Shown in pieces: positions 1-64,000 of a stretch of 64,000 bases of DNA (its first letter is position 1; each line of letters opens with the position of its first letter). Below the pieces are notes generated by a model that had not been told where the DNA came from, searched no databases, and was given only the letters and a program-made list of their open reading frames with translations. A program made the translations under genes and the position numbers. Source of the DNA: Rhodospirillales bacterium 24-66-33 (GTDB lineage: Bacteria; Pseudomonadota; Alphaproteobacteria; Reyranellales; Reyranellaceae); the NCBI GenBank assembly GCA_002281855.1, contig NCHQ01000017.1, positions 1 to 64,000 on the forward strand, in the 5' to 3' direction.

Positions 1-100
<100 letters not shown>

Positions 101-128
101 ACGTAACCGACGCGACAAGGCGAATATC

Positions 129-449
129 ATGGCCATGGACAACACAAACATCCGGATCCGGCTGAAGGCCTTCGATCATCGCGTGCTCGATTCGTCGACC
201 AGCGAGATCGTGAGCACGGCCAAGCGGACGGGCGCGCAGGTGCGCGGGCCCATTCCGTTGCCGACCGGAATCGAGAAGTTCACGGTCAATCGCTCGCCGC
301 ATATCGACAAGAAGTCGCGCGAGCAGTTCGAAATCCGCACGCACAAGCGCGTGCTCGATATCGTCGACCCGACGCCGCAGACGGTGGACGCGCTGATGAA
401 GCTCGACCTCGCCTCCGGCGTGGACGTCGAAATCAAACTCGGCGCCTAG
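129..449 (+). CDS. rpsJ: 30S ribosomal protein S10 (NusE)
   Basis: S10 is a 30S head protein and, as NusE, a transcription antitermination partner of NusB/NusG. The motif [13 protein letters not shown] near the N-terminus, PIPLPT in the loop and [13 protein letters not shown] are diagnostic. At 106 residues it is a few longer than usual. An in-frame ATG at 135 would give 104 residues; 129 is preferred because AAGGCG lies about 6 bases upstream. First gene of the S10 cluster. Confidence 0.97.
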
Positions 450-477
450 AGCGGACCAGGAAAGAAGGAAGAAGACC

Positions 478-1200
478 ATGCGTTGCGGTCTCGTCACCCA
501 GAAGGTCGGCATGACCCGCGTCTTCAACGACGCCGGGGAACATGTGCCCGTCACCGTTCTGAAGGTGGATCAGCTGCAGGTTGTCGCTGTCCGCTCGGAA
601 GAGAAGGACAAGTACACTGCCGTGCAGCTCGGCTACGGCAAGGCAAAGGTGAAGAACGTGACCCAGCCGATGCGCGGTCACTTCGCCAAGGCCAAGGTCG
701 AGCCGAAGAAGAAGCTCGTCGAGTTTCGGGTCGCCAAGGACGCGGTCCTCGAGGTCGGCGCGGAACTCGTGCCCAGCCACTTCGTGCCGGGACAGTTCGT
801 CGACGTCGTCGGCACTACGATCGGCCGCGGCTTCACCGGCTCGATGGTCCGTTGGAACTTCCACGGCCTCGAGGCCAGCCACGGCGTATCGGTCTCGCAC
901 CGTTCGCATGGTTCGACCGGTAACCGCCAGGATCCCGGCCGTACCTTCCCGGGCAAGAAGATGGCCGGCCATTACGGCAGCGAGCGCGTGACCACGCAGA
1001 ATCTGAAGGTCGTCGCCGTCGACGACGAGAAGGGCCTCCTGCTGGTGTCTGGCGCCGTTCCCGGCCCGGCCAACGGCTACATCATCGTCAAGGACGCCTC
1101 CAAGCGCGCCCGTCACAAGGATGCTCCGTACCCGGCCGGCCTGCGCAAGGCTGCTGCCGAGGCGGCGGCTCCGGCGGCTGAACCCGCTCCGCAGGCTTAA
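478..1200 (+). CDS. rplC: 50S ribosomal protein L3
   Basis: L3 is an early-assembly 50S protein near the peptidyl-transferase centre. The start [14 protein letters not shown] and the loop [20 protein letters not shown] are family hallmarks. Gln151 in the loop matches the glutamine methylated by PrmB in E. coli. The 240-residue length includes an Ala/Pro-rich C-terminal tail of about 25 residues that is common in alphaproteobacteria. A GGAAAGAAGG ribosome binding site precedes the ATG. Confidence 0.97.
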
Positions 1201-1210
1201 GGATCAGATC

Positions 1211-1831
1211 ATGAAGATCGCGGTCAAGACCATTGAAGGCGGCAGCGCCGGCGAGATCGATCTCGCCGACGCCGTGTTCGCCGTTCCCGTCCGCAAGGAC
1301 ATCCTGCAGCGTTGCGTCGTGTGGCAGCTGTCGCACCGTCAGCAGGGCACCCACAAGACCAAGGGTCGCTCCGAGATCACGGCGACGGCCAAGAAGATGT
1401 ATGCCCAGAAGGGCACCGGTCGCGCCCGTCACGGTAACGAAGCGGCTCCGCAGTTCCGTGGCGGCGGCAAGGCGTTCGGTCCGGTCGTTCGCAGCCACGC
1501 CAGCGACCTGCCCAAGAAGGTCCGCAAGCTCGCGCTGCGCACCGCGCTGTCGGCGAAGGCGGCCGAGGGCAAGCTGATCGTGGTCGAGGCCGCCGCTCTG
1601 GCCGAGCCGAAGACCGCCCAGCTCAAGGGGCACTTCGGCGCGCTGGGCCTGACCAGCGCCCTGATCATCGGCGGCGCCGAGATCGATACGAACTTCGCCC
1701 GCGCGGCGGCCAACATCGCCCATGTCGATGTGCTGCCGCAGCAGGGCGCAAACGTCTACGACATCCTGCGCCGCGACACGCTGGTGCTCACCAAGGATGC
1801 CGTGAAGCACCTCGAGGAGCGTCTGCAATGA
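1211..1831 (+). CDS. rplD: 50S ribosomal protein L4
   Basis: L4 lines the exit tunnel and in E. coli represses the S10 operon; whether it does so here cannot be seen. ATG 1211 gives 206 residues, the family length, although the frame stays open upstream to 1121 inside rplC. The tunnel loop is recognisable as [20 protein letters not shown]. The gene starts 10 bases after rplC, and its stop overlaps the rplW start by 4 bases (ATGA). Confidence 0.96.
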
Positions 1832-2151
1832 GCGCCAAGCGGTACATCCCCCAAACCGTCTCGCGCCTGCGCATGTACGAAGTGATTCGTGCACCGCTGA
1901 TCACCGAGAAGACGACCAACGGTTCGGAGCATAGCCAGGTGACCTTCAAGGTTGCCGCCGATGCGACCAAGCCGGAGATCAAGCAGGCCATCGAAGGTCT
2001 GTTCAAGGTCAAGGTCAAGGCGGTCAACACCGTCACGGTTAAAGGCAAGAGCAAGGTATTCCGCGGCCGTCCCGGCGTGCGGAGCGACTGGAAGAAGGCG
2101 ATCGTCTCGCTGGTCGAGGGTCACAAGATCGACGTGACCACGGGCCTGTAG
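1828..2151 (+). CDS. rplW: 50S ribosomal protein L23
   Basis: L23 sits at the tunnel exit and docks trigger factor and SRP. The core [15 protein letters not shown] is diagnostic. The chosen ATG 1828 overlaps the L4 stop and has GAGGAG upstream, giving 107 residues with a 15-residue N-terminal extension. ATG 1873 (MYEVI) would give the more usual length and cannot be excluded. Confidence 0.95.
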
Positions 2152-2167
2152 GACGGGAGACAGAACA

Positions 2168-2998
2168 ATGGCCTTGAAGACATTCAAACCGATCACGCCG
2201 TCCCTGCGACAGCTGGTCATCGTCGACCGCACCGGCCTCTGGAAGGGCAAGCCGGTCAAGGAACTGACGCGCGGCAAGAGCAACACCGGTGGACGCAACA
2301 ACCACGGCCGCATCACCAGCAACCACATGGGCGGTGGCCACAAGCGTCGCCTGCGCATCATCGACTTCAAGCGTCGCAAGTTCGATGTGCCTGCGACCGT
2401 GGAGCGTCTGGAGTACGACCCCAACCGGACGGCGTTCATTGCCCTGGTCAAGTATGCCGACGGCGAGCAGGCCTACATTCTCGCTCCGCAGCGCTTGAAG
2501 GCGGGCGACGAGATCGTCTCGGGCGAGCGCGTCGACATCAAGCCGGGCAATGCGATGCCGCTGGCCAACATGCCGGTCGGCACCATCGTCCACAATGTCG
2601 AGCTGAAGAAGGGCCGCGGCGGCCAGCTGGCGCGCTCCGCTGGCAACTACGCCCAGCTCGTCGGCAAGGATGCGGGCTATGCCCAGATCAAGCTGAGCTC
2701 GGGCGAGCTGCGCCTGGTGCCGGGCGAATGCCTGGCGACCGTCGGCGCAGTGTCGAACCCGGACAACCAGAACATCGTCATCGGCAAGGCCGGCCGCCAG
2801 CGTTGGCTGGGCCGCCGTCCGACGGTTCGCGGCGTCGTGATGAACCCGGTCGATCATCCGCACGGCGGCGGCGAAGGCCGCACCTCGGGTGGCCGTCATC
2901 CGGTGACGCCGTGGGGCAAGCCGACCAAGGGTAAGAAGACCCGCAAGAACAAGGCGACGGACAAGATGATCATCCGCCGCCGGCATGCGACGCGCTAG
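2168..2998 (+). CDS. rplB: 50S ribosomal protein L2
   Basis: L2 is required for 50S assembly, subunit joining and peptidyl transfer. Length is 276 residues. The C-terminal segment [20 protein letters not shown] contains the conserved histidine next to the catalytic centre and is followed by the Lys-rich [13 protein letters not shown] tail. GGGAGA lies ahead of the ATG. It is 16 bases from rplW and 10 from rpsS, consistent with one transcript. Confidence 0.98.
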
Positions 2999-3008
2999 GA
3001 GATAGACA

Positions 3009-3287
3009 GTGGCACGCTCCGTTTGGAAGGGCCCCTTCGTTGAGGGCAGCCTGATCAAGAAGGCCGAGAAGGCCCGCGGGAATGTCCGCAACGAGGTGAT
3101 CAAGACCTGGTCGCGTCGTTCGACGATCCTGCCGCAGTTCGTCGGCCTGACGTTCGGTGTCTACAACGGCAAGAAGTTCATTCCGGTGAACGTCTCTGAA
3201 GAAATGGTCGGTCACAAGCTCGGCGAATTTTCGCCGACCCGCACCTTCACCGGCCATGCCGGTGACAAGAAGGTGTCGAAGGAGTAG
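3009..3287 (+). CDS. rpsS: 30S ribosomal protein S19
   Basis: S19 is a 30S head protein contacting tRNA and S13. The start [16 protein letters not shown] and the motif [12 protein letters not shown] are diagnostic, and the 92-residue length is normal. It begins with GTG at 3009, preceded by GGAGATAG. It lies between rplB and rplV with spacers of 10 and 6 bases. Confidence 0.97.
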
Positions 3288-3293
3288 CGCGCG

Positions 3294-3680
3294 ATGAGCA
3301 AGCCATCCGCTCCCCGCCGTGAGGCGGACAACGAAGCAAAGGCCGTCCTGCGCGCCGTGCGCATCAGCCCGCGCAAGCTCGACCTCGTGGCCGCGACCAT
3401 TCGTGGCAAGAGGGCCGCGACCGCGGTCAACGAGCTCACCTTCTCCAAGAAGCGGATCGCCCGCGATGTGAAGAAGGCCCTGAATTCGGCCATCGCCAAC
3501 GCCGAGAACAACCACAACCTGGACGTCGACCGTCTGGTCGTCGCCGAGGCGTCGGTCGGCAAGGGACTGGTCATGAAGCGGTTCCAGACGCGCGGCCGCG
3601 GCCGCGCGGCCGGCATCGTCAAGCCGTTCGCACATCTCACGATCGTGGTGCGCGAGCGCGCCGAGGCGGAGGACAAGTAA
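3294..3680 (+). CDS. rplV: 50S ribosomal protein L22
   Basis: L22 contacts all 23S domains and sends a beta-hairpin into the exit tunnel, the macrolide-resistance hotspot. The hairpin segment [18 protein letters not shown] is intact. It is 128 residues long with a short charged N-terminal extension before [17 protein letters not shown]. The final A of its TAA is the first base of the rpsC ATG, so translation is coupled. Confidence 0.97.
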
Positions 3681-4399
3681 TGGGTCAGAAGGTCAATCCG
3701 ATCGGCCTGCGGCTCGGTATCAACCGGACCTGGGACTCTCGCTGGTATGCCGAGGGCGCCGAGTATTCGAAGATGCTCCATGAGGACATCCATATCCGCA
3801 AGGTGCTGCGCGAGCGGCTCGCCCAGGCGGGTGTGGCGAAGATCATCATCGAGCGGCCGGCCAAGCGCGCCCGCGTCACGATCCACACCGCCCGTCCGGG
3901 CGTCGTGATCGGCAAGAAGGGCGCCGATATCGAGAAGCTGCGCGGCGACCTCGCCAAGATGACGAAGGGCGAAGTGGCCCTGAACATCGTCGAGATCCGC
4001 AAGCCCGAGATCGACGCGACGCTGATCGCCGAGAACATTGCCCAGCAGCTGGAGCGCCGCGTCGCGTTCCGCCGCGCCATGAAGCGCGCCGTTCAGTCGG
4101 CGATGCGTCTGGGCGCCCTGGGTATCCGGATCAACTGCTCGGGTCGCCTGGGTGGTTCGGAAATCGCCCGCATGGAATGGTACCGCGAAGGTCGCGTGCC
4201 GCTGCACACGCTGCGCGCCGACGTCGACTACGGGACCGCCACCGCCTTCACCACCTTCGGCACTTGCGGCGTCAAAGTCTGGGTGTTCAAGGGCGAGATC
4301 ATGGCGCACGACCCGATGGCGCACGACAAGCGCGCCGAGGAAGCCGCGCCGCAACGTACGCCGGCGCGCACCGAGCGCACCGAGCAGAGGGACGCGTAA
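3680..4399 (+). CDS. rpsC: 30S ribosomal protein S3
   Basis: S3 forms the mRNA entry site with helicase function. The start [20 protein letters not shown] is textbook. A type-II KH domain is marked by [13 protein letters not shown] around residues 76-88. The 239-residue protein ends in a hydrophilic tail of about 28 residues ([14 protein letters not shown]...), longer than in enterobacteria. It overlaps rplV by one base. Confidence 0.97.
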
Positions 4400-4405
4400 A
4401 CCACC

Positions 4406-4825
4406 ATGCTGCAACCCAAGCGCACCAAGTACCGCAAGGCCTTCAAGGGCCGTATCAGCGGCGCTGCCAAGGGCGGCTTCAACCTCGACTTCGGTTCCTA
4501 CGGGCTGAAGGCGATGGAGCCGGATCGTCTCACGGCCCGCCAGATCGAGGCGGCTCGCCGCGCCATCACCCGTCACATGAAGCGTGCGGGCCGCGTGTGG
4601 ATCCGCGTGTTCCCCGACGTGCCGGTGTCGAAGAAGCCGGCCGAAGTCCGCATGGGTTCCGGCAAGGGCGCTCCCGAGTTCTGGGCCGCGCGCGTCAAGC
4701 CGGGCCGCATCCTGTTCGAGCTCGAGGGCGTGTCGGGCACGATCGCCAAGGAAGCCCTGGCGCTCGGCGCGGCCAAGCTGCCGATCAAGACTCGCTTCGT
4801 GTCCCGCGTCGGCGCCGAAGGCTGA
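4406..4825 (+). CDS. rplP: 50S ribosomal protein L16
   Basis: L16 binds near the A-site and 5S r[19 protein letters not shown] at the start, [11 protein letters not shown] and the C-terminal IKTRFV are diagnostic. It is 139 residues, close to the usual 136-138. It sits between rpsC and rpmC with 6- and 11-base spacers. Confidence 0.97.
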
Positions 4826-4836
4826 GGGAGAAGGAC

Positions 4837-5028
4837 ATGAAGGCCATCGATCTGCGCCCCAAGACCAAGGACGAGCTCAAGAACGAGCTCGGCAACCTTC
4901 GTAAGGAAGCGTTCAACCTGCGTTTCCAGAAGGCTGGAGGCCAGCTGCAGAAGACTGCCCGCGCGCGCCAGGTGCGCCGCGACATCGCCCGCATCAAGAC
5001 GGTGCTGGGCGAAAAGGCCGCCGGTTAA
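4837..5028 (+). CDS. rpmC: 50S ribosomal protein L29
   Basis: L29 is a small two-helix protein at the tunnel exit beside L23. ATG 4837 with GGGAGAAGG upstream gives 63 residues. The pattern [20 protein letters not shown] followed by [12 protein letters not shown] and [14 protein letters not shown] is typical. The frame is open far upstream within rplP, but only this start gives a normal L29. Confidence 0.96.
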
Positions 5029-5038
5029 GGAGCACGAA

Positions 5039-5287
5039 ATGCCGAAGCGTATCCTGGAAGGCGTCGTCGTCAGCGACAAGATGGACAAGACCATCGTCGT
5101 GAAGGTCGAACGCCGCATTCAGCATCCGATCTACAAGAAGTTCATTCGCAAGTCGAAGAAGTATCACGCGCACGATGAGGCCAATGCCTACAAGGGCAAG
5201 ATCGGCGAGATCGTGCGTATCCGCGAATGCCGTCCGCTGTCCAAGACCAAGAGCTGGGAAGTTCTTGTCGAAGGCGCGAAGGCTTAG
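5039..5287 (+). CDS. rpsQ: 30S ribosomal protein S17
   Basis: S17 is a primary 16S rRNA-binding protein with an OB-fold. The signature [18 protein letters not shown], then [12 protein letters not shown], identifies it. It has 82 residues with no unusual extension. TAAGGAGCACGAA ahead of the ATG supplies a clear ribosome binding site overlapping the rpmC stop. Confidence 0.97.
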
Positions 5288-5305
5288 GCGGACCGGAGCA
5301 CAGAC

Positions 5306-5674
5306 ATGATTCAGATGCGAACCAATCTCGAGGTCGCCGACAATTCGGGCGCCCGTCGGGTCCAGTGCATCAAGGTGCTGGGTGGCTCGCGCCGCAAGTA
5401 TGCGAGCGTGGGCGACGTGATCGTCGTTTCGATCAAGGAAGCCATTCCGCGCGGAAAGGTGAAGAAGGGCGAGGTGCATCGCGCCGTCGTCGTCCGCACC
5501 TCCTTCGCCCTGCGCCGCCAGGACGGCAGCGCGATCCGCTTCGACCGCAACGCCGCCGTGCTCATCAGCAAGCAGGACGAGCCGATCGGCACTCGTATCT
5601 TCGGACCGGTGACGCGCGAGCTGCGCGCCAAGAAGTTCATGAAGATCATCTCGCTTGCGCCTGAGGTGCTCTAG
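5306..5674 (+). CDS. rplN: 50S ribosomal protein L14
   Basis: L14 lies at the subunit interface and forms an intersubunit bridge. [20 protein letters not shown] is almost invariant, as is CIKVLGGS. It has the canonical length of 122 residues. First gene of the spc-type segment; there is only an 18-base spacer after rpsQ and no promoter-like sequence is apparent. Confidence 0.98.
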
Positions 5675-5676
5675 CC

Positions 5677-6000
5677 ATGGCAACGAAACTGAAGATCAAG
5701 AAGGGCGACCGGGTGAAGGTCATCACCGGTGGCAGCAAGGGTAAGGTGGGCGATGTCCTGCGCGTTCTCCCCAAGGAGAACCGGGTGGTCGTTTCCGGCG
5801 TGAACATGATCAAGCGCCACACCAAGCCGAGCCGTGCGGAAGCCGGCGGAATCATCGAACGCGAGGCCACGATCCACGTCTCCAACGTGGCCCTGCTGGA
5901 TCCCAAATCGGACAAGCCGACGAAGGTCGGGTTCCGGTTCCTTGAAGACGGCCGCAAGGTGCGCATCGCGCGTGCCTCCGGCGAGACCATCGACCGCTAG
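5677..6000 (+). CDS. rplX: 50S ribosomal protein L24
   Basis: L24 is an assembly-initiating 50S protein. The N-terminal KOW motif, [20 protein letters not shown], and [12 protein letters not shown] are clear, and the length is 107 residues. It starts two bases after the rplN stop. Confidence 0.97.
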
Positions 6001-6011
6001 GAGAACGGGCC

Positions 6012-6554
6012 ATGCCCGCGCGTCTGCAAGAACACTACATCAAGACCGTGCGTGAAGCGCTGACGAAAGAGTTCTCCTATCAGAACTCCTTCCAGGTGCC
6101 GAAGCTCGACAAGATCGTCATCAACATGGGCGTCGGCGAGGCGGTCAACGACCGCAAGGCCGTCGACGGCGCCGTGGCCGACCTCACGGCGATCACCGGC
6201 CAAAAGCCGGTCATCACCCGGTCGCGCAAGTCGATTGCGACCTTCAAGCTGCGCGAAGGTATGGCGATCGGCGCGAAGGTGACGTTGCGTCGGGATCGCA
6301 TGTACGAGTTCATCGATCGCCTGATTACGATCGCCCTGCCGCGCGTCCGCGACTTTCGCGGGCTGAACGGTAAGTCGTTCGATGGCAATGGCAACTACGC
6401 CATGGGCCTGAAGGAGCAGATCGTGTTCCCCGAGATCGACTACGACAAGGTCGACCAGGTGCGCGGTATGGACATCATCATCTGCACGACTGCGAAGACG
6501 GACGCGGAAGCCAGGTCGCTTCTCCGCGCTTTCGACTTCCCGTTCGTGAACTGA
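6012..6554 (+). CDS. rplE: 50S ribosomal protein L5
   Basis: L5 binds 5S rRNA and contacts P-site tRNA. Features include [36 protein letters not shown], and the C-terminal [17 protein letters not shown]. It is 180 residues, the usual size. Spacers are 11 and 14 bases to rplX and rpsN. Confidence 0.97.
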
Positions 6555-6568
6555 GGCCGGAGAACCAC

Positions 6569-6874
6569 ATGGCCAAGACGAGTTCGGTCGAGAAGAACAA
6601 CCGCCGCGCAAAGATGGCGAAGCAGTACGCTCCCAAGCGTGCGAAGCTGAAGGCGATGGCCGTCGACGACAAGTTGACGCCGGAAGAGCGCTTCGGGGCC
6701 CGCCTGAAGTTGGCGGAGCTGCCGCGCAATTCCTCGCCGACGCGGGTGCGCAACCGGTGCGAGCTTACGGGCCGGCCGCGCGCGGTGTATCGCAAGTTCA
6801 AGCTGTCGCGCGTGGCGCTGCGTCAGCTGGCGTCGCTGGGTATGTTGCCCGGCGTCGTGAAGTCGAGCTGGTAA
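6569..6874 (+). CDS. rpsN: 30S ribosomal protein S14 (long, zinc-independent type)
   Basis: S14 is a late-assembling 30S head protein. It has 101 residues and lacks the CxxC...CxxC zinc ribbon of the short form; the single cysteine is in [20 protein letters not shown]. This long form is the normal one in alphaproteobacteria. Confidence 0.97.
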
Positions 6875-6890
6875 ACGGGGACCGTAGACC

Positions 6891-7289
6891 ATGGCGATGA
6901 CAGATCCCGTCGGCGATTTGCTGACCCGTATCCGCAACGGCCAGTCGGCGCGCCTCGAGAGCGTGACGGCCCCGGCTTCGCGGCTTCGTTCGAGCGTGCT
7001 CGACGTTCTCCAGCGAGAAGGCTATATCCGCGGCTGGTTCGAGGAAGAGCTTCGGCCTGGCATCCGCGAACTGCGGATCGAGTTGAAGTACGACAACGGC
7101 CGCCCGGTCATCAAGGAGATCAAGCGCGTCTCCACCCCGGGCCGTCGCGTCTACTCAAAGATTCGCGAGCTGCCGCGCCACTTCAACGGGCTGGGCATCT
7201 CGATCCTGTCCACGCCGCGCGGCGTCATGTCCGACGCCGAGGCGCGTGCCGCCAATGTCGGCGGCGAAGTCATCTGCAAGGTGTTCTGA
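6891..7289 (+). CDS. rpsH: 30S ribosomal protein S8
   Basis: S8 is a primary 16S rRNA binder and the spc-operon repressor in E. coli. MAMTDPVGDLLTRIRNGQ at the start and GLGISILSTPRGVMSDAEA near the end are diagnostic. It is 132 residues. The rplF ATG follows two bases after the stop. Confidence 0.97.
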   Translation: MAMTDPVGDLLTRIRNGQSARLESVTAPASRLRSSVLDVLQREGYIRGWFEEELRPGIRELRIELKYDNGRPVIKEIKRVSTPGRRVYSKIRELPRHFNGLGISILSTPRGVMSDAEARAANVGGEVICKVF

Positions 7290-7291
7290 GC

Positions 7292-7825
7292 ATGTCGCGC
7301 GTCGGCAAAAATCCGGTCGTCATCCCGGCCGGTGTCACCATCGAGCTCAAGGGCCAGCATCTCAAGGCCAAGGGCAAGCGGGGCGAGCTCCAACTCGTCG
7401 TCCATGACGACGTTTTGGTCGCCAAGGAAGACGAGGGGCTGGTCTTCAAGCCGCGTAACGACAGCCGCCGGGCCCGCATGCAGTGGGGTACGGCACGTAA
7501 CCTGGCGAGCAACGTCGTGCGCGGCGTTTCTGACGGGTTTACCATCAACCTCGAGATCAACGGCGTGGGCTATCGCGCCGCGGCCGATGCCAAGATGCTG
7601 AAGATGCAGCTCGGCTTCAGCCATGATGTCGAGATTCCCATTCCTGCCGGCATCGAGATCAAGGCGGTCAAGCCGACCGAGATCGCGATTTCGGGCTCCG
7701 ATCGTCAGCGCGTCGGCCAGATTGCGGCGGAAATCCGCAGCCTGCGTCCGCCCGAGCCCTACAAGGGCAAGGGTATCAAGTACTCGACCGAGACGATCCG
7801 GCGCAAGGAAGGCAAGAAGAAGTAG
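7292..7825 (+). CDS. rplF: 50S ribosomal protein L6
   Basis: L6 is located near the factor-binding centre of the 50S subunit. The start [14 protein letters not shown] and the C-terminal [20 protein letters not shown] are family signatures. It has 177 residues, the standard length. Confidence 0.97.
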
Positions 7826-7838
7826 AGGCGAGAGAATC

Positions 7839-8201
7839 ATGTCCGACCGCAATGCTCTTTTCGCCCGTCGCCAGCGGCGCACGCGCTTCGCGCTGCGCCA
7901 GGCCAGCAACGGCCGTCCGCGCCTCAGCGTCTTCCGCTCGGGCAAGCACATCTATGCCCAGGTCATCGACGACCGGAAGGGCGTCACCCTGGCTGCCGCC
8001 TCGACGCTCGACAAGGACGTCCGGGGCACCCTCAAGACCGGCGCCGACAAGGGGGCAGCGGCCGAAGTCGGCAAGCTGATCGCCGCCCGCGCTGTCGCGG
8101 CGGGGGTTAAGGAAGTCGTGTTCGACCGCGGTGGCTACACGTATCACGGCCGCATCGCTGCGCTGGCCAATGCCGCCCGTGAGGGCGGCCTGTCGTTCTG
8201 A
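7839..8201 (+). CDS. rplR: 50S ribosomal protein L18
   Basis: L18 brings 5S rRNA into the 50S subunit. ATG 7839 with AGGCGAGAG upstream gives 120 residues; the frame is open further upstream but that part lies within rplF. Diagnostic stretches are [20 protein letters not shown] and [17 protein letters not shown]. Confidence 0.97.
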
Positions 8202-8215
8202 TCGGGAGTTAGAAT

Positions 8216-8800
8216 ATGGCTCGTTCACCCGGTGGTTCCGGCCGTTCCCCGCGCGATCGCGATCGGCCCCGTGACCGCGACGAGGACAATGAACTGACCG
8301 ACAAGCTGGTCACGATCAATCGCGTCGCGAAGGTCGTGAAGGGCGGTCGTCGCTTTGCCTTTGCCGCCATCGTCGTCGTCGGCGACCAGCGCGGCCGCGT
8401 CGGCCACGGCGCCGGCAAGGCGCGTGAGGTTCCCGAGGCGATCCGCAAGGCGACGGAAGCGGCCAAGCGTGGCCTGATCCGTGTGCCGCTGCGCGATGGT
8501 CGTACGCTCCATCACGACGTGAAGGGACGCTTCGGCGCCGGCAAGGTGACGCTGCGTGCGGCCCCGGCCGGTACCGGCATCATCGCCGGTGGCCCGATGC
8601 GCGCCATCTTCGAAACGTTGGGCATCAAGGACATCGTCGCCAAGTCGGTCGGTACGTCCAACCCGCACAACATGATCAAGGCGACGTTCAAGGCACTCGA
8701 CCAGCTGAACTCGCCGCGCATGGTGGCGACCCGCCGCGGCAAGAAGGTCGGTGACCTGCTCGGCCGTCGTGACGAGACCACCGCGGAAGCCGCGGCTTAA
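8216..8800 (+). CDS. rpsE: 30S ribosomal protein S5
   Basis: S5 acts in decoding fidelity. The double-stranded RNA-binding-like domain is marked by [19 protein letters not shown], and [14 protein letters not shown] follows. The 194-residue protein has an N-terminal extension of about 25 residues rich in Arg and Asp ([12 protein letters not shown]) before [16 protein letters not shown], longer than the E. coli protein. Confidence 0.97.
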
Positions 8801-8811
8801 GGAATCGGACC

Positions 8812-9006
8812 ATGGCCCAGGGCAAGACCATCAAGATCACCCAGACCGGCAGCCATATCGGCCGCACGGACGATCAGCGGGCAACGCTGATCGGACTGGG
8901 GCTGAATAAGCGCCATCGCACCCGCGAACTCGTGGACACGCCCGAGGTACGCGGCATGATCAACAAGGTGCGCCATCTCGTGCGCGTCGAAGAGGAAGCG
9001 CGCTAG
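8812..9006 (+). CDS. rpmD: 50S ribosomal protein L30
   Basis: A 64-residue L30. The pattern [20 protein letters not shown], then [20 protein letters not shown] and MINKVRHLV, is diagnostic. It lies 11 bases after rpsE and 32 before rplO. L30 is a small peripheral 50S protein. Confidence 0.96.
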
Positions 9007-9038
9007 GCCCCAGGGCCACGGCGCGGAGGTAAAAGACG

Positions 9039-9518
9039 ATGAGACTGAACCAGATCTCCGACAATCCGGGCGCCCGCAAGGGTCGCATGCGCGTCGGCCG
9101 CGGTATCGGCTCCGGCAAGGGCAAGACCGCGGGTCGCGGCGTCAAGGGCCAGAAGTCGCGTACCGGCGTCGCCATCAAGGGATTCGAGGGCGGCCAGATG
9201 CCGCTCCACCGCCGGATCCCGAAGCGTGGCTTCCGCCCGCCGCACCAGAAGAGCTGGCAGGTGGTCAACCTCGGCACGCTGCAGAAGGCGATCGACGACA
9301 AGAAGCTGGACGCCGGCAAGCTGATCGACGCCGAGGCGATGATGGCTGCCGGCCTGTTCAAGAATGCCGCGGACGGTGTCCGCCTTCTTGGCAAGGGCGA
9401 GCTCACGACCAAGATCGAAGTGAAGGTCGCAGGTGCCTCGGCCTCGGCGATCGCCGCGGTCGAAAAGGCCGGCGGCAAGGTTGAACTGCCGCCCAAGCCG
9501 GTCGCCGAGGCGGCCTGA
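9039..9518 (+). CDS. rplO: 50S ribosomal protein L15
   Basis: L15 is an early to middle 50S assembly protein. The Gly-rich N-terminal arm ([20 protein letters not shown], then [13 protein letters not shown]) and the fold-defining [11 protein letters not shown] are clear. It has 159 residues with a short Lys/Pro-rich end. A 59-base spacer separates it from secY. Confidence 0.97.
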
Positions 9519-9577
9519 ACCGGACGGCGTCAGCGGGGGCGTCGCTTTCCCCCTGTGTCGTTCACGCGTGAGGTTCC

Positions 9578-10921
9578 ATGGCATCCGCCGCCGAGCAACT
9601 TGCATCTAACCTGAACTGGGGTTCGATCGGTAGGGCGACCGAGCTGAAGAAGCGGCTGTGGTTCACCGTGGCCGCGCTCGTCGTCTTCCGCGTCGGTGCC
9701 TATATTCCGGTGCCGGGCGTGGACCCGGCTGCCCTGGCCGAGATCTTCAAGCAGAACGCCGGCGGCATCGCCGGCCTGCTTGACGTGTTTTCGGGTGGGT
9801 CGATCGGCCGTATGTCGGTGCTGGCGCTCAGCATCATGCCGTACATCTCGGCCTCCATCATCATGCAGATCCTGACGACGGTCGTGCCGTCGCTGGAGGC
9901 GCTGAAGAAGGAAGGCGAGGCCGGCCGCAAGAAGATTAACCAATATACCCGTTATGGAACGGTGATCCTGGCGACCTTCCAGGCCTACGGCATCGCGGTC
10001 GGATTGGAGAGCCAGGTTGCCTCTGCGGGCCCGGTCGTGATCGATCCCGGTATTTTCTTCCGGTTCGTCACCATCGTCACCCTGGTCGGCGGCACCCTGT
10101 TCCTGATGTGGCTGGGCGAGCAGATCACGGCGCGGGGCGTCGGCAACGGCGTGTCCCTCATCATCTTTGCCGGCATCGTGGCAGCTCTGCCGGATGCTCT
10201 GGTGCAGACCCTCGAACTCGGCCGCACCGGCGCCCTGTCGGCGCTGTTCATCATCGCGCTGATCATCGGTGTCGTTCTGGTCGTGGCGGTGGTCGTCTTC
10301 GTCGAGACCGCGCAAAGACGCATTGTCGTCCAGTATCCTAAGCGGCAGGTTGGCAACCGCATGTATGGCGGCGAGGCCTCGCACCTGCCGCTGAAGATCA
10401 ACACCGCCGGCGTCATTCCGCCGATCTTCGCCTCGTCACTGCTGCTGTTTCCGGCAACCATCGCGTCGTTCCAGGGGACGGGCGAGCCGGGCTGGATTCA
10501 GTGGTTCGCGACCCATCTTGGGCACGGCCAGCCGGCCTATCTGATCGCCTATATCGGCCTGATCGTCTTCTTCTGCTTCTTCTACACGACCGTCGTGTTC
10601 AATCCGACCGACACGGCCGACAATCTGAAAAAGAACGGCGGCTTCATTCCCGGGATCCGTCCGGGCAAGAACACCGCGGAGTATCTCGAGTACATCCTGA
10701 ACCGGCTCACGGTGATCGGCGCGCTCTATCTTTCCGCTGTCTGTATCCTGCCGGAACTGCTGATCGCCCGCGGTGGCGTGCCCTTCTACTTCGGCGGCAC
10801 CAGCCTTCTGATCGTGGTGTCCGTCACACTCGACACGGTGACGCAGGTGCAGGCGCATCTGCTCGCCCACCAATATGAGGGCCTCATCAAGAAGGCCCGG
10901 CTGCGGGGCAAGGGCCGATGA
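9578..10921 (+). CDS. secY: Preprotein translocase subunit SecY
   Basis: SecY is the channel subunit of the SecYEG inner-membrane translocon. The 447-residue sequence has about ten hydrophobic segments. Clear signatures are RVGAYIPVPGVD near TM1, SGGSIGRMSVLALSIMPYIS (TM2) and the cytoplasmic loop YPKRQVGNRMYGGEASHLPL. The GIRPGKNTAEYLE loop is also present. Its stop overlaps the adk start (ATGA), as is common in alphaproteobacteria. Confidence 0.98.
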   Translation: MASAAEQLASNLNWGSIGRATELKKRLWFTVAALVVFRVGAYIPVPGVDPAALAEIFKQNAGGIAGLLDVFSGGSIGRMSVLALSIMPYISASIIMQILTTVVPSLEALKKEGEAGRKKINQYTRYGTVILATFQAYGIAVGLESQVASAGPVVIDPGIFFRFVTIVTLVGGTLFLMWLGEQITARGVGNGVSLIIFAGIVAALPDALVQTLELGRTGALSALFIIALIIGVVLVVAVVVFVETAQRRIVVQYPKRQVGNRMYGGEASHLPLKINTAGVIPPIFASSLLLFPATIASFQGTGEPGWIQWFATHLGHGQPAYLIAYIGLIVFFCFFYTTVVFNPTDTADNLKKNGGFIPGIRPGKNTAEYLEYILNRLTVIGALYLSAVCILPELLIARGGVPFYFGGTSLLIVVSVTLDTVTQVQAHLLAHQYEGLIKKARLRGKGR

Positions 10922-11568
10922 ACATCATTCTTCTCGGACCGCCGGGCGCCGGCAAGGGTACCCAGGCTCAGCGTCTGCAGCAGGAGCGGGGGCTGATCCA
11001 GCTTTCCACCGGCGACATGCTGAGGGCTGCGGTCGCCTCGGGTAGCGAACTGGGCCAGAAGGCCAAGGGCATCATGGAGCGGGGCGAACTCGTTCCCGAC
11101 GAGCTGATGGTGGGCCTGATCCGCGACCGCATCGCCCAGCCGGACTGCGCCAAGGGCTTCATCCTGGACGGTTTTCCGAGGACCGAGGCTCAGGCCAAGG
11201 CGTTGGACAAGATGCTGGCCGAATCGGGCAAGGAGCTCGACCGGGTGATCGAGATGGAAGTCGACGAGAAGGCGCTGACCGAGCGCATCGTCGGCCGTTT
11301 CTCCTGCGCCAAGTGCGGGGCGGGCTACCACGACAAGTTCAAGCGGCCGAAGGTCGATGGGGTCTGCGACGTCTGCGGGTCGACGGAGTTCACTCGCCGC
11401 AAGGACGACAATGCAGAGACCATGAAGACTCGTATGGCTGCCTACAGGGCTCAGACCGAGCCCTTGTTGCCCTACTACAGCGCCCGCGGGGTGCTGCGGA
11501 AGGTCGACGGGATGGCCGCGATGGACGAGGTTTACCGCCAGATCACGGGAGTTCTGGCGGGGACTTGA
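10918..11568 (+). CDS. adk: Adenylate kinase with zinc-binding lid
   Basis: Adenylate kinase interconverts AMP plus ATP with two ADP in the cytosol. The P-loop GPPGAGKGT is at residues 7-15 and DGFPRT near 84-89. The lid is the long type with four cysteines at about 130, 133, 150 and 153 (CAKC...CDVC), the classic structural zinc site. It has 216 residues and is coupled to secY by a 4-base overlap. This is the last gene before the rpsM promoter region. Confidence 0.97.
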   Translation: MNIILLGPPGAGKGTQAQRLQQERGLIQLSTGDMLRAAVASGSELGQKAKGIMERGELVPDELMVGLIRDRIAQPDCAKGFILDGFPRTEAQAKALDKMLAESGKELDRVIEMEVDEKALTERIVGRFSCAKCGAGYHDKFKRPKVDGVCDVCGSTEFTRRKDDNAETMKTRMAAYRAQTEPLLPYYSARGVLRKVDGMAAMDEVYRQITGVLAGT

Positions 11569-11583
11569 CAAGGGTGAGTTCCA

Positions 11584-11611
11584 TTGACTCGGGGGTGCGG
11601 ATACATATAAT
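11584..11611 (+). promoter_or_regulatory. Sigma-70-type promoter in front of rpsM
   Basis: TTGACT at 11584-11589 and a perfect TATAAT at 11606-11611 are separated by 16 bases, within the 121-base adk-rpsM gap. This is the best housekeeping promoter match noticed in the ribosomal cluster and would let rpsM-rpsK-rpoA-rplQ be transcribed independently of the upstream genes. It is read from sequence only. Confidence 0.75.
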
Positions 11612-11646
11612 CGCGCGCTTTTCCGGGGCCAGCGGAACATGTGACG

Positions 11647-11664
11647 GGCGCGCGCGAGCGCGCC
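11647..11664 (+). promoter_or_regulatory. GNRA-capped hairpin in the rpsM leader
   Basis: A perfect 7-bp stem, GGCGCGC with GCGCGCC, closes a GCGA tetraloop. It lies in the leader transcribed from the 11584 promoter, 10 bases before the GAAGGAG ribosome binding site (11675-11681). There is no U-run, so it is not a terminator. It could stabilise the message or bind a ribosomal protein. Confidence 0.5.
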
Positions 11665-11689
11665 ATAAGTCTTTGAAGGAGTTGGGACT

Positions 11690-12067
11690 TTGGCTCGTAT
11701 AGCCGGTGTGAACATTCCGACCGCCAAGCGTGTCGTGATCGGGCTTCAGTACATCCATGGGATCGGTGCGGCGAAAGCCAAGGAGATCTGTGGAAAAGTT
11801 GGGATCGACGAGTCGCGCCGCGTGAATACGCTGAGCGACGACGAGGTCATTCGCATTCGCGAGGCCATCGACCGGGACTACACGGTCGAGGGCGACCTGC
11901 GGCGCGAAGTGGCGATGAACATCAAGCGTCTGATGGACCTCGCCTGCTATCGCGGTCTGCGTCATCGTCGCGGCCTGCCGGTCCATGGCCAGCGCACGCA
12001 TACCAATGCGCGGACCCGCAAGGGCCCGGCCAAGCCGATCGCCGGCAAGAAAAAAGTGACGAAGTAA
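11690..12067 (+). CDS. rpsM: 30S ribosomal protein S13
   Basis: S13 is a 30S head protein contacting P-site tRNA. The start is TTG at 11690, with GAAGGAG 8 bases upstream; it encodes (M)[14 protein letters not shown], exactly the family N-terminus, and no ATG or GTG fits better. [22 protein letters not shown] is the diagnostic C-terminal motif. It has 125 residues. First gene of the alpha-type segment, 121 bases after adk. Confidence 0.97.
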
Positions 12068-12082
12068 GAAGGGATCTCGGTC

Positions 12083-12487
12083 ATGGCCAAAGCTGCAGCC
12101 GCCACCGGCGCCGCGCGTCCCCGTCGCAAGGAACGCAAGAACATCATCGCCGGCGTCGCCCACGTGAACGCCTCGTTCAACAATACGATCGTCACCATCA
12201 CCGACGCCCAGGGCAACGCCATTGCCTGGTCGTCGTCGGGCCAGCAGGGCTTCAAGGGATCGCGCAAGTCGACCCCGTTCGCCGCGCAGATGGCCGCCGA
12301 GGGTGCCGGTCGCAAGGCGATGGAGCATGGCATGCGCACGATTGAGATCCTGGTGCGCGGTCCCGGCTCGGGGCGTGAGTCGGCGCTGCGCGCGCTGCAG
12401 GCGGTGGGCTTGGCCGTGACGTCGATCCGCGACGTGACGCCGATCCCGCACAATGGCTGCCGGCCGCCGAAGCGTCGCCGCGTCTGA
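12083..12487 (+). CDS. rpsK: 30S ribosomal protein S11
   Basis: S11 lies on the 30S platform near the Shine-Dalgarno helix. The motif [20 protein letters not shown], then [14 protein letters not shown], and the end [13 protein letters not shown] are diagnostic. It has 134 residues including a short basic N-terminal extension. A structured 98-base spacer follows before rpoA. Confidence 0.97.
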
Positions 12488-12498
12488 TTTCGAGTGGA

Positions 12499-12558
12499 GG
12501 CGGCGCACATTGCGCCGCCCGCTCAAGGGGAATGTATGGCGAGTCCCAAGGGGCTCGC
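12499..12558 (+). promoter_or_regulatory. Two consecutive hairpins in the rpsK-rpoA spacer
   Basis: The first hairpin is a perfect 9-bp stem, GGCGGCGCA with TGCGCCGCC, with loop CAT (12499-12519). The second, 12539-12558, pairs GCGAGTCCC with GGGGCTCGC including one G-U, with a small loop. Neither has a U-run. They occupy most of the spacer and may act as processing or stability elements that set rpoA expression apart from rpsM-rpsK. Confidence 0.4.
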
Positions 12559-12585
12559 TCGAACCGGTCTAGAGGGGTAGCCCAC

Positions 12586-13602
12586 GTGCTTCAGAAGAAC
12601 TGGCAGGACCTGATCAAGCCGGAGAAGCTTGTCACCGAAGCCGGCGTCGATCCGGGTCGCACCGCGACCATCGTCGCCGAGCCGCTCGAGCGCGGCTTCG
12701 GTCTCACGCTCGGCAATGCGCTGCGGCGCGTCCTGTTGTCGTCTCTCCAGGGTGCGGCCGTCACGTCGATCAAGATCGACAACGTGCTGCATGAATTCTC
12801 GTCGATTCCCGGCGTCCGCGAGGATGTGGTGGACATCGTCCTGAACATCAAGGCGATGGCCGTGAAGATGCAGGGCGATCGCCCGCAGCGTCTCTATCTG
12901 CGCGCCGTCGGTCCCGGCGAGGTCACCGCCGGCATGATCGAGCTGCCGGGCGACGTTCAGATCATGGATGCCAAACATCTGATCTGCACGCTCGACGATG
13001 GGGCCTCGATCTCGATGGAACTCATGGTCGCCACGGGCAAGGGCTATGTCCCGGCGTCGGCGAACCGTCCGGAAGACGCTCCGATCGGCCTGATCCCGAT
13101 CGATTCGGTGTTCAGCCCGGTCAAGCGCGTTTCCTACAAGATCGAGAACAGCCGCGTCGGTCAGGTGACCGACTACGATCGTCTTTCGATGACGGTCGAG
13201 ACCAACGGCACGACGATGCCGGCGGACGCCGTGGCGCTCGCCGCGCGCATCCTGCAGGACCAGCTGCAGCTCTTCATCAATTTCGAGGAGCCGCGCGAGG
13301 TCCGCAGGGAAGAGCAGCAGGACGACTTCCCGTTCAACCGCAACCTGCTGCGCAAGGTCGACGAGCTCGAACTGTCGGTCCGCTCGGCGAACTGCCTGAA
13401 GAACGACAACATCATCTACATCGGCGATCTGGTTCAGAAGACCGAGGCGGAGATGCTGCGTACGCCGAACTTCGGCCGCAAGTCGCTGAACGAGATCAAG
13501 GAAGTGCTGGCCGGCATGGGCCTCCACCTGGGAATGGAAATTCCCGGTTGGCCGCCGGACAACATTGAGGAAATGGCCAAGCGGCTGGAAGAGCCGTACT
13601 AG
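12586..13602 (+). CDS. rpoA: DNA-directed RNA polymerase subunit alpha
   Basis: Alpha subunit: the N-terminal domain dimerises and nucleates core polymerase, and the C-terminal domain binds UP elements and activators. GTG 12586, 8 bases after AGAGGGG, gives 338 residues starting [14 protein letters not shown], as in other alphaproteobacteria; the frame is open to 12532 but that start would add a non-conserved leader. The dimerisation motif [20 protein letters not shown] and the C-terminal helix-hairpin-helix region ([12 protein letters not shown], then [11 protein letters not shown]) are intact. Confidence 0.98.
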
Positions 13603-13623
13603 GCCGGCAGAAGGAAAGAAGTC

Positions 13624-14046
13624 ATGCGTCACAATAATCGCGGCCGGAAGTTCCACCGCACGGCTGAGCATCGCAAGGCGATGTTCATGAATCTCGCGGG
13701 TGCTCTCATCAAGCACGAGCAGATCACGACCACCCTGCACAAGGCGAAGGATCTGCGTCCGATCGTCGAGAAGCTGGTCACCCTCGGCAAGCGCGGCGGC
13801 CTGCATGCGCGTCGTCAGGCGATCGGCTTCCTGCGCGATCCCTACATCGCCGACAAGCTCTTCACGACGCTTGGCCCGCGCTACTCCACGCGCAACGGCG
13901 GTTACCTCCGCGTGCTGAAGGCCGGCTATCGCTTCGGCGACGCTGCCGAGATGGCCGTGATCGAGTTCGTCGAGCGCGACACATCGGCCAAGGGCCAGGA
14001 TAGCGGCCCGTCGGCCGACCAGGCAGAGCAGCAGGAAGCGGCGTAA
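13624..14046 (+). CDS. rplQ: 50S ribosomal protein L17
   Basis: L17 lies close to the tunnel exit. [20 protein letters not shown] is diagnostic. The 140-residue protein ends in a polar tail ([20 protein letters not shown]) typical of alphaproteobacterial L17. It is the last gene of the cluster, 25 bases ahead of the terminator stem. Confidence 0.97.
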
Positions 14047-14071
14047 AGCCCTTTCGCCTTACCGAGTTGAG

Positions 14072-14101
14072 AACGCCCGCTCGAAAGAGCGGGCGTTTTT
14101 T
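14072..14101 (+). terminator. Intrinsic terminator of the ribosomal cluster
   Basis: An 11-bp perfect stem, AACGCCCGCTC with GAGCGGGCGTT, closes a GAAA tetraloop (14083-14086) and runs into six Ts. It begins 25 bases after the rplQ stop and is the only strong terminator found in the first 14 kb. Confidence 0.93.
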
Positions 14102-14107
14102 ATTGCC

Positions 14108-14177
14108 GGGGGCGCGTCACTCCGTGGCGCGTCATGGTCATGGGAGAAGTCGACGCGCCACGGAGTGGCGCGCCCCC
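14108..14177. repeat. Paired palindromic intergenic repeat (REP-like), inverted
   Basis: Two 26-base arms, 14108-14133 and 14152-14177, are reverse complements except for one position (T14117 opposite G14168, a G-U pair in RNA), separated by 18 bases. Each arm is itself a hairpin of the form CGCG-Y-CAC-TCC-GTG-G-CGCG. The unit resembles the palindrome at 22087-22114. It lies between the rplQ terminator and the acetyltransferase gene. Confidence 0.75.
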
Positions 14178-14198
14178 AGCGGATGACTAAGCTGGGGC

Positions 14199-14663
14199 AT
14201 GAGCTTCAGCTTCAGGACCGCCCGACCCGCGGAATGCGCCGACGCCGACCGAGTCCTGCGCGCCGCGTTCACGCCCTATCTCGCCAAGCTCGGGCGCGAG
14301 ATTCCAGCGGACTACTACAAGTGGCTGCCGGCCTCGATCGAACGCGGCGACGTGTTCGTCGCAGACGAGGGCGGCCGGGTCGTCGGCGTTGCGGCCACCG
14401 AGCAGCGGCCGGCGGAGCTCTTTCTCGACCGGCTGGCCGTCGATCCGTCGAAGCAGGGTACAGGCCTCGGACGCTGGCTGCTCGAGCGGCTCGACGAGGT
14501 CGCGCGTTCGCGCGGCGACCGCACCGTCTCGCTCGTCACGGCCGAGATGATGGATCATCTCATCAAGCTCTATGGCAGCCATGGCTTTGAGATCGTCCAT
14601 CGCGGCCCGCCGGACCATGGCAGGGACGCGCACACACGCGTCCACATGCTGAAGCGGCTGTAG
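14199..14663 (+). CDS. GNAT-family N-acetyltransferase
   Basis: A 154-residue single-domain GNAT protein that would move an acetyl group from acetyl-CoA to an amine on an unknown substrate. The acetyl-CoA-binding motif A is visible as LDRLAVDPSKQGTGLGRWLLERL (Q/RxxGxG/A core QGTGLG), and motif B as LIKLYGSHGFEIV. Single gene between the palindromic repeat and a convergent acyl-CoA dehydrogenase; the 9-base gap at its end has no terminator. The substrate cannot be inferred. Confidence 0.85.
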   Translation: MSFSFRTARPAECADADRVLRAAFTPYLAKLGREIPADYYKWLPASIERGDVFVADEGGRVVGVAATEQRPAELFLDRLAVDPSKQGTGLGRWLLERLDEVARSRGDRTVSLVTAEMMDHLIKLYGSHGFEIVHRGPPDHGRDAHTRVHMLKRL

Positions 14664-14672
14664 CGGCCTTCT

Positions 14673-16463
14673 CTAGAATTGCTCTTCCGACAGGACGAAC
14701 ACCGTCCGTCCCGCCGCCTTGAGCGGGCCGAGCTGGGCCAGGGCCGGGGGCAGGATCACTTCGGCGTAGAAGCGTGCCGTGACCAGCTTGGCCTCGAGGA
14801 AGTCGGGGTCGCTGTCGCGTTGCCCGAGGCGCGTCTGCGCCACCAGGGCGCCGCGGGCCAGCAGCCAGCCGCCCAGGGCCGTGCCGGCCAGCCGCAGGAA
14901 GGGCACCGAACCCGCCAGCGCGCTCACCAACTCGGTCTTGACCGACTGGGCGACCCACTTGGTCGCGTCCTCCAGGGCATCCGCCGCGGCCACGAGGCCG
15001 GTGCGGATCGCCTCGATATCGTCGCCGGGAGCGGCCTTCATCTCTTCGGCCGTGGCGCGCATGTCGGCGACCAGCGCCAGCATCGTTTCGCCGCCGTCCT
15101 TGGCGACCTTGCGACCCACCAGGTCGCGTGCCTGGATGCCGTTGGTGCCTTCGTAGATCGGCAGGATCCGGGCGTCGCGCAGGTGCTGCGCCGCGCCGGT
15201 GTCCTCGATGAAGCCCATGCCGCCGTGGATCTGCACGCCCGTGGAGGCGATCTCGTTGCCGAGGTCGGTGAACCAGGCCTTCACGATCGGGATCAGCAGA
15301 TCGACCCGGTCCTGGATCTTACGGCCGGCCGCCTTGTCGGGCTGCTTCAGCGCGCCGTCGATGCCGGCGGCGGTGTAGTAGCCCAGCGCCCGCATGGCCT
15401 CGATCTGGGCGCGCATGCTCATCAGCATGCGGCGCACGTCGGCGTGATGGACGATTGCCACAGAGTCGGGCTTGGCGGAGCCGTCGTCCTTCGATTGGAC
15501 GCGGGTGCGCGCGAAGGCGGCCGCCTGCTGATAGGCGCGCTCGGCGATGGCCAGGCCCTGAATGCCGACCGAGAGGCGGGCATTGTTCATCATGGTGAAC
15601 ATGTAGGAGAGGCCGCGGCCTTCCTCGCCGACCAGGTAGCCGACCGCACCGCCGTCGTCGCCGAACGACATCACACAGGTCGGGCTCGCATGGATGCCGA
15701 GCTTGTGCTCCAGCGACACGCAGCGCAGGTCGTTGCGCTTGCCCGGTTTGCCATCCGCGTCGGGCAGGTACTTCGGCACGATGAACAGCGAGATGCCGCG
15801 GACACCCGCGGGCGCGTCGGGCGTGCGGGCCAGCACGAGGTGGACGATGTTCTCGGCCATGTCGTGCTCGCCATAGGTGATGTAGATCTTCTGGCCGCTC
15901 ACGAGATAATGGTCACCGCTCTTGACCGCCCGGCTCTTGAGCTGGCCGAGGTCGGAGCCGGCCTGCGGCTCCGTGAGGTTCATGGTGCCGGTCCATTCGC
16001 CGGAGATCATCTTGGGTAGATAGGCCGCCTTCTGCTCTTCCGACCCGTGATGGTGGATGGCGTCGATCGCGCCCTGGTTCAGCAGCAGCACCAGGCCGAA
16101 GCCCATGTTGGCGGCCTGCCACATCTCCTGCACGGCGGTCGCCAGAAGCCACGGCATGCCCTGGCCGCCGAATTCCGGATCGAAGGGCAGGGAGTTCCAA
16201 CCGCCTTCGACGAAATCCTTGTAGATGGTGGCGAATCCCGGCGCGGTGCGCACCACGCCGTTCTCGAGCCTGGCGCCGACCTTGTCGCCCTCGCGGTTGA
16301 GCGGGGCGAGGCCGTTGCCGGCCAGCTTCCCGGCTTCCTCGAGCACTGCGTCGATCGTGTCGTCCGTCGCATGCTCGTAGCCGGGCAGGGCGGCGACACC
16401 TGAAAGGCCGGCGACTTCGCGCAGGGCGAAACGCATGTCAGCCAGCGGGGCAGTGTAAGTCAT
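14673..16463 (-). CDS. Acyl-CoA dehydrogenase, long DmdC/FadE-like form
   Basis: FAD enzyme oxidising an acyl-CoA to the 2-enoyl-CoA. The start is ATG 16463 (MTYTAPLADMRFALREV), with GGAGG 8 bases upstream, giving 596 residues; the upstream in-frame codons lack conservation. Seen are the FAD/substrate loop MNLTEPQAGSDLG, the C-terminal HGGMGF and YEGTNGIQARDL with the usual catalytic Glu, then the extra C-terminal domain of the ~600-residue subfamily that includes 3-methylmercaptopropionyl-CoA dehydrogenases. Divergent from a crotonase-fold gene. Substrate uncertain. Confidence 0.9.
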   Translation of the reverse strand: MTYTAPLADMRFALREVAGLSGVAALPGYEHATDDTIDAVLEEAGKLAGNGLAPLNREGDKVGARLENGVVRTAPGFATIYKDFVEGGWNSLPFDPEFGGQGMPWLLATAVQEMWQAANMGFGLVLLLNQGAIDAIHHHGSEEQKAAYLPKMISGEWTGTMNLTEPQAGSDLGQLKSRAVKSGDHYLVSGQKIYITYGEHDMAENIVHLVLARTPDAPAGVRGISLFIVPKYLPDADGKPGKRNDLRCVSLEHKLGIHASPTCVMSFGDDGGAVGYLVGEEGRGLSYMFTMMNNARLSVGIQGLAIAERAYQQAAAFARTRVQSKDDGSAKPDSVAIVHHADVRRMLMSMRAQIEAMRALGYYTAAGIDGALKQPDKAAGRKIQDRVDLLIPIVKAWFTDLGNEIASTGVQIHGGMGFIEDTGAAQHLRDARILPIYEGTNGIQARDLVGRKVAKDGGETMLALVADMRATAEEMKAAPGDDIEAIRTGLVAAADALEDATKWVAQSVKTELVSALAGSVPFLRLAGTALGGWLLARGALVAQTRLGQRDSDPDFLEAKLVTARFYAEVILPPALAQLGPLKAAGRTVFVLSEEQF

Positions 16464-16536
16464 GTGAATTCCTCCGGGCCGCAATATGCCGCGCTCGGTC
16501 GCTTTTGGCGACCGGCTCGGCTATTTTGGTGGCCAC

Positions 16537-17307
16537 ATGACAAACTCAGTCCTGCTGTCGATCGACGGCCCCATCGCCACCATCACGCTGAACGATCCGG
16601 CGAAGCACAATCGCCTCAACCCCGAGGGGCTGAAGCTGCTTCGGGAGGCGGTGGAGAAGGTCGACGCCGATCCGGTCGTGCGCGCCACCGTGATCACCGG
16701 CGCCGGCGACAAGACCTTCTGCTCCGGATACGACCTCGGCTCGATCCCGGCCGGGGAGCGCAAGGACGAGGGTGGCGACAACACCTTCGAAGTCGTCGTG
16801 GATCGCATCGAGGCGATGCGCATGCCGACCCTGTGTGCGCTGAACGGCGGCGTGTATGGCGGCGCCACCGACCTGGCGCTGGCCTGCGACTTCCGCCTCG
16901 GCGTCAAGGGCATGCGCTTCTTCATGCCGGCGGCGCGTTTCGGCCTCCACTACTATCCGAGCGGGCTGCGCCGCTACACGCAGAAGGTGAGCCCGAGCTT
17001 TGCCAAGCGTGCCTTCCTGCTGTCGGAGGATTTCCACGACACCGAGCTTCTGGCGGTCGGCTATCTCGACTGGTTGGTCGAGCGCGCGGAGTTCAAAGAC
17101 AAGGTCGCCGAGAAGGCCGCGCGTCTGGCCGGCCTCGCGCCGCTGTCGATGTCGGGCATGAAGCGGGCCATCGAGCAGTTCGCCCAGGCGGCGCCCGACA
17201 TGCCTTCGATCCGCCAGACCCAGCGGGCCTGCGCGAACTCCGAGGATCTGAAGGAGGGGTTGACGGCACTGGGCGAGCGGCGCACCCCGACCTTCAAGGG
17301 GCGTTGA
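16537..17307 (+). CDS. Enoyl-CoA hydratase/isomerase (crotonase) family protein
   Basis: Crotonase-fold acyl-CoA enzyme. ATG 16537 gives 256 residues, the family norm; a longer frame from 16486 adds 17 unconserved residues. The oxyanion-hole segments FCSGYDL (about 61-67) and GGVYGGATDLALACD (about 104-118) are present. The two catalytic glutamates of true hydratases are replaced: GGGxEL reads GGATDL (Asp112) and the second, usually PE, reads PAARFGL (Ala132). It probably does another crotonase-type reaction on a CoA ester, perhaps linked to the divergent dehydrogenase. Confidence 0.85.
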   Translation: MTNSVLLSIDGPIATITLNDPAKHNRLNPEGLKLLREAVEKVDADPVVRATVITGAGDKTFCSGYDLGSIPAGERKDEGGDNTFEVVVDRIEAMRMPTLCALNGGVYGGATDLALACDFRLGVKGMRFFMPAARFGLHYYPSGLRRYTQKVSPSFAKRAFLLSEDFHDTELLAVGYLDWLVERAEFKDKVAEKAARLAGLAPLSMSGMKRAIEQFAQAAPDMPSIRQTQRACANSEDLKEGLTALGERRTPTFKGR

Positions 17308-17461
17308 AAGCCGACGCCGGCACATGATCGCGCTGGTTGTCCCAAGATTGCCGCGATTCAATGCAGGATGCCGGCAGTATCTGGCCGTGCCGACGGTCGT
17401 CTGGCAGGGTATCTTTCCGCCGGGCGGCAGATCGCGATAGGGCCGCCGAACCGATGAGACC

Positions 17462-18346
17462 ATGCAACGCCGCCTAGCCGCCATCGTCCATGCCGACCTC
17501 GCCGGGTTCACCCGGATGATGGAGGGCGCCGAGACGCGAACGTTCCGTCACCTGAAGTCTGCCCAGATCGAAGTCTGGCGTCCGGCCATCGATTCCGGAC
17601 GCGGCCGGCTGGTCGGAACGGCGGGGGATGCCATGCTGGCGGAGTTCGGCTCGGCCGTATCGGCGGTCGCGGCGGCGATCGACATCCAGGAACGGATGGC
17701 GCGCTTCAACGAAGTGCTCAGCGAGGAGCAGCGCATGCTGTTCCGCGTCGGCGTCCATCTCGGCGAAGTCATCATCGACGACGAGGACCAGAACATCTTC
17801 GGCGACGGCGTGAACCTGGCGGCGCGCATCCAGACGCTGGCCGAACCTGGCGGCATCGCCGTCTCGCGCGCCGTCCGCGACCTCGTCGAGCTGCGCACCG
17901 AGTACGCCTTCCACGATGGCGGCGAGCATCAGCTGAAGAACGTCAGTCGCTCGGTGCAGGTATTCCATGTACGCCCGGCGAAGCTCATCGCTCCCGGCAC
18001 GACGACGCGCATGGTGCCGCAGATCACCTTGCGCTTCGAAGGCCCGGACTCGGCCGGCCGCAAGCACTCATTCGAAGTGTCGATGGAGAAGCTGGTCGGC
18101 CATTCGCAAGGCATGTGCATCGGCCGCGCCGCCGACCAGTGCGAGCTCGTCGTGCCGCACCCGACGGTGTCGCGCCGACATGCGAGGCTGAGCCTCGCCG
18201 GCGAGGCGCTGCAGGTCGAGGATCTCGGCTCGACCAACGGCACCGCGGTCAATGGCACGGTCGTCAAGGCGGGCGCACCGACGGCTCTGCAGGCGGGATC
18301 GAAATTGCGGCTCGGCGATGTCGAGCTGGTCATCCATCACACCTAG
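17462..18346 (+). CDS. Class III adenylate/guanylate cyclase with C-terminal FHA domain
   Basis: Residues 1-170 form a class III nucleotide cyclase domain: metal-binding Asp12 in HADLAGFTRMM, Asp56 in GTAGDAMLAEF, and the transition-state pair Asn118/Arg122 in FGDGVNLAARIQ, so it looks catalytically complete. Residues about 205-290 are an FHA phosphothreonine-binding domain (IGRAADQCELVV, then SRRHARL and LGSTNGTAVNG). Length 294. It lies 15 bases ahead of a Ser/Thr kinase gene, so the FHA domain may read that kinase's phosphorylation; that link is inferred. Soluble; no membrane segment. Confidence 0.92.
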   Translation: MQRRLAAIVHADLAGFTRMMEGAETRTFRHLKSAQIEVWRPAIDSGRGRLVGTAGDAMLAEFGSAVSAVAAAIDIQERMARFNEVLSEEQRMLFRVGVHLGEVIIDDEDQNIFGDGVNLAARIQTLAEPGGIAVSRAVRDLVELRTEYAFHDGGEHQLKNVSRSVQVFHVRPAKLIAPGTTTRMVPQITLRFEGPDSAGRKHSFEVSMEKLVGHSQGMCIGRAADQCELVVPHPTVSRRHARLSLAGEALQVEDLGSTNGTAVNGTVVKAGAPTALQAGSKLRLGDVELVIHHT

Positions 18347-18361
18347 CGGCGTGCTCCGCCC

Positions 18362-20257
18362 ATGAACGAGCCCACGACCCTTTCCGGCGCCACGCCGCCG
18401 CCCGAGGTCGACTATGTCTCGCTGAAGGCGGGGCAACTGATCGGCCGGTATGAGATCGTATCCGTGCTGGGGCAGGGCGGGTTCGGCATCACCTATCGCG
18501 CCCGCGACGTGCAACTCGGCCGCGAGGTCGCGATCAAGGAATATCTGCCGTCGGCGCTGGCGGTGCGTCAGGACGGGTCCACCGTGCTGCCGCGCACGAC
18601 CAAGATGGCCGACGATTTCGGCTGGGGGCGCGACCGTTTCGTCACCGAGGGCCGGACGCTCGCCAGCCTCCATCGCGTGCCGGCGATCGTGCAGGTCTTC
18701 GACTTCCTCGAAGCCAACGGCACGGCCTATATCGTGATGGAGCTCCTGAGCGGCGTGACGCTCGAGGAGCGCATCGCCACCGGCGGCAGGCTGAAGCCCG
18801 AGGAAGTCGACCGCATCCTGTGGCCGCTGCTCGACGGACTCGAGCAGGTCCATGCCGCGGGCTTCCTGCATCGCGACATCAAGCCGGCGAACATCCTGCT
18901 CGACGCTGCCGGCAATCCGACCCTGATCGACTTCGGCGCGTCGCGGGCGGCGATGATCGGCCGGACGGCGGCGATGACGGCGATCTTCACGCCGGGCTAT
19001 GCCGCGGCCGAACAGATGACGTCGGCCAAGCAGGGGGCGTGGACCGACATCTACGGCCTCGCCGCCACGATCTATCATGCCATTGCCGGCAAGGCGCCGC
19101 CCAACGCCTTCGACCGCATGCTGGACGACGCCTACGAGCCGCTCGGCAAGCTGGCGCCGGCGGGCTTTTCGCCCGGCCTGCTCGCCGGCATCGACGCCGG
19201 CCTCACGGTGGTCGCCCGCGACCGGCCGCAATCGATCGCCGGCTGGCGTCCCATTCTCGGCATGACGGCGTCGCCCGAGGCGAACGCCACGATGGTGATG
19301 GGCAAGGCCGAGGAAGCGCCGGCCGGGCGAAAGTCGGTTCTAGGACCTGCGACGACGACGGCATCGACGACCCTGGCGCCTCCTCCAGCACCCAAGTCGC
19401 GCGCCGGCCTGTGGGCCGGTATCGCGGCCGTCGTGCTGCTGGCGGGCGGGGGCGGCGGCTACTATGCGATGGCCACGCGCGGTCCCGACCCGGAAATGGT
19501 GAAGGCGCGCGCCGCGGCCGAAGCCGCCGAGGAGGCGCGGCGCACGGCGGCGGAGGAAGCCGACCGGCTGCGCGCCGAGAAGGCCCAACAGGAAGCCAAA
19601 GCGAAGGCCGATCAGGAGGCCAGAGCGAAGGCCGAGCAGGACGCCAAGGCGAAGGCCGATCTCGAGGCCCAGGCCGAAGCGGCCCGACGACAGTTCGAGG
19701 AAGACACGCGCCGCAAGGTCGAGGCGGAGATCGCCGACAAGAAGCGCGCCGAAGACGAGGCCCAGCGCAAGGCCGCCGAGGAAGCGGCGGCCCGGCAGAA
19801 GGCGATCGAGGACGCGCGCAAGGCCATCGAGTTCGTCGCCGGCAACTTCGACCATTTCGGCAAGACGCTGATGATGATCGGCCTCCAGGACCGCACGGGC
19901 GAGATCCGGTTGCAAGGGGTCGACAGTGTCGACGATCCGGCGCTTCACAAGCTTGCCGCCGATTCGCTGGCCGCCCAGCCGCGCAACCTGCGCTGCCGGC
20001 AGACCGATCGGCTGACCGATGGCACGCCGCTCTATCGCTGCCTGATCACCAAACGAAACTCCAAGGATCCACTCGCCGACATTCCGGACTCCGATCGCGA
20101 CGACCTCGCCCTCGTCCTGGTCCGGACCGGCCTGCTTCTGGCCTCGTGCGATGCTCCGCGCTCCTATGCGGATGCGGAGGACGATGCGCGTGGCGGCAAG
20201 CAATATCTCTGGAGTAGAGTGAACGTTCCTGAATACAAAAGGAGATGCACCAGATGA
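18362..20257 (+). CDS. Membrane-anchored Ser/Thr protein kinase with coiled-coil and C-terminal sensor-like region
   Basis: Residues 25-295 are a Hanks-type kinase: glycine loop GQGGFGIT (37-44), Lys59 in VAIKEY, HRDIKPANILL (170-180) and DFG (190-192), all catalytic residues present. A single membrane segment follows at about 349-370. Then comes an Ala/Glu/Lys/Arg-rich coiled coil (about 380-490) and a C-terminal domain of about 140 residues, which would be periplasmic. Its last 80 residues (DLALVLVRTGLLLAS...YADAEDDARGGKQYLW) resemble the end of staphylococcal-nuclease-like domains; that is a weak call. Follows the cyclase-FHA gene. Confidence 0.9.
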   Translation: MNEPTTLSGATPPPEVDYVSLKAGQLIGRYEIVSVLGQGGFGITYRARDVQLGREVAIKEYLPSALAVRQDGSTVLPRTTKMADDFGWGRDRFVTEGRTLASLHRVPAIVQVFDFLEANGTAYIVMELLSGVTLEERIATGGRLKPEEVDRILWPLLDGLEQVHAAGFLHRDIKPANILLDAAGNPTLIDFGASRAAMIGRTAAMTAIFTPGYAAAEQMTSAKQGAWTDIYGLAATIYHAIAGKAPPNAFDRMLDDAYEPLGKLAPAGFSPGLLAGIDAGLTVVARDRPQSIAGWRPILGMTASPEANATMVMGKAEEAPAGRKSVLGPATTTASTTLAPPPAPKSRAGLWAGIAAVVLLAGGGGGYYAMATRGPDPEMVKARAAAEAAEEARRTAAEEADRLRAEKAQQEAKAKADQEARAKAEQDAKAKADLEAQAEAARRQFEEDTRRKVEAEIADKKRAEDEAQRKAAEEAAARQKAIEDARKAIEFVAGNFDHFGKTLMMIGLQDRTGEIRLQGVDSVDDPALHKLAADSLAAQPRNLRCRQTDRLTDGTPLYRCLITKRNSKDPLADIPDSDRDDLALVLVRTGLLLASCDAPRSYADAEDDARGGKQYLWSRVNVPEYKRRCTR

Positions 20258-20805
20258 CTGCAGTGACTGCTGACACGGCCTTCTTCTCCGGCAGGAGGAT
20301 CGTCGTCCGGATCGTGGGTATCGTTGCGGCCCTTGGGCTGGTGGCCGCCTGCACGGACGATCGCGGTCAGCCGAACAACCAGACGACCGGCACCGTCATG
20401 GGCGCGGCGCTGGGCGGTGTCGTCGGCGGTCTGGCCTTCGGGTCCGTCGGCGGTGCAGTCGGCGGTGCGCTAGTGGGTGGCCTGGCCGGCAATCTCGTCG
20501 GCCGCGCGCTCGACGATCAGGAGCGCCGCCGTCTGGCCGAGGCCACGCAGTACGCGTTCGTTGCCGAGAACAACGTGCCGACCACCTACACGGTCGAGCC
20601 GACCAAGACCTCCTCGTCAGCCGCGACGACGGCGCCGCCGACCGTCGTGAGCGCCAAGCCGGTCGCGCCGGCGACCAGCCGCGCCGATGGCAGCACCTGC
20701 CGGCCGATCGAGCTGACGGCCACCAAGAACGGCCAGACCACGACCGAGACCACGACCTTCTGCAAGTCGGCCGGCTCGCAGGAGCTGAAGCCCGTCTCCG
20801 TCTGA
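20254..20805 (+). CDS. Glycine-zipper outer-membrane lipoprotein
   Basis: A 183-residue predicted lipoprotein. ATG 20254 sits 9 bases after GGAG (20241-20244) and overlaps the kinase stop by 4 bases; ATG 20245 is too close to that site. The signal peptide has a lipobox, GLVAAC, with Cys33 as the acylation site. Residues about 45-95 are a glycine zipper (GAALGGVVGGLAFGSVGGAV) as in 17-kDa surface-antigen proteins, then a Thr/Ala/Pro-rich region and a two-Cys tail (STCRPIELTA...TTFC). Co-translated with the kinase; function unknown. Confidence 0.85.
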   Translation: MTAVTADTAFFSGRRIVVRIVGIVAALGLVAACTDDRGQPNNQTTGTVMGAALGGVVGGLAFGSVGGAVGGALVGGLAGNLVGRALDDQERRRLAEATQYAFVAENNVPTTYTVEPTKTSSSAATTAPPTVVSAKPVAPATSRADGSTCRPIELTATKNGQTTTETTTFCKSAGSQELKPVSV

Positions 20806-20823
20806 TCCACCGAGACTTTCGTG

Positions 20824-20860
20824 AACGGCCGGCGGTTCCTGACCGCCGGCCGTTTTCGTT
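20824..20860 (+). terminator. Intrinsic terminator after the lipoprotein gene
   Basis: A perfect 12-bp stem, AACGGCCGGCGG with CCGCCGGCCGTT, closes the 7-base loop TTCCTGA and ends in TTTTCGTT. It starts 18 bases after the lipoprotein stop and closes the cyclase-kinase-lipoprotein unit. Confidence 0.88.
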
Positions 20861-20917
20861 CGGGAAGGCTGGCCGGATCGACACAACTCGGTCATTTTCC
20901 TGAGCGAGGAGAGAGAC

Positions 20918-21784
20918 ATGGCAGGCAATCCACAGGCAGCGAAACTGCGGGAGCTTCTGGCGCGGGGCGAGTTCATCCTGGCGCCCGGCGTCTACGACGG
21001 CATTTCCGCGCGCGTCGCGGACCGCATGGGCTTTCCCGCTCTCTACATGACGGGCTATGGCGCCACGGCCTCGATGCTGGGCCTGCCCGATGCGGGCCTT
21101 GCGACCTATTCCGACATGCTGGGCCGCGCCGAAATGATCTGCTCCGTGATCGAGACGCCGCTCATCGCCGATGCCGACACGGGCTATGGCGGGTTGCTGA
21201 ACGTCCAGCGCACGATCCGCGGCTATGAGGCGGCAGGCGTCGCCGCGATCCAGATCGAAGACCAGGAGATGCCCAAGAAGTGCGGCCATACGCCGGGACG
21301 GCGCGTGGTGCCGGCCGAGGACATGGCAGTCAAGATCAAGGTCGCGGCGGCGGCGCGCCGCCACGAGGAGACGCTGATCGTGGCGCGCACGGACGCGCGC
21401 ACGGCGCACGGGCTCGACGAGGCGCTGCGGCGCGCGCGGCTCTACGAGGAGGCCGGCGCCGACATCATCTTCGTCGAGTCGCCGGAGAGCGAAGCGGAGC
21501 TGGAGCGTATCGGCCGCGAGGTGAGCAAGCCGCTGCTCGCCAACATGGTCGAGTTCGGCAAGACGCCGCGCGCCGAGGTCGACCGGCTGAAGAAGTGGGG
21601 CTTCGATCTCGCGATCTATCCGGTGCTTGGTCTGAGCGTCGCCGCCGAGGCGATGAGGCGGTCGTTCGCGCATCTCAAGGATAGCGGCACCAGCGTGGGC
21701 GATCCGCTGCCGCAGTACGAGGACATCCACGGCCTGATGGGGTTTCCCGAGGTCTGGGACTTCGAGAAGCGCTGGGCGACATGA
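20918..21784 (+). CDS. Isocitrate lyase/PEP mutase superfamily enzyme
   Basis: A 288-residue TIM-barrel C-C lyase of the 2-methylisocitrate lyase/carboxyphosphonoenolpyruvate mutase group. Seen are APGVYDGISARVADRMGF, the metal-binding DADTGYG (about 85-91) and the isocitrate-lyase-type KKCGH (120-124) with the catalytic Cys122. TARTDAR-type substrate residues appear as IVARTDART. The KKCGH loop favours lyase over phosphonate mutase activity. Substrate could be a 2-methylisocitrate or a dimethylmalate-type acid. GAGGAGAGAG precedes the ATG. Confidence 0.88.
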   Translation: MAGNPQAAKLRELLARGEFILAPGVYDGISARVADRMGFPALYMTGYGATASMLGLPDAGLATYSDMLGRAEMICSVIETPLIADADTGYGGLLNVQRTIRGYEAAGVAAIQIEDQEMPKKCGHTPGRRVVPAEDMAVKIKVAAAARRHEETLIVARTDARTAHGLDEALRRARLYEEAGADIIFVESPESEAELERIGREVSKPLLANMVEFGKTPRAEVDRLKKWGFDLAIYPVLGLSVAAEAMRRSFAHLKDSGTSVGDPLPQYEDIHGLMGFPEVWDFEKRWAT

Positions 21785-22077
21785 ACGGCAAGCAGTTCCT
21801 CGAACTTCTGTCGCGCCTGCCGGCCCGCGTCTGGATCCAGGCGGTCCTGGGGCTGATCGGCTTCGTGGTGCTGGCGGTACTTGGGTTCGCCGTGATCGCG
21901 GGTGTTGCGGCCGTCGGGCTGGTGCTGCTGCTGGCCTTCAAGGCAAAACGCTGGATCCTGGGTTTCTTTCGCCGGGACATCGAGCCCGCCCCGCCGGCCC
22001 GCCACCACGACGGCAAGGTGACCGACGTCCAGTACGAGATCGTCGACCGAACCAACGACCGCACACCGCCGCCGTAG
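21781..22077 (+). CDS. Small inner-membrane protein, unknown function
   Basis: A 98-residue protein coupled to the preceding lyase gene by an ATGA overlap. Residues about 18-57 are almost entirely hydrophobic, enough for one long or two short membrane spans, followed by KAKRW and a polar Pro/Asp-rich tail. No recognisable family. It ends 9 bases before the palindrome at 22087. Confidence 0.7.
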   Translation: MNGKQFLELLSRLPARVWIQAVLGLIGFVVLAVLGFAVIAGVAAVGLVLLLAFKAKRWILGFFRRDIEPAPPARHHDGKVTDVQYEIVDRTNDRTPPP

Positions 22078-22086
22078 CGTATCAAG

Positions 22087-22114
22087 GGAGCGCGCAACTC
22101 CAGTTGCGCGCTCC
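22087..22114. repeat. 28-base perfect palindrome between convergent genes
   Basis: GGAGCGCGCAACT and AGTTGCGCGCTCC flank a CC centre. It fills the 45-base gap between two converging genes, so it could end transcription from both sides, although there is no T-run. The core GCGCGC-AACTCCAGTT-GCGCGC resembles the hairpin units at 14108-14177, suggesting a dispersed repeat family. Confidence 0.75.
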
Positions 22115-22122
22115 AATGATCC

Positions 22123-23559
22123 CTAAACCCGGACGATCTTTCCCGGGTTCATCAGGTTCTGCGGATCGAGGGCGCGCTTGATCGTGCGCATCGTGTCGAT
22201 CTCGACCTGACTGCGATAGTGGGCGAGCTCGTCCACCTTGAGCAGGCCGATGCCGTGCTCGGCCGAGATGGATCCGCCGTAGCTCACGACCAGATCGTAG
22301 ATCGCGGCCGTCACCGCCCGGGCGCGCGGTGTGAAGCGGGCCTTGTCCCAGCCTTCCGGCGCCTGGCAGTTGAAGTGCAGGTTGCCGTCGCCGACATGGC
22401 CGAACGTCACCGGCCGGCCCTCGGGTAGCGCCGTCCTCATCGCTGCCAGGCCTTCGGTGACGAAGGAAGGGATGCGGCTCACCGCGACGGAGATGTCGTG
22501 CTTCACGGAGGGGCCTTCCTTCTTGGAGGCTTCCGTGTGGTTCTCGCGCAGGCTCCACAGCGCGCGGGCCTGGGTCTCGTTCTGGGCGATGGTCGCGTCG
22601 AGGACGAGGCCCTGTTCCATGGCTTCGCCGAGATAAGCTTCCATCTTCTCGCGCAGGCCGCCCTGGTTCTCGCCGTCGCGGCGGGCCCGCGTCGAAGACC
22701 ATTCGAGCAGAACGTACCAGTCATGTCGTTCGGCCAGCGGATCGGCCGCGCCCGGAATGTGCTGCAGCACCAGGTCGATGCCCTGACGGCCCATCAGTTC
22801 GCAGGAAGTGACGTTGTCTTCCGACGCGGCGTGCGCTCCGCTCAGCAGGGCGACGGCGGCCTCGGGCGAGGGGACGGCGACCCAGGCGGTGGCGACGTCC
22901 TTGGGCTTCGGCCACAGCTTCAGCACCGCGCGTGTGATGATGCCCAGCGTGCCTTCAGAGCCGAGATAGAGATCGCGCAGATCGTAGCCGGTATTGTCCT
23001 TCTTGAGCGCCCGCAGACCGTTCCATATCTCGCCCTGGGGCGTCACAACCTCGAGGCCGAGCACGAGCTGGCGGGCGTTGCCGTAGTGCAGGACCTGCAC
23101 GCCGCCGGCGTTGGTCGAGAGGTTGCCGCCGATCGAGCAGCTTCCTTCGGCGGCCAGCGACAGCGGGAACAGCCGGTCGTTCGCGGCCGCCGTTTCCTGG
23201 ACGGTCTTCAGGATGACGCCCGCCTCGACCGTCATCGTATAGCCGATCAGGTCGATGTCGAGGATGCGGGTCATGCGGTTGAGCGACAGCACGATCTCGC
23301 GGCCCTTCTCCTGCGGGATGCCGCCGCCCACCAGGCCGGTATTGCCCCCCTGCGGCACCACGGAGACCTTCTCCGCCGCGCAGAGCCTCACGACGTCCGC
23401 GACTTCCTGCGTGTTGGCCGGTCGCACCACGGCCAGCGCATGGCCCACGAAGCTCTCGCGCCAGTCGGTGACGTAGGGATGCTTGCCCTGTTCGTCGGTG
23501 ATCAGACCCTTGTCGCCGACGATGGCGCGCAGTTTCTCGACGAAGTCGGTCTCAGACAC
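22123..23559 (-). CDS. FAD-linked oxidase, 2-hydroxyacid dehydrogenase type (paralogue 1)
   Basis: A 478-residue flavoprotein of the D-lactate/D-2-hydroxyglutarate dehydrogenase family. The N-terminal PP-loop FAD domain has PQGGNTGLVGGG and CSIGGNLSTNAGG; the C-terminal domain has GHVGDGNLHFN and GSISAEHGIG with the conserved His. It ends in NPGK, the family terminus. It starts with GTG 23559, overlapping the upstream paralogue's stop by 8 bases (GTGTCTGA). The substrate, a 2-hydroxyacid, is not determinable. Soluble or peripherally membrane-bound. Confidence 0.9.
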   Translation of the reverse strand: MSETDFVEKLRAIVGDKGLITDEQGKHPYVTDWRESFVGHALAVVRPANTQEVADVVRLCAAEKVSVVPQGGNTGLVGGGIPQEKGREIVLSLNRMTRILDIDLIGYTMTVEAGVILKTVQETAAANDRLFPLSLAAEGSCSIGGNLSTNAGGVQVLHYGNARQLVLGLEVVTPQGEIWNGLRALKKDNTGYDLRDLYLGSEGTLGIITRAVLKLWPKPKDVATAWVAVPSPEAAVALLSGAHAASEDNVTSCELMGRQGIDLVLQHIPGAADPLAERHDWYVLLEWSSTRARRDGENQGGLREKMEAYLGEAMEQGLVLDATIAQNETQARALWSLRENHTEASKKEGPSVKHDISVAVSRIPSFVTEGLAAMRTALPEGRPVTFGHVGDGNLHFNCQAPEGWDKARFTPRARAVTAAIYDLVVSYGGSISAEHGIGLLKVDELAHYRSQVEIDTMRTIKRALDPQNLMNPGKIVRV

Positions 23560-25021
23560 GCAGCACCTTACCGGGGTTCATGATGTTCTTCGGGTCGAGC
23601 GCGCGCTTGATGGTGCGCATCGTGTCGAGTTCGATCCGGCTGCGGTAGTGCGCAAGCTCGTCGAGCTTGTCGATGCCGATGCCGTGCTCGGCCGAGATCG
23701 ACCCGTCGAGGCTCGTGACCAGGTCGTTCACCGCGCGGGTGATGGCCGGCGAGTACTGGCTGAGCGTCGGCCGGTCCATGCCCTTCGGTCCCATGAAGGA
23801 GAAGTGGATGTTGCCGTCGCCGATATGGCCGAGCGGGTAGGGGCGGATGCTGGGCAGGATGTCGAGGGCGGCCTTGAGCCCGCGTTCGATGAACTCCGGC
23901 ACCTTGGAGATCGAGACCGAGATGTCGTAGCTGAGGCCCGGTCCCTCGGCGCGCGAGGCGGGGGCGACCGATTCGCGGATCACCCACATGTTGCGCGCCT
24001 GCGCCTCGCTCTGGGCGATCACGGCGTCGAGCACGCGCCCGGCCTCCATCTGGTCGGCGAGGAACTGCTCCATCTTCTCGGACATGCCCTCGGCGCCCTC
24101 GGCCTTGGGACGCGCCGAGGTCCACTCCAGAAGCAGGAACCACTGCGTGTCGGCCTTCAGCGGATCCTGCGTGCCCGGAATGTTGCGCAGGACCATGTCG
24201 GTGCTGGTCCGGCTCATGAGTTCGCAGGAGCCGACATTGTCCTCCGAGGCGCCGTGGGCCTCCGACAGGATCTCGATGGCGGCCTGCGGATCGCGGATGG
24301 CGAGCCAGGCGGTGGCCACGTCCTTGGCGGCCGGCCACAGCTTCAGAACGGCCTTGGTGATGATGCCGAGCGTGCCCTCGGCGCCCATGAACAGGTGCTT
24401 GAGGTCGTAGCCGGTATTGTCCTTCTTGAGCGCGCGCAGGCCGTTCCAGATGTCGCCGTTGGGCAGCACGACTTCGAGCCCCATGACGAGGTTGCGTGCA
24501 TTGCCGTAGCGCAGCACCTGCACGCCGCCGGCGTTGGTCGAGAGATTGCCGCCGATCATGCAGGAGCCCTGGGCGCCCAGGAACAGCGGGAAGAAGCGGT
24601 CATGGCTGGCCGCCGTCTCCTGCAGCGTCTGCAGCACGCAGCCCGCCTCGACGGTCATCGAATAGCCGACCGGATCGACGTTCAGCACCTTGTTCATGCG
24701 GCCGACGGAGAGGACGATGCCGGTGTGCGACGGCCAGGGTGTCGCGCCGCCCATCAGGCCGGTATTGCCGGCCTGGGGCACGATGGCGATGCCGTTGTCG
24801 TGGCAGAGCTTCACGACCTTGGAGACTTCCTCGACGTTGGCCGGCCGCACCACGACGGCGGCGTTGCCCACGATGGAGCCACGCCAGTCGGTGACGAAGG
24901 GCTGCTTCCCTTGGTCGTCGACGATCAGGCCCTTGTCGCCCACGATGGCGCGTAGGCTTTCGAGGATCGCAGGCGTGACGGGGGCCGTCGGGATGGTCGG
25001 AATGATCGCGGTATCGGGCAT
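23552..25021 (-). CDS. FAD-linked oxidase, 2-hydroxyacid dehydrogenase type (paralogue 2)
   Basis: A 489-residue tandem paralogue of the next gene downstream with the same domain order: PQAGNTGLMGGATP and CMIGGNLSTNAGG in the FAD domain, GHIGDGNIHFSF and GSISAEHGIG in the C-terminal domain, and the same ending NPGKVLRV. ATG 25021 follows GAGGAAA. Differences are concentrated in the middle, substrate-cap portion and N-terminus, suggesting related but distinct substrates. Confidence 0.9.
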   Translation of the reverse strand: MPDTAIIPTIPTAPVTPAILESLRAIVGDKGLIVDDQGKQPFVTDWRGSIVGNAAVVVRPANVEEVSKVVKLCHDNGIAIVPQAGNTGLMGGATPWPSHTGIVLSVGRMNKVLNVDPVGYSMTVEAGCVLQTLQETAASHDRFFPLFLGAQGSCMIGGNLSTNAGGVQVLRYGNARNLVMGLEVVLPNGDIWNGLRALKKDNTGYDLKHLFMGAEGTLGIITKAVLKLWPAAKDVATAWLAIRDPQAAIEILSEAHGASEDNVGSCELMSRTSTDMVLRNIPGTQDPLKADTQWFLLLEWTSARPKAEGAEGMSEKMEQFLADQMEAGRVLDAVIAQSEAQARNMWVIRESVAPASRAEGPGLSYDISVSISKVPEFIERGLKAALDILPSIRPYPLGHIGDGNIHFSFMGPKGMDRPTLSQYSPAITRAVNDLVTSLDGSISAEHGIGIDKLDELAHYRSRIELDTMRTIKRALDPKNIMNPGKVLRV

Positions 25022-25044
25022 TGTTTCCTCACTTTGGCGGCAGA

Positions 25045-26022
25045 CTAGCGCTGCCTGTGGGAGCCGTCATCCGCCGCGGCTCGCCTTAATCTGTCATTGA
25101 TCGCAAGCCCGAGGCCGGTATGCGGAATGGGTGCCACGGCGATGCGCCCAATGCCGGGACGGTCGAGCGACCGCATCATGGCGAAGAGGTTGGCGGCGGC
25201 CTCGCCAAGATTGCCGGACGGGCTCAGGTTCATCGTCAGCATGGCACCCTCCGGCACCATGCTGCCGAAGGCCAGCAGACCCTCATCCGCCGAAACCGAT
25301 GTCGCCTCCAGCCGGACGGGACGCGAGGGTGCGTAGTGGCTGTGGAGCTGGCCGGGTGACTTGCGCGCGGCGTCTCCTGTCGGGATGGCGTCGCTGAGCG
25401 CGATGGGGCCGATCACGGCTTCGATCGCTTCGCGGGTCGCGCCGCCGGGACGCAGCAGGATGGGTGTGTCGCCCGAGATATCCAGGACCGTCGATTCGAC
25501 GCCGACGAGACAGGCGCCGCCATCGAGGATCATCGGCGCGCGCGCACCCAGAGACTGCGCCACATGCTCCGGACGGGTGGGGCTGACCTCGCCGCTGCGG
25601 TTGGCGGACGGGGCAGCGATCGGCCGGCCGGCCGCGCGCATGAGTGCCTGGGCGATGGGGTGCGAGGGCGCGCGGATCGCCACCGTGTCGAGTCCGGCGG
25701 TCGCCAGAAGCGCGATGGACGAGCCCTCGGCGCGCGGCAGGACCAGGGTGAGCGGGCCAGGCCAGAAACGCGCCGCGAGATTCTCGGCCGTGTCGTTCCA
25801 GCGCACGAACGCGCGGGCAGCGGCCGCGTCCGGAACGTGGCTGATCAGCGGGTTGAACTGCGGCCGCCTCTTGGCCTCGAAGATGGCCGCCACGGCGCGC
25901 TCGTTGGTGGCGTCGCCGCCCAGGCCGTAGACGGTCTCTGTCGGGAAGGCGACGAGACCGCCGGCGCGTAGCGTCGCGGCGGCCTCGGCGATGGACTGCG
26001 CCGTCGCCTCGACCACGCTCAT
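25045..26022 (-). CDS. L-threonylcarbamoyladenylate synthase (Sua5 type)
   Basis: Makes threonylcarbamoyl-AMP from Thr, bicarbonate and ATP for the t6A37 modification of ANN-decoding tRNAs. The YrdC domain (about 1-200) has FPTETVYGLGGDATN, KRRPQFNPL and SANRSGEVSPT, and the C-terminal Sua5 extension (about 230-325) is present, so this is the two-domain form. 325 residues. Its ATG overlaps the cysQ-like stop by 4 bases. Confidence 0.93.
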   Translation of the reverse strand: MSVVEATAQSIAEAAATLRAGGLVAFPTETVYGLGGDATNERAVAAIFEAKRRPQFNPLISHVPDAAAARAFVRWNDTAENLAARFWPGPLTLVLPRAEGSSIALLATAGLDTVAIRAPSHPIAQALMRAAGRPIAAPSANRSGEVSPTRPEHVAQSLGARAPMILDGGACLVGVESTVLDISGDTPILLRPGGATREAIEAVIGPIALSDAIPTGDAARKSPGQLHSHYAPSRPVRLEATSVSADEGLLAFGSMVPEGAMLTMNLSPSGNLGEAAANLFAMMRSLDRPGIGRIAVAPIPHTGLGLAINDRLRRAAADDGSHRQR

Positions 26023-26816
26023 CGCGCCGCCAGGCTGCGGGCGATGAAGTGCGGGTTGGCAAAGCGCGGCTTGCCGTAGAGCAGGGGCTTGCCGTCCACG
26101 GTGACGACTTCACCGCCGGCGGCCTCGAGCACGCCCTGGGCCGCGCCGGTATCCCATTCCATGGTCGGTCCGAAGCGCGGATAGATGTCGGCCTTGCCTT
26201 CGGCGATCAGGCAGAACTTCAGCGACGATCCGGCCTGGACGCGGTCGACCACGGTCAGGTCATTGTTGCGAAACCAGATGTCGAGGTCGTTGAAGGTGCC
26301 GTGACTGCGGCTCGCGCAGGCAGTCAGCCCCTCAGTCGGCGGCGTGCGCGTGCGGATCGGCGTGAAGGCGCCCTTGCCTTCGCGCTTGTCCGCGCCCAGC
26401 CCCTTGGCGCCACGCCACAGCGTATCGGTGGCAGGAGCCAGCACGATGCCGAGCGTCGGACGGCCGTTCTCGACGAGGGCGATGTTCACCGTGAACTCGC
26501 CGTTCCTCTTGATGAACTCCTTGGTGCCGTCGAGCGGGTCGACCAGCCAGAAAGGCCGTCCATCATCGAGGGACGGCACGCGGCCCGCCGCCATTTCCTC
26601 CTCAGCAATGATCACGATGCCCGGCGTGAGCTTGCGCAGGCCGGCCAGGATGACCGCTTCGGCTGCGTGGTCGGCATCGGTGACGGGGCTCTTGTCGTCC
26701 TTGTCACGCACGCCGTGGTCGCCGGCATAGATCCGCATGATTTCGGACGCGGCGTCCTGAGCGATGGCGGTGCAGGTTTCGCGGAGGGTGTCGAGGGGAG
26801 GCAGGGCATGGGTCAT
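26019..26816 (-). CDS. cysQ: 3'(2'),5'-bisphosphate nucleotidase, CysQ type
   Basis: Inositol-monophosphatase-fold, Mg-dependent, Li-sensitive phosphatase that hydrolyses PAP/PAPS by-products of sulfate assimilation. The metal motif LVDPLDGTKEF (about 91-101), EEE near 72 and the C-terminal WDTGAAQGVLEAAGG are present. 265 residues. Co-transcribed with sua5, and divergent from an SsuD-like monooxygenase, which also fits a sulfur theme. Confidence 0.9.
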   Translation of the reverse strand: MTHALPPLDTLRETCTAIAQDAASEIMRIYAGDHGVRDKDDKSPVTDADHAAEAVILAGLRKLTPGIVIIAEEEMAAGRVPSLDDGRPFWLVDPLDGTKEFIKRNGEFTVNIALVENGRPTLGIVLAPATDTLWRGAKGLGADKREGKGAFTPIRTRTPPTEGLTACASRSHGTFNDLDIWFRNNDLTVVDRVQAGSSLKFCLIAEGKADIYPRFGPTMEWDTGAAQGVLEAAGGEVVTVDGKPLLYGKPRFANPHFIARSLAAR

Positions 26817-26848
26817 GAACGGTCCTTATAGACGGCAGGGGCTTCGCC

Positions 26849-26877
26849 TTGACAGCAAACTTCACGCCCGAAAGAAT
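26849..26877 (+). promoter_or_regulatory. Probable promoter of the flavin monooxygenase gene
   Basis: A perfect TTGACA at 26849-26854 lies 17 bases before AAGAAT at 26872-26877, a partial -10 match. The -10 overlaps the left edge of the palindrome at 26875-26899, an arrangement expected for repression. Confidence 0.55.
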
Positions 26878-26899
26878 ATTGGAACAATGTTCCAATATT
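26875..26899. promoter_or_regulatory. 25-base perfect palindromic operator (IclR-like)
   Basis: The arms AATATTGGAACA and TGTTCCAATATT are perfect 12-base inverted repeats around a single A. The inner 15 bases TGGAACAATGTTCCA match the known E. coli IclR-box pattern TGGAAATNATTTCCA in both outer five-base blocks. It sits 21 bases before the monooxygenase ATG and an IclR-family gene lies just downstream. Confidence 0.75.
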
Positions 26900-26920
26900 T
26901 AGAATGCTCGGAGGAAATCG

Positions 26921-27997
26921 ATGCCCGTGAATGTGATCGGTATGATCGGTGTGGCACCTCCTCAGGGCACCTCCTTGCATGTGATCGCGGGAGGCATCTC
27001 GCCCTCGTTCCTTCGTGAGTTCGCGCAGACGCACGAGAAGGCCGGATTCGATTATGTCCTGGTCGGTTACTACGCCTCATCCGCCGAGGGCTTTACTGTC
27101 GCGACCTATGCGGCGGCCCATACGGAGAAGCTTCGCTACCTGATTGCCCACCGGCCGGGCGTCGTGTCGCCGACCCTCGCGGCCCGCGCGGCGGCAACGA
27201 TGGACCAGCTTTCCGGCGGTCGACTCGCCCTGCACATCATCGTTGGCAACAGCGACGCCGACCAGCAGCGTGAAGGCGACTTTTCGCCCAAGGAAGAACG
27301 CTACGTGCGCGCCGCCGAGTATCTCGACGTGATGCGCAAAGTCTGGACCTCGCCCAAGCCGTTCGACTACGAGGGCAAGTTCTACCGGTTCAGGGATGTG
27401 TTCTCCGAGGCGCGGCCTTTCCAGCAGCCGCATCCTGCCCTGTTCTTCGGTGGTTCATCACCGGGTGCGATGGAGATGGGAGCGCAGCACTGCGATACCT
27501 TCGCCATGTTCGGCGAACCGCTGGCGGAGACGGGCGAGCGCATCGCCGAGTTCCGCCGGATGACCCAGCCGTTCGGGCGGACGTCGCGCTTCAATGTCTC
27601 GTTCCGCCCGATCATCGCTGAGACCGAGGGCAAAGCGTGGGACAAGGCGAAGAAGATCCTCGACGATCTCAAGGCCAGCGGGACCATGCCGACAAAGGCC
27701 CAGGACAAGTCGGCCGAGCGGCTGGTCGAACTGGCCAAGCGCGGCGATGTGCATGACGAACGTCTGTGGATGCCTGTGGCAGGCGCAGCGGCCGGCAAGG
27801 GCAACACCTCGTGCCTCGTCGGCACGCCGGAGCAGGTCGCGCAGGCGATGCTGAAATACTACCGCCTCGGCGTTGCCTCGTTCCTGATCCGCGGTTTCGA
27901 TCCGTTGGGCGATGTCACCGATTACGGCCGCGAGCTGATTCCCCGCCTGAAGGCGGGTGCCCTCGAGGTCGATCGCGAACTCGCGGCGGCGGCGTAA
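26921..27997 (+). CDS. LLM-class flavin-dependent monooxygenase, SsuD-like
   Basis: A 358-residue bacterial-luciferase-fold enzyme that uses FMNH2 and oxygen. It resembles alkanesulfonate monooxygenase: HRPGVVSPTLAARAAATMDQ, LSGGRLALHIIVG, and ERYVRAAEYLDVMRKVW with FDYEGKFYRF. GGAGG lies 8 bases before the ATG. Known SsuD homologues release sulfite from alkanesulfonates; other members oxidise dibenzothiophene sulfone or nitrilotriacetate, so the substrate stays open. No ssuE reductase or transporter is adjacent. Probably repressed through the upstream palindrome. Confidence 0.87.
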   Translation: MPVNVIGMIGVAPPQGTSLHVIAGGISPSFLREFAQTHEKAGFDYVLVGYYASSAEGFTVATYAAAHTEKLRYLIAHRPGVVSPTLAARAAATMDQLSGGRLALHIIVGNSDADQQREGDFSPKEERYVRAAEYLDVMRKVWTSPKPFDYEGKFYRFRDVFSEARPFQQPHPALFFGGSSPGAMEMGAQHCDTFAMFGEPLAETGERIAEFRRMTQPFGRTSRFNVSFRPIIAETEGKAWDKAKKILDDLKASGTMPTKAQDKSAERLVELAKRGDVHDERLWMPVAGAAAGKGNTSCLVGTPEQVAQAMLKYYRLGVASFLIRGFDPLGDVTDYGRELIPRLKAGALEVDRELAAAA

Positions 27998-28047
27998 ACC
28001 CTTGATATTTTCCAGGCCCGGACTCTCCTGAGGCGAGCGCAGACAGC

Positions 28048-28803
28048 ATGGATACGACGGTCGTGAAGGCGTTGTCGGTACTGGAGACCCTGGTCGCCAG
28101 TGCGATGCCGCTTGGCGTGACCGAGCTCGCGACGAGGCTCGGCCTGTCGAAGAGCAATGTGCACCGTCTGCTGCAGACGCTGGCCGCCCGGGGCTACGTC
28201 ATGCAGCTCGACCAGCGCTACATGGTGACGACCCGGCTGTGGGAATTGGGGGCCATGGTCGTCAGCCGGCTCGACGTCGCGACAGTCGCCATCCCCGTGA
28301 TGCAGCGCCTCGTGGCCGAAGTCGACGAGACCGCCCATCTCTCGATTCTCGACATGGCGGCCTGCGAGGTCGTGTCGATCCACAATGTCGAGAGCACCCA
28401 GCCGGTGCGCGCCTATTCGCGCATCGGCCAGCGCACGCCGGCGCACTGTGTCGCCACCGGCAAGGCGCTGCTGTCGGTGCAGTCTCCCGAGGCTCTGCGG
28501 GCATTGCCCGAGGAGCTGCCGCGCTTCACCCCTCGAACGCTCCATCGTCGCGACGATCTGCTCGCGGCGCTGGAGAAGATTCGGCGTGACGGCTACTCGA
28601 CGAATGTCGGCGAGTGGCGCGAGCAGGTGGGCGGTGCGGCCGCGGTGATCTACGACCACGCGGGTCGACCGGCCGCGGCACTCGGGCTGACCGTGCCTGT
28701 GGAGCGGCTCCAGCCCGAGGTGATGCAGCGCTACATCCCGCGATTGACGGCGGCCGCGGCGGAAATTTCCAGGCTGATGGGCGCGCCACCCCGCGCCCGC
28801 TGA
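28048..28803 (+). CDS. IclR-family transcriptional regulator
   Basis: A 251-residue regulator: an N-terminal winged helix (ALSVLETLVASAMPLGVTEL, then GLSKSNVHRLLQTLAARGYV) and a C-terminal effector-binding domain (about 75-245, with HCVATGKALLS). It follows the SsuD-like gene by 50 bases on the same strand. An IclR-box-like palindrome in front of that gene makes it the likely target and may give autoregulation through read-through. The effector is unknown. Confidence 0.92.
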   Translation: MDTTVVKALSVLETLVASAMPLGVTELATRLGLSKSNVHRLLQTLAARGYVMQLDQRYMVTTRLWELGAMVVSRLDVATVAIPVMQRLVAEVDETAHLSILDMAACEVVSIHNVESTQPVRAYSRIGQRTPAHCVATGKALLSVQSPEALRALPEELPRFTPRTLHRRDDLLAALEKIRRDGYSTNVGEWREQVGGAAAVIYDHAGRPAAALGLTVPVERLQPEVMQRYIPRLTAAAAEISRLMGAPPRAR

Positions 28804-28806
28804 TCG

Positions 28807-29679
<873 letters not shown>

Positions 29680-29736
29680 ATGCTTCTCCTGGTTGGCGGT
29701 GGTGTATCATTCCGGACCGGCAAAGGGGAGAGACCC

Positions 29737-30582
29737 ATGGGAAAGCTCGACGGCAAGATCACGATTGTTACCGGCGCGACCAGCGGTATCGGGCGGCGCA
29801 CCGTCGAGTTCTTCGTCGCGGAGGGTGCGAAGGTCGTCGCCACGGGACGGCGCGAGGAACTCGGCCGCACGCTCGAGGCCGCGCTCGGCAAGGACAACTG
29901 CCTCTTCGTGGCGGCCGATGCCACGCACGAAGAGGACGTGAAGCGCATGTTCGACGCTTGCCTGTCGAAGTGGGGGCGGGTCGACTGCCTGTTCAACAAT
30001 GCCGGCGGGCCGGCGCCGGTGGGCGGTATCGAGACCGTCCCGGTCGAGGGGTTCGACGCGGCGATGGCGACCCTCGTCCGGTCGGTCATGCTGGGCATGA
30101 AGCACGCCGCGCCGCTGATGATGGCGCAGGGCTCGGGTAGCATCATCAACAATGGCAGCGTCGCGGGGCGCCGGGCGGGCTATTCGACCTCGATGATTTA
30201 CGGCGCGGCAAAGGCGGCCGTGAACCACCTGACGGTCTGCGTGGCCATGCAGCTCGGCGAGAAGAACGTGCGGGTGAACTCGATCTCGCCCGGCGGCATC
30301 GCCACCGGCATCTTCGCCAAGGCGCTGGGCCTGCCGCCGGACAAGGCCGACTCCTACGCGGAGGCCATGAAGGCCAGCATGGCCAAGAACCAGCCGATCC
30401 CGCGTGCCGGTGTCGTCGACGACATCGCCAAGGCCGCCGTCTTCCTGGCCTCCGACGACTCGACCTTCATCAACGGTCACGACCTCGTGGTCGATGGCGG
30501 GCTCGTCGGCGGCCGCCTGTGGACGCCGCATCAGGAAGGCGTGAAGGCGATGCGCCAGGCCTTCGGCGTCGACGAGATCTGA
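29737..30582 (+). CDS. Short-chain dehydrogenase/reductase (SDR)
   Basis: A 281-residue classical SDR. ATG 29737 follows AGGGGAGAG; the frame extends upstream to 29680 but into the divergent promoter region. Cofactor motif TGATSGIG (about 12-19), NNAGG, and catalytic Tyr/Lys in YGAAKAAVN with Ser in NNGSVAGRR. The C-terminal segment (RLWTPHQEGVKAMRQAFG) is longer than in FabG. Three bases separate it from a second SDR gene; substrate unknown. Confidence 0.88.
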   Translation: MGKLDGKITIVTGATSGIGRRTVEFFVAEGAKVVATGRREELGRTLEAALGKDNCLFVAADATHEEDVKRMFDACLSKWGRVDCLFNNAGGPAPVGGIETVPVEGFDAAMATLVRSVMLGMKHAAPLMMAQGSGSIINNGSVAGRRAGYSTSMIYGAAKAAVNHLTVCVAMQLGEKNVRVNSISPGGIATGIFAKALGLPPDKADSYAEAMKASMAKNQPIPRAGVVDDIAKAAVFLASDDSTFINGHDLVVDGGLVGGRLWTPHQEGVKAMRQAFGVDEI

Positions 30583-30585
30583 ACC

Positions 30586-31317
30586 GTGGCCTCGCTCGCC
30601 GACAAGGTCGCGCTGGTGACCGGAGCGTCACGTGGCATCGGGCGTGCGGTGGCCCTTTCGCTTGCCCATGAGGGCGCCGCCGTCGCCGTGAACTATCGCG
30701 AGCGGGCGGCCGACGCGGACGAGGTCGTGGCGACCATCCGGAAGGCCGGCGGCAAAGCGATGGCGGTCGCGGCCGACGTGTCGGACGGCGCGGCCGTCGC
30801 CGGCATGATCGCCTCGGTCCAGCGCGAGCTGGGCGCTGTCGACGTGCTGGTGAACAATGCCGGGCTGGCAATCATGACCGGCATCGACGATCTCACCGAG
30901 GAGCAATTCGATCGCACCATCGCGGTCAACCTGAAGTCGGCCTTCCTCTGCACCCAGGCCGTCCTGCCGGGCATGCGGGCTCGCAAATGGGGCCGCATCG
31001 TCAACATTTCCTCGGGCGCGGCCCGCGGCGCGGGCGGCATCGGCCCGCACTACAATGCCTCCAAGGCCGGCATGGAGGGGCTGACCCGGGGCTATGCGGC
31101 TCGCGTGGTGAAGGACGGCGTCACGGTGAACGCCGTGGCACCGTCGCTCATCGAGACCGACATGGTCCGCAGCGGCCTCGCCTCGTCGCCGGACCGCATC
31201 CCGCTCGGCCGTTTCGGCACCTCGGAGGAATGTGCCCAGGCCGTCCTGATGGTGATCGGTAATGCCTACATGACAGGCCAGACAGTGGCGCTGAGCGGCG
31301 GCCTGTCGTTCCTCTGA
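30586..31317 (+). CDS. FabG-like short-chain dehydrogenase/reductase
   Basis: A 243-residue classical SDR: TGASRGIG (about 12-19), NNAGLAI, Ser in NISSGAA and Tyr/Lys in YNASKAGMEG. It starts with GTG 30586, three bases after the preceding SDR, so the two are probably one unit. FabG-like enzymes reduce 3-oxoacyl thioesters, but the family is broad and the actual substrate cannot be told. Its stop is one base from the convergent 6-phosphogluconate dehydrogenase stop. Confidence 0.88.
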   Translation: MASLADKVALVTGASRGIGRAVALSLAHEGAAVAVNYRERAADADEVVATIRKAGGKAMAVAADVSDGAAVAGMIASVQRELGAVDVLVNNAGLAIMTGIDDLTEEQFDRTIAVNLKSAFLCTQAVLPGMRARKWGRIVNISSGAARGAGGIGPHYNASKAGMEGLTRGYAARVVKDGVTVNAVAPSLIETDMVRSGLASSPDRIPLGRFGTSEECAQAVLMVIGNAYMTGQTVALSGGLSFL

Positions 31318-31318
31318 T

Positions 31319-32296
31319 CTACTTCTTGGGCTCGACATGACCCCCGAAGGCGTGACGCATGGCCGACAGGAGCTTGTTGGCCGTGCCGTCGCGGTCGCGG
31401 GAGCGGAAGCGGGCATAGAGCGCGGCGGAGAGGACGTCGGCGGGCACGGCCTCCTCGATGGCGGCATTGATGGTCCAACGGCCTTCGCCCGAATCGTCGA
31501 CGAAGCCTGAGTACTTCGAGAGGGCGGGGTCCTCCGCCAGCGCCGACGAGGTGAGGTCGAGCAGCCAGGAGCTCACCACGCTGCCGCGCCGCCACACCTC
31601 GGCGATGTCGGCGAGGTCGAGGTCGTAGCGCCGCTCCGCCGGTATCGCCTCGGAGGAGACCTTGCGCAGGATCTCGAAGCCCTCGGCATAGGCCTGCATC
31701 AGCCCGTACTCGATGCCATTGTGCACCATCTTCACGAAGTGGCCGGCGCCGCTCGGCCCGCAATGGAGATAGCCGCGCTCGACCCGGGGATCGCGCGACT
31801 CGCGGCGCGGCGTCTTCGGGATGGTGCCCCCGCCCGGGCTGAGGGCGGCGAAGATCGGGTCGAGCCGCTCCACCGCCTCGTCGTCGCCACCGATCATCAG
31901 GCAGTAGCCGCGCTCCAGGCCCCACACCCCGCCGCTGGTGCCGCAGTCGAGATAGTGGATGCCCTTGTGCTTCATCTCGCGCGCGCGCCGGACGTCGTCC
32001 TGGAAGAAGGCATTGCCGCCGTCGATGATCGTGTCGCCGGCTTCCAGCAGCTGGCCCAGCTCGGCCACGGTCTGCCCGGTGATCTCGCCGGCCGGCAGCA
32101 TGACCCAGACGTTCCGTGGCTTGGCGAGCTTGGCGACCAGGTTTGCCAGGTCGGTGGCGCCGGTGATGCTCGGTCCGACAAGGCCCGCGACCGTCTGCGG
32201 GTTCTGGTCGAAGACGACGCACTCGTGTCCGTGCCGCACCAGGCGGCGCACGAGGTTGGCGCCCATGCGTCCCAGGCCGATCATGCCGAGCTGCAT
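31319..32296 (-). CDS. gnd: 6-phosphogluconate dehydrogenase, decarboxylating, short NAD-type
   Basis: Oxidatively decarboxylates 6-phosphogluconate to ribulose-5-phosphate. ATG 32296 gives 325 residues, the size of the short GndA/YqeC class rather than the 470-residue classical enzyme. Rossmann [13 protein letters not shown] starts at about residue 7; [23 protein letters not shown] and [14 protein letters not shown] with the catalytic Lys are present. It is divergent from gluconokinase, which makes its substrate, so the pair forms a gluconate-to-pentose branch. Confidence 0.92.
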
Positions 32297-32348
32297 TCTT
32301 CTCTCCCGTTCATTTCCATGTCCGGCCCATATGATAAGCTGGCCGCGA

Positions 32349-32855
32349 ATGAAGACCATCGTCGTCGTGATGGGTGTCTGGGGATCGGGCAAGACCACCG
32401 TCGCCAGCCTTCTGGCGGAACGGCTCGGTTGTGCGTTCATGGATGGAGACGATCTTCATCCGCGCGAGAACGTCGAGAAGATGAGGAGCGGGCTGCCGTT
32501 GAACGACGGCGATCGGCTGCCTTGGCTGGAAGCCATCGCCCGTCGCATCGACGACTGGCGGGAGAGGGGCGAATCCGGCGTCATCACCTGTTCGGCGTTG
32601 AAGCGGGCCTATCGGGGCATCATCGTCGGGCAGCGGCCTGACACGAACCTGGTTTATCTCCGGGGCCTGCGGGAGGTGATCCACGGGCGCTTGATGGCGC
32701 GCACGGCGCATTTCATGCCGGCCGGCCTGCTGGACAGCCAGTTCGCGACGCTGGAAGAGCCCGCAGAGGACGAGCGACCGATCCTGGTCGATATCGAAGC
32801 CTCCCCATCGCTGATCGTGGATGAGATCGTGCGGAGGCTGGCGCTATCGCGCTGA
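32349..32855 (+). CDS. gntK: Gluconokinase (GntK type)
   Basis: Phosphorylates gluconate to 6-phosphogluconate with ATP. ATG 32349 gives 168 residues with P-loop GVWGSGKTT (9-17), [29 protein letters not shown] and CSALKRAYR, all family hallmarks. The frame is open upstream but only inside the divergent region. The 52-base intergenic region shared with gnd must contain both start signals; no clear operator was seen. Confidence 0.94.
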
Positions 32856-32869
32856 CGTGGCCTTGCCGG

Positions 32870-34192
32870 TCACGCGAGGGACGGCAGCGCGGACAATTCG
32901 TGAAAGAGATCGATGATACCGTCGCGATTGGGACCACCGCGATAGCCCAGAGCCACCCGCAGGAAAGGTTTTCCAGCCTTGGGATCGGGTTCGATCAGCT
33001 CATAGCGGTCGCTGCGAAATCCGAAGGATCCACCTTTGTCGAGCTTCAGTTGGCGACGGTCGATTTCGGCCTCCACGCGGCGGAGCAGCCGGGCATGGTC
33101 TGACGCGTCGCCGCGTCGAAGCCGGATGGCGCAAAACGGAGCGACCGCCTCCGGAGAGATCAGCGAGGGATGGCATCGATCCTCGAACAGCACGGAGCGT
33201 GTGCCGACGGCCTGAGCGAGTGCCGCGTTGTTGGCGAAAAGACGGCTCGTGTACTCGGCCAAATAGCGCGGATCGAGAAACCAGGGCGCAGAAAGTGCGG
33301 CCAGCTCGTCGAGTGTGAGGCCGCTCCCGGTGAGGGCTCTGATCTGCTTCAGGTCATCTGCCAATCTGACCGCACTGGAACCGCACCCCTTGCGCAGGAA
33401 GATCTGGACGATCCCGACGTTGGCCAGTTCAAGTCCTCCTTGATCGAGCTTGAGGCCGGAGCGGAAGACCGCGGCAAACGAGCCGTCCAGCCTGTCGAGC
33501 CACGCGGGGAGGTCAAGCTTTGGTCCTGTCAGTGTCGTATCCACGAAGAGCGCATGGCGGGCCCTGGGAAGAGTCGAAGGGTCGGAAACGCCGAACTGAC
33601 CATCGCAATGAACCGGCTCGCCAATCAGGACATCGACGTCGTTTGCGTCAGGAGCGGCACGCTCGAACACCTGACGGGGCCATAGGTCTAGCAACGAGGC
33701 AGTTTCGAAGTAACGGCCTGCATGAGCAAGCTCGAGGGGCCCCGTTCCCGTGGCAGTGCCCGATAAAGCCTGGCGCGCAACCAAATGCAGAAGGCAGGAC
33801 AGAGCGGACTGGCCGCTGCGGCACAAGACGCGCAGCGATTGCCACCCGGGAGGAACCACGTAGCAAGACCGCGTCCGCTTCTCGAGAATATCTGCGCTGA
33901 GTTCCCGTTCGTAGCCGAAGGGGACGCTCTCACCGTCGGGCAGTTGAGCGACTTCGCCCTCGCAGGGGCTCTTCAGCGTCCTGTCGCCCGGTCGATGCGC
34001 CTTCTCCAGCCAAGCGCGGCGCAGGCCAAACATGGCGTTGTCCAGGTCCTCCCTCAGCAGATCCTGCAGGGGCGGGTCCAACCCGACACGTCGGGCAAGC
34101 GCGACCAGATCGTCACGGTCGCGCACGGTCTCGGAGGGAGGCAGCGGCATGCGGCCAGTCAACGCGCTTTGGGTCGCGTGGTTGCGGCGCAC
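32870..34192 (-). CDS. Uncharacterised protein resembling a PLP fold-type I enzyme
   Basis: A 440-residue protein not assigned to a named family. The order of motifs follows Cys/Met-metabolism-type PLP enzymes: CRSGQSALSCLL (cofactor phosphate region), ALFVDTTLTGP where relatives have VDNTxxxP, then FRSGLKLDQGGLELANVG at the place of the lysine motif SxTKxxxGH, and a C-terminal GGSFGFRSDRYELI...FLRVALGY. The lysine in SGLKLDQG would bind PLP; this is inference. GTG 34192 or ATG 34150 may be the start. Divergent from glgE; no predicted membrane segment. Confidence 0.6.
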   Translation of the reverse strand: MRRNHATQSALTGRMPLPPSETVRDRDDLVALARRVGLDPPLQDLLREDLDNAMFGLRRAWLEKAHRPGDRTLKSPCEGEVAQLPDGESVPFGYERELSADILEKRTRSCYVVPPGWQSLRVLCRSGQSALSCLLHLVARQALSGTATGTGPLELAHAGRYFETASLLDLWPRQVFERAAPDANDVDVLIGEPVHCDGQFGVSDPSTLPRARHALFVDTTLTGPKLDLPAWLDRLDGSFAAVFRSGLKLDQGGLELANVGIVQIFLRKGCGSSAVRLADDLKQIRALTGSGLTLDELAALSAPWFLDPRYLAEYTSRLFANNAALAQAVGTRSVLFEDRCHPSLISPEAVAPFCAIRLRRGDASDHARLLRRVEAEIDRRQLKLDKGGSFGFRSDRYELIEPDPKAGKPFLRVALGYRGGPNRDGIIDLFHELSALPSLA

Positions 34193-34224
34193 TCGTGATG
34201 TCGCAACGCAACCTCTTCGCAGGT

Positions 34225-34240
34225 GCGGGGTTTACCCCGC
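34225..34240 (+). promoter_or_regulatory. Hairpin abutting the glgE start codon
   Basis: GCGGGG-TTTA-CCCCGC forms a perfect 6-bp stem that ends at the base before ATG 34241. The only Shine-Dalgarno-like bases (GGGG, 34227-34230) are inside the stem, so folding would hide them. It may control translation of the first gene of the glucan cluster, if ATG 34241 is the true start. Confidence 0.4.
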
Positions 34241-37200
34241 ATGAGGGAGAGAACGACTCCGGGGGTCGCCATCGTGCCTGCAACTGTGAGAGGGCGGGCC
34301 GCCAAGGCATGCCACGTGGATCTGCGCACGATCGACAGCCTCGCGACTTTCGACGAGCTTGCTGAAGCGGCCGCTCGGACCGGTTTCAATCACATTTGCG
34401 TCGGCCCGGTTTTCGATCTGGGGGAGGGGGGCGACCCTCTTCTGGTGTCGGACCATTCCCGTCCGATCGCGTCGCTCGCGGCAGCGGGCACCCCTGCCCG
34501 AATGATCCGTTCCATGCGTCAGGCCTGTGAAACGAATGGCCTCGCCCTCTTCGTCGACATTGTACTGGATCGCGTGGCGTCGGGTGGTGGTTCGGCGCTG
34601 GCCTTGAGCGGCATGTACGACGGCCGACCGGGCGTAAACCCACTTGATCCGCGCGTCGACCGCCGCACCGCGAGGTCGGTTTTCCTGCGCAGTGACGCAG
34701 AAGACTCGGCCGCCGATTGGTGGGCCGGACAGATCGCCGACCTGGTGACCGCGGGAGCCCAGGGGTTCAGGCTCATCGGCCTGGTGGACCTTCCCCCGCT
34801 CACTTTGGGACGGGTAATCGAGCGTGTGCGAGGCCGAACGGCCTGCGAATTCTGGGGGTGGACCCCGGGGTTCCCTTGGTCCCGCCACAAGGAACTCGCG
34901 AGCGCAGGCCTTTCGGCCGTCTTCGCGTCCACCTCTTGGTGGGACGGGCGTGCGTCCTGGTACGTCGAGGAAATCGAATTGCTGCGACGGGTCGCGCCCG
35001 TTCTCGGCGTGGCGGGTGACCCGTACGATTCGCCGTCGAACTCGCCGTTGAAGGCAGCCCGTGCGCTGATGGCGGCCGCGGCGACGTCGGACGGCCTCTT
35101 CGTGCCTCATGGAGTGGGTGCCAGCGAAGAGGTCGTGCGTCGCGCCGTCGCGCTTACGGACTCCCTGAGTGGAAGGGGGCGCATCGGCACCCTGCGGCCG
35201 ATCACAAGTCCGGCGGGGCCTGTCACGGTCCTGCTGCGGAGCGATGCTGCGGATGCGGGAGCGGCGAGCTGCAGCTCGCTCGTCGCGTTGAACGCCGACC
35301 TGTTGAACGGCCACGCCTTGCCTGTGGATCTTGCGATCCTGCCGCCTTCAGCCGGCGCCGGCTGGGGGCTGAAGGACGGCGCAGCGGCTGCCCGACTCGA
35401 ACCTGGAGAAGTGCGCGTGCTTGAGGTGACGCCGAGTAAGCCCGTTCGCAACGGAAAGAAGTCCGGGAAGCGGGAGGCCAGTGCCGCTGCCGCTAAGTCG
35501 CCGATCGTCGTCGAGCAGGTGAGCCCTTCCGTGAACGAAGGGGAGTTTGCAGCGAAGAGCGTGATCGGCAGGCCGATCGTGATCGAGGCCGACATCTTTA
35601 CCGATGGTCACGACCTGCTGGCTGCCGAGGTCATCTGGTGGTCCGCCGATGAAGACGAGCGCAGGACGGTCAAACTGACCCACGTCGCCAACGATCGCTG
35701 GCGCGCGACGCTCGTTCCCGACCGCATCGGCCGCCACTATTTTTCCGTGGAAGCCTGGCGCGATGAGTATGGCAGCCTGGCGCACGGCCTCGAGGTAAAG
35801 CAACGGGCCGGCGTCGATATCACTGTCGAGCTGAAGGAAGCGGCGCTCTTCCTCGCAGAGTTGGACGGGGACGAGCCGGTCCGGGCGCTGCTTGCACAGA
35901 TGAAGAGCGTGGAGGCGGAGGAGGCCGTCGCGCTGCTGACGTCGTCGGAGACGCGAGCGACGGTGTCCAGGGTGGCGGAACGTCTCCTTCGAACAGACCA
36001 GGGACCATTTCCCATGGAGATCGAGCGTCCGCAGGCCGAGTTCGCCTCCTGGTACGAACTGTTTCCGCGCTCGATCACCGATGATCCGCGCAGGCACGGC
36101 ACGTTCGACGACGTGATCGCCGCCTTGCCCCGCGTTCGCGCCATGGGATTCGATGTTCTCTATTTTCCGCCCATCCATCCGATCGGCACGGCCAACCGCA
36201 AGGGGCGAAACAACACGCTGACCCCAGGTCCGGACGATGTCGGTAGCCCTTACGCCATCGGAAGCGCGGACGGAGGGCACGACGCGATCCATCGGCAACT
36301 CGGTACGCCCGAGGATTTTCGCCGGCTGGTCGCCGCCGCGCGGGAGCAGGGGCTCGAAATCGCCCTCGACTTCGCGATCCAGTGCTCGCCCGATCATCCG
36401 TGGCTTCGCGAGCATCCCGAGTGGTTCAAGCGGCGGCCGGACGGGACCATCAAGTACGCCGAGAACCCGCCGAAGAAGTACGAGGACATCGTCAACGTCG
36501 ACTTCTACGCCAAGGGGGCCATCCCCTCGCTCTGGCTGGCGCTGCGCGACGTGGTCCTGCACTGGGTGGAGGAGGGCGTCCGCATCTTCCGCGTCGACAA
36601 CCCGCACACCAAACCCCTGCCATTCTGGCACTGGATGATCGGCGACATTCGTGGCCGCCATCCCGACGTGATGTTCCTCTCCGAGGCCTTCACGCGACCG
36701 AAGATGATGTACCGGTTGGCCAAGGTGGGCTTCTCCCAGTCCTACACGTACTTCACCTGGCGCAACGGCAAGCAGGAGATCACCGATTATCTCGTCGAGC
36801 TGTCGACTACCGAAGTGGCGAACTATTTCCGGCCGAACCTCTTCGTCAGTACACCCGACATCAATCCGTATTTCCTGCAGAACTCAGGGCGCGCCGGATT
36901 CCTCATCCGTGCGGCCCTCGCCGCCACTCTGTCGGGCCTGTGGGGCGTCTACTCCGGCTTCGAGCTGTGCGAGGCCGCCGCTCTTCCGGGCCGCGAAGAG
37001 TACCTCGATTCGGAAAAGTACGAGATCAGGCCGCGTGACTTCGCGACGCCGGGCAACATCGTCGCCGAGATCACGATGCTGAACCGCTTGCGCAGATCGC
37101 ATCCGGCCCTGCAAAGCCATCTCGGCGTGACGTTCTACAATGCCGGCAACGGCCAGATCCTCGTCTATGGCAAGCGCTTGCCGGGCGCGGCAGACATGGT

Positions 37201-37417
37201 CCTGGTCGCCGTTAGTCTCGATCCGCATCACCCGCAGGAGACCGGCTTCGAGATCCCCCTCTGGGAGTGGAAGCTCGCCGACGACGGTGCCCTCGATGTC
37301 GAGGATCTGGTGAGCGGGGAAAGATTCTCCTGGCACGGCAAGAACCAACACCTGCGCCTCGATCCAACGATTCTTCCCTTTGCCATGTGGCGCTTGTCGC
37401 CCCGGAGTGCCGCATGA
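34241..37417 (+). CDS. glgE: Alpha-1,4-glucan:maltose-1-phosphate maltosyltransferase with extra N-terminal amylase-like domain
   Basis: GlgE extends alpha-1,4-glucans with maltosyl units from maltose-1-phosphate. From ATG 34241 it has 1058 residues (GTG 34223 would add 6). The true GlgE starts near residue 420 (VEQVSPSVNEGEFAAKSVIG). Nucleophile Asp786 lies in RIFRVDNPHTKP and acid/base Glu815 in MFLSEAFTRP, with the 29-residue spacing known from Streptomyces GlgE. Residues 1-395 resemble a GH13 barrel without catalytic residues, joined by a Lys/Ala linker. Overlaps treS by 4 bases (ATGA). Confidence 0.93.
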   Translation: MRERTTPGVAIVPATVRGRAAKACHVDLRTIDSLATFDELAEAAARTGFNHICVGPVFDLGEGGDPLLVSDHSRPIASLAAAGTPARMIRSMRQACETNGLALFVDIVLDRVASGGGSALALSGMYDGRPGVNPLDPRVDRRTARSVFLRSDAEDSAADWWAGQIADLVTAGAQGFRLIGLVDLPPLTLGRVIERVRGRTACEFWGWTPGFPWSRHKELASAGLSAVFASTSWWDGRASWYVEEIELLRRVAPVLGVAGDPYDSPSNSPLKAARALMAAAATSDGLFVPHGVGASEEVVRRAVALTDSLSGRGRIGTLRPITSPAGPVTVLLRSDAADAGAASCSSLVALNADLLNGHALPVDLAILPPSAGAGWGLKDGAAAARLEPGEVRVLEVTPSKPVRNGKKSGKREASAAAAKSPIVVEQVSPSVNEGEFAAKSVIGRPIVIEADIFTDGHDLLAAEVIWWSADEDERRTVKLTHVANDRWRATLVPDRIGRHYFSVEAWRDEYGSLAHGLEVKQRAGVDITVELKEAALFLAELDGDEPVRALLAQMKSVEAEEAVALLTSSETRATVSRVAERLLRTDQGPFPMEIERPQAEFASWYELFPRSITDDPRRHGTFDDVIAALPRVRAMGFDVLYFPPIHPIGTANRKGRNNTLTPGPDDVGSPYAIGSADGGHDAIHRQLGTPEDFRRLVAAAREQGLEIALDFAIQCSPDHPWLREHPEWFKRRPDGTIKYAENPPKKYEDIVNVDFYAKGAIPSLWLALRDVVLHWVEEGVRIFRVDNPHTKPLPFWHWMIGDIRGRHPDVMFLSEAFTRPKMMYRLAKVGFSQSYTYFTWRNGKQEITDYLVELSTTEVANYFRPNLFVSTPDINPYFLQNSGRAGFLIRAALAATLSGLWGVYSGFELCEAAALPGREEYLDSEKYEIRPRDFATPGNIVAEITMLNRLRRSHPALQSHLGVTFYNAGNGQILVYGKRLPGAADMVLVAVSLDPHHPQETGFEIPLWEWKLADDGALDVEDLVSGERFSWHGKNQHLRLDPTILPFAMWRLSPRSAA

Positions 37418-40400
37418 ACGCCCCCGTCGCCGATACTCCTGTCACCCTTCCGGTCGCGACCGATCCGCAATGGTACAAGGACGCGATCATCTATCAGCTT
37501 CACGTCAAGTCGTTCTTCGATTCGAACAACGACGGCATCGGAGACTTTCCCGGGCTGATTTCGCGTCTCTCCTACATCGCCGAACTCGGTATAAACACTA
37601 TCTGGCTCTTGCCGTTCTATCCGTCCCCGCGGCGCGACGATGGGTACGACATCGCCGAGTACACGGCGGTACATCCCGAATACGGGACGCTCGATGACGT
37701 CAAGCGTCTGATCGAAGAAGCGCACAAGCTCGGCATGCGCGTCATCACCGAGTTGGTGATCAATCACACGTCCGACCAGCATGCCTGGTTCCAGAGCGCC
37801 CGCCTTGCGCCTCCGGGCTCTCCCGAGCGTGACTTCTACGTGTGGTCGGATAGCGACCAGAAGTACGAAGGCACGCGTGTCATCTTCATCGATTCCCTGC
37901 GATCCAACTGGACATGGGATCCCGAGGCGAAGGCCTATTTCTGGCATCGCTTCTATTCGCATCAGCCCGACCTGAACTTCGACAATCCCGCTGTGTTGGA
38001 AGCCATCCTCGGCGTGATGCACTTCTGGCTCGACATGGGCATCGACGGGCTTCGCCTCGATGCCGTGCCTTATCTCGTGGAGCGTGAGGGCACGAACAAC
38101 GAAAACCTGCCCGAGACCCACGAAGTGCTGAAGCGCATTCGCGCCGAGATCGACAGGGCGTATCCCGGCCGGATGCTGCTGGCCGAGGCCAATCAGTGGC
38201 CGGAGGACACGAAGGAGTATTTCGGGCAGGGCGACGAGTGCCACATGGCGTTCCACTTCCCGCTGATGCCCCGGATGTACATGGCGCTGGCCCGCGAGGA
38301 CCGCTTCCCCATCACCGACATCATGCGGCAGACACCGCAGATCCCGGACAACTGCCAGTGGGCGATTTTCCTGCGCAATCACGACGAGCTGACGCTGGAG
38401 ATGGTGACCGACTCGGAGCGCGATTATCTGTGGGAGACCTATGCCACCGATCGGCGGGCCCGCCTCAATCTAGGCATTCGCCGCCGCCTCGCACCCCTGC
38501 TGGAACGCGATCGCCGGCGGATCGAGCTGATGAACTGCCTGCTCCTGTCGATGCCCGGCGCGCCCGTGATCTACTATGGCGACGAGATCGGCATGGGCGA
38601 CAATATCCGGCTGGGCGACCGGGACGGTGTGCGCACACCGATGCAGTGGTCGCCGGACCGGAACGGCGGCTTCTCGCGAGCGGATCCGGCGGCTCTCGCC
38701 TTGCCGACCATCATGGACGCGCTCTACGGCTACGAGACCGTCAACGTCGAGGCGCAGACGCGCGACGTTCATTCGCTGCTCCACTGGACCCGCAAGATGA
38801 TCGCGGTGCGGCGCACCCATGCCGCTTTCGGACGCGGGACGCTGCGTTTCCTCTACCCCAGGAATCGGAAGGTGCTGGCCTATCTGCGCGAACTGGACGG
38901 CGAGGTGATCCTCTGCGTCGCCAATGTGTCGCGCACGCCGCAAGCCGTGGAACTGGATCTCTCCGAGTTCGCCGGCCGGGTGCCCGTCGAGCTCAATGGC
39001 GGCTCTCTGTTCCCGCCGGTCGGGCAGCTCACCTATCTGCTCACCCTGCCGCCTTACGGCTTCTATTGGTTCATCCTGGCAAACGAGACGGAGGCACCCT
39101 CATGGCATACGCCTGCGCCCGAACCGCTGCCTGATTACGTGACGGTGGTCCTTCGGGGACCGCTGAGCGATGGGGTGAAAGACTCGGCTGCGCTTCTCGA
39201 GCACGAGGCGCTGCCGCCCTATCTGGCCAAGCGTCGCTGGTTCGGGGCGAAGGACAAGGCGCTCAAATCGTCGCGCTTCGCCTACCTGACTCGCCTGTCT
39301 GGTTCGGGTCGGGAGTTGCTTCTCAGCGAAGTCGAGGTCGAGGCCGGTGGCGAAAAGAGCCGCTGGCTATTGCCGTTGTCGATGAGCTGGGAAGACGAGC
39401 AGGCGGCGGCGCTTCCGTCGCAACTCGCCCTGGCGCGGGTACGGCGGGGACGCCGCATTGGGCTTCTCACCGATGCCTTCGCGTTGCCGGAGTTCGCTCG
39501 CGAGATGCTGGGCGCGCTGGCATCCGGCACGAGGATCGACGGGCCCGAAGGCCAGATCGTATTCGAGCCGATGCCCGACGGAGTCGAAGTGCTTCGGCGG
39601 CCGGTCGACGCCCAGGTGATCTGGCTGACCGCCGAGCAGTCCAACAGCTCTCTGGTCGTCGACGATGCCGTCATGTTGAAGATCTTTCGCCGCATTCAGG
39701 CGGGCGAGCATCCGGAAGCGGAGATGAGCCGCTACCTGACCAGTCATGGCTTCGCCAATTCACCGGCGCTGCTCGGCGAGGTGGCGCGCATCGCTGCCGA
39801 CGGCCAACGGTATGCGCTCGCGATTGCACAGGCCTTCGTACGGAACCAGGGCGACGCCTGGACCTGGACGCTCAGTCAGTTCGGTCGGGCGCTCGACAAT
39901 CTCGCCAGCCGCGAGGCCACGGCGGACTCGCGCGACGACGATATCGAGGACTACCACGCCTTCGCCGGGACGATCGGTCGGCAGCTGGGCGCCATGCACC
40001 AGGTCCTCGCGCGGCCAACCGACAACGAAGCCTTCTCGCCGCGCACGGCGGGGCCGGAGGACGTCGAGGCGTGGGCGGAGCGCGGACTGGGATTGTTCAG
40101 CCGGGCGCTGGACGCGATCGCAGCCGTCGAAAACTGGGATACCGAAGGGGCCGCGGCCGATGCCAGGCGCCTTCTCGAGCGTCGCGACGCCCTCATGTCA
40201 CTTCTGCAGCAACTCGTGCAGAGTGGTTTGGGTTCAGGCGTCACGCGCATCCATGGCGACTTCCATCTCGGCCAGGTGCTGATCGCCAGCGGCGATGCCT
40301 ACATCATCGATTTCGAGGGGGAGCCGGCCAGGCCGCTCGAGGAACGCCGTCGCAAGGCGAGTCCCATGCGGGATGTGGCGGGGCTGATGCGCTCGTTCGA

Positions 40401-40712
40401 CTATGCGGCTGCGGCGACCCTCGATCCGAAAAACGTGGTGGCAAACCGCATTCCGCCGGCACGCCGACTGACGCTCGTCACCCGGTTGAGACGGGGGGCC
40501 CAGCGTGCGTTCCTCGCCGCCTACCGGGAGGCAGCCGCGGGGCTGCCGGGCACGGACCGCAGCGAACTGCTCGACTTCTTCCTCGCCGAGAAGGCCGCCT
40601 ACGAGGTCTGTTATGAGGCGGCAAACCGGCCGGCCTGGGTTCCCATCCCGCTGTCCGGCCTGTCCCGACTGGCCGCCCGTCTCCTGAGGGAAACGCCACC
40701 GCAGGAGAATGC

Positions 40713-40716
<4 letters not shown>
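37414..40716 (+). CDS. treS: Trehalose synthase fused to maltokinase (TreS-Pep2)
   Basis: A 1100-residue bifunctional enzyme. Residues 1-555 are TreS (GH13), which isomerises trehalose and maltose: Asp216 in [11 protein letters not shown], Glu258 in LLAEANQWP, Asp324 in LRNHDEL. Residues about 580-1095 are a maltokinase, which makes maltose-1-phosphate from maltose and [11 protein letters not shown] with Asp949 and YIIDFEGEP with Asp966. The fusion channels maltose to GlgE, encoded just upstream. ATG 37414 overlaps the glgE TGA, and the stop overlaps glgB the same way. Confidence 0.95.
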
Positions 40717-42920
<2,204 letters not shown>

Positions 42921-45026
42921 GTGGCCGCCTCGTCATGGCCCGACCGGCTGCTGCCGGGTTCGCCCTATCCACTCGGCGCCACGTGGGACGGTCTCGGCAC
43001 CAACTTCGCCGTCTTCTCGGCGCACGCCACCCGTATCGAACTGTGCCTGTTCGATCCCTCGGGCCGCCGGCAACTCGCGCGATTCGACCTGCCGGAGTGC
43101 ACCGACGAGGTCTGGCATGGCTATCTCCCGAACGCCCGTGCGGGCCTCGCCTATGGCTATCGCGCGCACGGACCCTATGAACCGCAAGCCGGGCACCGCT
43201 TCAATCCGCATAAGCTGTTGCTCGACCCCTATGCGCGTCGCCTCACGGGCGAAATGCGCAATGCCGATGCCTTGTACGGTTACAGGGTGAATTCCCCGCG
43301 CGCCGACCTGTCCTTCGATCGGCGCGACAGCGGTCCGGGTGTGATGAAAGGCGTCGTGGCCGACGAGAGCTTCAATTGGGCGGACGACAGGCCGCCGGCC
43401 GTTCCCTGGTCGGACACGGTGATCTACGAGACCCATGTCCGGGGCGTCAGCGTGATGCGGCAGGACCTGCGGCCGCACGAGCGGGGCACTTTCGCGGCTC
43501 TTGGCGACCCCGTGTTCATCGACCATCTTCGGCGCCTCGGCGTGACCACCGTGGAGTTGCTGCCGGTTCATGCTTTCGTGCAGGACCGGTCGCTGCTGGA
43601 GAAGGGGCTGCGCAACTACTGGGGCTACAACAGCCTCGGCTTCTTCGCTCCCGAGCCGCGCTATCTCTCGGACGGCACCCTCGATGAGCTTCGCATTGCC
43701 GTGCGGCGGCTGCATGCGGCCGGGCTCGAGCTCATCCTCGACGTGGTCTACAATCATACGGCAGAGGGCAGCGAGCTCGGTCCGACCCTGTCGTTTCGCG
43801 GCCTGGACAATGCCAGCTATTACCGGCTGCTCGCCGACAATCCGCGTCACTGCATCAACGACACCGGCACGGGCAATACGCTCAACCTGTCGACGCCCCG
43901 CGTGCTCCAGATGGTCATGGACTCGCTTCGTTACTGGGTGACTGCCTTTCACGTCGACGGCTTCCGCTTCGACCTCGGCGTGACGCTGGGGCGGGAGGCG
44001 CACGGTTTCGATCCCTGCTCGGGCTTCTTCGATGCGATCCGACAGGACCCCGTGCTGCAGAAGGTGAAGCTGATCTCCGAACCCTGGGACATCGGTCCGG
44101 GCGGATATCAGCTCGGGAACCATCCGCCGGGATTCGCCGAGTGGAACGATCGGTTCCGGGATGGGGTCAGGCGATACTGGCGCGGTGATCCAGGCCAGCG
44201 CGCCGATTTCGCCGCTCGCCTGGCGGGGTCGAGCGACCTGTTCGATCGCCGTCATCGCCGTCCCTGGGCCTCCATCAACTACGTCGCCTCGCACGATGGT
44301 TTCACGCTCCTCGACGCGGTGAGCTACGAGGAGCGTCACAACGAGGCCAATGGCGAGGACAACAGGGACGGCCACGGGGAGAATTACAGCTCGAACTGGG
44401 GCGTGGAAGGGCCGAGCGACGACCCCGCCATACTCGACACGCGCCACAGGCTGCAGCGTGCCATGCTTGCCACTCTCTTCCTGGCGCAGGGGACGCCGAT
44501 GCTGCTGGGCGGGGACGAGTTCGGCCGTTCGCAGAACGGCAACAATAATGCCTATTGCCAGGACAATGAGGCGTCCTGGTTCGACTGGTCGTTGCTTGAA
44601 AAGCCCGATGGCCAGAACCTCGCCGACTTCGTCTCACGCATCGTGGCGCTGCGGCACAAGCATCCGGTCCTGCGTGCACCCCGCTTTCTGCATGGGCTCG
44701 AGCATCCTGCCGAAGGTGTCGCCGACATCGCCTGGTTTGATGCTTCCGGCGAAGTTGTGTCGACCGACTCGTGGAACAACGTGGAGGATCGCTGCCTCGT
44801 GCTGAGACGCGCGAGTTTCGACGGCGGTTCGGTGACGATGCTGACGGCGTTCTTCAATGCCGGGGCGACGGAACACAAGTTCGTTCTGCCGCAACCGCGG
44901 TGGCCGACGCGCATTGTGCTCGACAGCGCCGCGCCCGAAGCCGCGGAGCGCGATTTGCAGGAGGATGAGCTGATGGTCGGACCTCGCAGTGTGGTGCTTG
45001 CGCTGGCCACCAGGCCACAAGGATGA
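42921..45026 (+). CDS. glgX: Glycogen debranching enzyme GlgX
   Basis: Isoamylase-type enzyme cleaving alpha-1,6 links in limit dextrins. The 701-residue sequence has the N-terminal CBM48 module (PYPLGATWDGLGTNFAVFS), then GH13 with Asp in DGFRFDLGVTLGRE, Glu in LISEPWDIGPGGYQLG and Asp in SHDGFTLLD. GTG 42921 directly follows the glgB TAG. In this cluster it would supply linear oligosaccharides to TreY. ATGA overlap with treZ. Confidence 0.95.
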   Translation: MAASSWPDRLLPGSPYPLGATWDGLGTNFAVFSAHATRIELCLFDPSGRRQLARFDLPECTDEVWHGYLPNARAGLAYGYRAHGPYEPQAGHRFNPHKLLLDPYARRLTGEMRNADALYGYRVNSPRADLSFDRRDSGPGVMKGVVADESFNWADDRPPAVPWSDTVIYETHVRGVSVMRQDLRPHERGTFAALGDPVFIDHLRRLGVTTVELLPVHAFVQDRSLLEKGLRNYWGYNSLGFFAPEPRYLSDGTLDELRIAVRRLHAAGLELILDVVYNHTAEGSELGPTLSFRGLDNASYYRLLADNPRHCINDTGTGNTLNLSTPRVLQMVMDSLRYWVTAFHVDGFRFDLGVTLGREAHGFDPCSGFFDAIRQDPVLQKVKLISEPWDIGPGGYQLGNHPPGFAEWNDRFRDGVRRYWRGDPGQRADFAARLAGSSDLFDRRHRRPWASINYVASHDGFTLLDAVSYEERHNEANGEDNRDGHGENYSSNWGVEGPSDDPAILDTRHRLQRAMLATLFLAQGTPMLLGGDEFGRSQNGNNNAYCQDNEASWFDWSLLEKPDGQNLADFVSRIVALRHKHPVLRAPRFLHGLEHPAEGVADIAWFDASGEVVSTDSWNNVEDRCLVLRRASFDGGSVTMLTAFFNAGATEHKFVLPQPRWPTRIVLDSAAPEAAERDLQEDELMVGPRSVVLALATRPQG

Positions 45027-46792
45027 AGACGAAATTCGCACACGACTTGCCCTTTGGCGCGTCGTTGCTCCCCTCGGGCGCGACGCGCTTCCGATTCTGG
45101 GCCCCGGCGCAGAAGAACGCGAGCTTGGAGATCGAGGGCGCGGCGCCGGTGCCGATGAAGGCGGCTGATGGCGGTTGGTTCGAGGCGGAAGCCGCCTGCA
45201 GCGCCGGCACGTCCTATCGGTACCGACTCGACAACGGCGTCTCCGTGCCGGACCCGGCCTCGCGTGTCCAGGCGGACGATGTGCATGGGCCCAGTCTCGT
45301 CGTCGACCCTCGAAGCTATGACTGGCGGCATCCGGATTGGCGTGGTCGCCCCTGGCACGAGACGGTGCTCTACGAACTGCATGCCGGTGCCTTCGGGGGC
45401 TTTGCGGGCGTGCAGGCCGCACTCCCGGTGCTGGCCGATCTCGGCGTCACGGCCGTGGAGCTGATGCCGATCAACGATTTCCCGGGGCGGCGCAACTGGG
45501 GCTATGACGGCGTGCTGCCCTTCGCACCCGATCGCAGCTATGGCACACCGGACGAACTGAAGGCGCTCGTCGATGCGGCGCACGGTCTGGGACTGATGAT
45601 GTTCCTGGACGTCGTCTACAACCACTTCGGCCCGGACGGGAACTATCTCTCTGCGTATGCGCCGGGGTTCTTCCGCGATGACATCGCGACCCCCTGGGGC
45701 GCGGCGATCGATTTTAGACGCGCCGAAGTCCGCCGATATTTCACCGAGAACGCCCTGTACTGGTTGCACGAGTACCGGTTCGACGGCCTGCGGTTCGATG
45801 CCGTGCATGCGATCTCCGAGGCGGACTGGCTGGACGAGATGGCCGCCGAGGTTCGCCGTTCGGTCGAACCTGGTCGGCACGTTCATCTCGTGCTCGAGCA
45901 TGACGGCAATGTGGCCGATCACCTGCGCCGGGACTTCGATGCGCAATGGAACGACGATGCGCACCACGTTCTGCACACGATGCTGACCGGCGAGCACGAC
46001 GGATACTATGCGGACTATGCCGACCAGCCGGCGCGGCGCCTGGCTCGGGCGCTTTCCGAGGGTTTCATCTATCAGGGCGATCCTTCAACCTATCGGAAGG
46101 GGGAGGGGCGCGGAACACCGAGCAACGACCTGCCGCCGACGTCGTTCGTGCTGTTTCTTCAGAACCACGACCAGATCGGCAACCGCCCCTTCGGGGACCG
46201 GTTGACCAGCCACGTCGGCCCCGAACGGCTGGAAGCCGCGATTGCCCTGCAGCTCCTTTCCCCGCATGTGCCAATGATCTTCATGGGCGAGGAGGAGGCC
46301 TCGACATCGCCCTTCCTGTACTTCACGGACCATACAGGCGAACTTGCCGATGCGGTCCGGGAAGGGCGCCGGCGCGAGTTCGCCGGCTTCAAGGGGTTTG
46401 CGCCGGGAGAGGGGACGTCGAGCATTCCAGACCCCAACGACCCCGCGACCTTCGAGCGGAGTCGCCTCATCCCCGACGCGGAGCATGGCCCGGCACGGCG
46501 TGGCCTCTACCGCAAGCTCCTCGATCTGCGTCGAGAAGCGCTGACTCCCAGGCTCGCGGGCGCACGATCTCTGGGCGCAACGGCGATCGAACCGTCGACC
46601 GTGGTGGCTCGCTGGCAACTGGGTGACGGCTCGACGCTGGTGCTCGCTTCGAATCTCGGAGGTGAGCCTGCGCAGATCGAGGGTTTGGACGGCAATCTCC
46701 TGTATGAAACACGTCCCGGAGCCGCGGACGCAGCGCGTGGTGGCCGGCTTGCCGGTGCCACCACGGTGGCGCTCATGGTGACCGCATCGTGA
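45023..46792 (+). CDS. treZ: Malto-oligosyltrehalose trehalohydrolase
   Basis: TreZ releases trehalose from the malto-oligosyltrehalose made by TreY. The 589-residue GH13 protein has a small N-terminal module (FRFWAPAQKNASLEIEG), ELHAGAFGGFAGV, nucleophile Asp in DGLRFDAVHAI, acid/base Glu in HLVLEHDGN and Asp in LQNHDQIGNR. It starts within the glgX stop (ATGA), and its TGA overlaps the malQ GTG. Cytosolic. Confidence 0.95.
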   Translation: MKTKFAHDLPFGASLLPSGATRFRFWAPAQKNASLEIEGAAPVPMKAADGGWFEAEAACSAGTSYRYRLDNGVSVPDPASRVQADDVHGPSLVVDPRSYDWRHPDWRGRPWHETVLYELHAGAFGGFAGVQAALPVLADLGVTAVELMPINDFPGRRNWGYDGVLPFAPDRSYGTPDELKALVDAAHGLGLMMFLDVVYNHFGPDGNYLSAYAPGFFRDDIATPWGAAIDFRRAEVRRYFTENALYWLHEYRFDGLRFDAVHAISEADWLDEMAAEVRRSVEPGRHVHLVLEHDGNVADHLRRDFDAQWNDDAHHVLHTMLTGEHDGYYADYADQPARRLARALSEGFIYQGDPSTYRKGEGRGTPSNDLPPTSFVLFLQNHDQIGNRPFGDRLTSHVGPERLEAAIALQLLSPHVPMIFMGEEEASTSPFLYFTDHTGELADAVREGRRREFAGFKGFAPGEGTSSIPDPNDPATFERSRLIPDAEHGPARRGLYRKLLDLRREALTPRLAGARSLGATAIEPSTVVARWQLGDGSTLVLASNLGGEPAQIEGLDGNLLYETRPGAADAARGGRLAGATTVALMVTAS

Positions 46793-48843
46793 GCGACGAC
46801 GACATTCGCGCACTCGCCCGGGCGGCCGGCCTCGCCGAAACGTGGACGGATGCGCTTGGCATCCCGCAACAGGTTTCGACTGAGTCCCTCCGTCGAATTC
46901 TCGACGCCCTGGGTTTCGGGACCGCGTCGTCTGCGGATCTCGAAGAGAGCCGACGCCGACTGGGCCCGCCCAGCACCTTGCCTCCGCTCGTAACGGTGAA
47001 GGCCGGTGCCCGTCTCACGCTGCCCGCGCGCGCTGGCGGCGCCGCTCGCGGGCTGCTCACCTACGAGGATGGCGGTGTCGCGACGCTGAGATTCTCGACG
47101 CGGGGAGACAAGCTGGTCGGCCCGACGCTCGACCGTGTCGGCTATCACCGGCTCGAATTTGGCGACCGGCAGGTCACCGTCGCGGTCGCGCCGACGCGTT
47201 GCGTGACGATCGAGGACCGTGCCGACGGCAAGCATCTCTGGGGTGTCGCGGCGCAGATCTACAGCCTTCGTCGGCCCGGAGATGGCGGTATCGGGGACGC
47301 AACGGCGGTACGCCAACTCGCGGAGGGAGCGGCCCGCCATGGCGCGGATGCCATCGCGCTCAGCCCGGTGCATAGCCTCTTCACTGCCGATACCGGTCGG
47401 TACGGCCCGTATTCGCCATCGAGCCGGCTCTTCTTCAACCCGCTGTTTGCTGATCCCGAGATCGTCTTCGGACCGGAGCGGGTGGCCCAGCATCGCCGCG
47501 ACGGGGAGGCATTCGAGGAGACGCCGCTGGTCGACTGGCAACCGGCGGCGCAGGCGAAGCTTGCCGTGCTGCGGCGTCTGTTCGACGACTTCGCGGCCAA
47601 GGACCTTCCGGGCGCGACTGTGGTCGCGCGGGACTTTGAAGCGTTCGTACGCGAAGGCGGAGAGCTGCTGCAGGGGCACGCACTGTTCGAAGCATTGCAC
47701 GGCAAGTGGCTGGGAAGCCAACCTCCACTCGGTTATTGGCGTGATTGGCCGCCGGCGTTTCGACACGGGCTCCTGCGGACAGACGATCCTCAGATGGCTG
47801 AATTTCTTTTGGCTGAAGCACCCACAGTCCGGTTCCATCAGTTCCTGCAATGGCTGGCGGCGCGATCGTTCGAAGCCGCCCAGAGGTCGGCGGTCGAGGC
47901 AGGGATGAAAATCGGCCTGATCAGCGATCTGGCGATCGGCATGGACCGCGCCGGCAGTCATGCCTGGTCACGCCAGAGCGATCTGCTCCTGGGGTTGAAC
48001 ATCGGGGCCCCGCCGGACGAGTTCAATCGAGCGGGACAGGACTGGGGCCTATCCGGTTTCTCTCCCCAGGCGCTCGTCGCGACGGGCTTCGAGCCCTTTC
48101 TCGCCACGGTGCGCGCAGCCATGAGGTACGCGGGCGGTGTCCGGATCGATCACATCATGGGTCTGCAACGTCTTTGGCTGGTTCCCGAAGGGGCATCGCC
48201 CGCAGAGGGCGCCTATCTCGACTATCCGCTCGACGATTTCCTGCATCTGCTCGCCCTCGAATCACACCGGCACGGTGCCGTCGTCATCGGCGAAGATCTC
48301 GGCACCGTACCGCGCGGTTTTCGCCGCCGCCTGACCGAGGCGGGTATCGCGGGCATGGATGTGATGTGGTTCGAGCGAAACCGCGGCAGTTTCCGCGCGC
48401 CTGCCCGGTGGCGGCGTGATGCCGTCTCCATGACGACGACCCATGACCTTCCTACTGTCGCCGGCTGGTGGAGCGGAAACGACATCGAAGTGCGGGGTGC
48501 ACTCGGCCTGGCGGGCGATGGCGAGGCCGACGGGCGGCAGATCGACCGTCGGCGCCTGTGGCGGGCGTTCGCCGCAGCGGGGACAGCGGACGGGCCGGCG
48601 CCGCCGCCGGAAGATCCGGGGCCCGTCGTCGATGCGGCGCTGGGCTTCGTCGCCAGTTCCCCGGCGCCCCTCATGTTGGCGCCCTTGGAGGATCTTCTCG
48701 GATTGAGCGATCAGCCGAATCTGCCGGGGACGATCGATCAGCATCCCAACTGGCGCCGCCGCCTGGAACCGCGGGCCGCCGACCTATTTGACGATCCCGT
48801 GGTCGCCAGGCGTGCCGCCACCATCGTGGCCCGCCGGCCATGA
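46789..48843 (+). CDS. malQ: 4-alpha-glucanotransferase (amylomaltase)
   Basis: MalQ disproportionates malto-oligosaccharides, moving glucan segments between chains. The 684-residue GH77 protein shows LWGVAAQIYSLRRPGDGGIG, nucleophile Asp in GGVRIDHIMGLQRLW, acid/base Glu in VIGEDLGTVP and Asp in TTHDLPTVAGWW. It starts with GTG 46789 overlapping treZ (GTGA) and overlaps treY (ATGA). Its place between treZ and treY suggests it rebuilds chains that are too short for TreY. Confidence 0.94.
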   Translation: MSDDDIRALARAAGLAETWTDALGIPQQVSTESLRRILDALGFGTASSADLEESRRRLGPPSTLPPLVTVKAGARLTLPARAGGAARGLLTYEDGGVATLRFSTRGDKLVGPTLDRVGYHRLEFGDRQVTVAVAPTRCVTIEDRADGKHLWGVAAQIYSLRRPGDGGIGDATAVRQLAEGAARHGADAIALSPVHSLFTADTGRYGPYSPSSRLFFNPLFADPEIVFGPERVAQHRRDGEAFEETPLVDWQPAAQAKLAVLRRLFDDFAAKDLPGATVVARDFEAFVREGGELLQGHALFEALHGKWLGSQPPLGYWRDWPPAFRHGLLRTDDPQMAEFLLAEAPTVRFHQFLQWLAARSFEAAQRSAVEAGMKIGLISDLAIGMDRAGSHAWSRQSDLLLGLNIGAPPDEFNRAGQDWGLSGFSPQALVATGFEPFLATVRAAMRYAGGVRIDHIMGLQRLWLVPEGASPAEGAYLDYPLDDFLHLLALESHRHGAVVIGEDLGTVPRGFRRRLTEAGIAGMDVMWFERNRGSFRAPARWRRDAVSMTTTHDLPTVAGWWSGNDIEVRGALGLAGDGEADGRQIDRRRLWRAFAAAGTADGPAPPPEDPGPVVDAALGFVASSPAPLMLAPLEDLLGLSDQPNLPGTIDQHPNWRRRLEPRAADLFDDPVVARRAATIVARRP

Positions 48844-51344
48844 CGCCGCGTGCCACCCTGCGGCTGCAGTTCCACCGCGGCTTCACGTTCTCGGATGCCG
48901 CCGTCCACGCCGAATGGATTGCCCGGCTCGGCGTCAGCCATGTCTATGCCTCGCCGATCGCCGTTGCCCGGCCGGGCTCGATGCACGGCTACGACGTCGT
49001 CGACCCGACCGCGGTCAATCCCGAACTGGGCGGCGAGGAGGGACTGCTTGCGCTTGCCAAGGCGTTGCGTGCCGTGGGCGTCGGTCTCATCCTCGACATC
49101 GTGCCCAATCATATGGCGGCCGATACCCGCAACGGATGGTGGCGCGACGTGCTGCGTCAGGGTCGGGCAAGCCCTCATGCCGCCTGGTTCGACATCGACT
49201 GGGAGCCGACGGAGGCTGGTCCGGCGAAAATCCTGCTGCCCGTTCTCGGTCGCCCGCTCGCGGAAGCGATCGAGGCCGGCGAACTCTCGGTCGCGCCCGA
49301 CGCCGAAGGCCGCGTCGCGCTCCGCTACTTCGATAACGCTTTCCCGCTGTCCGACGGCAGCGCCGAGGGTCGCGGCAGCCTGGCCAACCTTCTGGCCCGG
49401 CAACACTACCGTCTGGAGTCCTGGCGCGTGGCCGGCGACCGGATCAACTGGCGCCGCTTCTTCGATATCAACGAACTCGTCTGCCTGCGCATGGAACAGC
49501 CGGATGCCTTCGAGGCGGTCCATGCACTGCCATTTCGGCTCTACGCCGAGGGGGTGATCGACGGGCTCAGGATCGATCATGTGGACGGGCTGACAGACCC
49601 GGCGGGCTATTGCCAGCAGTTGCGCGAGCGACTCGATGGGCTGGCGACGCAGCATGGACGGCCGCGCGCATGGCTGGTCGTCGAGAAGATCCTGCTGAAG
49701 GGCGAGACGTTACCCAAGGGCTGGGGCTGCGACGGCACGACGGGCTACGACTTCATGGACGAGGTGAGTGCGCTCCAGCACGATCCGGCTGGCGAAGCCA
49801 TCCTAGCGAAAGCTTGGTCGGGCCTTAGCGGCCGGCCGGAGACCTTCGCGGATGAGGAGCTGATGGCGCGGCGCGAGATCGTGACCCGCAGCTTCTCCGC
49901 GCAGCTCGAGGCCTGCGCCGCAGCCTGGCAGGCCATCGTCGGGGACCTGATCCCACGGCCGACGCTGCGGCGGCTGCTGGCCGAATTCCTCGCCCACGTA
50001 CCCGTCTATCGGACTTACGGAGCCGACGACGGTCTCTCCGACGGCGATGCGGAGATCCTGCGGGAGGTCGCCGGGAAGGTCGCGCGGAGCTGTCTCGCCA
50101 CCGATCGCTGGGCGGTCGAACCACTGCTGGCGGCGATGCTCGCTCCGAGATCGGCTTCGGCCGCATGGCCACGCGCCATGGCGCGCTTCCAGCAGCTGAG
50201 TGCTCCTGTCGCCGCGAAGTCGGTCGAGGATACCGGCTTCTATCGCTACGGCCGGCTTCTGTCGCGCAACGATGTCGGTTTCGACATCGAGATATTCTCG
50301 CTGGATGTCGACGCCTTTCACGCGCACATGCAGCGGCGGCGCGCGGACTATCCGCACACGATGCTGGCGACGGCGACGCACGATCACAAGCGTGGAGAAG
50401 ATCTCCGGGCGCGACTCGCGGTGGTGAGCGAGTTCGCGTCCGATTGGACCGCGCTCCTCGCGCGCTGGATCGATCCGACGTCATCCCGGCTGACGCCGGG
50501 CGACCGGGCGATGCTGCTGCAGATGATCGTCGGCGCTTGGCCTCTTGATCTCGATCGGGACGACGCGGCCGGCAGGAGCGCCTTTGCCGAGCGTCTCAGT
50601 GGCTGGCAGGAGAAGGCCCTGCGCGAGGCTAAACTCGAAAGCGACTGGGCCGCGGTCAACGAGGACTATGAGAAGGACGCACGGTCCTTCACCATGCGCC
50701 TCGTAGCCGAAGCGGCCATGCCCGATTTTCTCGACGACCTGCTTGCCTTCGTGCGCCGGATCGCACCGGCCGGGGCGGTGAACGGGTTGGCCCAATGTCT
50801 TCTCAAGCTCACCGTGCCAGGCGTGCCCGACTTTTATCAAGGCACCGATCTCTGGGACTTCAGCCTCGTCGACCCTGACAATCGCCGAGCGGTCGATTTT
50901 GCTGCGCGAGCGAAGATGAAGGGCGCGTCGTTACCCGGTCTGGTCCTGAATTGGCGCGATGGAGCCATCAAACAGGCTTTGATCGAGCGGAGCCTGGCGC
51001 TCCGAAAGCGTGCTCCGCATCTTTTCGCGGAGGGGACCTATCGACCGGTAGAGGTCGAGGGACCGTTGCGCCGCTCGGTCGTCGCCTATGTTCGAGAGGC
51101 CGGTGACGAATGGGTGCTCGTGGCCGTTCCCCGGCTCATGGCGCCGATGATGGCGGAGCAGGGTGGTTTGGGCTTTCGGACAGGGGCGTGGTCCGACACC
51201 GCGCTGAGCCTCGACGGAAGTCTTACGAAGCGGGCGCACGATATTCTTAGCGGCCGCAGCATTGAACTCTCGCCACGGACGGGTCTCGACCTGCTCTGGG
51301 ACGAATTTCCCATCGCACTGATCTCGTCAGTTTCGCCACGATGA
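48840..51344 (+). CDS. treY: Malto-oligosyltrehalose synthase
   Basis: TreY converts the reducing-end alpha-1,4 link of a malto-oligosaccharide to the alpha,alpha-1,1 link of trehalose. The 834-residue GH13 protein begins TPRATLRLQFHRGFTFSDA and contains SHVYASPI, DIVPNHMA, Asp in DGLRIDHVDGLTDP, Glu in VVEKILLKGE and Asp in TATHDHKRGED. CLLKLTVPGVPDFYQGTDLWDF is diagnostic. Last gene of the cluster; no clear terminator follows. Confidence 0.96.
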   Translation: MTPRATLRLQFHRGFTFSDAAVHAEWIARLGVSHVYASPIAVARPGSMHGYDVVDPTAVNPELGGEEGLLALAKALRAVGVGLILDIVPNHMAADTRNGWWRDVLRQGRASPHAAWFDIDWEPTEAGPAKILLPVLGRPLAEAIEAGELSVAPDAEGRVALRYFDNAFPLSDGSAEGRGSLANLLARQHYRLESWRVAGDRINWRRFFDINELVCLRMEQPDAFEAVHALPFRLYAEGVIDGLRIDHVDGLTDPAGYCQQLRERLDGLATQHGRPRAWLVVEKILLKGETLPKGWGCDGTTGYDFMDEVSALQHDPAGEAILAKAWSGLSGRPETFADEELMARREIVTRSFSAQLEACAAAWQAIVGDLIPRPTLRRLLAEFLAHVPVYRTYGADDGLSDGDAEILREVAGKVARSCLATDRWAVEPLLAAMLAPRSASAAWPRAMARFQQLSAPVAAKSVEDTGFYRYGRLLSRNDVGFDIEIFSLDVDAFHAHMQRRRADYPHTMLATATHDHKRGEDLRARLAVVSEFASDWTALLARWIDPTSSRLTPGDRAMLLQMIVGAWPLDLDRDDAAGRSAFAERLSGWQEKALREAKLESDWAAVNEDYEKDARSFTMRLVAEAAMPDFLDDLLAFVRRIAPAGAVNGLAQCLLKLTVPGVPDFYQGTDLWDFSLVDPDNRRAVDFAARAKMKGASLPGLVLNWRDGAIKQALIERSLALRKRAPHLFAEGTYRPVEVEGPLRRSVVAYVREAGDEWVLVAVPRLMAPMMAEQGGLGFRTGAWSDTALSLDGSLTKRAHDILSGRSIELSPRTGLDLLWDEFPIALISSVSPR

Positions 51345-51610
51345 GCATCTGTTGATAACGCGTCTGGTGGGGACGCCGCAGGACGTGTAAGGGCCATGAC
51401 ACTCGCGGCGGCGTGGAATGCAGACACGCAGCTCAACGCACGGGAGCCGGGGAGGGCCCACCTTGAGCGGGGGCACGCCCAAAGCGGATATCCGACAGCA
51501 GCGGCCATGACCTCACGGTGCGTAGGTAGCTCAACATGGTCAGCCGGAGTGGCGCCCGGCCCGCGAGATTTCAACGAACCCGACAACTTGATGCATCTGC
51601 ACATCCTGGC
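51345..51610. other. Intergenic stretch after treY, no gene seen
   Basis: About 270 bases. An open frame at 51396-51650 has no convincing ribosome binding site and reads as low-complexity sequence, so it is not called. No intrinsic terminator with a T-run was found for the glucan cluster here. Confidence 0.5.
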
Positions 51611-51635
51611 GGAACTCGGGCGGGAAGGTGGCGTT
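51611..51635 (+). promoter_or_regulatory. EcfG-type (general stress) promoter
   Basis: GGAAC at 51611-51615, 16 bases, then CGTT at 51632-51635: an exact match to the alphaproteobacterial EcfG/sigma-T consensus GGAAC-N16/17-CGTT. It points to the 24-residue peptide gene with a leader of only about 20 bases. No phyR, nepR or ecfG gene is in the window. Confidence 0.7.
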
Positions 51636-51661
51636 GCCCTCCCCAACTGAGGAGAATTGCA

Positions 51662-51736
51662 ATGAATGGCATCATCTATCTGGTCGGGCTCGTCGTCGTC
51701 GTCATGTTCGTCCTGTCCTTCCTCGGTCTGCGGTAG
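51662..51736 (+). CDS. 24-residue single-span membrane peptide
   Basis: ATG 51662 is preceded by a strong GAGGAG (51649-51654, 7-base spacing). The peptide MNGIIYLVGLVVVVMFVLSF plus LGLR is nearly all hydrophobic, long enough for one membrane span with a positive C-terminus. It lies right behind an EcfG-type promoter and 9 bases before a larger membrane-protein gene, so the two are probably co-transcribed. Function is unknown; it may be a stress-induced small membrane protein. Confidence 0.75.
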   Translation: MNGIIYLVGLVVVVMFVLSFLGLR

Positions 51737-51745
51737 GACGCGATC

Positions 51746-52720
51746 ATGGCCACCGCCACCACCACTCCCACCACCACCGCCGTTCCGGTCGAGACCGTCC
51801 CGTTCCGCTATCTCGACTGGGGGCCTGTGATTCTCGGCGCCCTCGGCGCGGCTGCCATGTCCGTCGTGCTCCTGGCTTTCGGCTCGGCACTCGGGCTCAG
51901 CGTCGTGTCGCCCTATCCCTATGCTGGCATCTCGGCGAAGGGCGCCGCCATTCTCGCAGCGGTCTATCTCGCCCTCGTGATGGTCGCGAGCTTTGCCGCC
52001 GGCGGCTACATCGCCGGCCGCATGCGTTCGCCCTGGCGCACCACCGATGAGACCGAGAGCTACTTTCGCGACGGTGCCCACGGCTTCGGCGTGTGGTCGA
52101 TCGGCGTGCTGCTCGGCGCCGCGCTGGCGGCTTCCGGCGTCGGTGCCGTTGTCTCTGCCGCCGGCAAGGCTACGACCGCCATCGCGGCGGCGGGCACGGC
52201 AGGCGCGGCGTCCAATCCGGCGATGGGTCAGCTCTCCCTGAGGCCGACCGACTACGCGATCGATCGCCTGTTGGCGCCGGGGCCGATGGCAGCACCTGCT
52301 GATCCGGCAGCGACCGCCGCTCCTGCGGGCGGCACCCAGGTGCCGGCGATGCAGGCTCGGCGGACTCGTGCCGATCTCGAGGCGCCGATGGCCCGTGCTC
52401 TCGCCGCCAGCCTGACGTCACCGCAGCTCGACGTCCGCGACCGGACCTACCTCGCGCGCGTCGTGGCCGAACAGACGGGCATGTCGCAGGCCGATGCCGA
52501 GAAGCGGGTCGATGAGACCTATGCGGATCTGAAGGCAGCGGAGCAGAAGGCTCGCGATGCCGCGGACGCCGCGCGCAAGACGGCCATCATCGCGGCCTTC
52601 CTCGCGGCCGCAACCCTCGCCATCGGCTGTGCGGCCGCCTGTGCCGGCGCCGGCGTGGGCGCCCGTCATCGCGATGAACGTACGGCGGTAAGCTTCCTGG
52701 GATCGACGCGGTTCTGGTAG
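51746..52720 (+). CDS. Multi-pass membrane protein, unknown function
   Basis: A 324-residue protein with about four membrane spans (roughly residues 25-54, 66-91, 114-142 and 275-305). A long soluble Ala/Pro-rich and helical stretch lies between the last two (TDYAIDRLLAPGPM to ADAEKRVDETYADLKAAEQ). The Gly/Ala-rich spans suggest tight packing. No named family is recognised. It follows the small peptide gene and probably shares its stress promoter. Confidence 0.75.
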   Translation: MATATTTPTTTAVPVETVPFRYLDWGPVILGALGAAAMSVVLLAFGSALGLSVVSPYPYAGISAKGAAILAAVYLALVMVASFAAGGYIAGRMRSPWRTTDETESYFRDGAHGFGVWSIGVLLGAALAASGVGAVVSAAGKATTAIAAAGTAGAASNPAMGQLSLRPTDYAIDRLLAPGPMAAPADPAATAAPAGGTQVPAMQARRTRADLEAPMARALAASLTSPQLDVRDRTYLARVVAEQTGMSQADAEKRVDETYADLKAAEQKARDAADAARKTAIIAAFLAAATLAIGCAAACAGAGVGARHRDERTAVSFLGSTRFW

Positions 52721-52743
52721 CGCAACGAACTGAAAACGGACAG

Positions 52744-52775
52744 CGCCGGCGGGGAGCCACCTCGCCGGCGTTTTT
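52744..52775 (+). terminator. Intrinsic terminator after the membrane-protein gene
   Basis: CGCCGGCGGGG pairs with CCTCGCCGGCG (11 bp, one G-U) around the loop AGCCA and is followed by five Ts (52771-52775). It starts 24 bases after the membrane-protein stop. Confidence 0.85.
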
Positions 52776-53300
52776 GTTTGGTTGGATATTCACCATTTGT
52801 GAAGTGGCAGACTTCGGGCACGGATGGCCCTTGGTGGCGCAGCCATAGGATCGCGGGATGACAGATCAGCCTCCGAGATACGCACGACATCAGCGCCGAG
52901 AGGCTCCGCAAGCGCCAGGAGCGCAGGCGGAACGGAAGAGGCGCCGCAACGCCGATTCGCAGCGCGGGCTCTTGTCTCTCAGATGCCTGGGCAGCACCCT
53001 CGCCCATCTGCCGCAAGACCGCCAAATCCTATCGGTCCGATCGCCAAGCGCATTGGCCGGATCGGCGGACGGATGATCTTCAAGCACCTCATCAAAATTC
53101 AGCTCGGATCGGTGTTGCGGCGGTAGCAGGGAGGTCCGGTATCGAGTCGGCCACTGCGATTCACGGAGTTCCCCGTGATCGCGCCTGGCGCTCCCTACGG
53201 AAGCGCGACAAGCGAGAGATTTCAGCGGCTTAGCCCCGAGTTTGGGGAATTACGGCCCCTTTGACCGGAAAAGGCTTTTCCCGGTCGCCCCCAAACCCGG
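52776..53300. other. Stretch without a supported gene, left of the phage region
   Basis: Several frames of 60-100 codons are open on both strands, but none has a good ribosome binding site or protein-like composition. A 5-base inverted repeat, TTCAC-CATTT-GTGAA (52789-52803), follows the terminator. At 53263-53286 GACCGG and CCGGTC enclose an A/T-rich hairpin. The phage left boundary is probably within or near this stretch, but no tRNA, integrase or duplicated attachment site was seen. Confidence 0.45.
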
Positions 53301-53320
53301 AGGGCCGCCCCGAAACGAAA

Positions 53321-53351
53321 CCGCCGCCTCGACGGGCATCGAGGGCGGCGG
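53321..53351 (-). terminator. Possible minus-strand terminator
   Basis: CCGCCGCC-TCGA and TCGA-G-GGCGGCGG pair as a 12-bp stem with one bulge around CGGGCA. Read on the minus strand the stem is followed by TTTCGTTTC. No minus-strand gene is visible to its right, so its role is unclear. Confidence 0.35.
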
Positions 53352-53374
53352 GAATGAAAATGGGATAGGTGGGG

Positions 53375-53410
53375 ACCGATCCGGTGATCAGGATTACTAC
53401 ACCGATCGGT
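53375..53410. promoter_or_regulatory. Pair of ACCG-(N2-3)-CGGT palindromes
   Basis: ACCG-ATC-CGGT at 53375-53385 and ACCG-AT-CGGT at 53401-53410 start 26 bases apart, about two and a half helical turns. They lie 60-95 bases before the first small phage gene and may be repressor or activator sites. Confidence 0.35.
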
Positions 53411-53470
53411 TAACTTCAATCGCCGTGCCGCGGATCATCGCCCTGCACTGGCTGCCGCGCGAGGCCGCCC

Positions 53471-53662
53471 ATGCATAGCCCGGCCCCGGCCCCGACGCAG
53501 GCCCTGCCACTGCTCGGCGCGCGCCTGCGCAAGCTGGCCGAATCGGTCCGCTCGATCGGCTACGGCCAGCACCAGAACCCCGAACGCATTCTGTCGGCGA
53601 AGCAGCAGATCGCCGCCGAGATGGAGAAGCTGGCCGCCCTGGTCGAGGGAGGTCCGCGATGA
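53471..53662 (+). CDS. Small phage-region protein, unknown function
   Basis: A 63-residue protein, probably helical: LLGARLRKLAESVRSIGYGQ then NPERILSAKQQIAAEMEKLA. It overlaps the next gene by 4 bases (ATGA), which supports both. No signal peptide or membrane segment, and no family recognised. Confidence 0.6.
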   Translation: MHSPAPAPTQALPLLGARLRKLAESVRSIGYGQHQNPERILSAKQQIAAEMEKLAALVEGGPR

Positions 53663-54036
53663 GCAGGTCACCCGATTTCGACTGGTACAAGGACCGCGAC
53701 GACCTGGTCATCGAGGAGCAGGCGGCCATTGCGGTCTACACGAACCCGCGCGGCTCGATCGTCATCCGACAGAAGGGCGAGCTCGATCCTGAGACGTACG
53801 AAACCGTCGACTCCTGGATCGTGGTCGAGCCGCACTATGTCGCTCAGCTGGCGAGGGCGATCATGGCCCTGGCGCCCCAGCAGACCGAGACGCTGGCCCT
53901 GCCGGCGCCGGCCGACAAGACCGCTGCGGAACGGCAGCGACGCCACCGTGACCGAAAGCGTAACGGTAGCGACACCGTGACAGGCGTGACTGTCACGCCC
54001 TGCGACCGTAACGGCGCGGGCCTTTTCCCCGACTGA
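53659..54036 (+). CDS. Phage-region protein with basic C-terminal segment
   Basis: A 125-residue protein. The N-terminal 85 residues look like a small globular domain (DLVIEEQAAIAVYTNPRGSI, then VIRQKGELDPETYETV). Residues about 93-110 are very basic (AAERQRRHRDRKRNG), a pattern seen at the ends of phage DNA-binding and small-terminase-like proteins. Coupled to the upstream gene. Function is not recognised. Confidence 0.6.
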   Translation: MSRSPDFDWYKDRDDLVIEEQAAIAVYTNPRGSIVIRQKGELDPETYETVDSWIVVEPHYVAQLARAIMALAPQQTETLALPAPADKTAAERQRRHRDRKRNGSDTVTGVTVTPCDRNGAGLFPD

Positions 54037-54662
54037 AGCATCGCCTGACATAGCCCATGCCCGTCAGTCGGGTGCCGGTCCGCGAGCCATAGCCAAGGGT
54101 TGATGCGGGATACCAGCGGTGAACTAGAAGGGCCGCCCGTGCCAATGGCGGGCGGCTCAGGAGTGGGAAACCGTCGTTCGGACCCACGGTAGGCGCGGCT
54201 GCTGGCGGATCGGCAGCCCGCAATGCAGCGTCATTCGAAGCGCGATGTAAGAGGCCGACAGCATGACCCCGGCCCGCCTGTCACAAGGCATCGTCGATCC
54301 GCCGACTCCGAGGCTCCATGCCCGGCTCCGGTGTTCAAAAAGCACCAGCTTCGTCGAGAACGGCGAAGCTCTGCCTTCACCAACCCTCACCAGTGTTCAT
54401 AACCAAGCGCATCTGCCGAAGATTAATCTGGTCTTGCTGCTGCTGATCGATGTCGGGACGAAACTCATGGCCTTCACGCACGCTGCCGCAATAGACGCTC
54501 GCCCCGAAGGGTGAGCGAGTGGCGTCGACCGATGGCGGGACGCCCTCATAGTCGATCCCCAAGCGACGCGCCGGAAACGTGAGGCAACGGCGGAAAACCT
54601 AAAACGGCGGTCGCGCCTGTATTCGTTTGACCCGTTGGCGCGCTCCCCGAAAACCTTGCGCA
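54037..54662. other. Non-coding or unassigned stretch before the portal gene
   Basis: About 625 bases. Frames of 60-90 codons are open on both strands (for example 54377-54562 minus from TTG, 54263-54514 plus) but none has a convincing start site or overlap with a neighbour. The imperfect repeat GGGCCGCCCGTGCC...GGCGGGCGGCTC near 54130-54160 can form a hairpin. A small terminase would often be expected in this position; none was recognised. Confidence 0.45.
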
Positions 54663-55859
54663 ATGTTCGGCAAATTGCGCGCGCTCTTCAGCGGTGAACG
54701 GAAGTCGGTGGACGCCTGGTCGGCGCTCGTCGACGCCGGATCGCGCACCGCTGCCGGCATCATGGTGTCGCCCGATCGCGCGCTGCGGTGCGTGCCGGCC
54801 TATGCCGCGGTCCGCGTCATCGCCGAGACGATGGGGACGCTGCCGATTCACCTCTACGAGCGGAAGGCCGACGGATCGAAGTCTCGCGCCGACAAGCACC
54901 CGCTCTACAAGCTGCTGCACGATCGGCCGAACGGCTGGACCTCGGCGGCCGAATTCGTGATGGGGCTTCAGAAGGACGCGCTCACCCACGGCGCCGGCCT
55001 GGCCTACGCCAACCGGTCCGGTGATCGCATCGTCGAGCTGATCCGGCTGCCGGCCGGGTCGACGGCGATCGAGACCGACCGCGACACCCTCGAGCCCGTC
55101 TACAAGACCACGCTCAAGAACGGCGGCACGCGGACCTACCGCTGGCAAGACGTCCTGCACGTGCCCGCGCTCGACGGCATGGCGCCGATCAAGCAGGCCA
55201 GCGAGGCAATCGGCCTCTGCATGGCGATGGAATCCCACGCCGCCAATCTCTTCGGGCGCGGCGCCCGGCCGTCTGGTGTGCTCAAGAGCGCGAAGAAGAT
55301 CGCCGACGATGTCGGGGCCCGCCTCAAGGCATCGTGGCAGGGTGCCCATAGCGGCGGCAGCTCCGGCGGCACCGCGATCCTGGAAGATGGAATCGAATTC
55401 GAGGCGCTGACCTTCAACAGCGTCGACTTGCAGTTTCAGGAGCTGCGGGCCTTTCAGGTCACCGAGATCGCCCGGGCGCTGCGGGTGCCGCCGACGCTGT
55501 TGCAGGACTTCGGTCGGGCCACCTGGGGCAACGCGACGGAGATGAGCCAGAACTTCCTGACCTTCACCGTCATGCCGTGGACCAAGCTCTGGCAGGGCGC
55601 GATCTCACGGCTGCTGACCGTCGAGGAGCAGGCGACGTACTTCGCGGAATTCTTGGTCGACGACTTGGTAAAGGCCGACATCGCGGCGCGCTTCACGGCC
55701 TACGCCCAAGCGGTGCAGAGCCGGATCATCCTGCCGAACGAGATCCGCGCGATGGAGAACAGGGCGCCGATCGAGGGTGGCGACGAGTTCCCGCCGGCGA
55801 CCAGCGCTCCCATTGACCCGGCGCAGCAACAGCGCCCGAAACCGCGAGCGGTGGCATGA
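54663..55859 (+). CDS. Phage portal protein, HK97 type
   Basis: Portal proteins form the dodecameric ring at the capsid vertex through which DNA is packaged and ejected. ATG 54663 gives 398 residues. Typical segments are VPAYAAVRVIAETMGTLPIH, HPLYKLLHDRPNGWTSAAEF and FQVTEIARALRVPPTLLQDF; WGNATEMSQNFLTFTVMPW and the C-terminal NEIRAMENRAP also fit. It overlaps the protease gene by 4 bases (ATGA), the standard portal-protease-capsid order. Confidence 0.95.
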   Translation: MFGKLRALFSGERKSVDAWSALVDAGSRTAAGIMVSPDRALRCVPAYAAVRVIAETMGTLPIHLYERKADGSKSRADKHPLYKLLHDRPNGWTSAAEFVMGLQKDALTHGAGLAYANRSGDRIVELIRLPAGSTAIETDRDTLEPVYKTTLKNGGTRTYRWQDVLHVPALDGMAPIKQASEAIGLCMAMESHAANLFGRGARPSGVLKSAKKIADDVGARLKASWQGAHSGGSSGGTAILEDGIEFEALTFNSVDLQFQELRAFQVTEIARALRVPPTLLQDFGRATWGNATEMSQNFLTFTVMPWTKLWQGAISRLLTVEEQATYFAEFLVDDLVKADIAARFTAYAQAVQSRIILPNEIRAMENRAPIEGGDEFPPATSAPIDPAQQQRPKPRAVA

Positions 55860-56392
55860 CGAAGGAAACGGGTTTCGAGCTGGAGCTCGACGTAAAGGCC
55901 GTCACCGCCGAGGGCGAATTCGAGGGCTACGCCAGCATCTTCGGAAACGAGGACTACGGCCGCGATATCATGGTGGCCGGCGCCTTCACGAAGTCGCTGG
56001 CGCGGCGCCCGGCCGGCAAGGTCAAGCTGCTCCGCCAGCACTACACCGATGAGCCCATCGGCATCTGGACCGATCTCGTCGAGGACAGTCGCGGGCTCAA
56101 GGGCCGCGGCAAGCTGATCCTCGACACCGTGAAGGGTCGCGAGACGCACGCCCTCATGCGCGCCGGCGCCCTCGACGGTCTCAGCATCGGCTTCCGGACC
56201 CTCAAGGACCGCTTCGATCGACAGAAGGGCGTCCGGTTCATCGAAGAGGTCGACCTGGTCGAGATCAGCGTCGTCACATTCCCCGCGAACCCCAAGGCGG
56301 TGGTTTCCGCCGTCAAGAGCCAGGACACCGAGCGCGCGCGGGCGTTCGTGCTGGCGATCAAGAGGGTCGAGGAGGCCCTGCGCAGCAAATGA
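55856..56392 (+). CDS. HK97-family prohead protease
   Basis: A serine protease that trims the capsid scaffold domain during head maturation. In 178 residues it carries FEGYASIFGNEDYGRDIM, the catalytic His62 in LLRQHYTDEPIG and Ser110 in GALDGLSIGF, followed by DLVEISVVTFPANP, all typical of the U35 family. Overlaps both the portal and capsid genes by 4 bases, so all three are translationally coupled. Confidence 0.95.
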   Translation: MTKETGFELELDVKAVTAEGEFEGYASIFGNEDYGRDIMVAGAFTKSLARRPAGKVKLLRQHYTDEPIGIWTDLVEDSRGLKGRGKLILDTVKGRETHALMRAGALDGLSIGFRTLKDRFDRQKGVRFIEEVDLVEISVVTFPANPKAVVSAVKSQDTERARAFVLAIKRVEEALRSK

Positions 56393-57546
56393 ACCATGCA
56401 AAGCACTGGCGCGGGCTCGCCCCGCTGGAGACCAAGGCGGAAGGCGACGAGGCCGATCCGCTGAAGGCGATCGAGGCGCTGGGCGTCACGATCAACGGCA
56501 AGTTCGCCGACATCGCCAAGGAAATGAAGGCGATGGGCGACAAGGTCGACATCGAGATCGTGAAGCGCAATCGTCCCGGCACGGAGAGCAAGGACGAGGG
56601 CGCCGAGGTCGAGGTCAAGGCATTCACCACGTTCCTGCGCCAGGGCAGGGAGGCGCTCGGCGCCGACGAGGTGAAATCGCTGCGGGTATCCGATGACACC
56701 GCTGGCGGCTATCTGGCGCCGGCCGAGTTCTCCGCGGAGGTCGACAAGAACCTCGTGCACTTCTCGCCGGTACGCTCGGCGGCCCGTGTTGGCCCGACCA
56801 GCGCCGGCAGCGTCATCATCCCGCGCCGCACCGGGCGACCGACGGGCCGGTGGGTCGGCGAGACCGAGACCCGCACCGGGACCGAGTCGACCTACGGCCA
56901 GGCCGAAGTGCCGGTCGATGAGATGGCGTGCTACGTCGATGTCAGCAACAAGCTGCTCGAGGATGCCGCCGTCGATGTCGCGGCTGAAGTGGCCTTCGAC
57001 ATCGCCGAGGAATTCGGTCGCCTCGAGGGTGCTGCCTTCGCGGTCGGTGACGGCGTGAAGAAGCCCCTGGGTTTCATGTCCGACACCAACGTGCTCAACA
57101 GCGTGTCGGGCTCTGCCTCGGTCATCGCCGATGCCGATGGTGGCGTCGATGGCCTCATCAGCCTGATGTACGGGCTGCATCCGTTCTACCGCAGCCGCGG
57201 TGTCTGGATGGCAAACGGGCTCACCATCGCGGCCCTGCGCAAGCTGAAGGACGCCGACAAGAACTACATCTGGCAGCCCTCCATCCGTGACGGCCAGCCC
57301 GACACGCTGCTCGGCCGCCCGATCATCGAGGCACCCGACATGGCCGACATCAGCGGCGGGGCTTACCCGCTGGTCTTCGGCGACTTCACCCACTACCGGA
57401 TCTTCGATCGGGTCGGCCTGTCGATCCTCCGCGATCCGTACAGCCAGGCCACTGCCGGGTTGACCCGCTTCCATGCGCGCAAGCGTGTCGGCGGCCGCCT
57501 GGTGCGCGCCGAGGCGATCCGCAAGCTCAAGATCGGCACGAGCTGA
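56389..57546 (+). CDS. Phage major capsid protein, HK97 fold
   Basis: A 385-residue capsid precursor. Residues about 20-92 form a charged, helical delta (scaffold) domain that the protease would remove. The mature shell protein follows, with DDTAGGYLAPAEFSAEV, HFSPVRSAARVGPTSAGSV and LLEDAAVDVAAEVAFDIAEE. GDGVKKPLGF and VFGDFTHYRIFDRVGLSI near the C-terminus are typical of HK97-type capsids. Confidence 0.95.
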   Translation: MNHAKHWRGLAPLETKAEGDEADPLKAIEALGVTINGKFADIAKEMKAMGDKVDIEIVKRNRPGTESKDEGAEVEVKAFTTFLRQGREALGADEVKSLRVSDDTAGGYLAPAEFSAEVDKNLVHFSPVRSAARVGPTSAGSVIIPRRTGRPTGRWVGETETRTGTESTYGQAEVPVDEMACYVDVSNKLLEDAAVDVAAEVAFDIAEEFGRLEGAAFAVGDGVKKPLGFMSDTNVLNSVSGSASVIADADGGVDGLISLMYGLHPFYRSRGVWMANGLTIAALRKLKDADKNYIWQPSIRDGQPDTLLGRPIIEAPDMADISGGAYPLVFGDFTHYRIFDRVGLSILRDPYSQATAGLTRFHARKRVGGRLVRAEAIRKLKIGTS

Positions 57547-57620
57547 TCGACGGCGAGGGCGGTCCGGGCCCGGCGACGGGCTGCCCTTCGTCCGCTTCCC
57601 TCTCATTCCTGGAGAATTCA

Positions 57621-58043
57621 ATGCGCGATATGGCCAACAACATCACCCCGAAGCCGGTCCTCGCGCCGGCCGTCGGCACCGACGACACTGCGCTGGTCGG
57701 CGCCATCATCGATCGGCTGGGCTTCGATTCGCTGACCTACCTGATCCAGACCGGCACCCTGGCCGACGCCGGGGCGACCTGGACCGCGCTGCTCGAGGAG
57801 AGCGACGACAGCGGCATGTCGGGCGCCAACGCCGTCGCGGACACCGATCTCATCGGCACCGAGGCCCTGGCGGGCTTCACGCAGGCCGCCGATGGCAAGT
57901 GCCTGAAGCTCGGCTATGTCGGCGCCAAGCGCTATACCCGCCTCACGCTGACGCCCTCGGGCAATGCCGGCAATGCGCCGATCTCCGCCATGGCCCTGCT
58001 CGGCATGCCGCACCAGCGCCCGACGGCCAACCCGCCGGCCTAA
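57621..58043 (+). CDS. Conserved-looking phage structural protein of unknown role
   Basis: A 140-residue protein from ATG 57621, after GGAG in the 74-base gap behind the capsid gene. LTYLIQTGTLADAGATWTAL, then EESDDSGMSGANAVADTDLI and LGYVGAKRYTRLTLTPSGNA, suggest a beta-rich fold. Its place between capsid and connector suggests a head accessory or decoration protein; that is inferred from position. No enzyme motif is visible. Confidence 0.7.
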   Translation: MRDMANNITPKPVLAPAVGTDDTALVGAIIDRLGFDSLTYLIQTGTLADAGATWTALLEESDDSGMSGANAVADTDLIGTEALAGFTQAADGKCLKLGYVGAKRYTRLTLTPSGNAGNAPISAMALLGMPHQRPTANPPA

Positions 58044-58050
58044 GCCGACG

Positions 58051-58713
58051 ATGTCGAGCGATCCGATCTTCGAGGTCGTGTCAGCCGCCGAGTTGGAAGA
58101 CCGGCGGTTGACCACGGCCGCCAACGTGCAGGCTGTGCTGTTCGACGGCGCGACCACAGACACCGCGCTCATCGAGGCCCTTATCGACAGGGTCTCGGCG
58201 ATGGCTGCGCGTCGCTGCAACCTGGCGCGGGCTGCAGGTGTGGCGCCACCGACGTTCGGGCGTGAAACCTGCAGGGCGACATGGCGACCGCAAAGCGGCC
58301 GGCGCACCGGCACGCTGATGTTGCCCTGGCGCGTGCCGATCGTGTCGATCTCCTCTGTCGTCGAGGATGGGGTCACCCTGGATAGCAGCGCCTATTCCTT
58401 GCGGCCCGGGGCCATGCTCGAGCTGGCGCTCGACCGGTGCTGGTCAAGTGCGGGAATCGTCGTGACCTACGTCACGGGCTGGGACCTTGCCGACGAAGAG
58501 CAGCGTCCTGCTGATTTCGAGTCAGCCGTCATCGATCAGGTGAAGGTCATGTATCTGTCGCGTGATCGCGACCCCACAATCCGCAGTGAAGACGTGCCCG
58601 GCGTCCATAGCGCGACCTACAGTGTCGCGGGCGGCGACAGCATCAGTGGCAACGGCTTGTTGCCGCAGCTCGAGGCAGCCCTGGCCGACTACCGGGCGCC
58701 CACCATCCTGTGA
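58051..58713 (+). CDS. Phage head-tail connector (gp6-like)
   Basis: A 220-residue protein from ATG 58051, 7 bases after the preceding stop. The helical N-terminal part (LIEALIDRVSAMAARRCNL) and the late segment DFESAVIDQVKVMYLSRDRD, then VHSATYSVAGGD, fit head-tail connector adaptors that add to the portal ring. Its stop overlaps the HNH gene by 4 bases (GTGA). Family assignment is moderate. Confidence 0.75.
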   Translation: MSSDPIFEVVSAAELEDRRLTTAANVQAVLFDGATTDTALIEALIDRVSAMAARRCNLARAAGVAPPTFGRETCRATWRPQSGRRTGTLMLPWRVPIVSISSVVEDGVTLDSSAYSLRPGAMLELALDRCWSSAGIVVTYVTGWDLADEEQRPADFESAVIDQVKVMYLSRDRDPTIRSEDVPGVHSATYSVAGGDSISGNGLLPQLEAALADYRAPTIL

Positions 58714-59081
58714 GCGACCCGTTCTACCGGTCTCGGGAATGGAAGCGGCTGCGGGCTGCGACGCTGGCCCGTGACCCGGTGTGCATCACGCGGGGCTGCG
58801 GCCAGCCCAGCAGCCACGCCGATCACGTCGTGCCTCGCAGCAAAGGCGGCGCCGACAGCCTCGATAATTTGAGGGGTATGTGCGGGCCCTGCCATAACCG
58901 CCGGAGCGCGAGCGGCAATGCAGCACCCCGGGCAGTGGGCTGCCTGCCCGATGGCACGCCACGCGACCCCGGGCACCCCTGGCTGGCATGGGACGGCGGC
59001 ACCACCCCCGGCCCAAAACTTTCGCCGGGGGCCGACGACCGCGTGGGGGCAGTCGCACGCACTAAGTTTCGAAAACAGTAA
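58710..59081 (+). CDS. HNH endonuclease
   Basis: A 123-residue protein beginning with GTG 58710. The HNH core is clear: CITRGCGQPSSHADHVVPRS, KGGADSLDNLRGMCGPCHNRR, with paired cysteines for zinc and the catalytic His. Phage HNH proteins next to the large terminase assist DNA cleavage during packaging. It overlaps the connector gene by 4 bases and the terminase gene by one. The C-terminal 45 residues are Pro/Gly-rich. Confidence 0.93.
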   Translation: MSDPFYRSREWKRLRAATLARDPVCITRGCGQPSSHADHVVPRSKGGADSLDNLRGMCGPCHNRRSASGNAAPRAVGCLPDGTPRDPGHPWLAWDGGTTPGPKLSPGADDRVGAVARTKFRKQ

Positions 59082-60739
59082 TGGGCCTCCGTGGACCGGG
59101 TGCCAGGGCGCTGCGGCGGAAGCCCGGCGAGCCGCCGGCAGCCCCTCAGGAGCCGCAAAAACACCCCTGGGACGAGCCCGGCCTGTCCCGGGCCGAGCGG
59201 GTGATCCGGTTCGTCGAATCGCTCCCGGTGACCAGCGGCGCCCTGGCTGGCACGCGATTCCGCCTGCGGCCATTCCAGCGGAAGATGATCGGGCGGGTCT
59301 ACAAGACCACCCGGGCCGGCCGGCGCCAGGTCCGCACGGCCGTCTGGAGCATGGCCCGCAAGAACGGCAAGACCGATCTGGCCGCCCGCCTGGCGCTCTG
59401 CCACATCGCCGGGCCCGAGGCCGAGCCCCGCGGCGAGGTCTACAGCGCTGCGAACGACCGGTTTCAGGCCGGCCGAACCTTCAGCGAGATCTGCGCGATC
59501 ATCACCCGCACGCCCTGGCTGGCCGCCCGGGTCTCGATCCGGCGCCACTCCAAGGAGCTTGAGGACATCGAGGAGGCCGGCGGCACCGGCACGGTCTACG
59601 CCGCTCTGTCCGCCGACGTCGGCACCAAGCACGGCCTGTCGCCCAGCTTCGTGGTCTACGACGAGTACGGCCAGGCAGAGAAACCGGACCTCTACGACGT
59701 GCTCGACAGCGCCATGGGCGCCCGTGCCGAACCCCTGATGATGGTGATCTCGACGCAGGCGGCGCGAGACGAGGCGCCCCTGTCGCAGCTGATCGACTAC
59801 GGGCTCCGCGTCCAGCGCGGCGAGGTCGATGATCCGAGCTTCCATCTGACCCTGTTCACGGCACCACCGGAGGCCGACCCCTGGGAACGGGCGACATGGA
59901 AGCTGGCCAATCCCGCCCTGGGAGATTTCCGATCGCTCGAGGATGTGCAGCGGATGGCGTTGCAGGCGCAGCGCATGCCCAGCAAGGCGGCATCGTTCCG
60001 AAACCTCATCCTGAACCAGCGCGTCGACACCACGGCCCAATTCCTCTCGGCCGCGGTGTGGAAGCCCTGCGGCGGCGCTGTCGAGGTCGAGCATCTGAAG
60101 GGCCGCCGCTGCTATGGCGGCCTCGATCTCTCGCAAAGCCGCGATCTCACCGCGCTGGTGCTGGTCTTCGAGGATGATGACGAGTCCTACGACGTGCTGC
60201 CGTTTTTCTGGCTGCCGGCCGACGATCTCCGCGAACGCGAGGACACCGATCGCGTGCCCTATGTGCGCTGGGCCGAAGAGGGCTTCCTGCAGACCAGCCC
60301 CGGCCGGACGATCGATCCGAAAGCGGTCGCGCTGAAGATTGCCGAGCTGCACGGCCAGTACGACATCGAGGCGCTGGCATACGACCGCTGGCGTATCGAG
60401 GATCTTCGCCGCGAGCTCGACGCCATCGGTTGTGATGTGGTGCTGGTGCCACACGGCCAGGGCTTCAAGGACATGTCGCCATCGATCGATGTCCTGGAGC
60501 GGCTGATCTTCGAAGCCAAGATCCGCCACGGCGGGCATCCCGTGCTCACGATGTGCGCCTCGAATGCCAAGACCGCGAGCGATCCCGCCGGCAACCGGAA
60601 GCTCGACAAGCAGAAGTCGACGGGGCGAATCGACGGTCTCGTGGCGATGACCATGGCGGTCGGCCGAGCGGCATCGGGCGCCACGGCACGATCGGTCTAC
60701 GAGGGCGACGACCGGCCCGATGGTTTGCTGGTGATCTGA
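59081..60739 (+). CDS. Phage terminase large subunit
   Basis: The packaging motor ATPase and nuclease, 552 residues. The ATPase domain shows a Walker A-like MARKNGKTDLAA (about 91-102) and Walker B FVVYDEYGQ (Asp194, Glu195), with STQAARDEAP as motif III. The nuclease domain starts near YGGLDLSQSRDLTALVLVF (Asp349 metal ligand), and RKLDKQKSTGRIDGLVAMTMA is the typical C-terminal end. Unusually it lies after the capsid and connector genes rather than before the portal. Confidence 0.95.
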   Translation: MGLRGPGARALRRKPGEPPAAPQEPQKHPWDEPGLSRAERVIRFVESLPVTSGALAGTRFRLRPFQRKMIGRVYKTTRAGRRQVRTAVWSMARKNGKTDLAARLALCHIAGPEAEPRGEVYSAANDRFQAGRTFSEICAIITRTPWLAARVSIRRHSKELEDIEEAGGTGTVYAALSADVGTKHGLSPSFVVYDEYGQAEKPDLYDVLDSAMGARAEPLMMVISTQAARDEAPLSQLIDYGLRVQRGEVDDPSFHLTLFTAPPEADPWERATWKLANPALGDFRSLEDVQRMALQAQRMPSKAASFRNLILNQRVDTTAQFLSAAVWKPCGGAVEVEHLKGRRCYGGLDLSQSRDLTALVLVFEDDDESYDVLPFFWLPADDLREREDTDRVPYVRWAEEGFLQTSPGRTIDPKAVALKIAELHGQYDIEALAYDRWRIEDLRRELDAIGCDVVLVPHGQGFKDMSPSIDVLERLIFEAKIRHGGHPVLTMCASNAKTASDPAGNRKLDKQKSTGRIDGLVAMTMAVGRAASGATARSVYEGDDRPDGLLVI

Positions 60740-60873
60740 GCCCTCAGGCAGCCGGGGAAAGCTCGGGCAACAAGCGGCAAAGCTGAATTGGCCTCCGGGT
60801 CGGTGTTTCCGTGCATGGCGCGCCGGACGGCGACAATGATCAGCCGTCGCTTATCAGCACCACGGGACCGGCC

Positions 60874-63408
60874 ATGGACCTCGCCAGACTTTCCCTTGAA
60901 GTGAACAGCGACTCGGTGCGCCAGGCCACCGTCGCGCTCCGCGAGATGGTGCCCGCGGCGAGCGCCGCCGAACGTGCGGCCCAACGTTGGGGCACGTCGA
61001 ATTCTGCCGCGGCCCGGGCGACGGAAGACTTTTCCAAGCGTGTCCAGCGCACGATCCGCGACCTCGAATTCGAGCGTCAGCAGCTCACGCGCACGGCGGC
61101 GGAACGGGAGCGCTATGCCGTGCTGAGACGCGCCGGCGTCGCCGAGATGTCGGCAGAGGGGCGCGCGATTGCGTCCTCGGTGGCTGCCCTGCAAGCCCAG
61201 CGCGCCGCCTCGGCCAACGCGGCGATGTCGATGAAGGGAGTTGGCGCCGCCGGGACCGCGGCCGCGGGAAGCGTGGCGCTACTGACGCGAGCGCTGGGAC
61301 CGTTGTCTGTCTTGCTGCTCGCCGCCGCCGCCGCGCGCAAGGTTTTCACCGCTGGACTGAATGCAGGCAATCTCGGCGAGGAAGCGGAACAGGTCGGATT
61401 GAATACCGACCAACTGCAGGCCTATCGGCTCGCGGGAGCGCAGGCCGGCATCCAGGCTGAGCAATTCGATGCCGCCCTCACCAAGCTCACTCGGACGGTC
61501 GGCGCCGCGAACGATGGCAGCAAGGAACAGATCGACCTTTTCGAGCGCCTCGGCGTCAAGCTGCTCGACAACGAAGGCGGCCTTCGCAAGACCGCGGACC
61601 TCATGCCGGAGATCGCGCGCGGGCTTCTGAAGGTCGGCTCGGAAACCGAACGCAATGCCATGTTGCAGGACCTGTTCGGCCGGTCGGGGATGAAGATGGT
61701 CACTGTCTTGGGCCTGCTCGCCGAGGGGAACGAGAAGCTCGTCGACACCGCGAAACAGCAGAACGCGATTATCGGCGAGAAGACCATGGCCGCATGGGAC
61801 TCGCTGGGCGACCGGATGGCGGTGGCGTCCCAACAGGCGGACACGCTGTTCGCCACATTGGGCCGGCCCGTCGCCCTGGCCGGGCTGGAGATGATCAACT
61901 TTCATCTCGGCAACATGTTCGCCCTGATGAAGGGCATCGAGAAGACCTGGAGCTACATCACGTCGGGTCCCTCCGTGGGCACGCTGGAGACGCGGGCCAA
62001 GACGCTGCAGGCGACCATTGACGCCATGACGTCCGGAGCCGCCGGCGAGATGGACGACCTCGGCAAAGCCCGGCTCGCCGGCCTGTATCGGCAGTTGGGG
62101 GAGGTACAGCAGCAGATCGGCGACCAGCAGACCGCGGCCTACATGCCGCCCGTCACCGTCACGGCGTCTCCGATCGGCGTCCGCAATCCGACCGCCAAAG
62201 GCGGCAGCGCCGGCAGCGATCCCTATGCCAAGGCCGTCGAGGGTGCCCGTGAGTACGTCCTCACGAAACAGGCTGAGACTGCCGCGATCGGCTTGAGCAC
62301 CGAGGCCGCGGCCCGCCTGAAGCACGAGCAGGATCTGCTCAACAAGGTGATGGGCGACGGCAAGTCCGTCACCGATGCTCAGCGCGCGGCGCTGAGCGAG
62401 CTGGCTGCGAGCATGGCCGCGGCCGATGCCGGGCTCGAGGCGGCGAAGTATGAGAACGAGCGCCGCAGCCGGGTCGACGACTTCCTCGCGAACCAGGAGA
62501 TGGAGCGGCAGTCTATCTTCATGACGGCCGAGGCCGCGGCCCGGCTGCGATATGAAACCGAAATGCTGGCCGAGGCGAAGCGCCGGCTCGGCGATGTCTC
62601 ACCGCAGATGCGCGAAAACATCTCCGCGGATGCCGAGCAGATGGCCCGTAGCGAAGAGCAGACCCGCCGGCTCAGGGAGGGCATGCAATTTGCCCGCGAT
62701 CTGACGAAGGGCCTCTTCATGGAATTCGCCCAGGGCATCCGCGAGGGGCAATCGATCTGGGAAGCGTTCGGTAATGCCGGCCTCAGTGCCCTCAGTAAAA
62801 TCGCCGACAAGCTGATCGAAATGGCGGCGAACCAGCTGATGGCCGCGGCCTTCGGCGGTGGTGGAGGCATGGGCGGCATGGGTGGCGGTGGCGGCGGCCT
62901 CCTCGGAGGGGCGTTGAGCTTCATCGGCGGCCTGCTGTTCGAAAACGGCGCCGCGATCCACCGAGGCAACGTTGTCCCGTTTGCGCACGGGGCGGCCTTC
63001 GACCATGGCCATCTCACCCGCTTCGCTGCCGGCGGCATCGCGACGGAGCCGACCTACTTCGGGATGTCGGGCGGCCGCACCGGCGTCATGGGCGAAGCCG
63101 GGCCCGAGGCGATCATGCCGTTGACGCGCATGCCCGACGGCAAGCTCGGCGTCCAGGCGCATGGCGGACCCGGCCGCGTCGAGCCGATGCAGCGCGGCGG
63201 CGGTGGCTCGGGCGGCCGAAGCTCGGGAGGTGGTGACGGCCCCATCACGGTCAACGTCGAGAACCGCGTGACGGTCGGCGAGTTCGTTTCGCGGGCGGAA
63301 GTCAATCAAGCCATGCGGCAGGTCGCCCTGCAGACGAAGCAGTCCACGATCGCCGCCATTGTCGATATGCGGAAGCGTGGCGGCCTCAAGGACGTATTCA
63401 ACCAATGA
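60874..63408 (+). CDS. Phage tail tape measure protein
   Basis: Sets tail length. ATG 60874 (MDLARLSLEVNSDSVRQATV) gives 844 residues; GTG 60811 would add 21. There is a long helical region, a hydrophobic segment at about 130-160 (ALLTRALGPLSVLLLAAAAA), then more coiled coil and a Gly-rich stretch (GGGGGMGGMGGGGGG). The C-terminal GRTGVMGEAGPEAIMPLTR with DGKLGV is the lambda-gpH-type end. It follows the terminase by 134 bases, without the usual tail-tube and chaperone genes between. Confidence 0.92.
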   Translation: MDLARLSLEVNSDSVRQATVALREMVPAASAAERAAQRWGTSNSAAARATEDFSKRVQRTIRDLEFERQQLTRTAAERERYAVLRRAGVAEMSAEGRAIASSVAALQAQRAASANAAMSMKGVGAAGTAAAGSVALLTRALGPLSVLLLAAAAARKVFTAGLNAGNLGEEAEQVGLNTDQLQAYRLAGAQAGIQAEQFDAALTKLTRTVGAANDGSKEQIDLFERLGVKLLDNEGGLRKTADLMPEIARGLLKVGSETERNAMLQDLFGRSGMKMVTVLGLLAEGNEKLVDTAKQQNAIIGEKTMAAWDSLGDRMAVASQQADTLFATLGRPVALAGLEMINFHLGNMFALMKGIEKTWSYITSGPSVGTLETRAKTLQATIDAMTSGAAGEMDDLGKARLAGLYRQLGEVQQQIGDQQTAAYMPPVTVTASPIGVRNPTAKGGSAGSDPYAKAVEGAREYVLTKQAETAAIGLSTEAAARLKHEQDLLNKVMGDGKSVTDAQRAALSELAASMAAADAGLEAAKYENERRSRVDDFLANQEMERQSIFMTAEAAARLRYETEMLAEAKRRLGDVSPQMRENISADAEQMARSEEQTRRLREGMQFARDLTKGLFMEFAQGIREGQSIWEAFGNAGLSALSKIADKLIEMAANQLMAAAFGGGGGMGGMGGGGGGLLGGALSFIGGLLFENGAAIHRGNVVPFAHGAAFDHGHLTRFAAGGIATEPTYFGMSGGRTGVMGEAGPEAIMPLTRMPDGKLGVQAHGGPGRVEPMQRGGGGSGGRSSGGGDGPITVNVENRVTVGEFVSRAEVNQAMRQVALQTKQSTIAAIVDMRKRGGLKDVFNQ

Positions 63409-63701
63409 TCGATCCAAACGAAGATCCACGAATGGAGTACCTGAGGGCGCGCCGCGCTGAAGCGGAGGCCGCTGAGATCGAGGTCGTGACCGAGATTGCA
63501 GCGCAGCGCGCCACGCTCGACGGCCTGACCGATCAGATCGACGCGCTGCTGCGGTCGATCACTGAGAACAATGTGAGGGCCTTCGGCTTTCGGAACAGGC
63601 TGATCTCGCTCGGCGGCTCGCCATCGGCGGACATCATCGATGCCGCTCTGCTGCGCCGTCAAATCATCGGACGAATAAGCCACAAGGCAGTGAGGGGCTG
63701 A
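63405..63701 (+). CDS. Small coiled-coil phage protein
   Basis: A 98-residue protein with a helical heptad-like stretch (RARRAEAEAAEIEVVTEIAA, then TLDGLTDQIDALLRSITEN). It overlaps the tape measure gene by 4 bases (ATGA) and abuts the next gene, so it belongs to the tail transcript. No family recognised. Confidence 0.65.
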   Translation: MIDPNEDPRMEYLRARRAEAEAAEIEVVTEIAAQRATLDGLTDQIDALLRSITENNVRAFGFRNRLISLGGSPSADIIDAALLRRQIIGRISHKAVRG

Positions 63702-64000
63702 ATGGCCAACGACAACGCCAACGACAACGCCGCGGGCCGCGATCTCTTGCGCGTGATGGCCCGGCTCACCGCGCTCGAGGTGATCATGAAGATGATCGCC
63801 GGCAACGCCTTCGGGCGCCTGTCGAACGAAGATGCCCGGGCGTGGGCCGACGACGTCTTGAGCTACCTTGGCGACATCCAGCCGGGGCGCGAGCCCGAGC
63901 CTGATGAGCTGCTCGTCTGGGTCGCGATCAAGACAGAGGCAGTCGCGTCGGGCGCCAGGCTGCTGAAGGGCGCGCTCGAGGTGGCGGCCAGGATCCGCGC
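63702..64000 (+). CDS. Phage protein, incomplete at the window end
   Basis: ATG 63702 follows the preceding stop directly, with GAGGGG upstream. The 99 codons visible encode MANDNANDNAAGRDLLRVMA, RLTALEVIMKMIAGNAFGRL, then DARAWADDVLSYLGDIQPG and remain open at base 64000. It starts with a repeated ANDN motif. Probably a small helical tail or accessory protein; function unknown. Confidence 0.6.
   Translation, partial: MANDNANDNAAGRDLLRVMARLTALEVIMKMIAGNAFGRLSNEDARAWADDVLSYLGDIQPGREPEPDELLVWVAIKTEAVASGARLLKGALEVAARIR

Follow-up and report, generated by a model that had tools for sequence, protein, structure and literature searches.

The question raised by this locus is what kind of element would carry a phage head cluster with the large terminase subunit (TerL) behind the capsid genes, followed by a tape measure protein (TMP) and no recognisable tail tube. 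The window, i.e., the whole stretch of 64,000 nucleotides that was analysed, comprises bases 1-64000 of the 122,767-base contig C36, and contig coordinates beyond it continue the window numbering. The genome measures 6.1 Mb; among named relatives, assemblies of Reyranella and Enhydrobacter come closest to it. Family searches bear out the gene order proposed in a sequence-only reading of the window, with every gene on the + strand: a portal protein (54663-55859; PF04860, 2e-90; phrog_12, 2e-91), a prohead serine protease of type S78 (55856-56392; PF04586, 4.8e-36), an HK97-fold major capsid protein (56389-57546; PF05065, 4.4e-81), a 140-aa protein, probably a decoration-like head accessory protein (57621-58043; phrog_5707, 6.8e-34), a head-tail adaptor, or connector (58051-58713; phrog_442, 5.8e-19), an HNH endonuclease of the packaging module (58710-59081; PF01844, 1.4e-9; phrog_2323, 5.7e-19), TerL (59081-60739; PF20441, 6.3e-41; PF03354, 2e-18; phrog_9, 9e-138) and the TMP, of about 845 aa (60874-63408; phrog_8892, 1.5e-29). 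An order of eight genes with family matches of this strength is confirmed to lie far beyond chance. The genes are also intact and coupled, as had been claimed; none of the eight contains an internal stop codon, and overlaps of 1-4 bases join portal to protease, protease to capsid, connector to HNH, and HNH to TerL. For the TMP, an ATG start at 60874 is more likely than a GTG start at 60811, because the homologues align from 60874.

The 140-aa protein was considered as a hidden tail tube. Its AlphaFold (AF2) model is all-beta, with a pLDDT of 80, and its matches in the PDB (Foldseek) are weak only, one of them being the Carin1 capsid entry 8cjz, with a TM of about 0.5. A homologue in a full phage, G066:C19, lies directly behind the capsid gene, separate from the gene at the tube position. 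Because this homologue adjoins the capsid gene, away from the tube position, we rejected the tail-tube assignment and read the protein as a head accessory protein.

The block belongs to an integrated island of 17.1 kb, element A (53184-70336), which has a tRNA-Glu(CTC) att repeat as its boundary and its own integrase at the end. The left att core, CCTGGCGCTCCCTACGG, is the 3′ end of a tRNA-Glu (53184-53200); it is an exact 17-bp repeat of the right core, CCTGGCGCTCCCTACGG, found at 70320-70336, just past the integrase. The right core extends into a copy, 48 bp in length, of the tRNA-Glu(CTC) 3′ half, and there is a further copy at 82989. Independent support for the border comes from the relative L008, in genome G055. 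The left ends of element A and L008 are alike (83% identity) from precisely the core onward, and their host flanks differ; the L008 integrase, 73% identical to that of element A, adjoins an intact tRNA-Glu(CTC), and the same core is found at both ends, 10.5 kb apart. No attP junction of element A was found in viral contigs. The left host flank was also used to look for the empty site; relatives share the flanking gene to about 52722, and in nine of these no tRNA-Glu turned up within 1.5 kb.

Besides the block, element A contains a small conserved satellite gene of 63 aa (53471-53662, +), with homologues in L007, L008 and L009, and a small gene of 125 aa (53659-54036, +), whose homologue in L008 is 52% identical and occupies the same place. 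Coupled to the TMP is an ORF for a 98-aa protein with sub-threshold family matches only (63405-63701, +), followed by an ORF for a 105-aa protein without a family, which runs past the window end at 64000 (63702-64019, +). Beyond these lie the head closure protein Hc1 (64086-64484, +; phrog_161, 1e-12), a 292-aa Cys-rich HNH-like protein (64484-65362, +), a cargo gene that is a candidate for defence (65415-66257, −; PADLOC PDC-S67, 3e-19), a CopG-like repressor (66254-66463, −), an AlpA-like winged-helix protein (68699-69001, +) and a tyrosine integrase (69071-70306, +). The 98- and 105-aa proteins were also considered as a hidden tail tube, and neither has a family match to that effect; the latter has no homologues in viral contigs beyond the same element.

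The sequence to the right of 64,000, which the sequence-only reading had named as the place to look for missing genes, thus holds the integrase and no conventional tail module immediately to the right. Family searches recognised no tail tube, chaperone, distal tail, hub, tip, fibre or lysis gene in element A, nor a replication gene, and no TerS family match was obtained among the scanned proteins, the one exception being the HNH gene, which matches phrog_4581 in part. That is, of the parts reported as unseen in the window, the small terminase and the tail tube are not recognised in the whole element either, whereas the integrase is present, outside the window. It is possible that the AlpA-like protein is a hidden small terminase. 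We also take the first 35 residues of TerL (MGLRGPGA...) to resemble the start of a P27-type small terminase; a fusion after loss of the small terminase would be our guess.

Two further units follow element A in tandem. Element B (70320-82989) carries an integrase, an int-alpA RNA (RF02996), a primase/helicase and a small-terminase-like gene, and no head or tail genes were recognised in it. Element C starts at 82989 and occupies the rest of the contig; it is a siphophage prophage and has its own integrase, TerL, capsid, tail tube, chaperone, TMP and tail fibre. The nearest tail module to the right of element A starts at 113874, inside element C and some 44 kb beyond the gene that ends element A on its integrase side. 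We rejected the reading of all three as one larger element, because the att copies split them into units that each have an integrase, and because element C also has its own terminase, capsid and tail.

The head cassette, i.e., portal to TerL, is found at 54-93% protein identity in L006 (genome G066), L007 (G065), L009 (G049), L039 and L040. L006, L007 and L009 are compact islands in Reyranella-type genomes, with chromosomal genes on both sides, and L039 and L040 are on viral contigs; L007 encodes a RepA/AAA_25-type ATPase. A looser set (L008, G021, L034 and L041) has head and packaging genes in different orders and no TMP. Further islands found on viral contigs by a portal profile search, with portal identity of at least 52%, carry TerL after the capsid genes wherever the contig extends far enough to show it; beside TerL in these islands there is no long ORF of TMP size, except in the relatives listed here with a TMP. 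In a class-wide draw of 385 genomes, seven gave a portal match with an E value of 1e-100 or lower. Of these seven, the five from outside Reyranella (L232-L236) have portal, protease, capsid, connector and HNH-type genes, in most of them a small-terminase-like gene, and then TerL, with a tRNA gene within the fetched stretch and an integrase seen in two. A family match to PF05119 confirmed the small terminase in L192, L233 and L234.

In a TerL tree of 93 sequences, made by a quick method and with some long branches, a single branch (SH-aLRT 93) sets the satellite TerLs apart. A search for the same order in other genomes, which had been put forward as a check, thus returned relatives of 10-20 kb without a tube, in Reyranella and across Alphaproteobacteria, with TerL usually behind the capsid genes. 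Judged from these gene orders, a satellite lineage of Alphaproteobacteria usually has TerL behind the capsid genes, and this order is not a private rearrangement; the earlier suggestion of a reordered phage lineage does not stand as put.

To assess selection, we compared element A with its relatives in terms of pN/pS. Against L006 the values are 0.14-0.19 for portal, TerL, HNH and the 140-aa gene, 0.34 for the capsid, 0.43 for the connector and 0.63 for the protease; against L009 they are 0.23-0.49 for the four genes tested. The TMP comparisons are near saturation and so are less informative. The head genes of element A are under purifying selection, which is unexpected for a decaying prophage.

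The TMP is present in element A, L006, L007, L009 and L039, with its position after TerL varying. It is missing from L040, L008 and L192, and is therefore not essential to this kind of satellite. By comparison of Hc1, Ne1, the tail terminator and the TMP, the siphophage prophages of the family fall into two tail types. Type 1 includes G025:C109 and C54, a siphophage prophage in the same genome as element A with tube, chaperone, TMP, distal tail protein and fibre; type 2 includes G066:C19 and G025:C42. Hc1 of element A matches type 1 at 49% and 62%, as do Hc1 and Ne1 of L009 and Ne1 of L039 at 42-54%, and the TMPs of element A, L009 and L039 are also of type 1. Hc1, Ne1, the tail terminator and the TMP of L006 and L007 match type 2 at 42-70%, the TMP of L007 being more mixed, down to 32%; Hc1 of L040 and of L192 is type 2. 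This pairing of neck genes and TMP with tail type is drawn from the genes of five satellites and four phages. TMP length tracks the type, at about 845-950 aa for type 1 and 1214-1338 aa for type 2, with satellite against phage lengths of 845 aa against about 855-925 and 1214-1310 against 1257-1338.

Element A and L006 are 91% identical in the portal and 93% in TerL, yet they have different neck/TMP sets. In the TerL tree, element A groups with L040 and L006, which are type 2, while its own neck/TMP set is type 1, and this difference indicates that the sets have been exchanged. The TMP of element A is 41% identical over 893 columns to that of C54, which is its best non-satellite match among the 75 family genomes (348 bits); for the TMP of L006, the best such match is G066:C19, again in the satellite's own genome (1082 bits). 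A co-resident prophage is thus the best non-satellite match in two of the four satellites with a known genome; for the TMPs of L007 and L009, no matching prophage was found in their own assemblies.

Taken together, we conclude, with a probability of roughly 0.7, that element A is an intact, integrated, capsid-forming (cf-PICI-like) satellite, which makes its own heads, uses the tails of a helper and brings its own neck and TMP. Among the possibilities raised from the window, a satellite-like element with its own head is thus the one favoured by our results. This reading rests on the integrase, the att repeats on both sides and the same gene set in independent islands; on the absence of recognised tube, tip and lysis genes across these islands and the separation of satellite from phage TerLs; on low pN/pS and the match of each satellite's neck and TMP to one tail type; and on the co-residence of the best TMP matches for element A and L006, together with the precedent of PLEs for a satellite with its own TMP. 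Counting against it are the lack of an attP junction in viral contigs, the lack of a recognised small terminase or replication gene in element A, the absence of the TMP from L040, L008 and L192, the best-matching prophages of L007 and L009 not being co-resident, and the fact that no chaperone or hub was recognised beside the TMP of element A, unlike in PLEs.

A decayed prophage would be one whose tail, lysis and small terminase genes had gone, while its intact head genes and TMP survived by chance. Element A does lack genes that a full phage needs, no replication gene was recognised, and its place in a tandem array would make deletions easy. However, what it lacks is also missing from independent islands inserted at other sites, the genes are intact and their pN/pS is low, the integrase and att sites are still in place, and TerL groups with those of other satellites. 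We consider such decay quite unlikely, and rejected it on the independent relatives, the selection and the att sites; the partly deleted prophage offered by the sequence-only reading is disfavoured likewise. Alphaproteobacterial head genes without tail or lysis genes might also point to a domesticated or gene-transfer-agent-like cluster packaging host DNA, which we hold to be very unlikely. Gene transfer agent clusters are stable host genes with tails and without integrase or att sites; element A has its own integrase and tRNA att repeats, such islands lie at different sites, and their presence is sporadic, as any TerL match is found in 10 of 75 family genomes.

A different alternative accepts the capsid-forming satellite and takes the TMP as a decoy that binds tail proteins of the helper and blocks assembly of its tails. 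The TMP is a known target of the tail-blocking defences Tab (PMC10884400) and Rta (PMC12987554), and some relatives have no TMP. Nonetheless, the TMP of element A is nearly full length for its type and travels with neck proteins of the same type, which a decoy would not need, and we regard this role as unlikely.

The capsid-forming satellite favoured here resembles cf-PICIs in its size, in its integrase and att sites, and in having its own portal, protease, capsid, connectors, HNH and TerL; cf-PICIs take the tails of helpers (PMC10690885, PMC13230959). No tail tube, tip, fibre or lysis family was recognised in element A, but a TMP is present. Of the cf-PICI module for regulation (AlpA or Stl) and replication (primase or Rep), element A has AlpA-like and CopG-like proteins; a replication protein was not recognised. 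It differs in carrying a TMP, in its alphaproteobacterial lineage, and in that no small terminase was recognised, though L192, L233 and L234 have one. Because the small terminase is listed among the packaging genes of cf-PICIs (PMC10690885) and was not found in element A, we describe the element, which would function like a cf-PICI, as cf-PICI-like from its gene content and do not file it as a member.

A TMP gene in a capsid-forming satellite is already known, as gene maps published in 2026 include cf-PICIs with putative tmp genes (Extended Data Fig. 10 in PMC12987554). Those are gene maps only, whereas here the neck and TMP are matched to a tail type and co-resident prophages are named; what may be new is a swappable pairing of neck and TMP with the tail type of the helper. 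In Vibrio PLEs, the satellite TMP replaces that of the helper in virions, and TMP removal lowers transfer by 96-99.9% (PMC12987554). Element A would be like V. cholerae PLE1, PLE4 and PLE11 in that its own TMP is expected in chimeric tails otherwise made by the helper (PMC12987554). PLEs, however, use the capsid protein of the helper, whereas element A has its own capsid gene; their helper ICP1 is contractile-tailed, whereas the proposed helpers here are siphophages; and they carry a tail chaperone and a hub, neither of which was recognised in element A. The Streptomyces satellite MulchRoom also combines its own capsid and packaging genes and an integrase with a helper tail, but is reported to lack cf-PICI homology and tail genes, and to have a virulent helper and terminal repeats (PMC10690885). 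Unlike in a complete HK97-like siphophage prophage, tube, chaperone, tip and lysis genes were not found within the att borders of element A.

From this, we infer excision, helper use and chimeric tails. That is, in the presence of an active helper siphophage, element A would excise with its own integrase, build HK97-type heads from its own portal, protease and capsid, fill these with its DNA by means of its own HNH and TerL, and seal them through its own connector and Hc1. Because no such genes were recognised in element A, tail tube, tip, fibre and lysis functions would be supplied by the helper. The satellite TMP would then replace that of the helper in tails that dock on the satellite neck, resulting in chimeric tails, and the neck genes and TMP would together be a docking cassette that can be swapped and that suits a single type of helper tail. 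The best helper candidates for element A would be phages like prophage C54, in the same genome. More tentatively, and with some doubt on our part, this cassette might decide which helper tail is usable, being swapped while the head cassette is kept, so that the satellite's own ruler robs the helper. If so, that ruler would turn components of the helper tail into tails suited to the heads of the satellite. The combination of one head cassette with different neck/TMP sets yields a testable rule for the pairing of satellite and helper, bearing on how a head of the cf-PICI type fits a given helper tail. It also suggests that chimeric tails with a satellite ruler, so far shown only for Vibrio PLEs, are more widespread.

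The TMP of element A is itself a mosaic: one portion shares 48% identity with the TMP of element C, the prophage in the same tandem array. A sixth TMP is found in L234, a distant island at a tRNA-Ser, where it belongs to other PHROG families and lies on the opposite strand, which suggests that it was acquired independently.

Element A, the putative capsid-forming satellite, is followed in the tandem array by element B (C36:70320-82989, in contig coordinates that continue the window numbering), which carries the same tRNA-Glu core as element A. Element B encodes an integrase, a primase/helicase, a PAPS-reductase/BrxP-like gene product and an SRAP-like protein, as well as the int-alpA RNA (RF02996) and a small-terminase-like gene that matches phrog_2538 (3.4e-5). 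No head or tail genes were recognised within C36:70320-82989. Element B is probably a second, ordinary PICI-like satellite. Two of its adjacent genes (C36:78558-79578) match the candidate defence pair PDC-M19A and PDC-M19B (PADLOC, 8e-31 and 5e-23, respectively); in element A, a cargo gene (C36:65415-66257) matches the single-gene candidate defence family PDC-S67 (PADLOC, 3e-19).

An IMG/VR record of 75.7 kb, IMGVR_UViG_3300038704_000073, is entered in that database as one virus. From C36 position 54263 on, this record shows 100% identity to the contig within the compared stretch, and it contains both inner att copies. The record is probably a merger of at least three tandem elements.

The same genome has an intact tRNA-Glu(CTC) away from the C36 array (G000:C9, about 49219-49294), and 3′ of it lies an SRAP-like gene resembling that of element B. 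This site is perhaps a further element, or else the opposite end of the C36 tandem array.

In a different alphaproteobacterial family, a satellite-like island at a tRNA-Ser (L234, on G209:C11) also encodes a tape measure protein (14668-16632, minus strand); this one matches other families, is encoded on the opposite strand and adjoins the L234 integrase.

To the left of element A, at window positions 37267-51344, is a large trehalose/glycogen gene cluster, in which a maltokinase-fused trehalose synthase, branching and debranching enzymes, TreZ, MalQ and TreY were read from the translations; this cluster looks ordinary.
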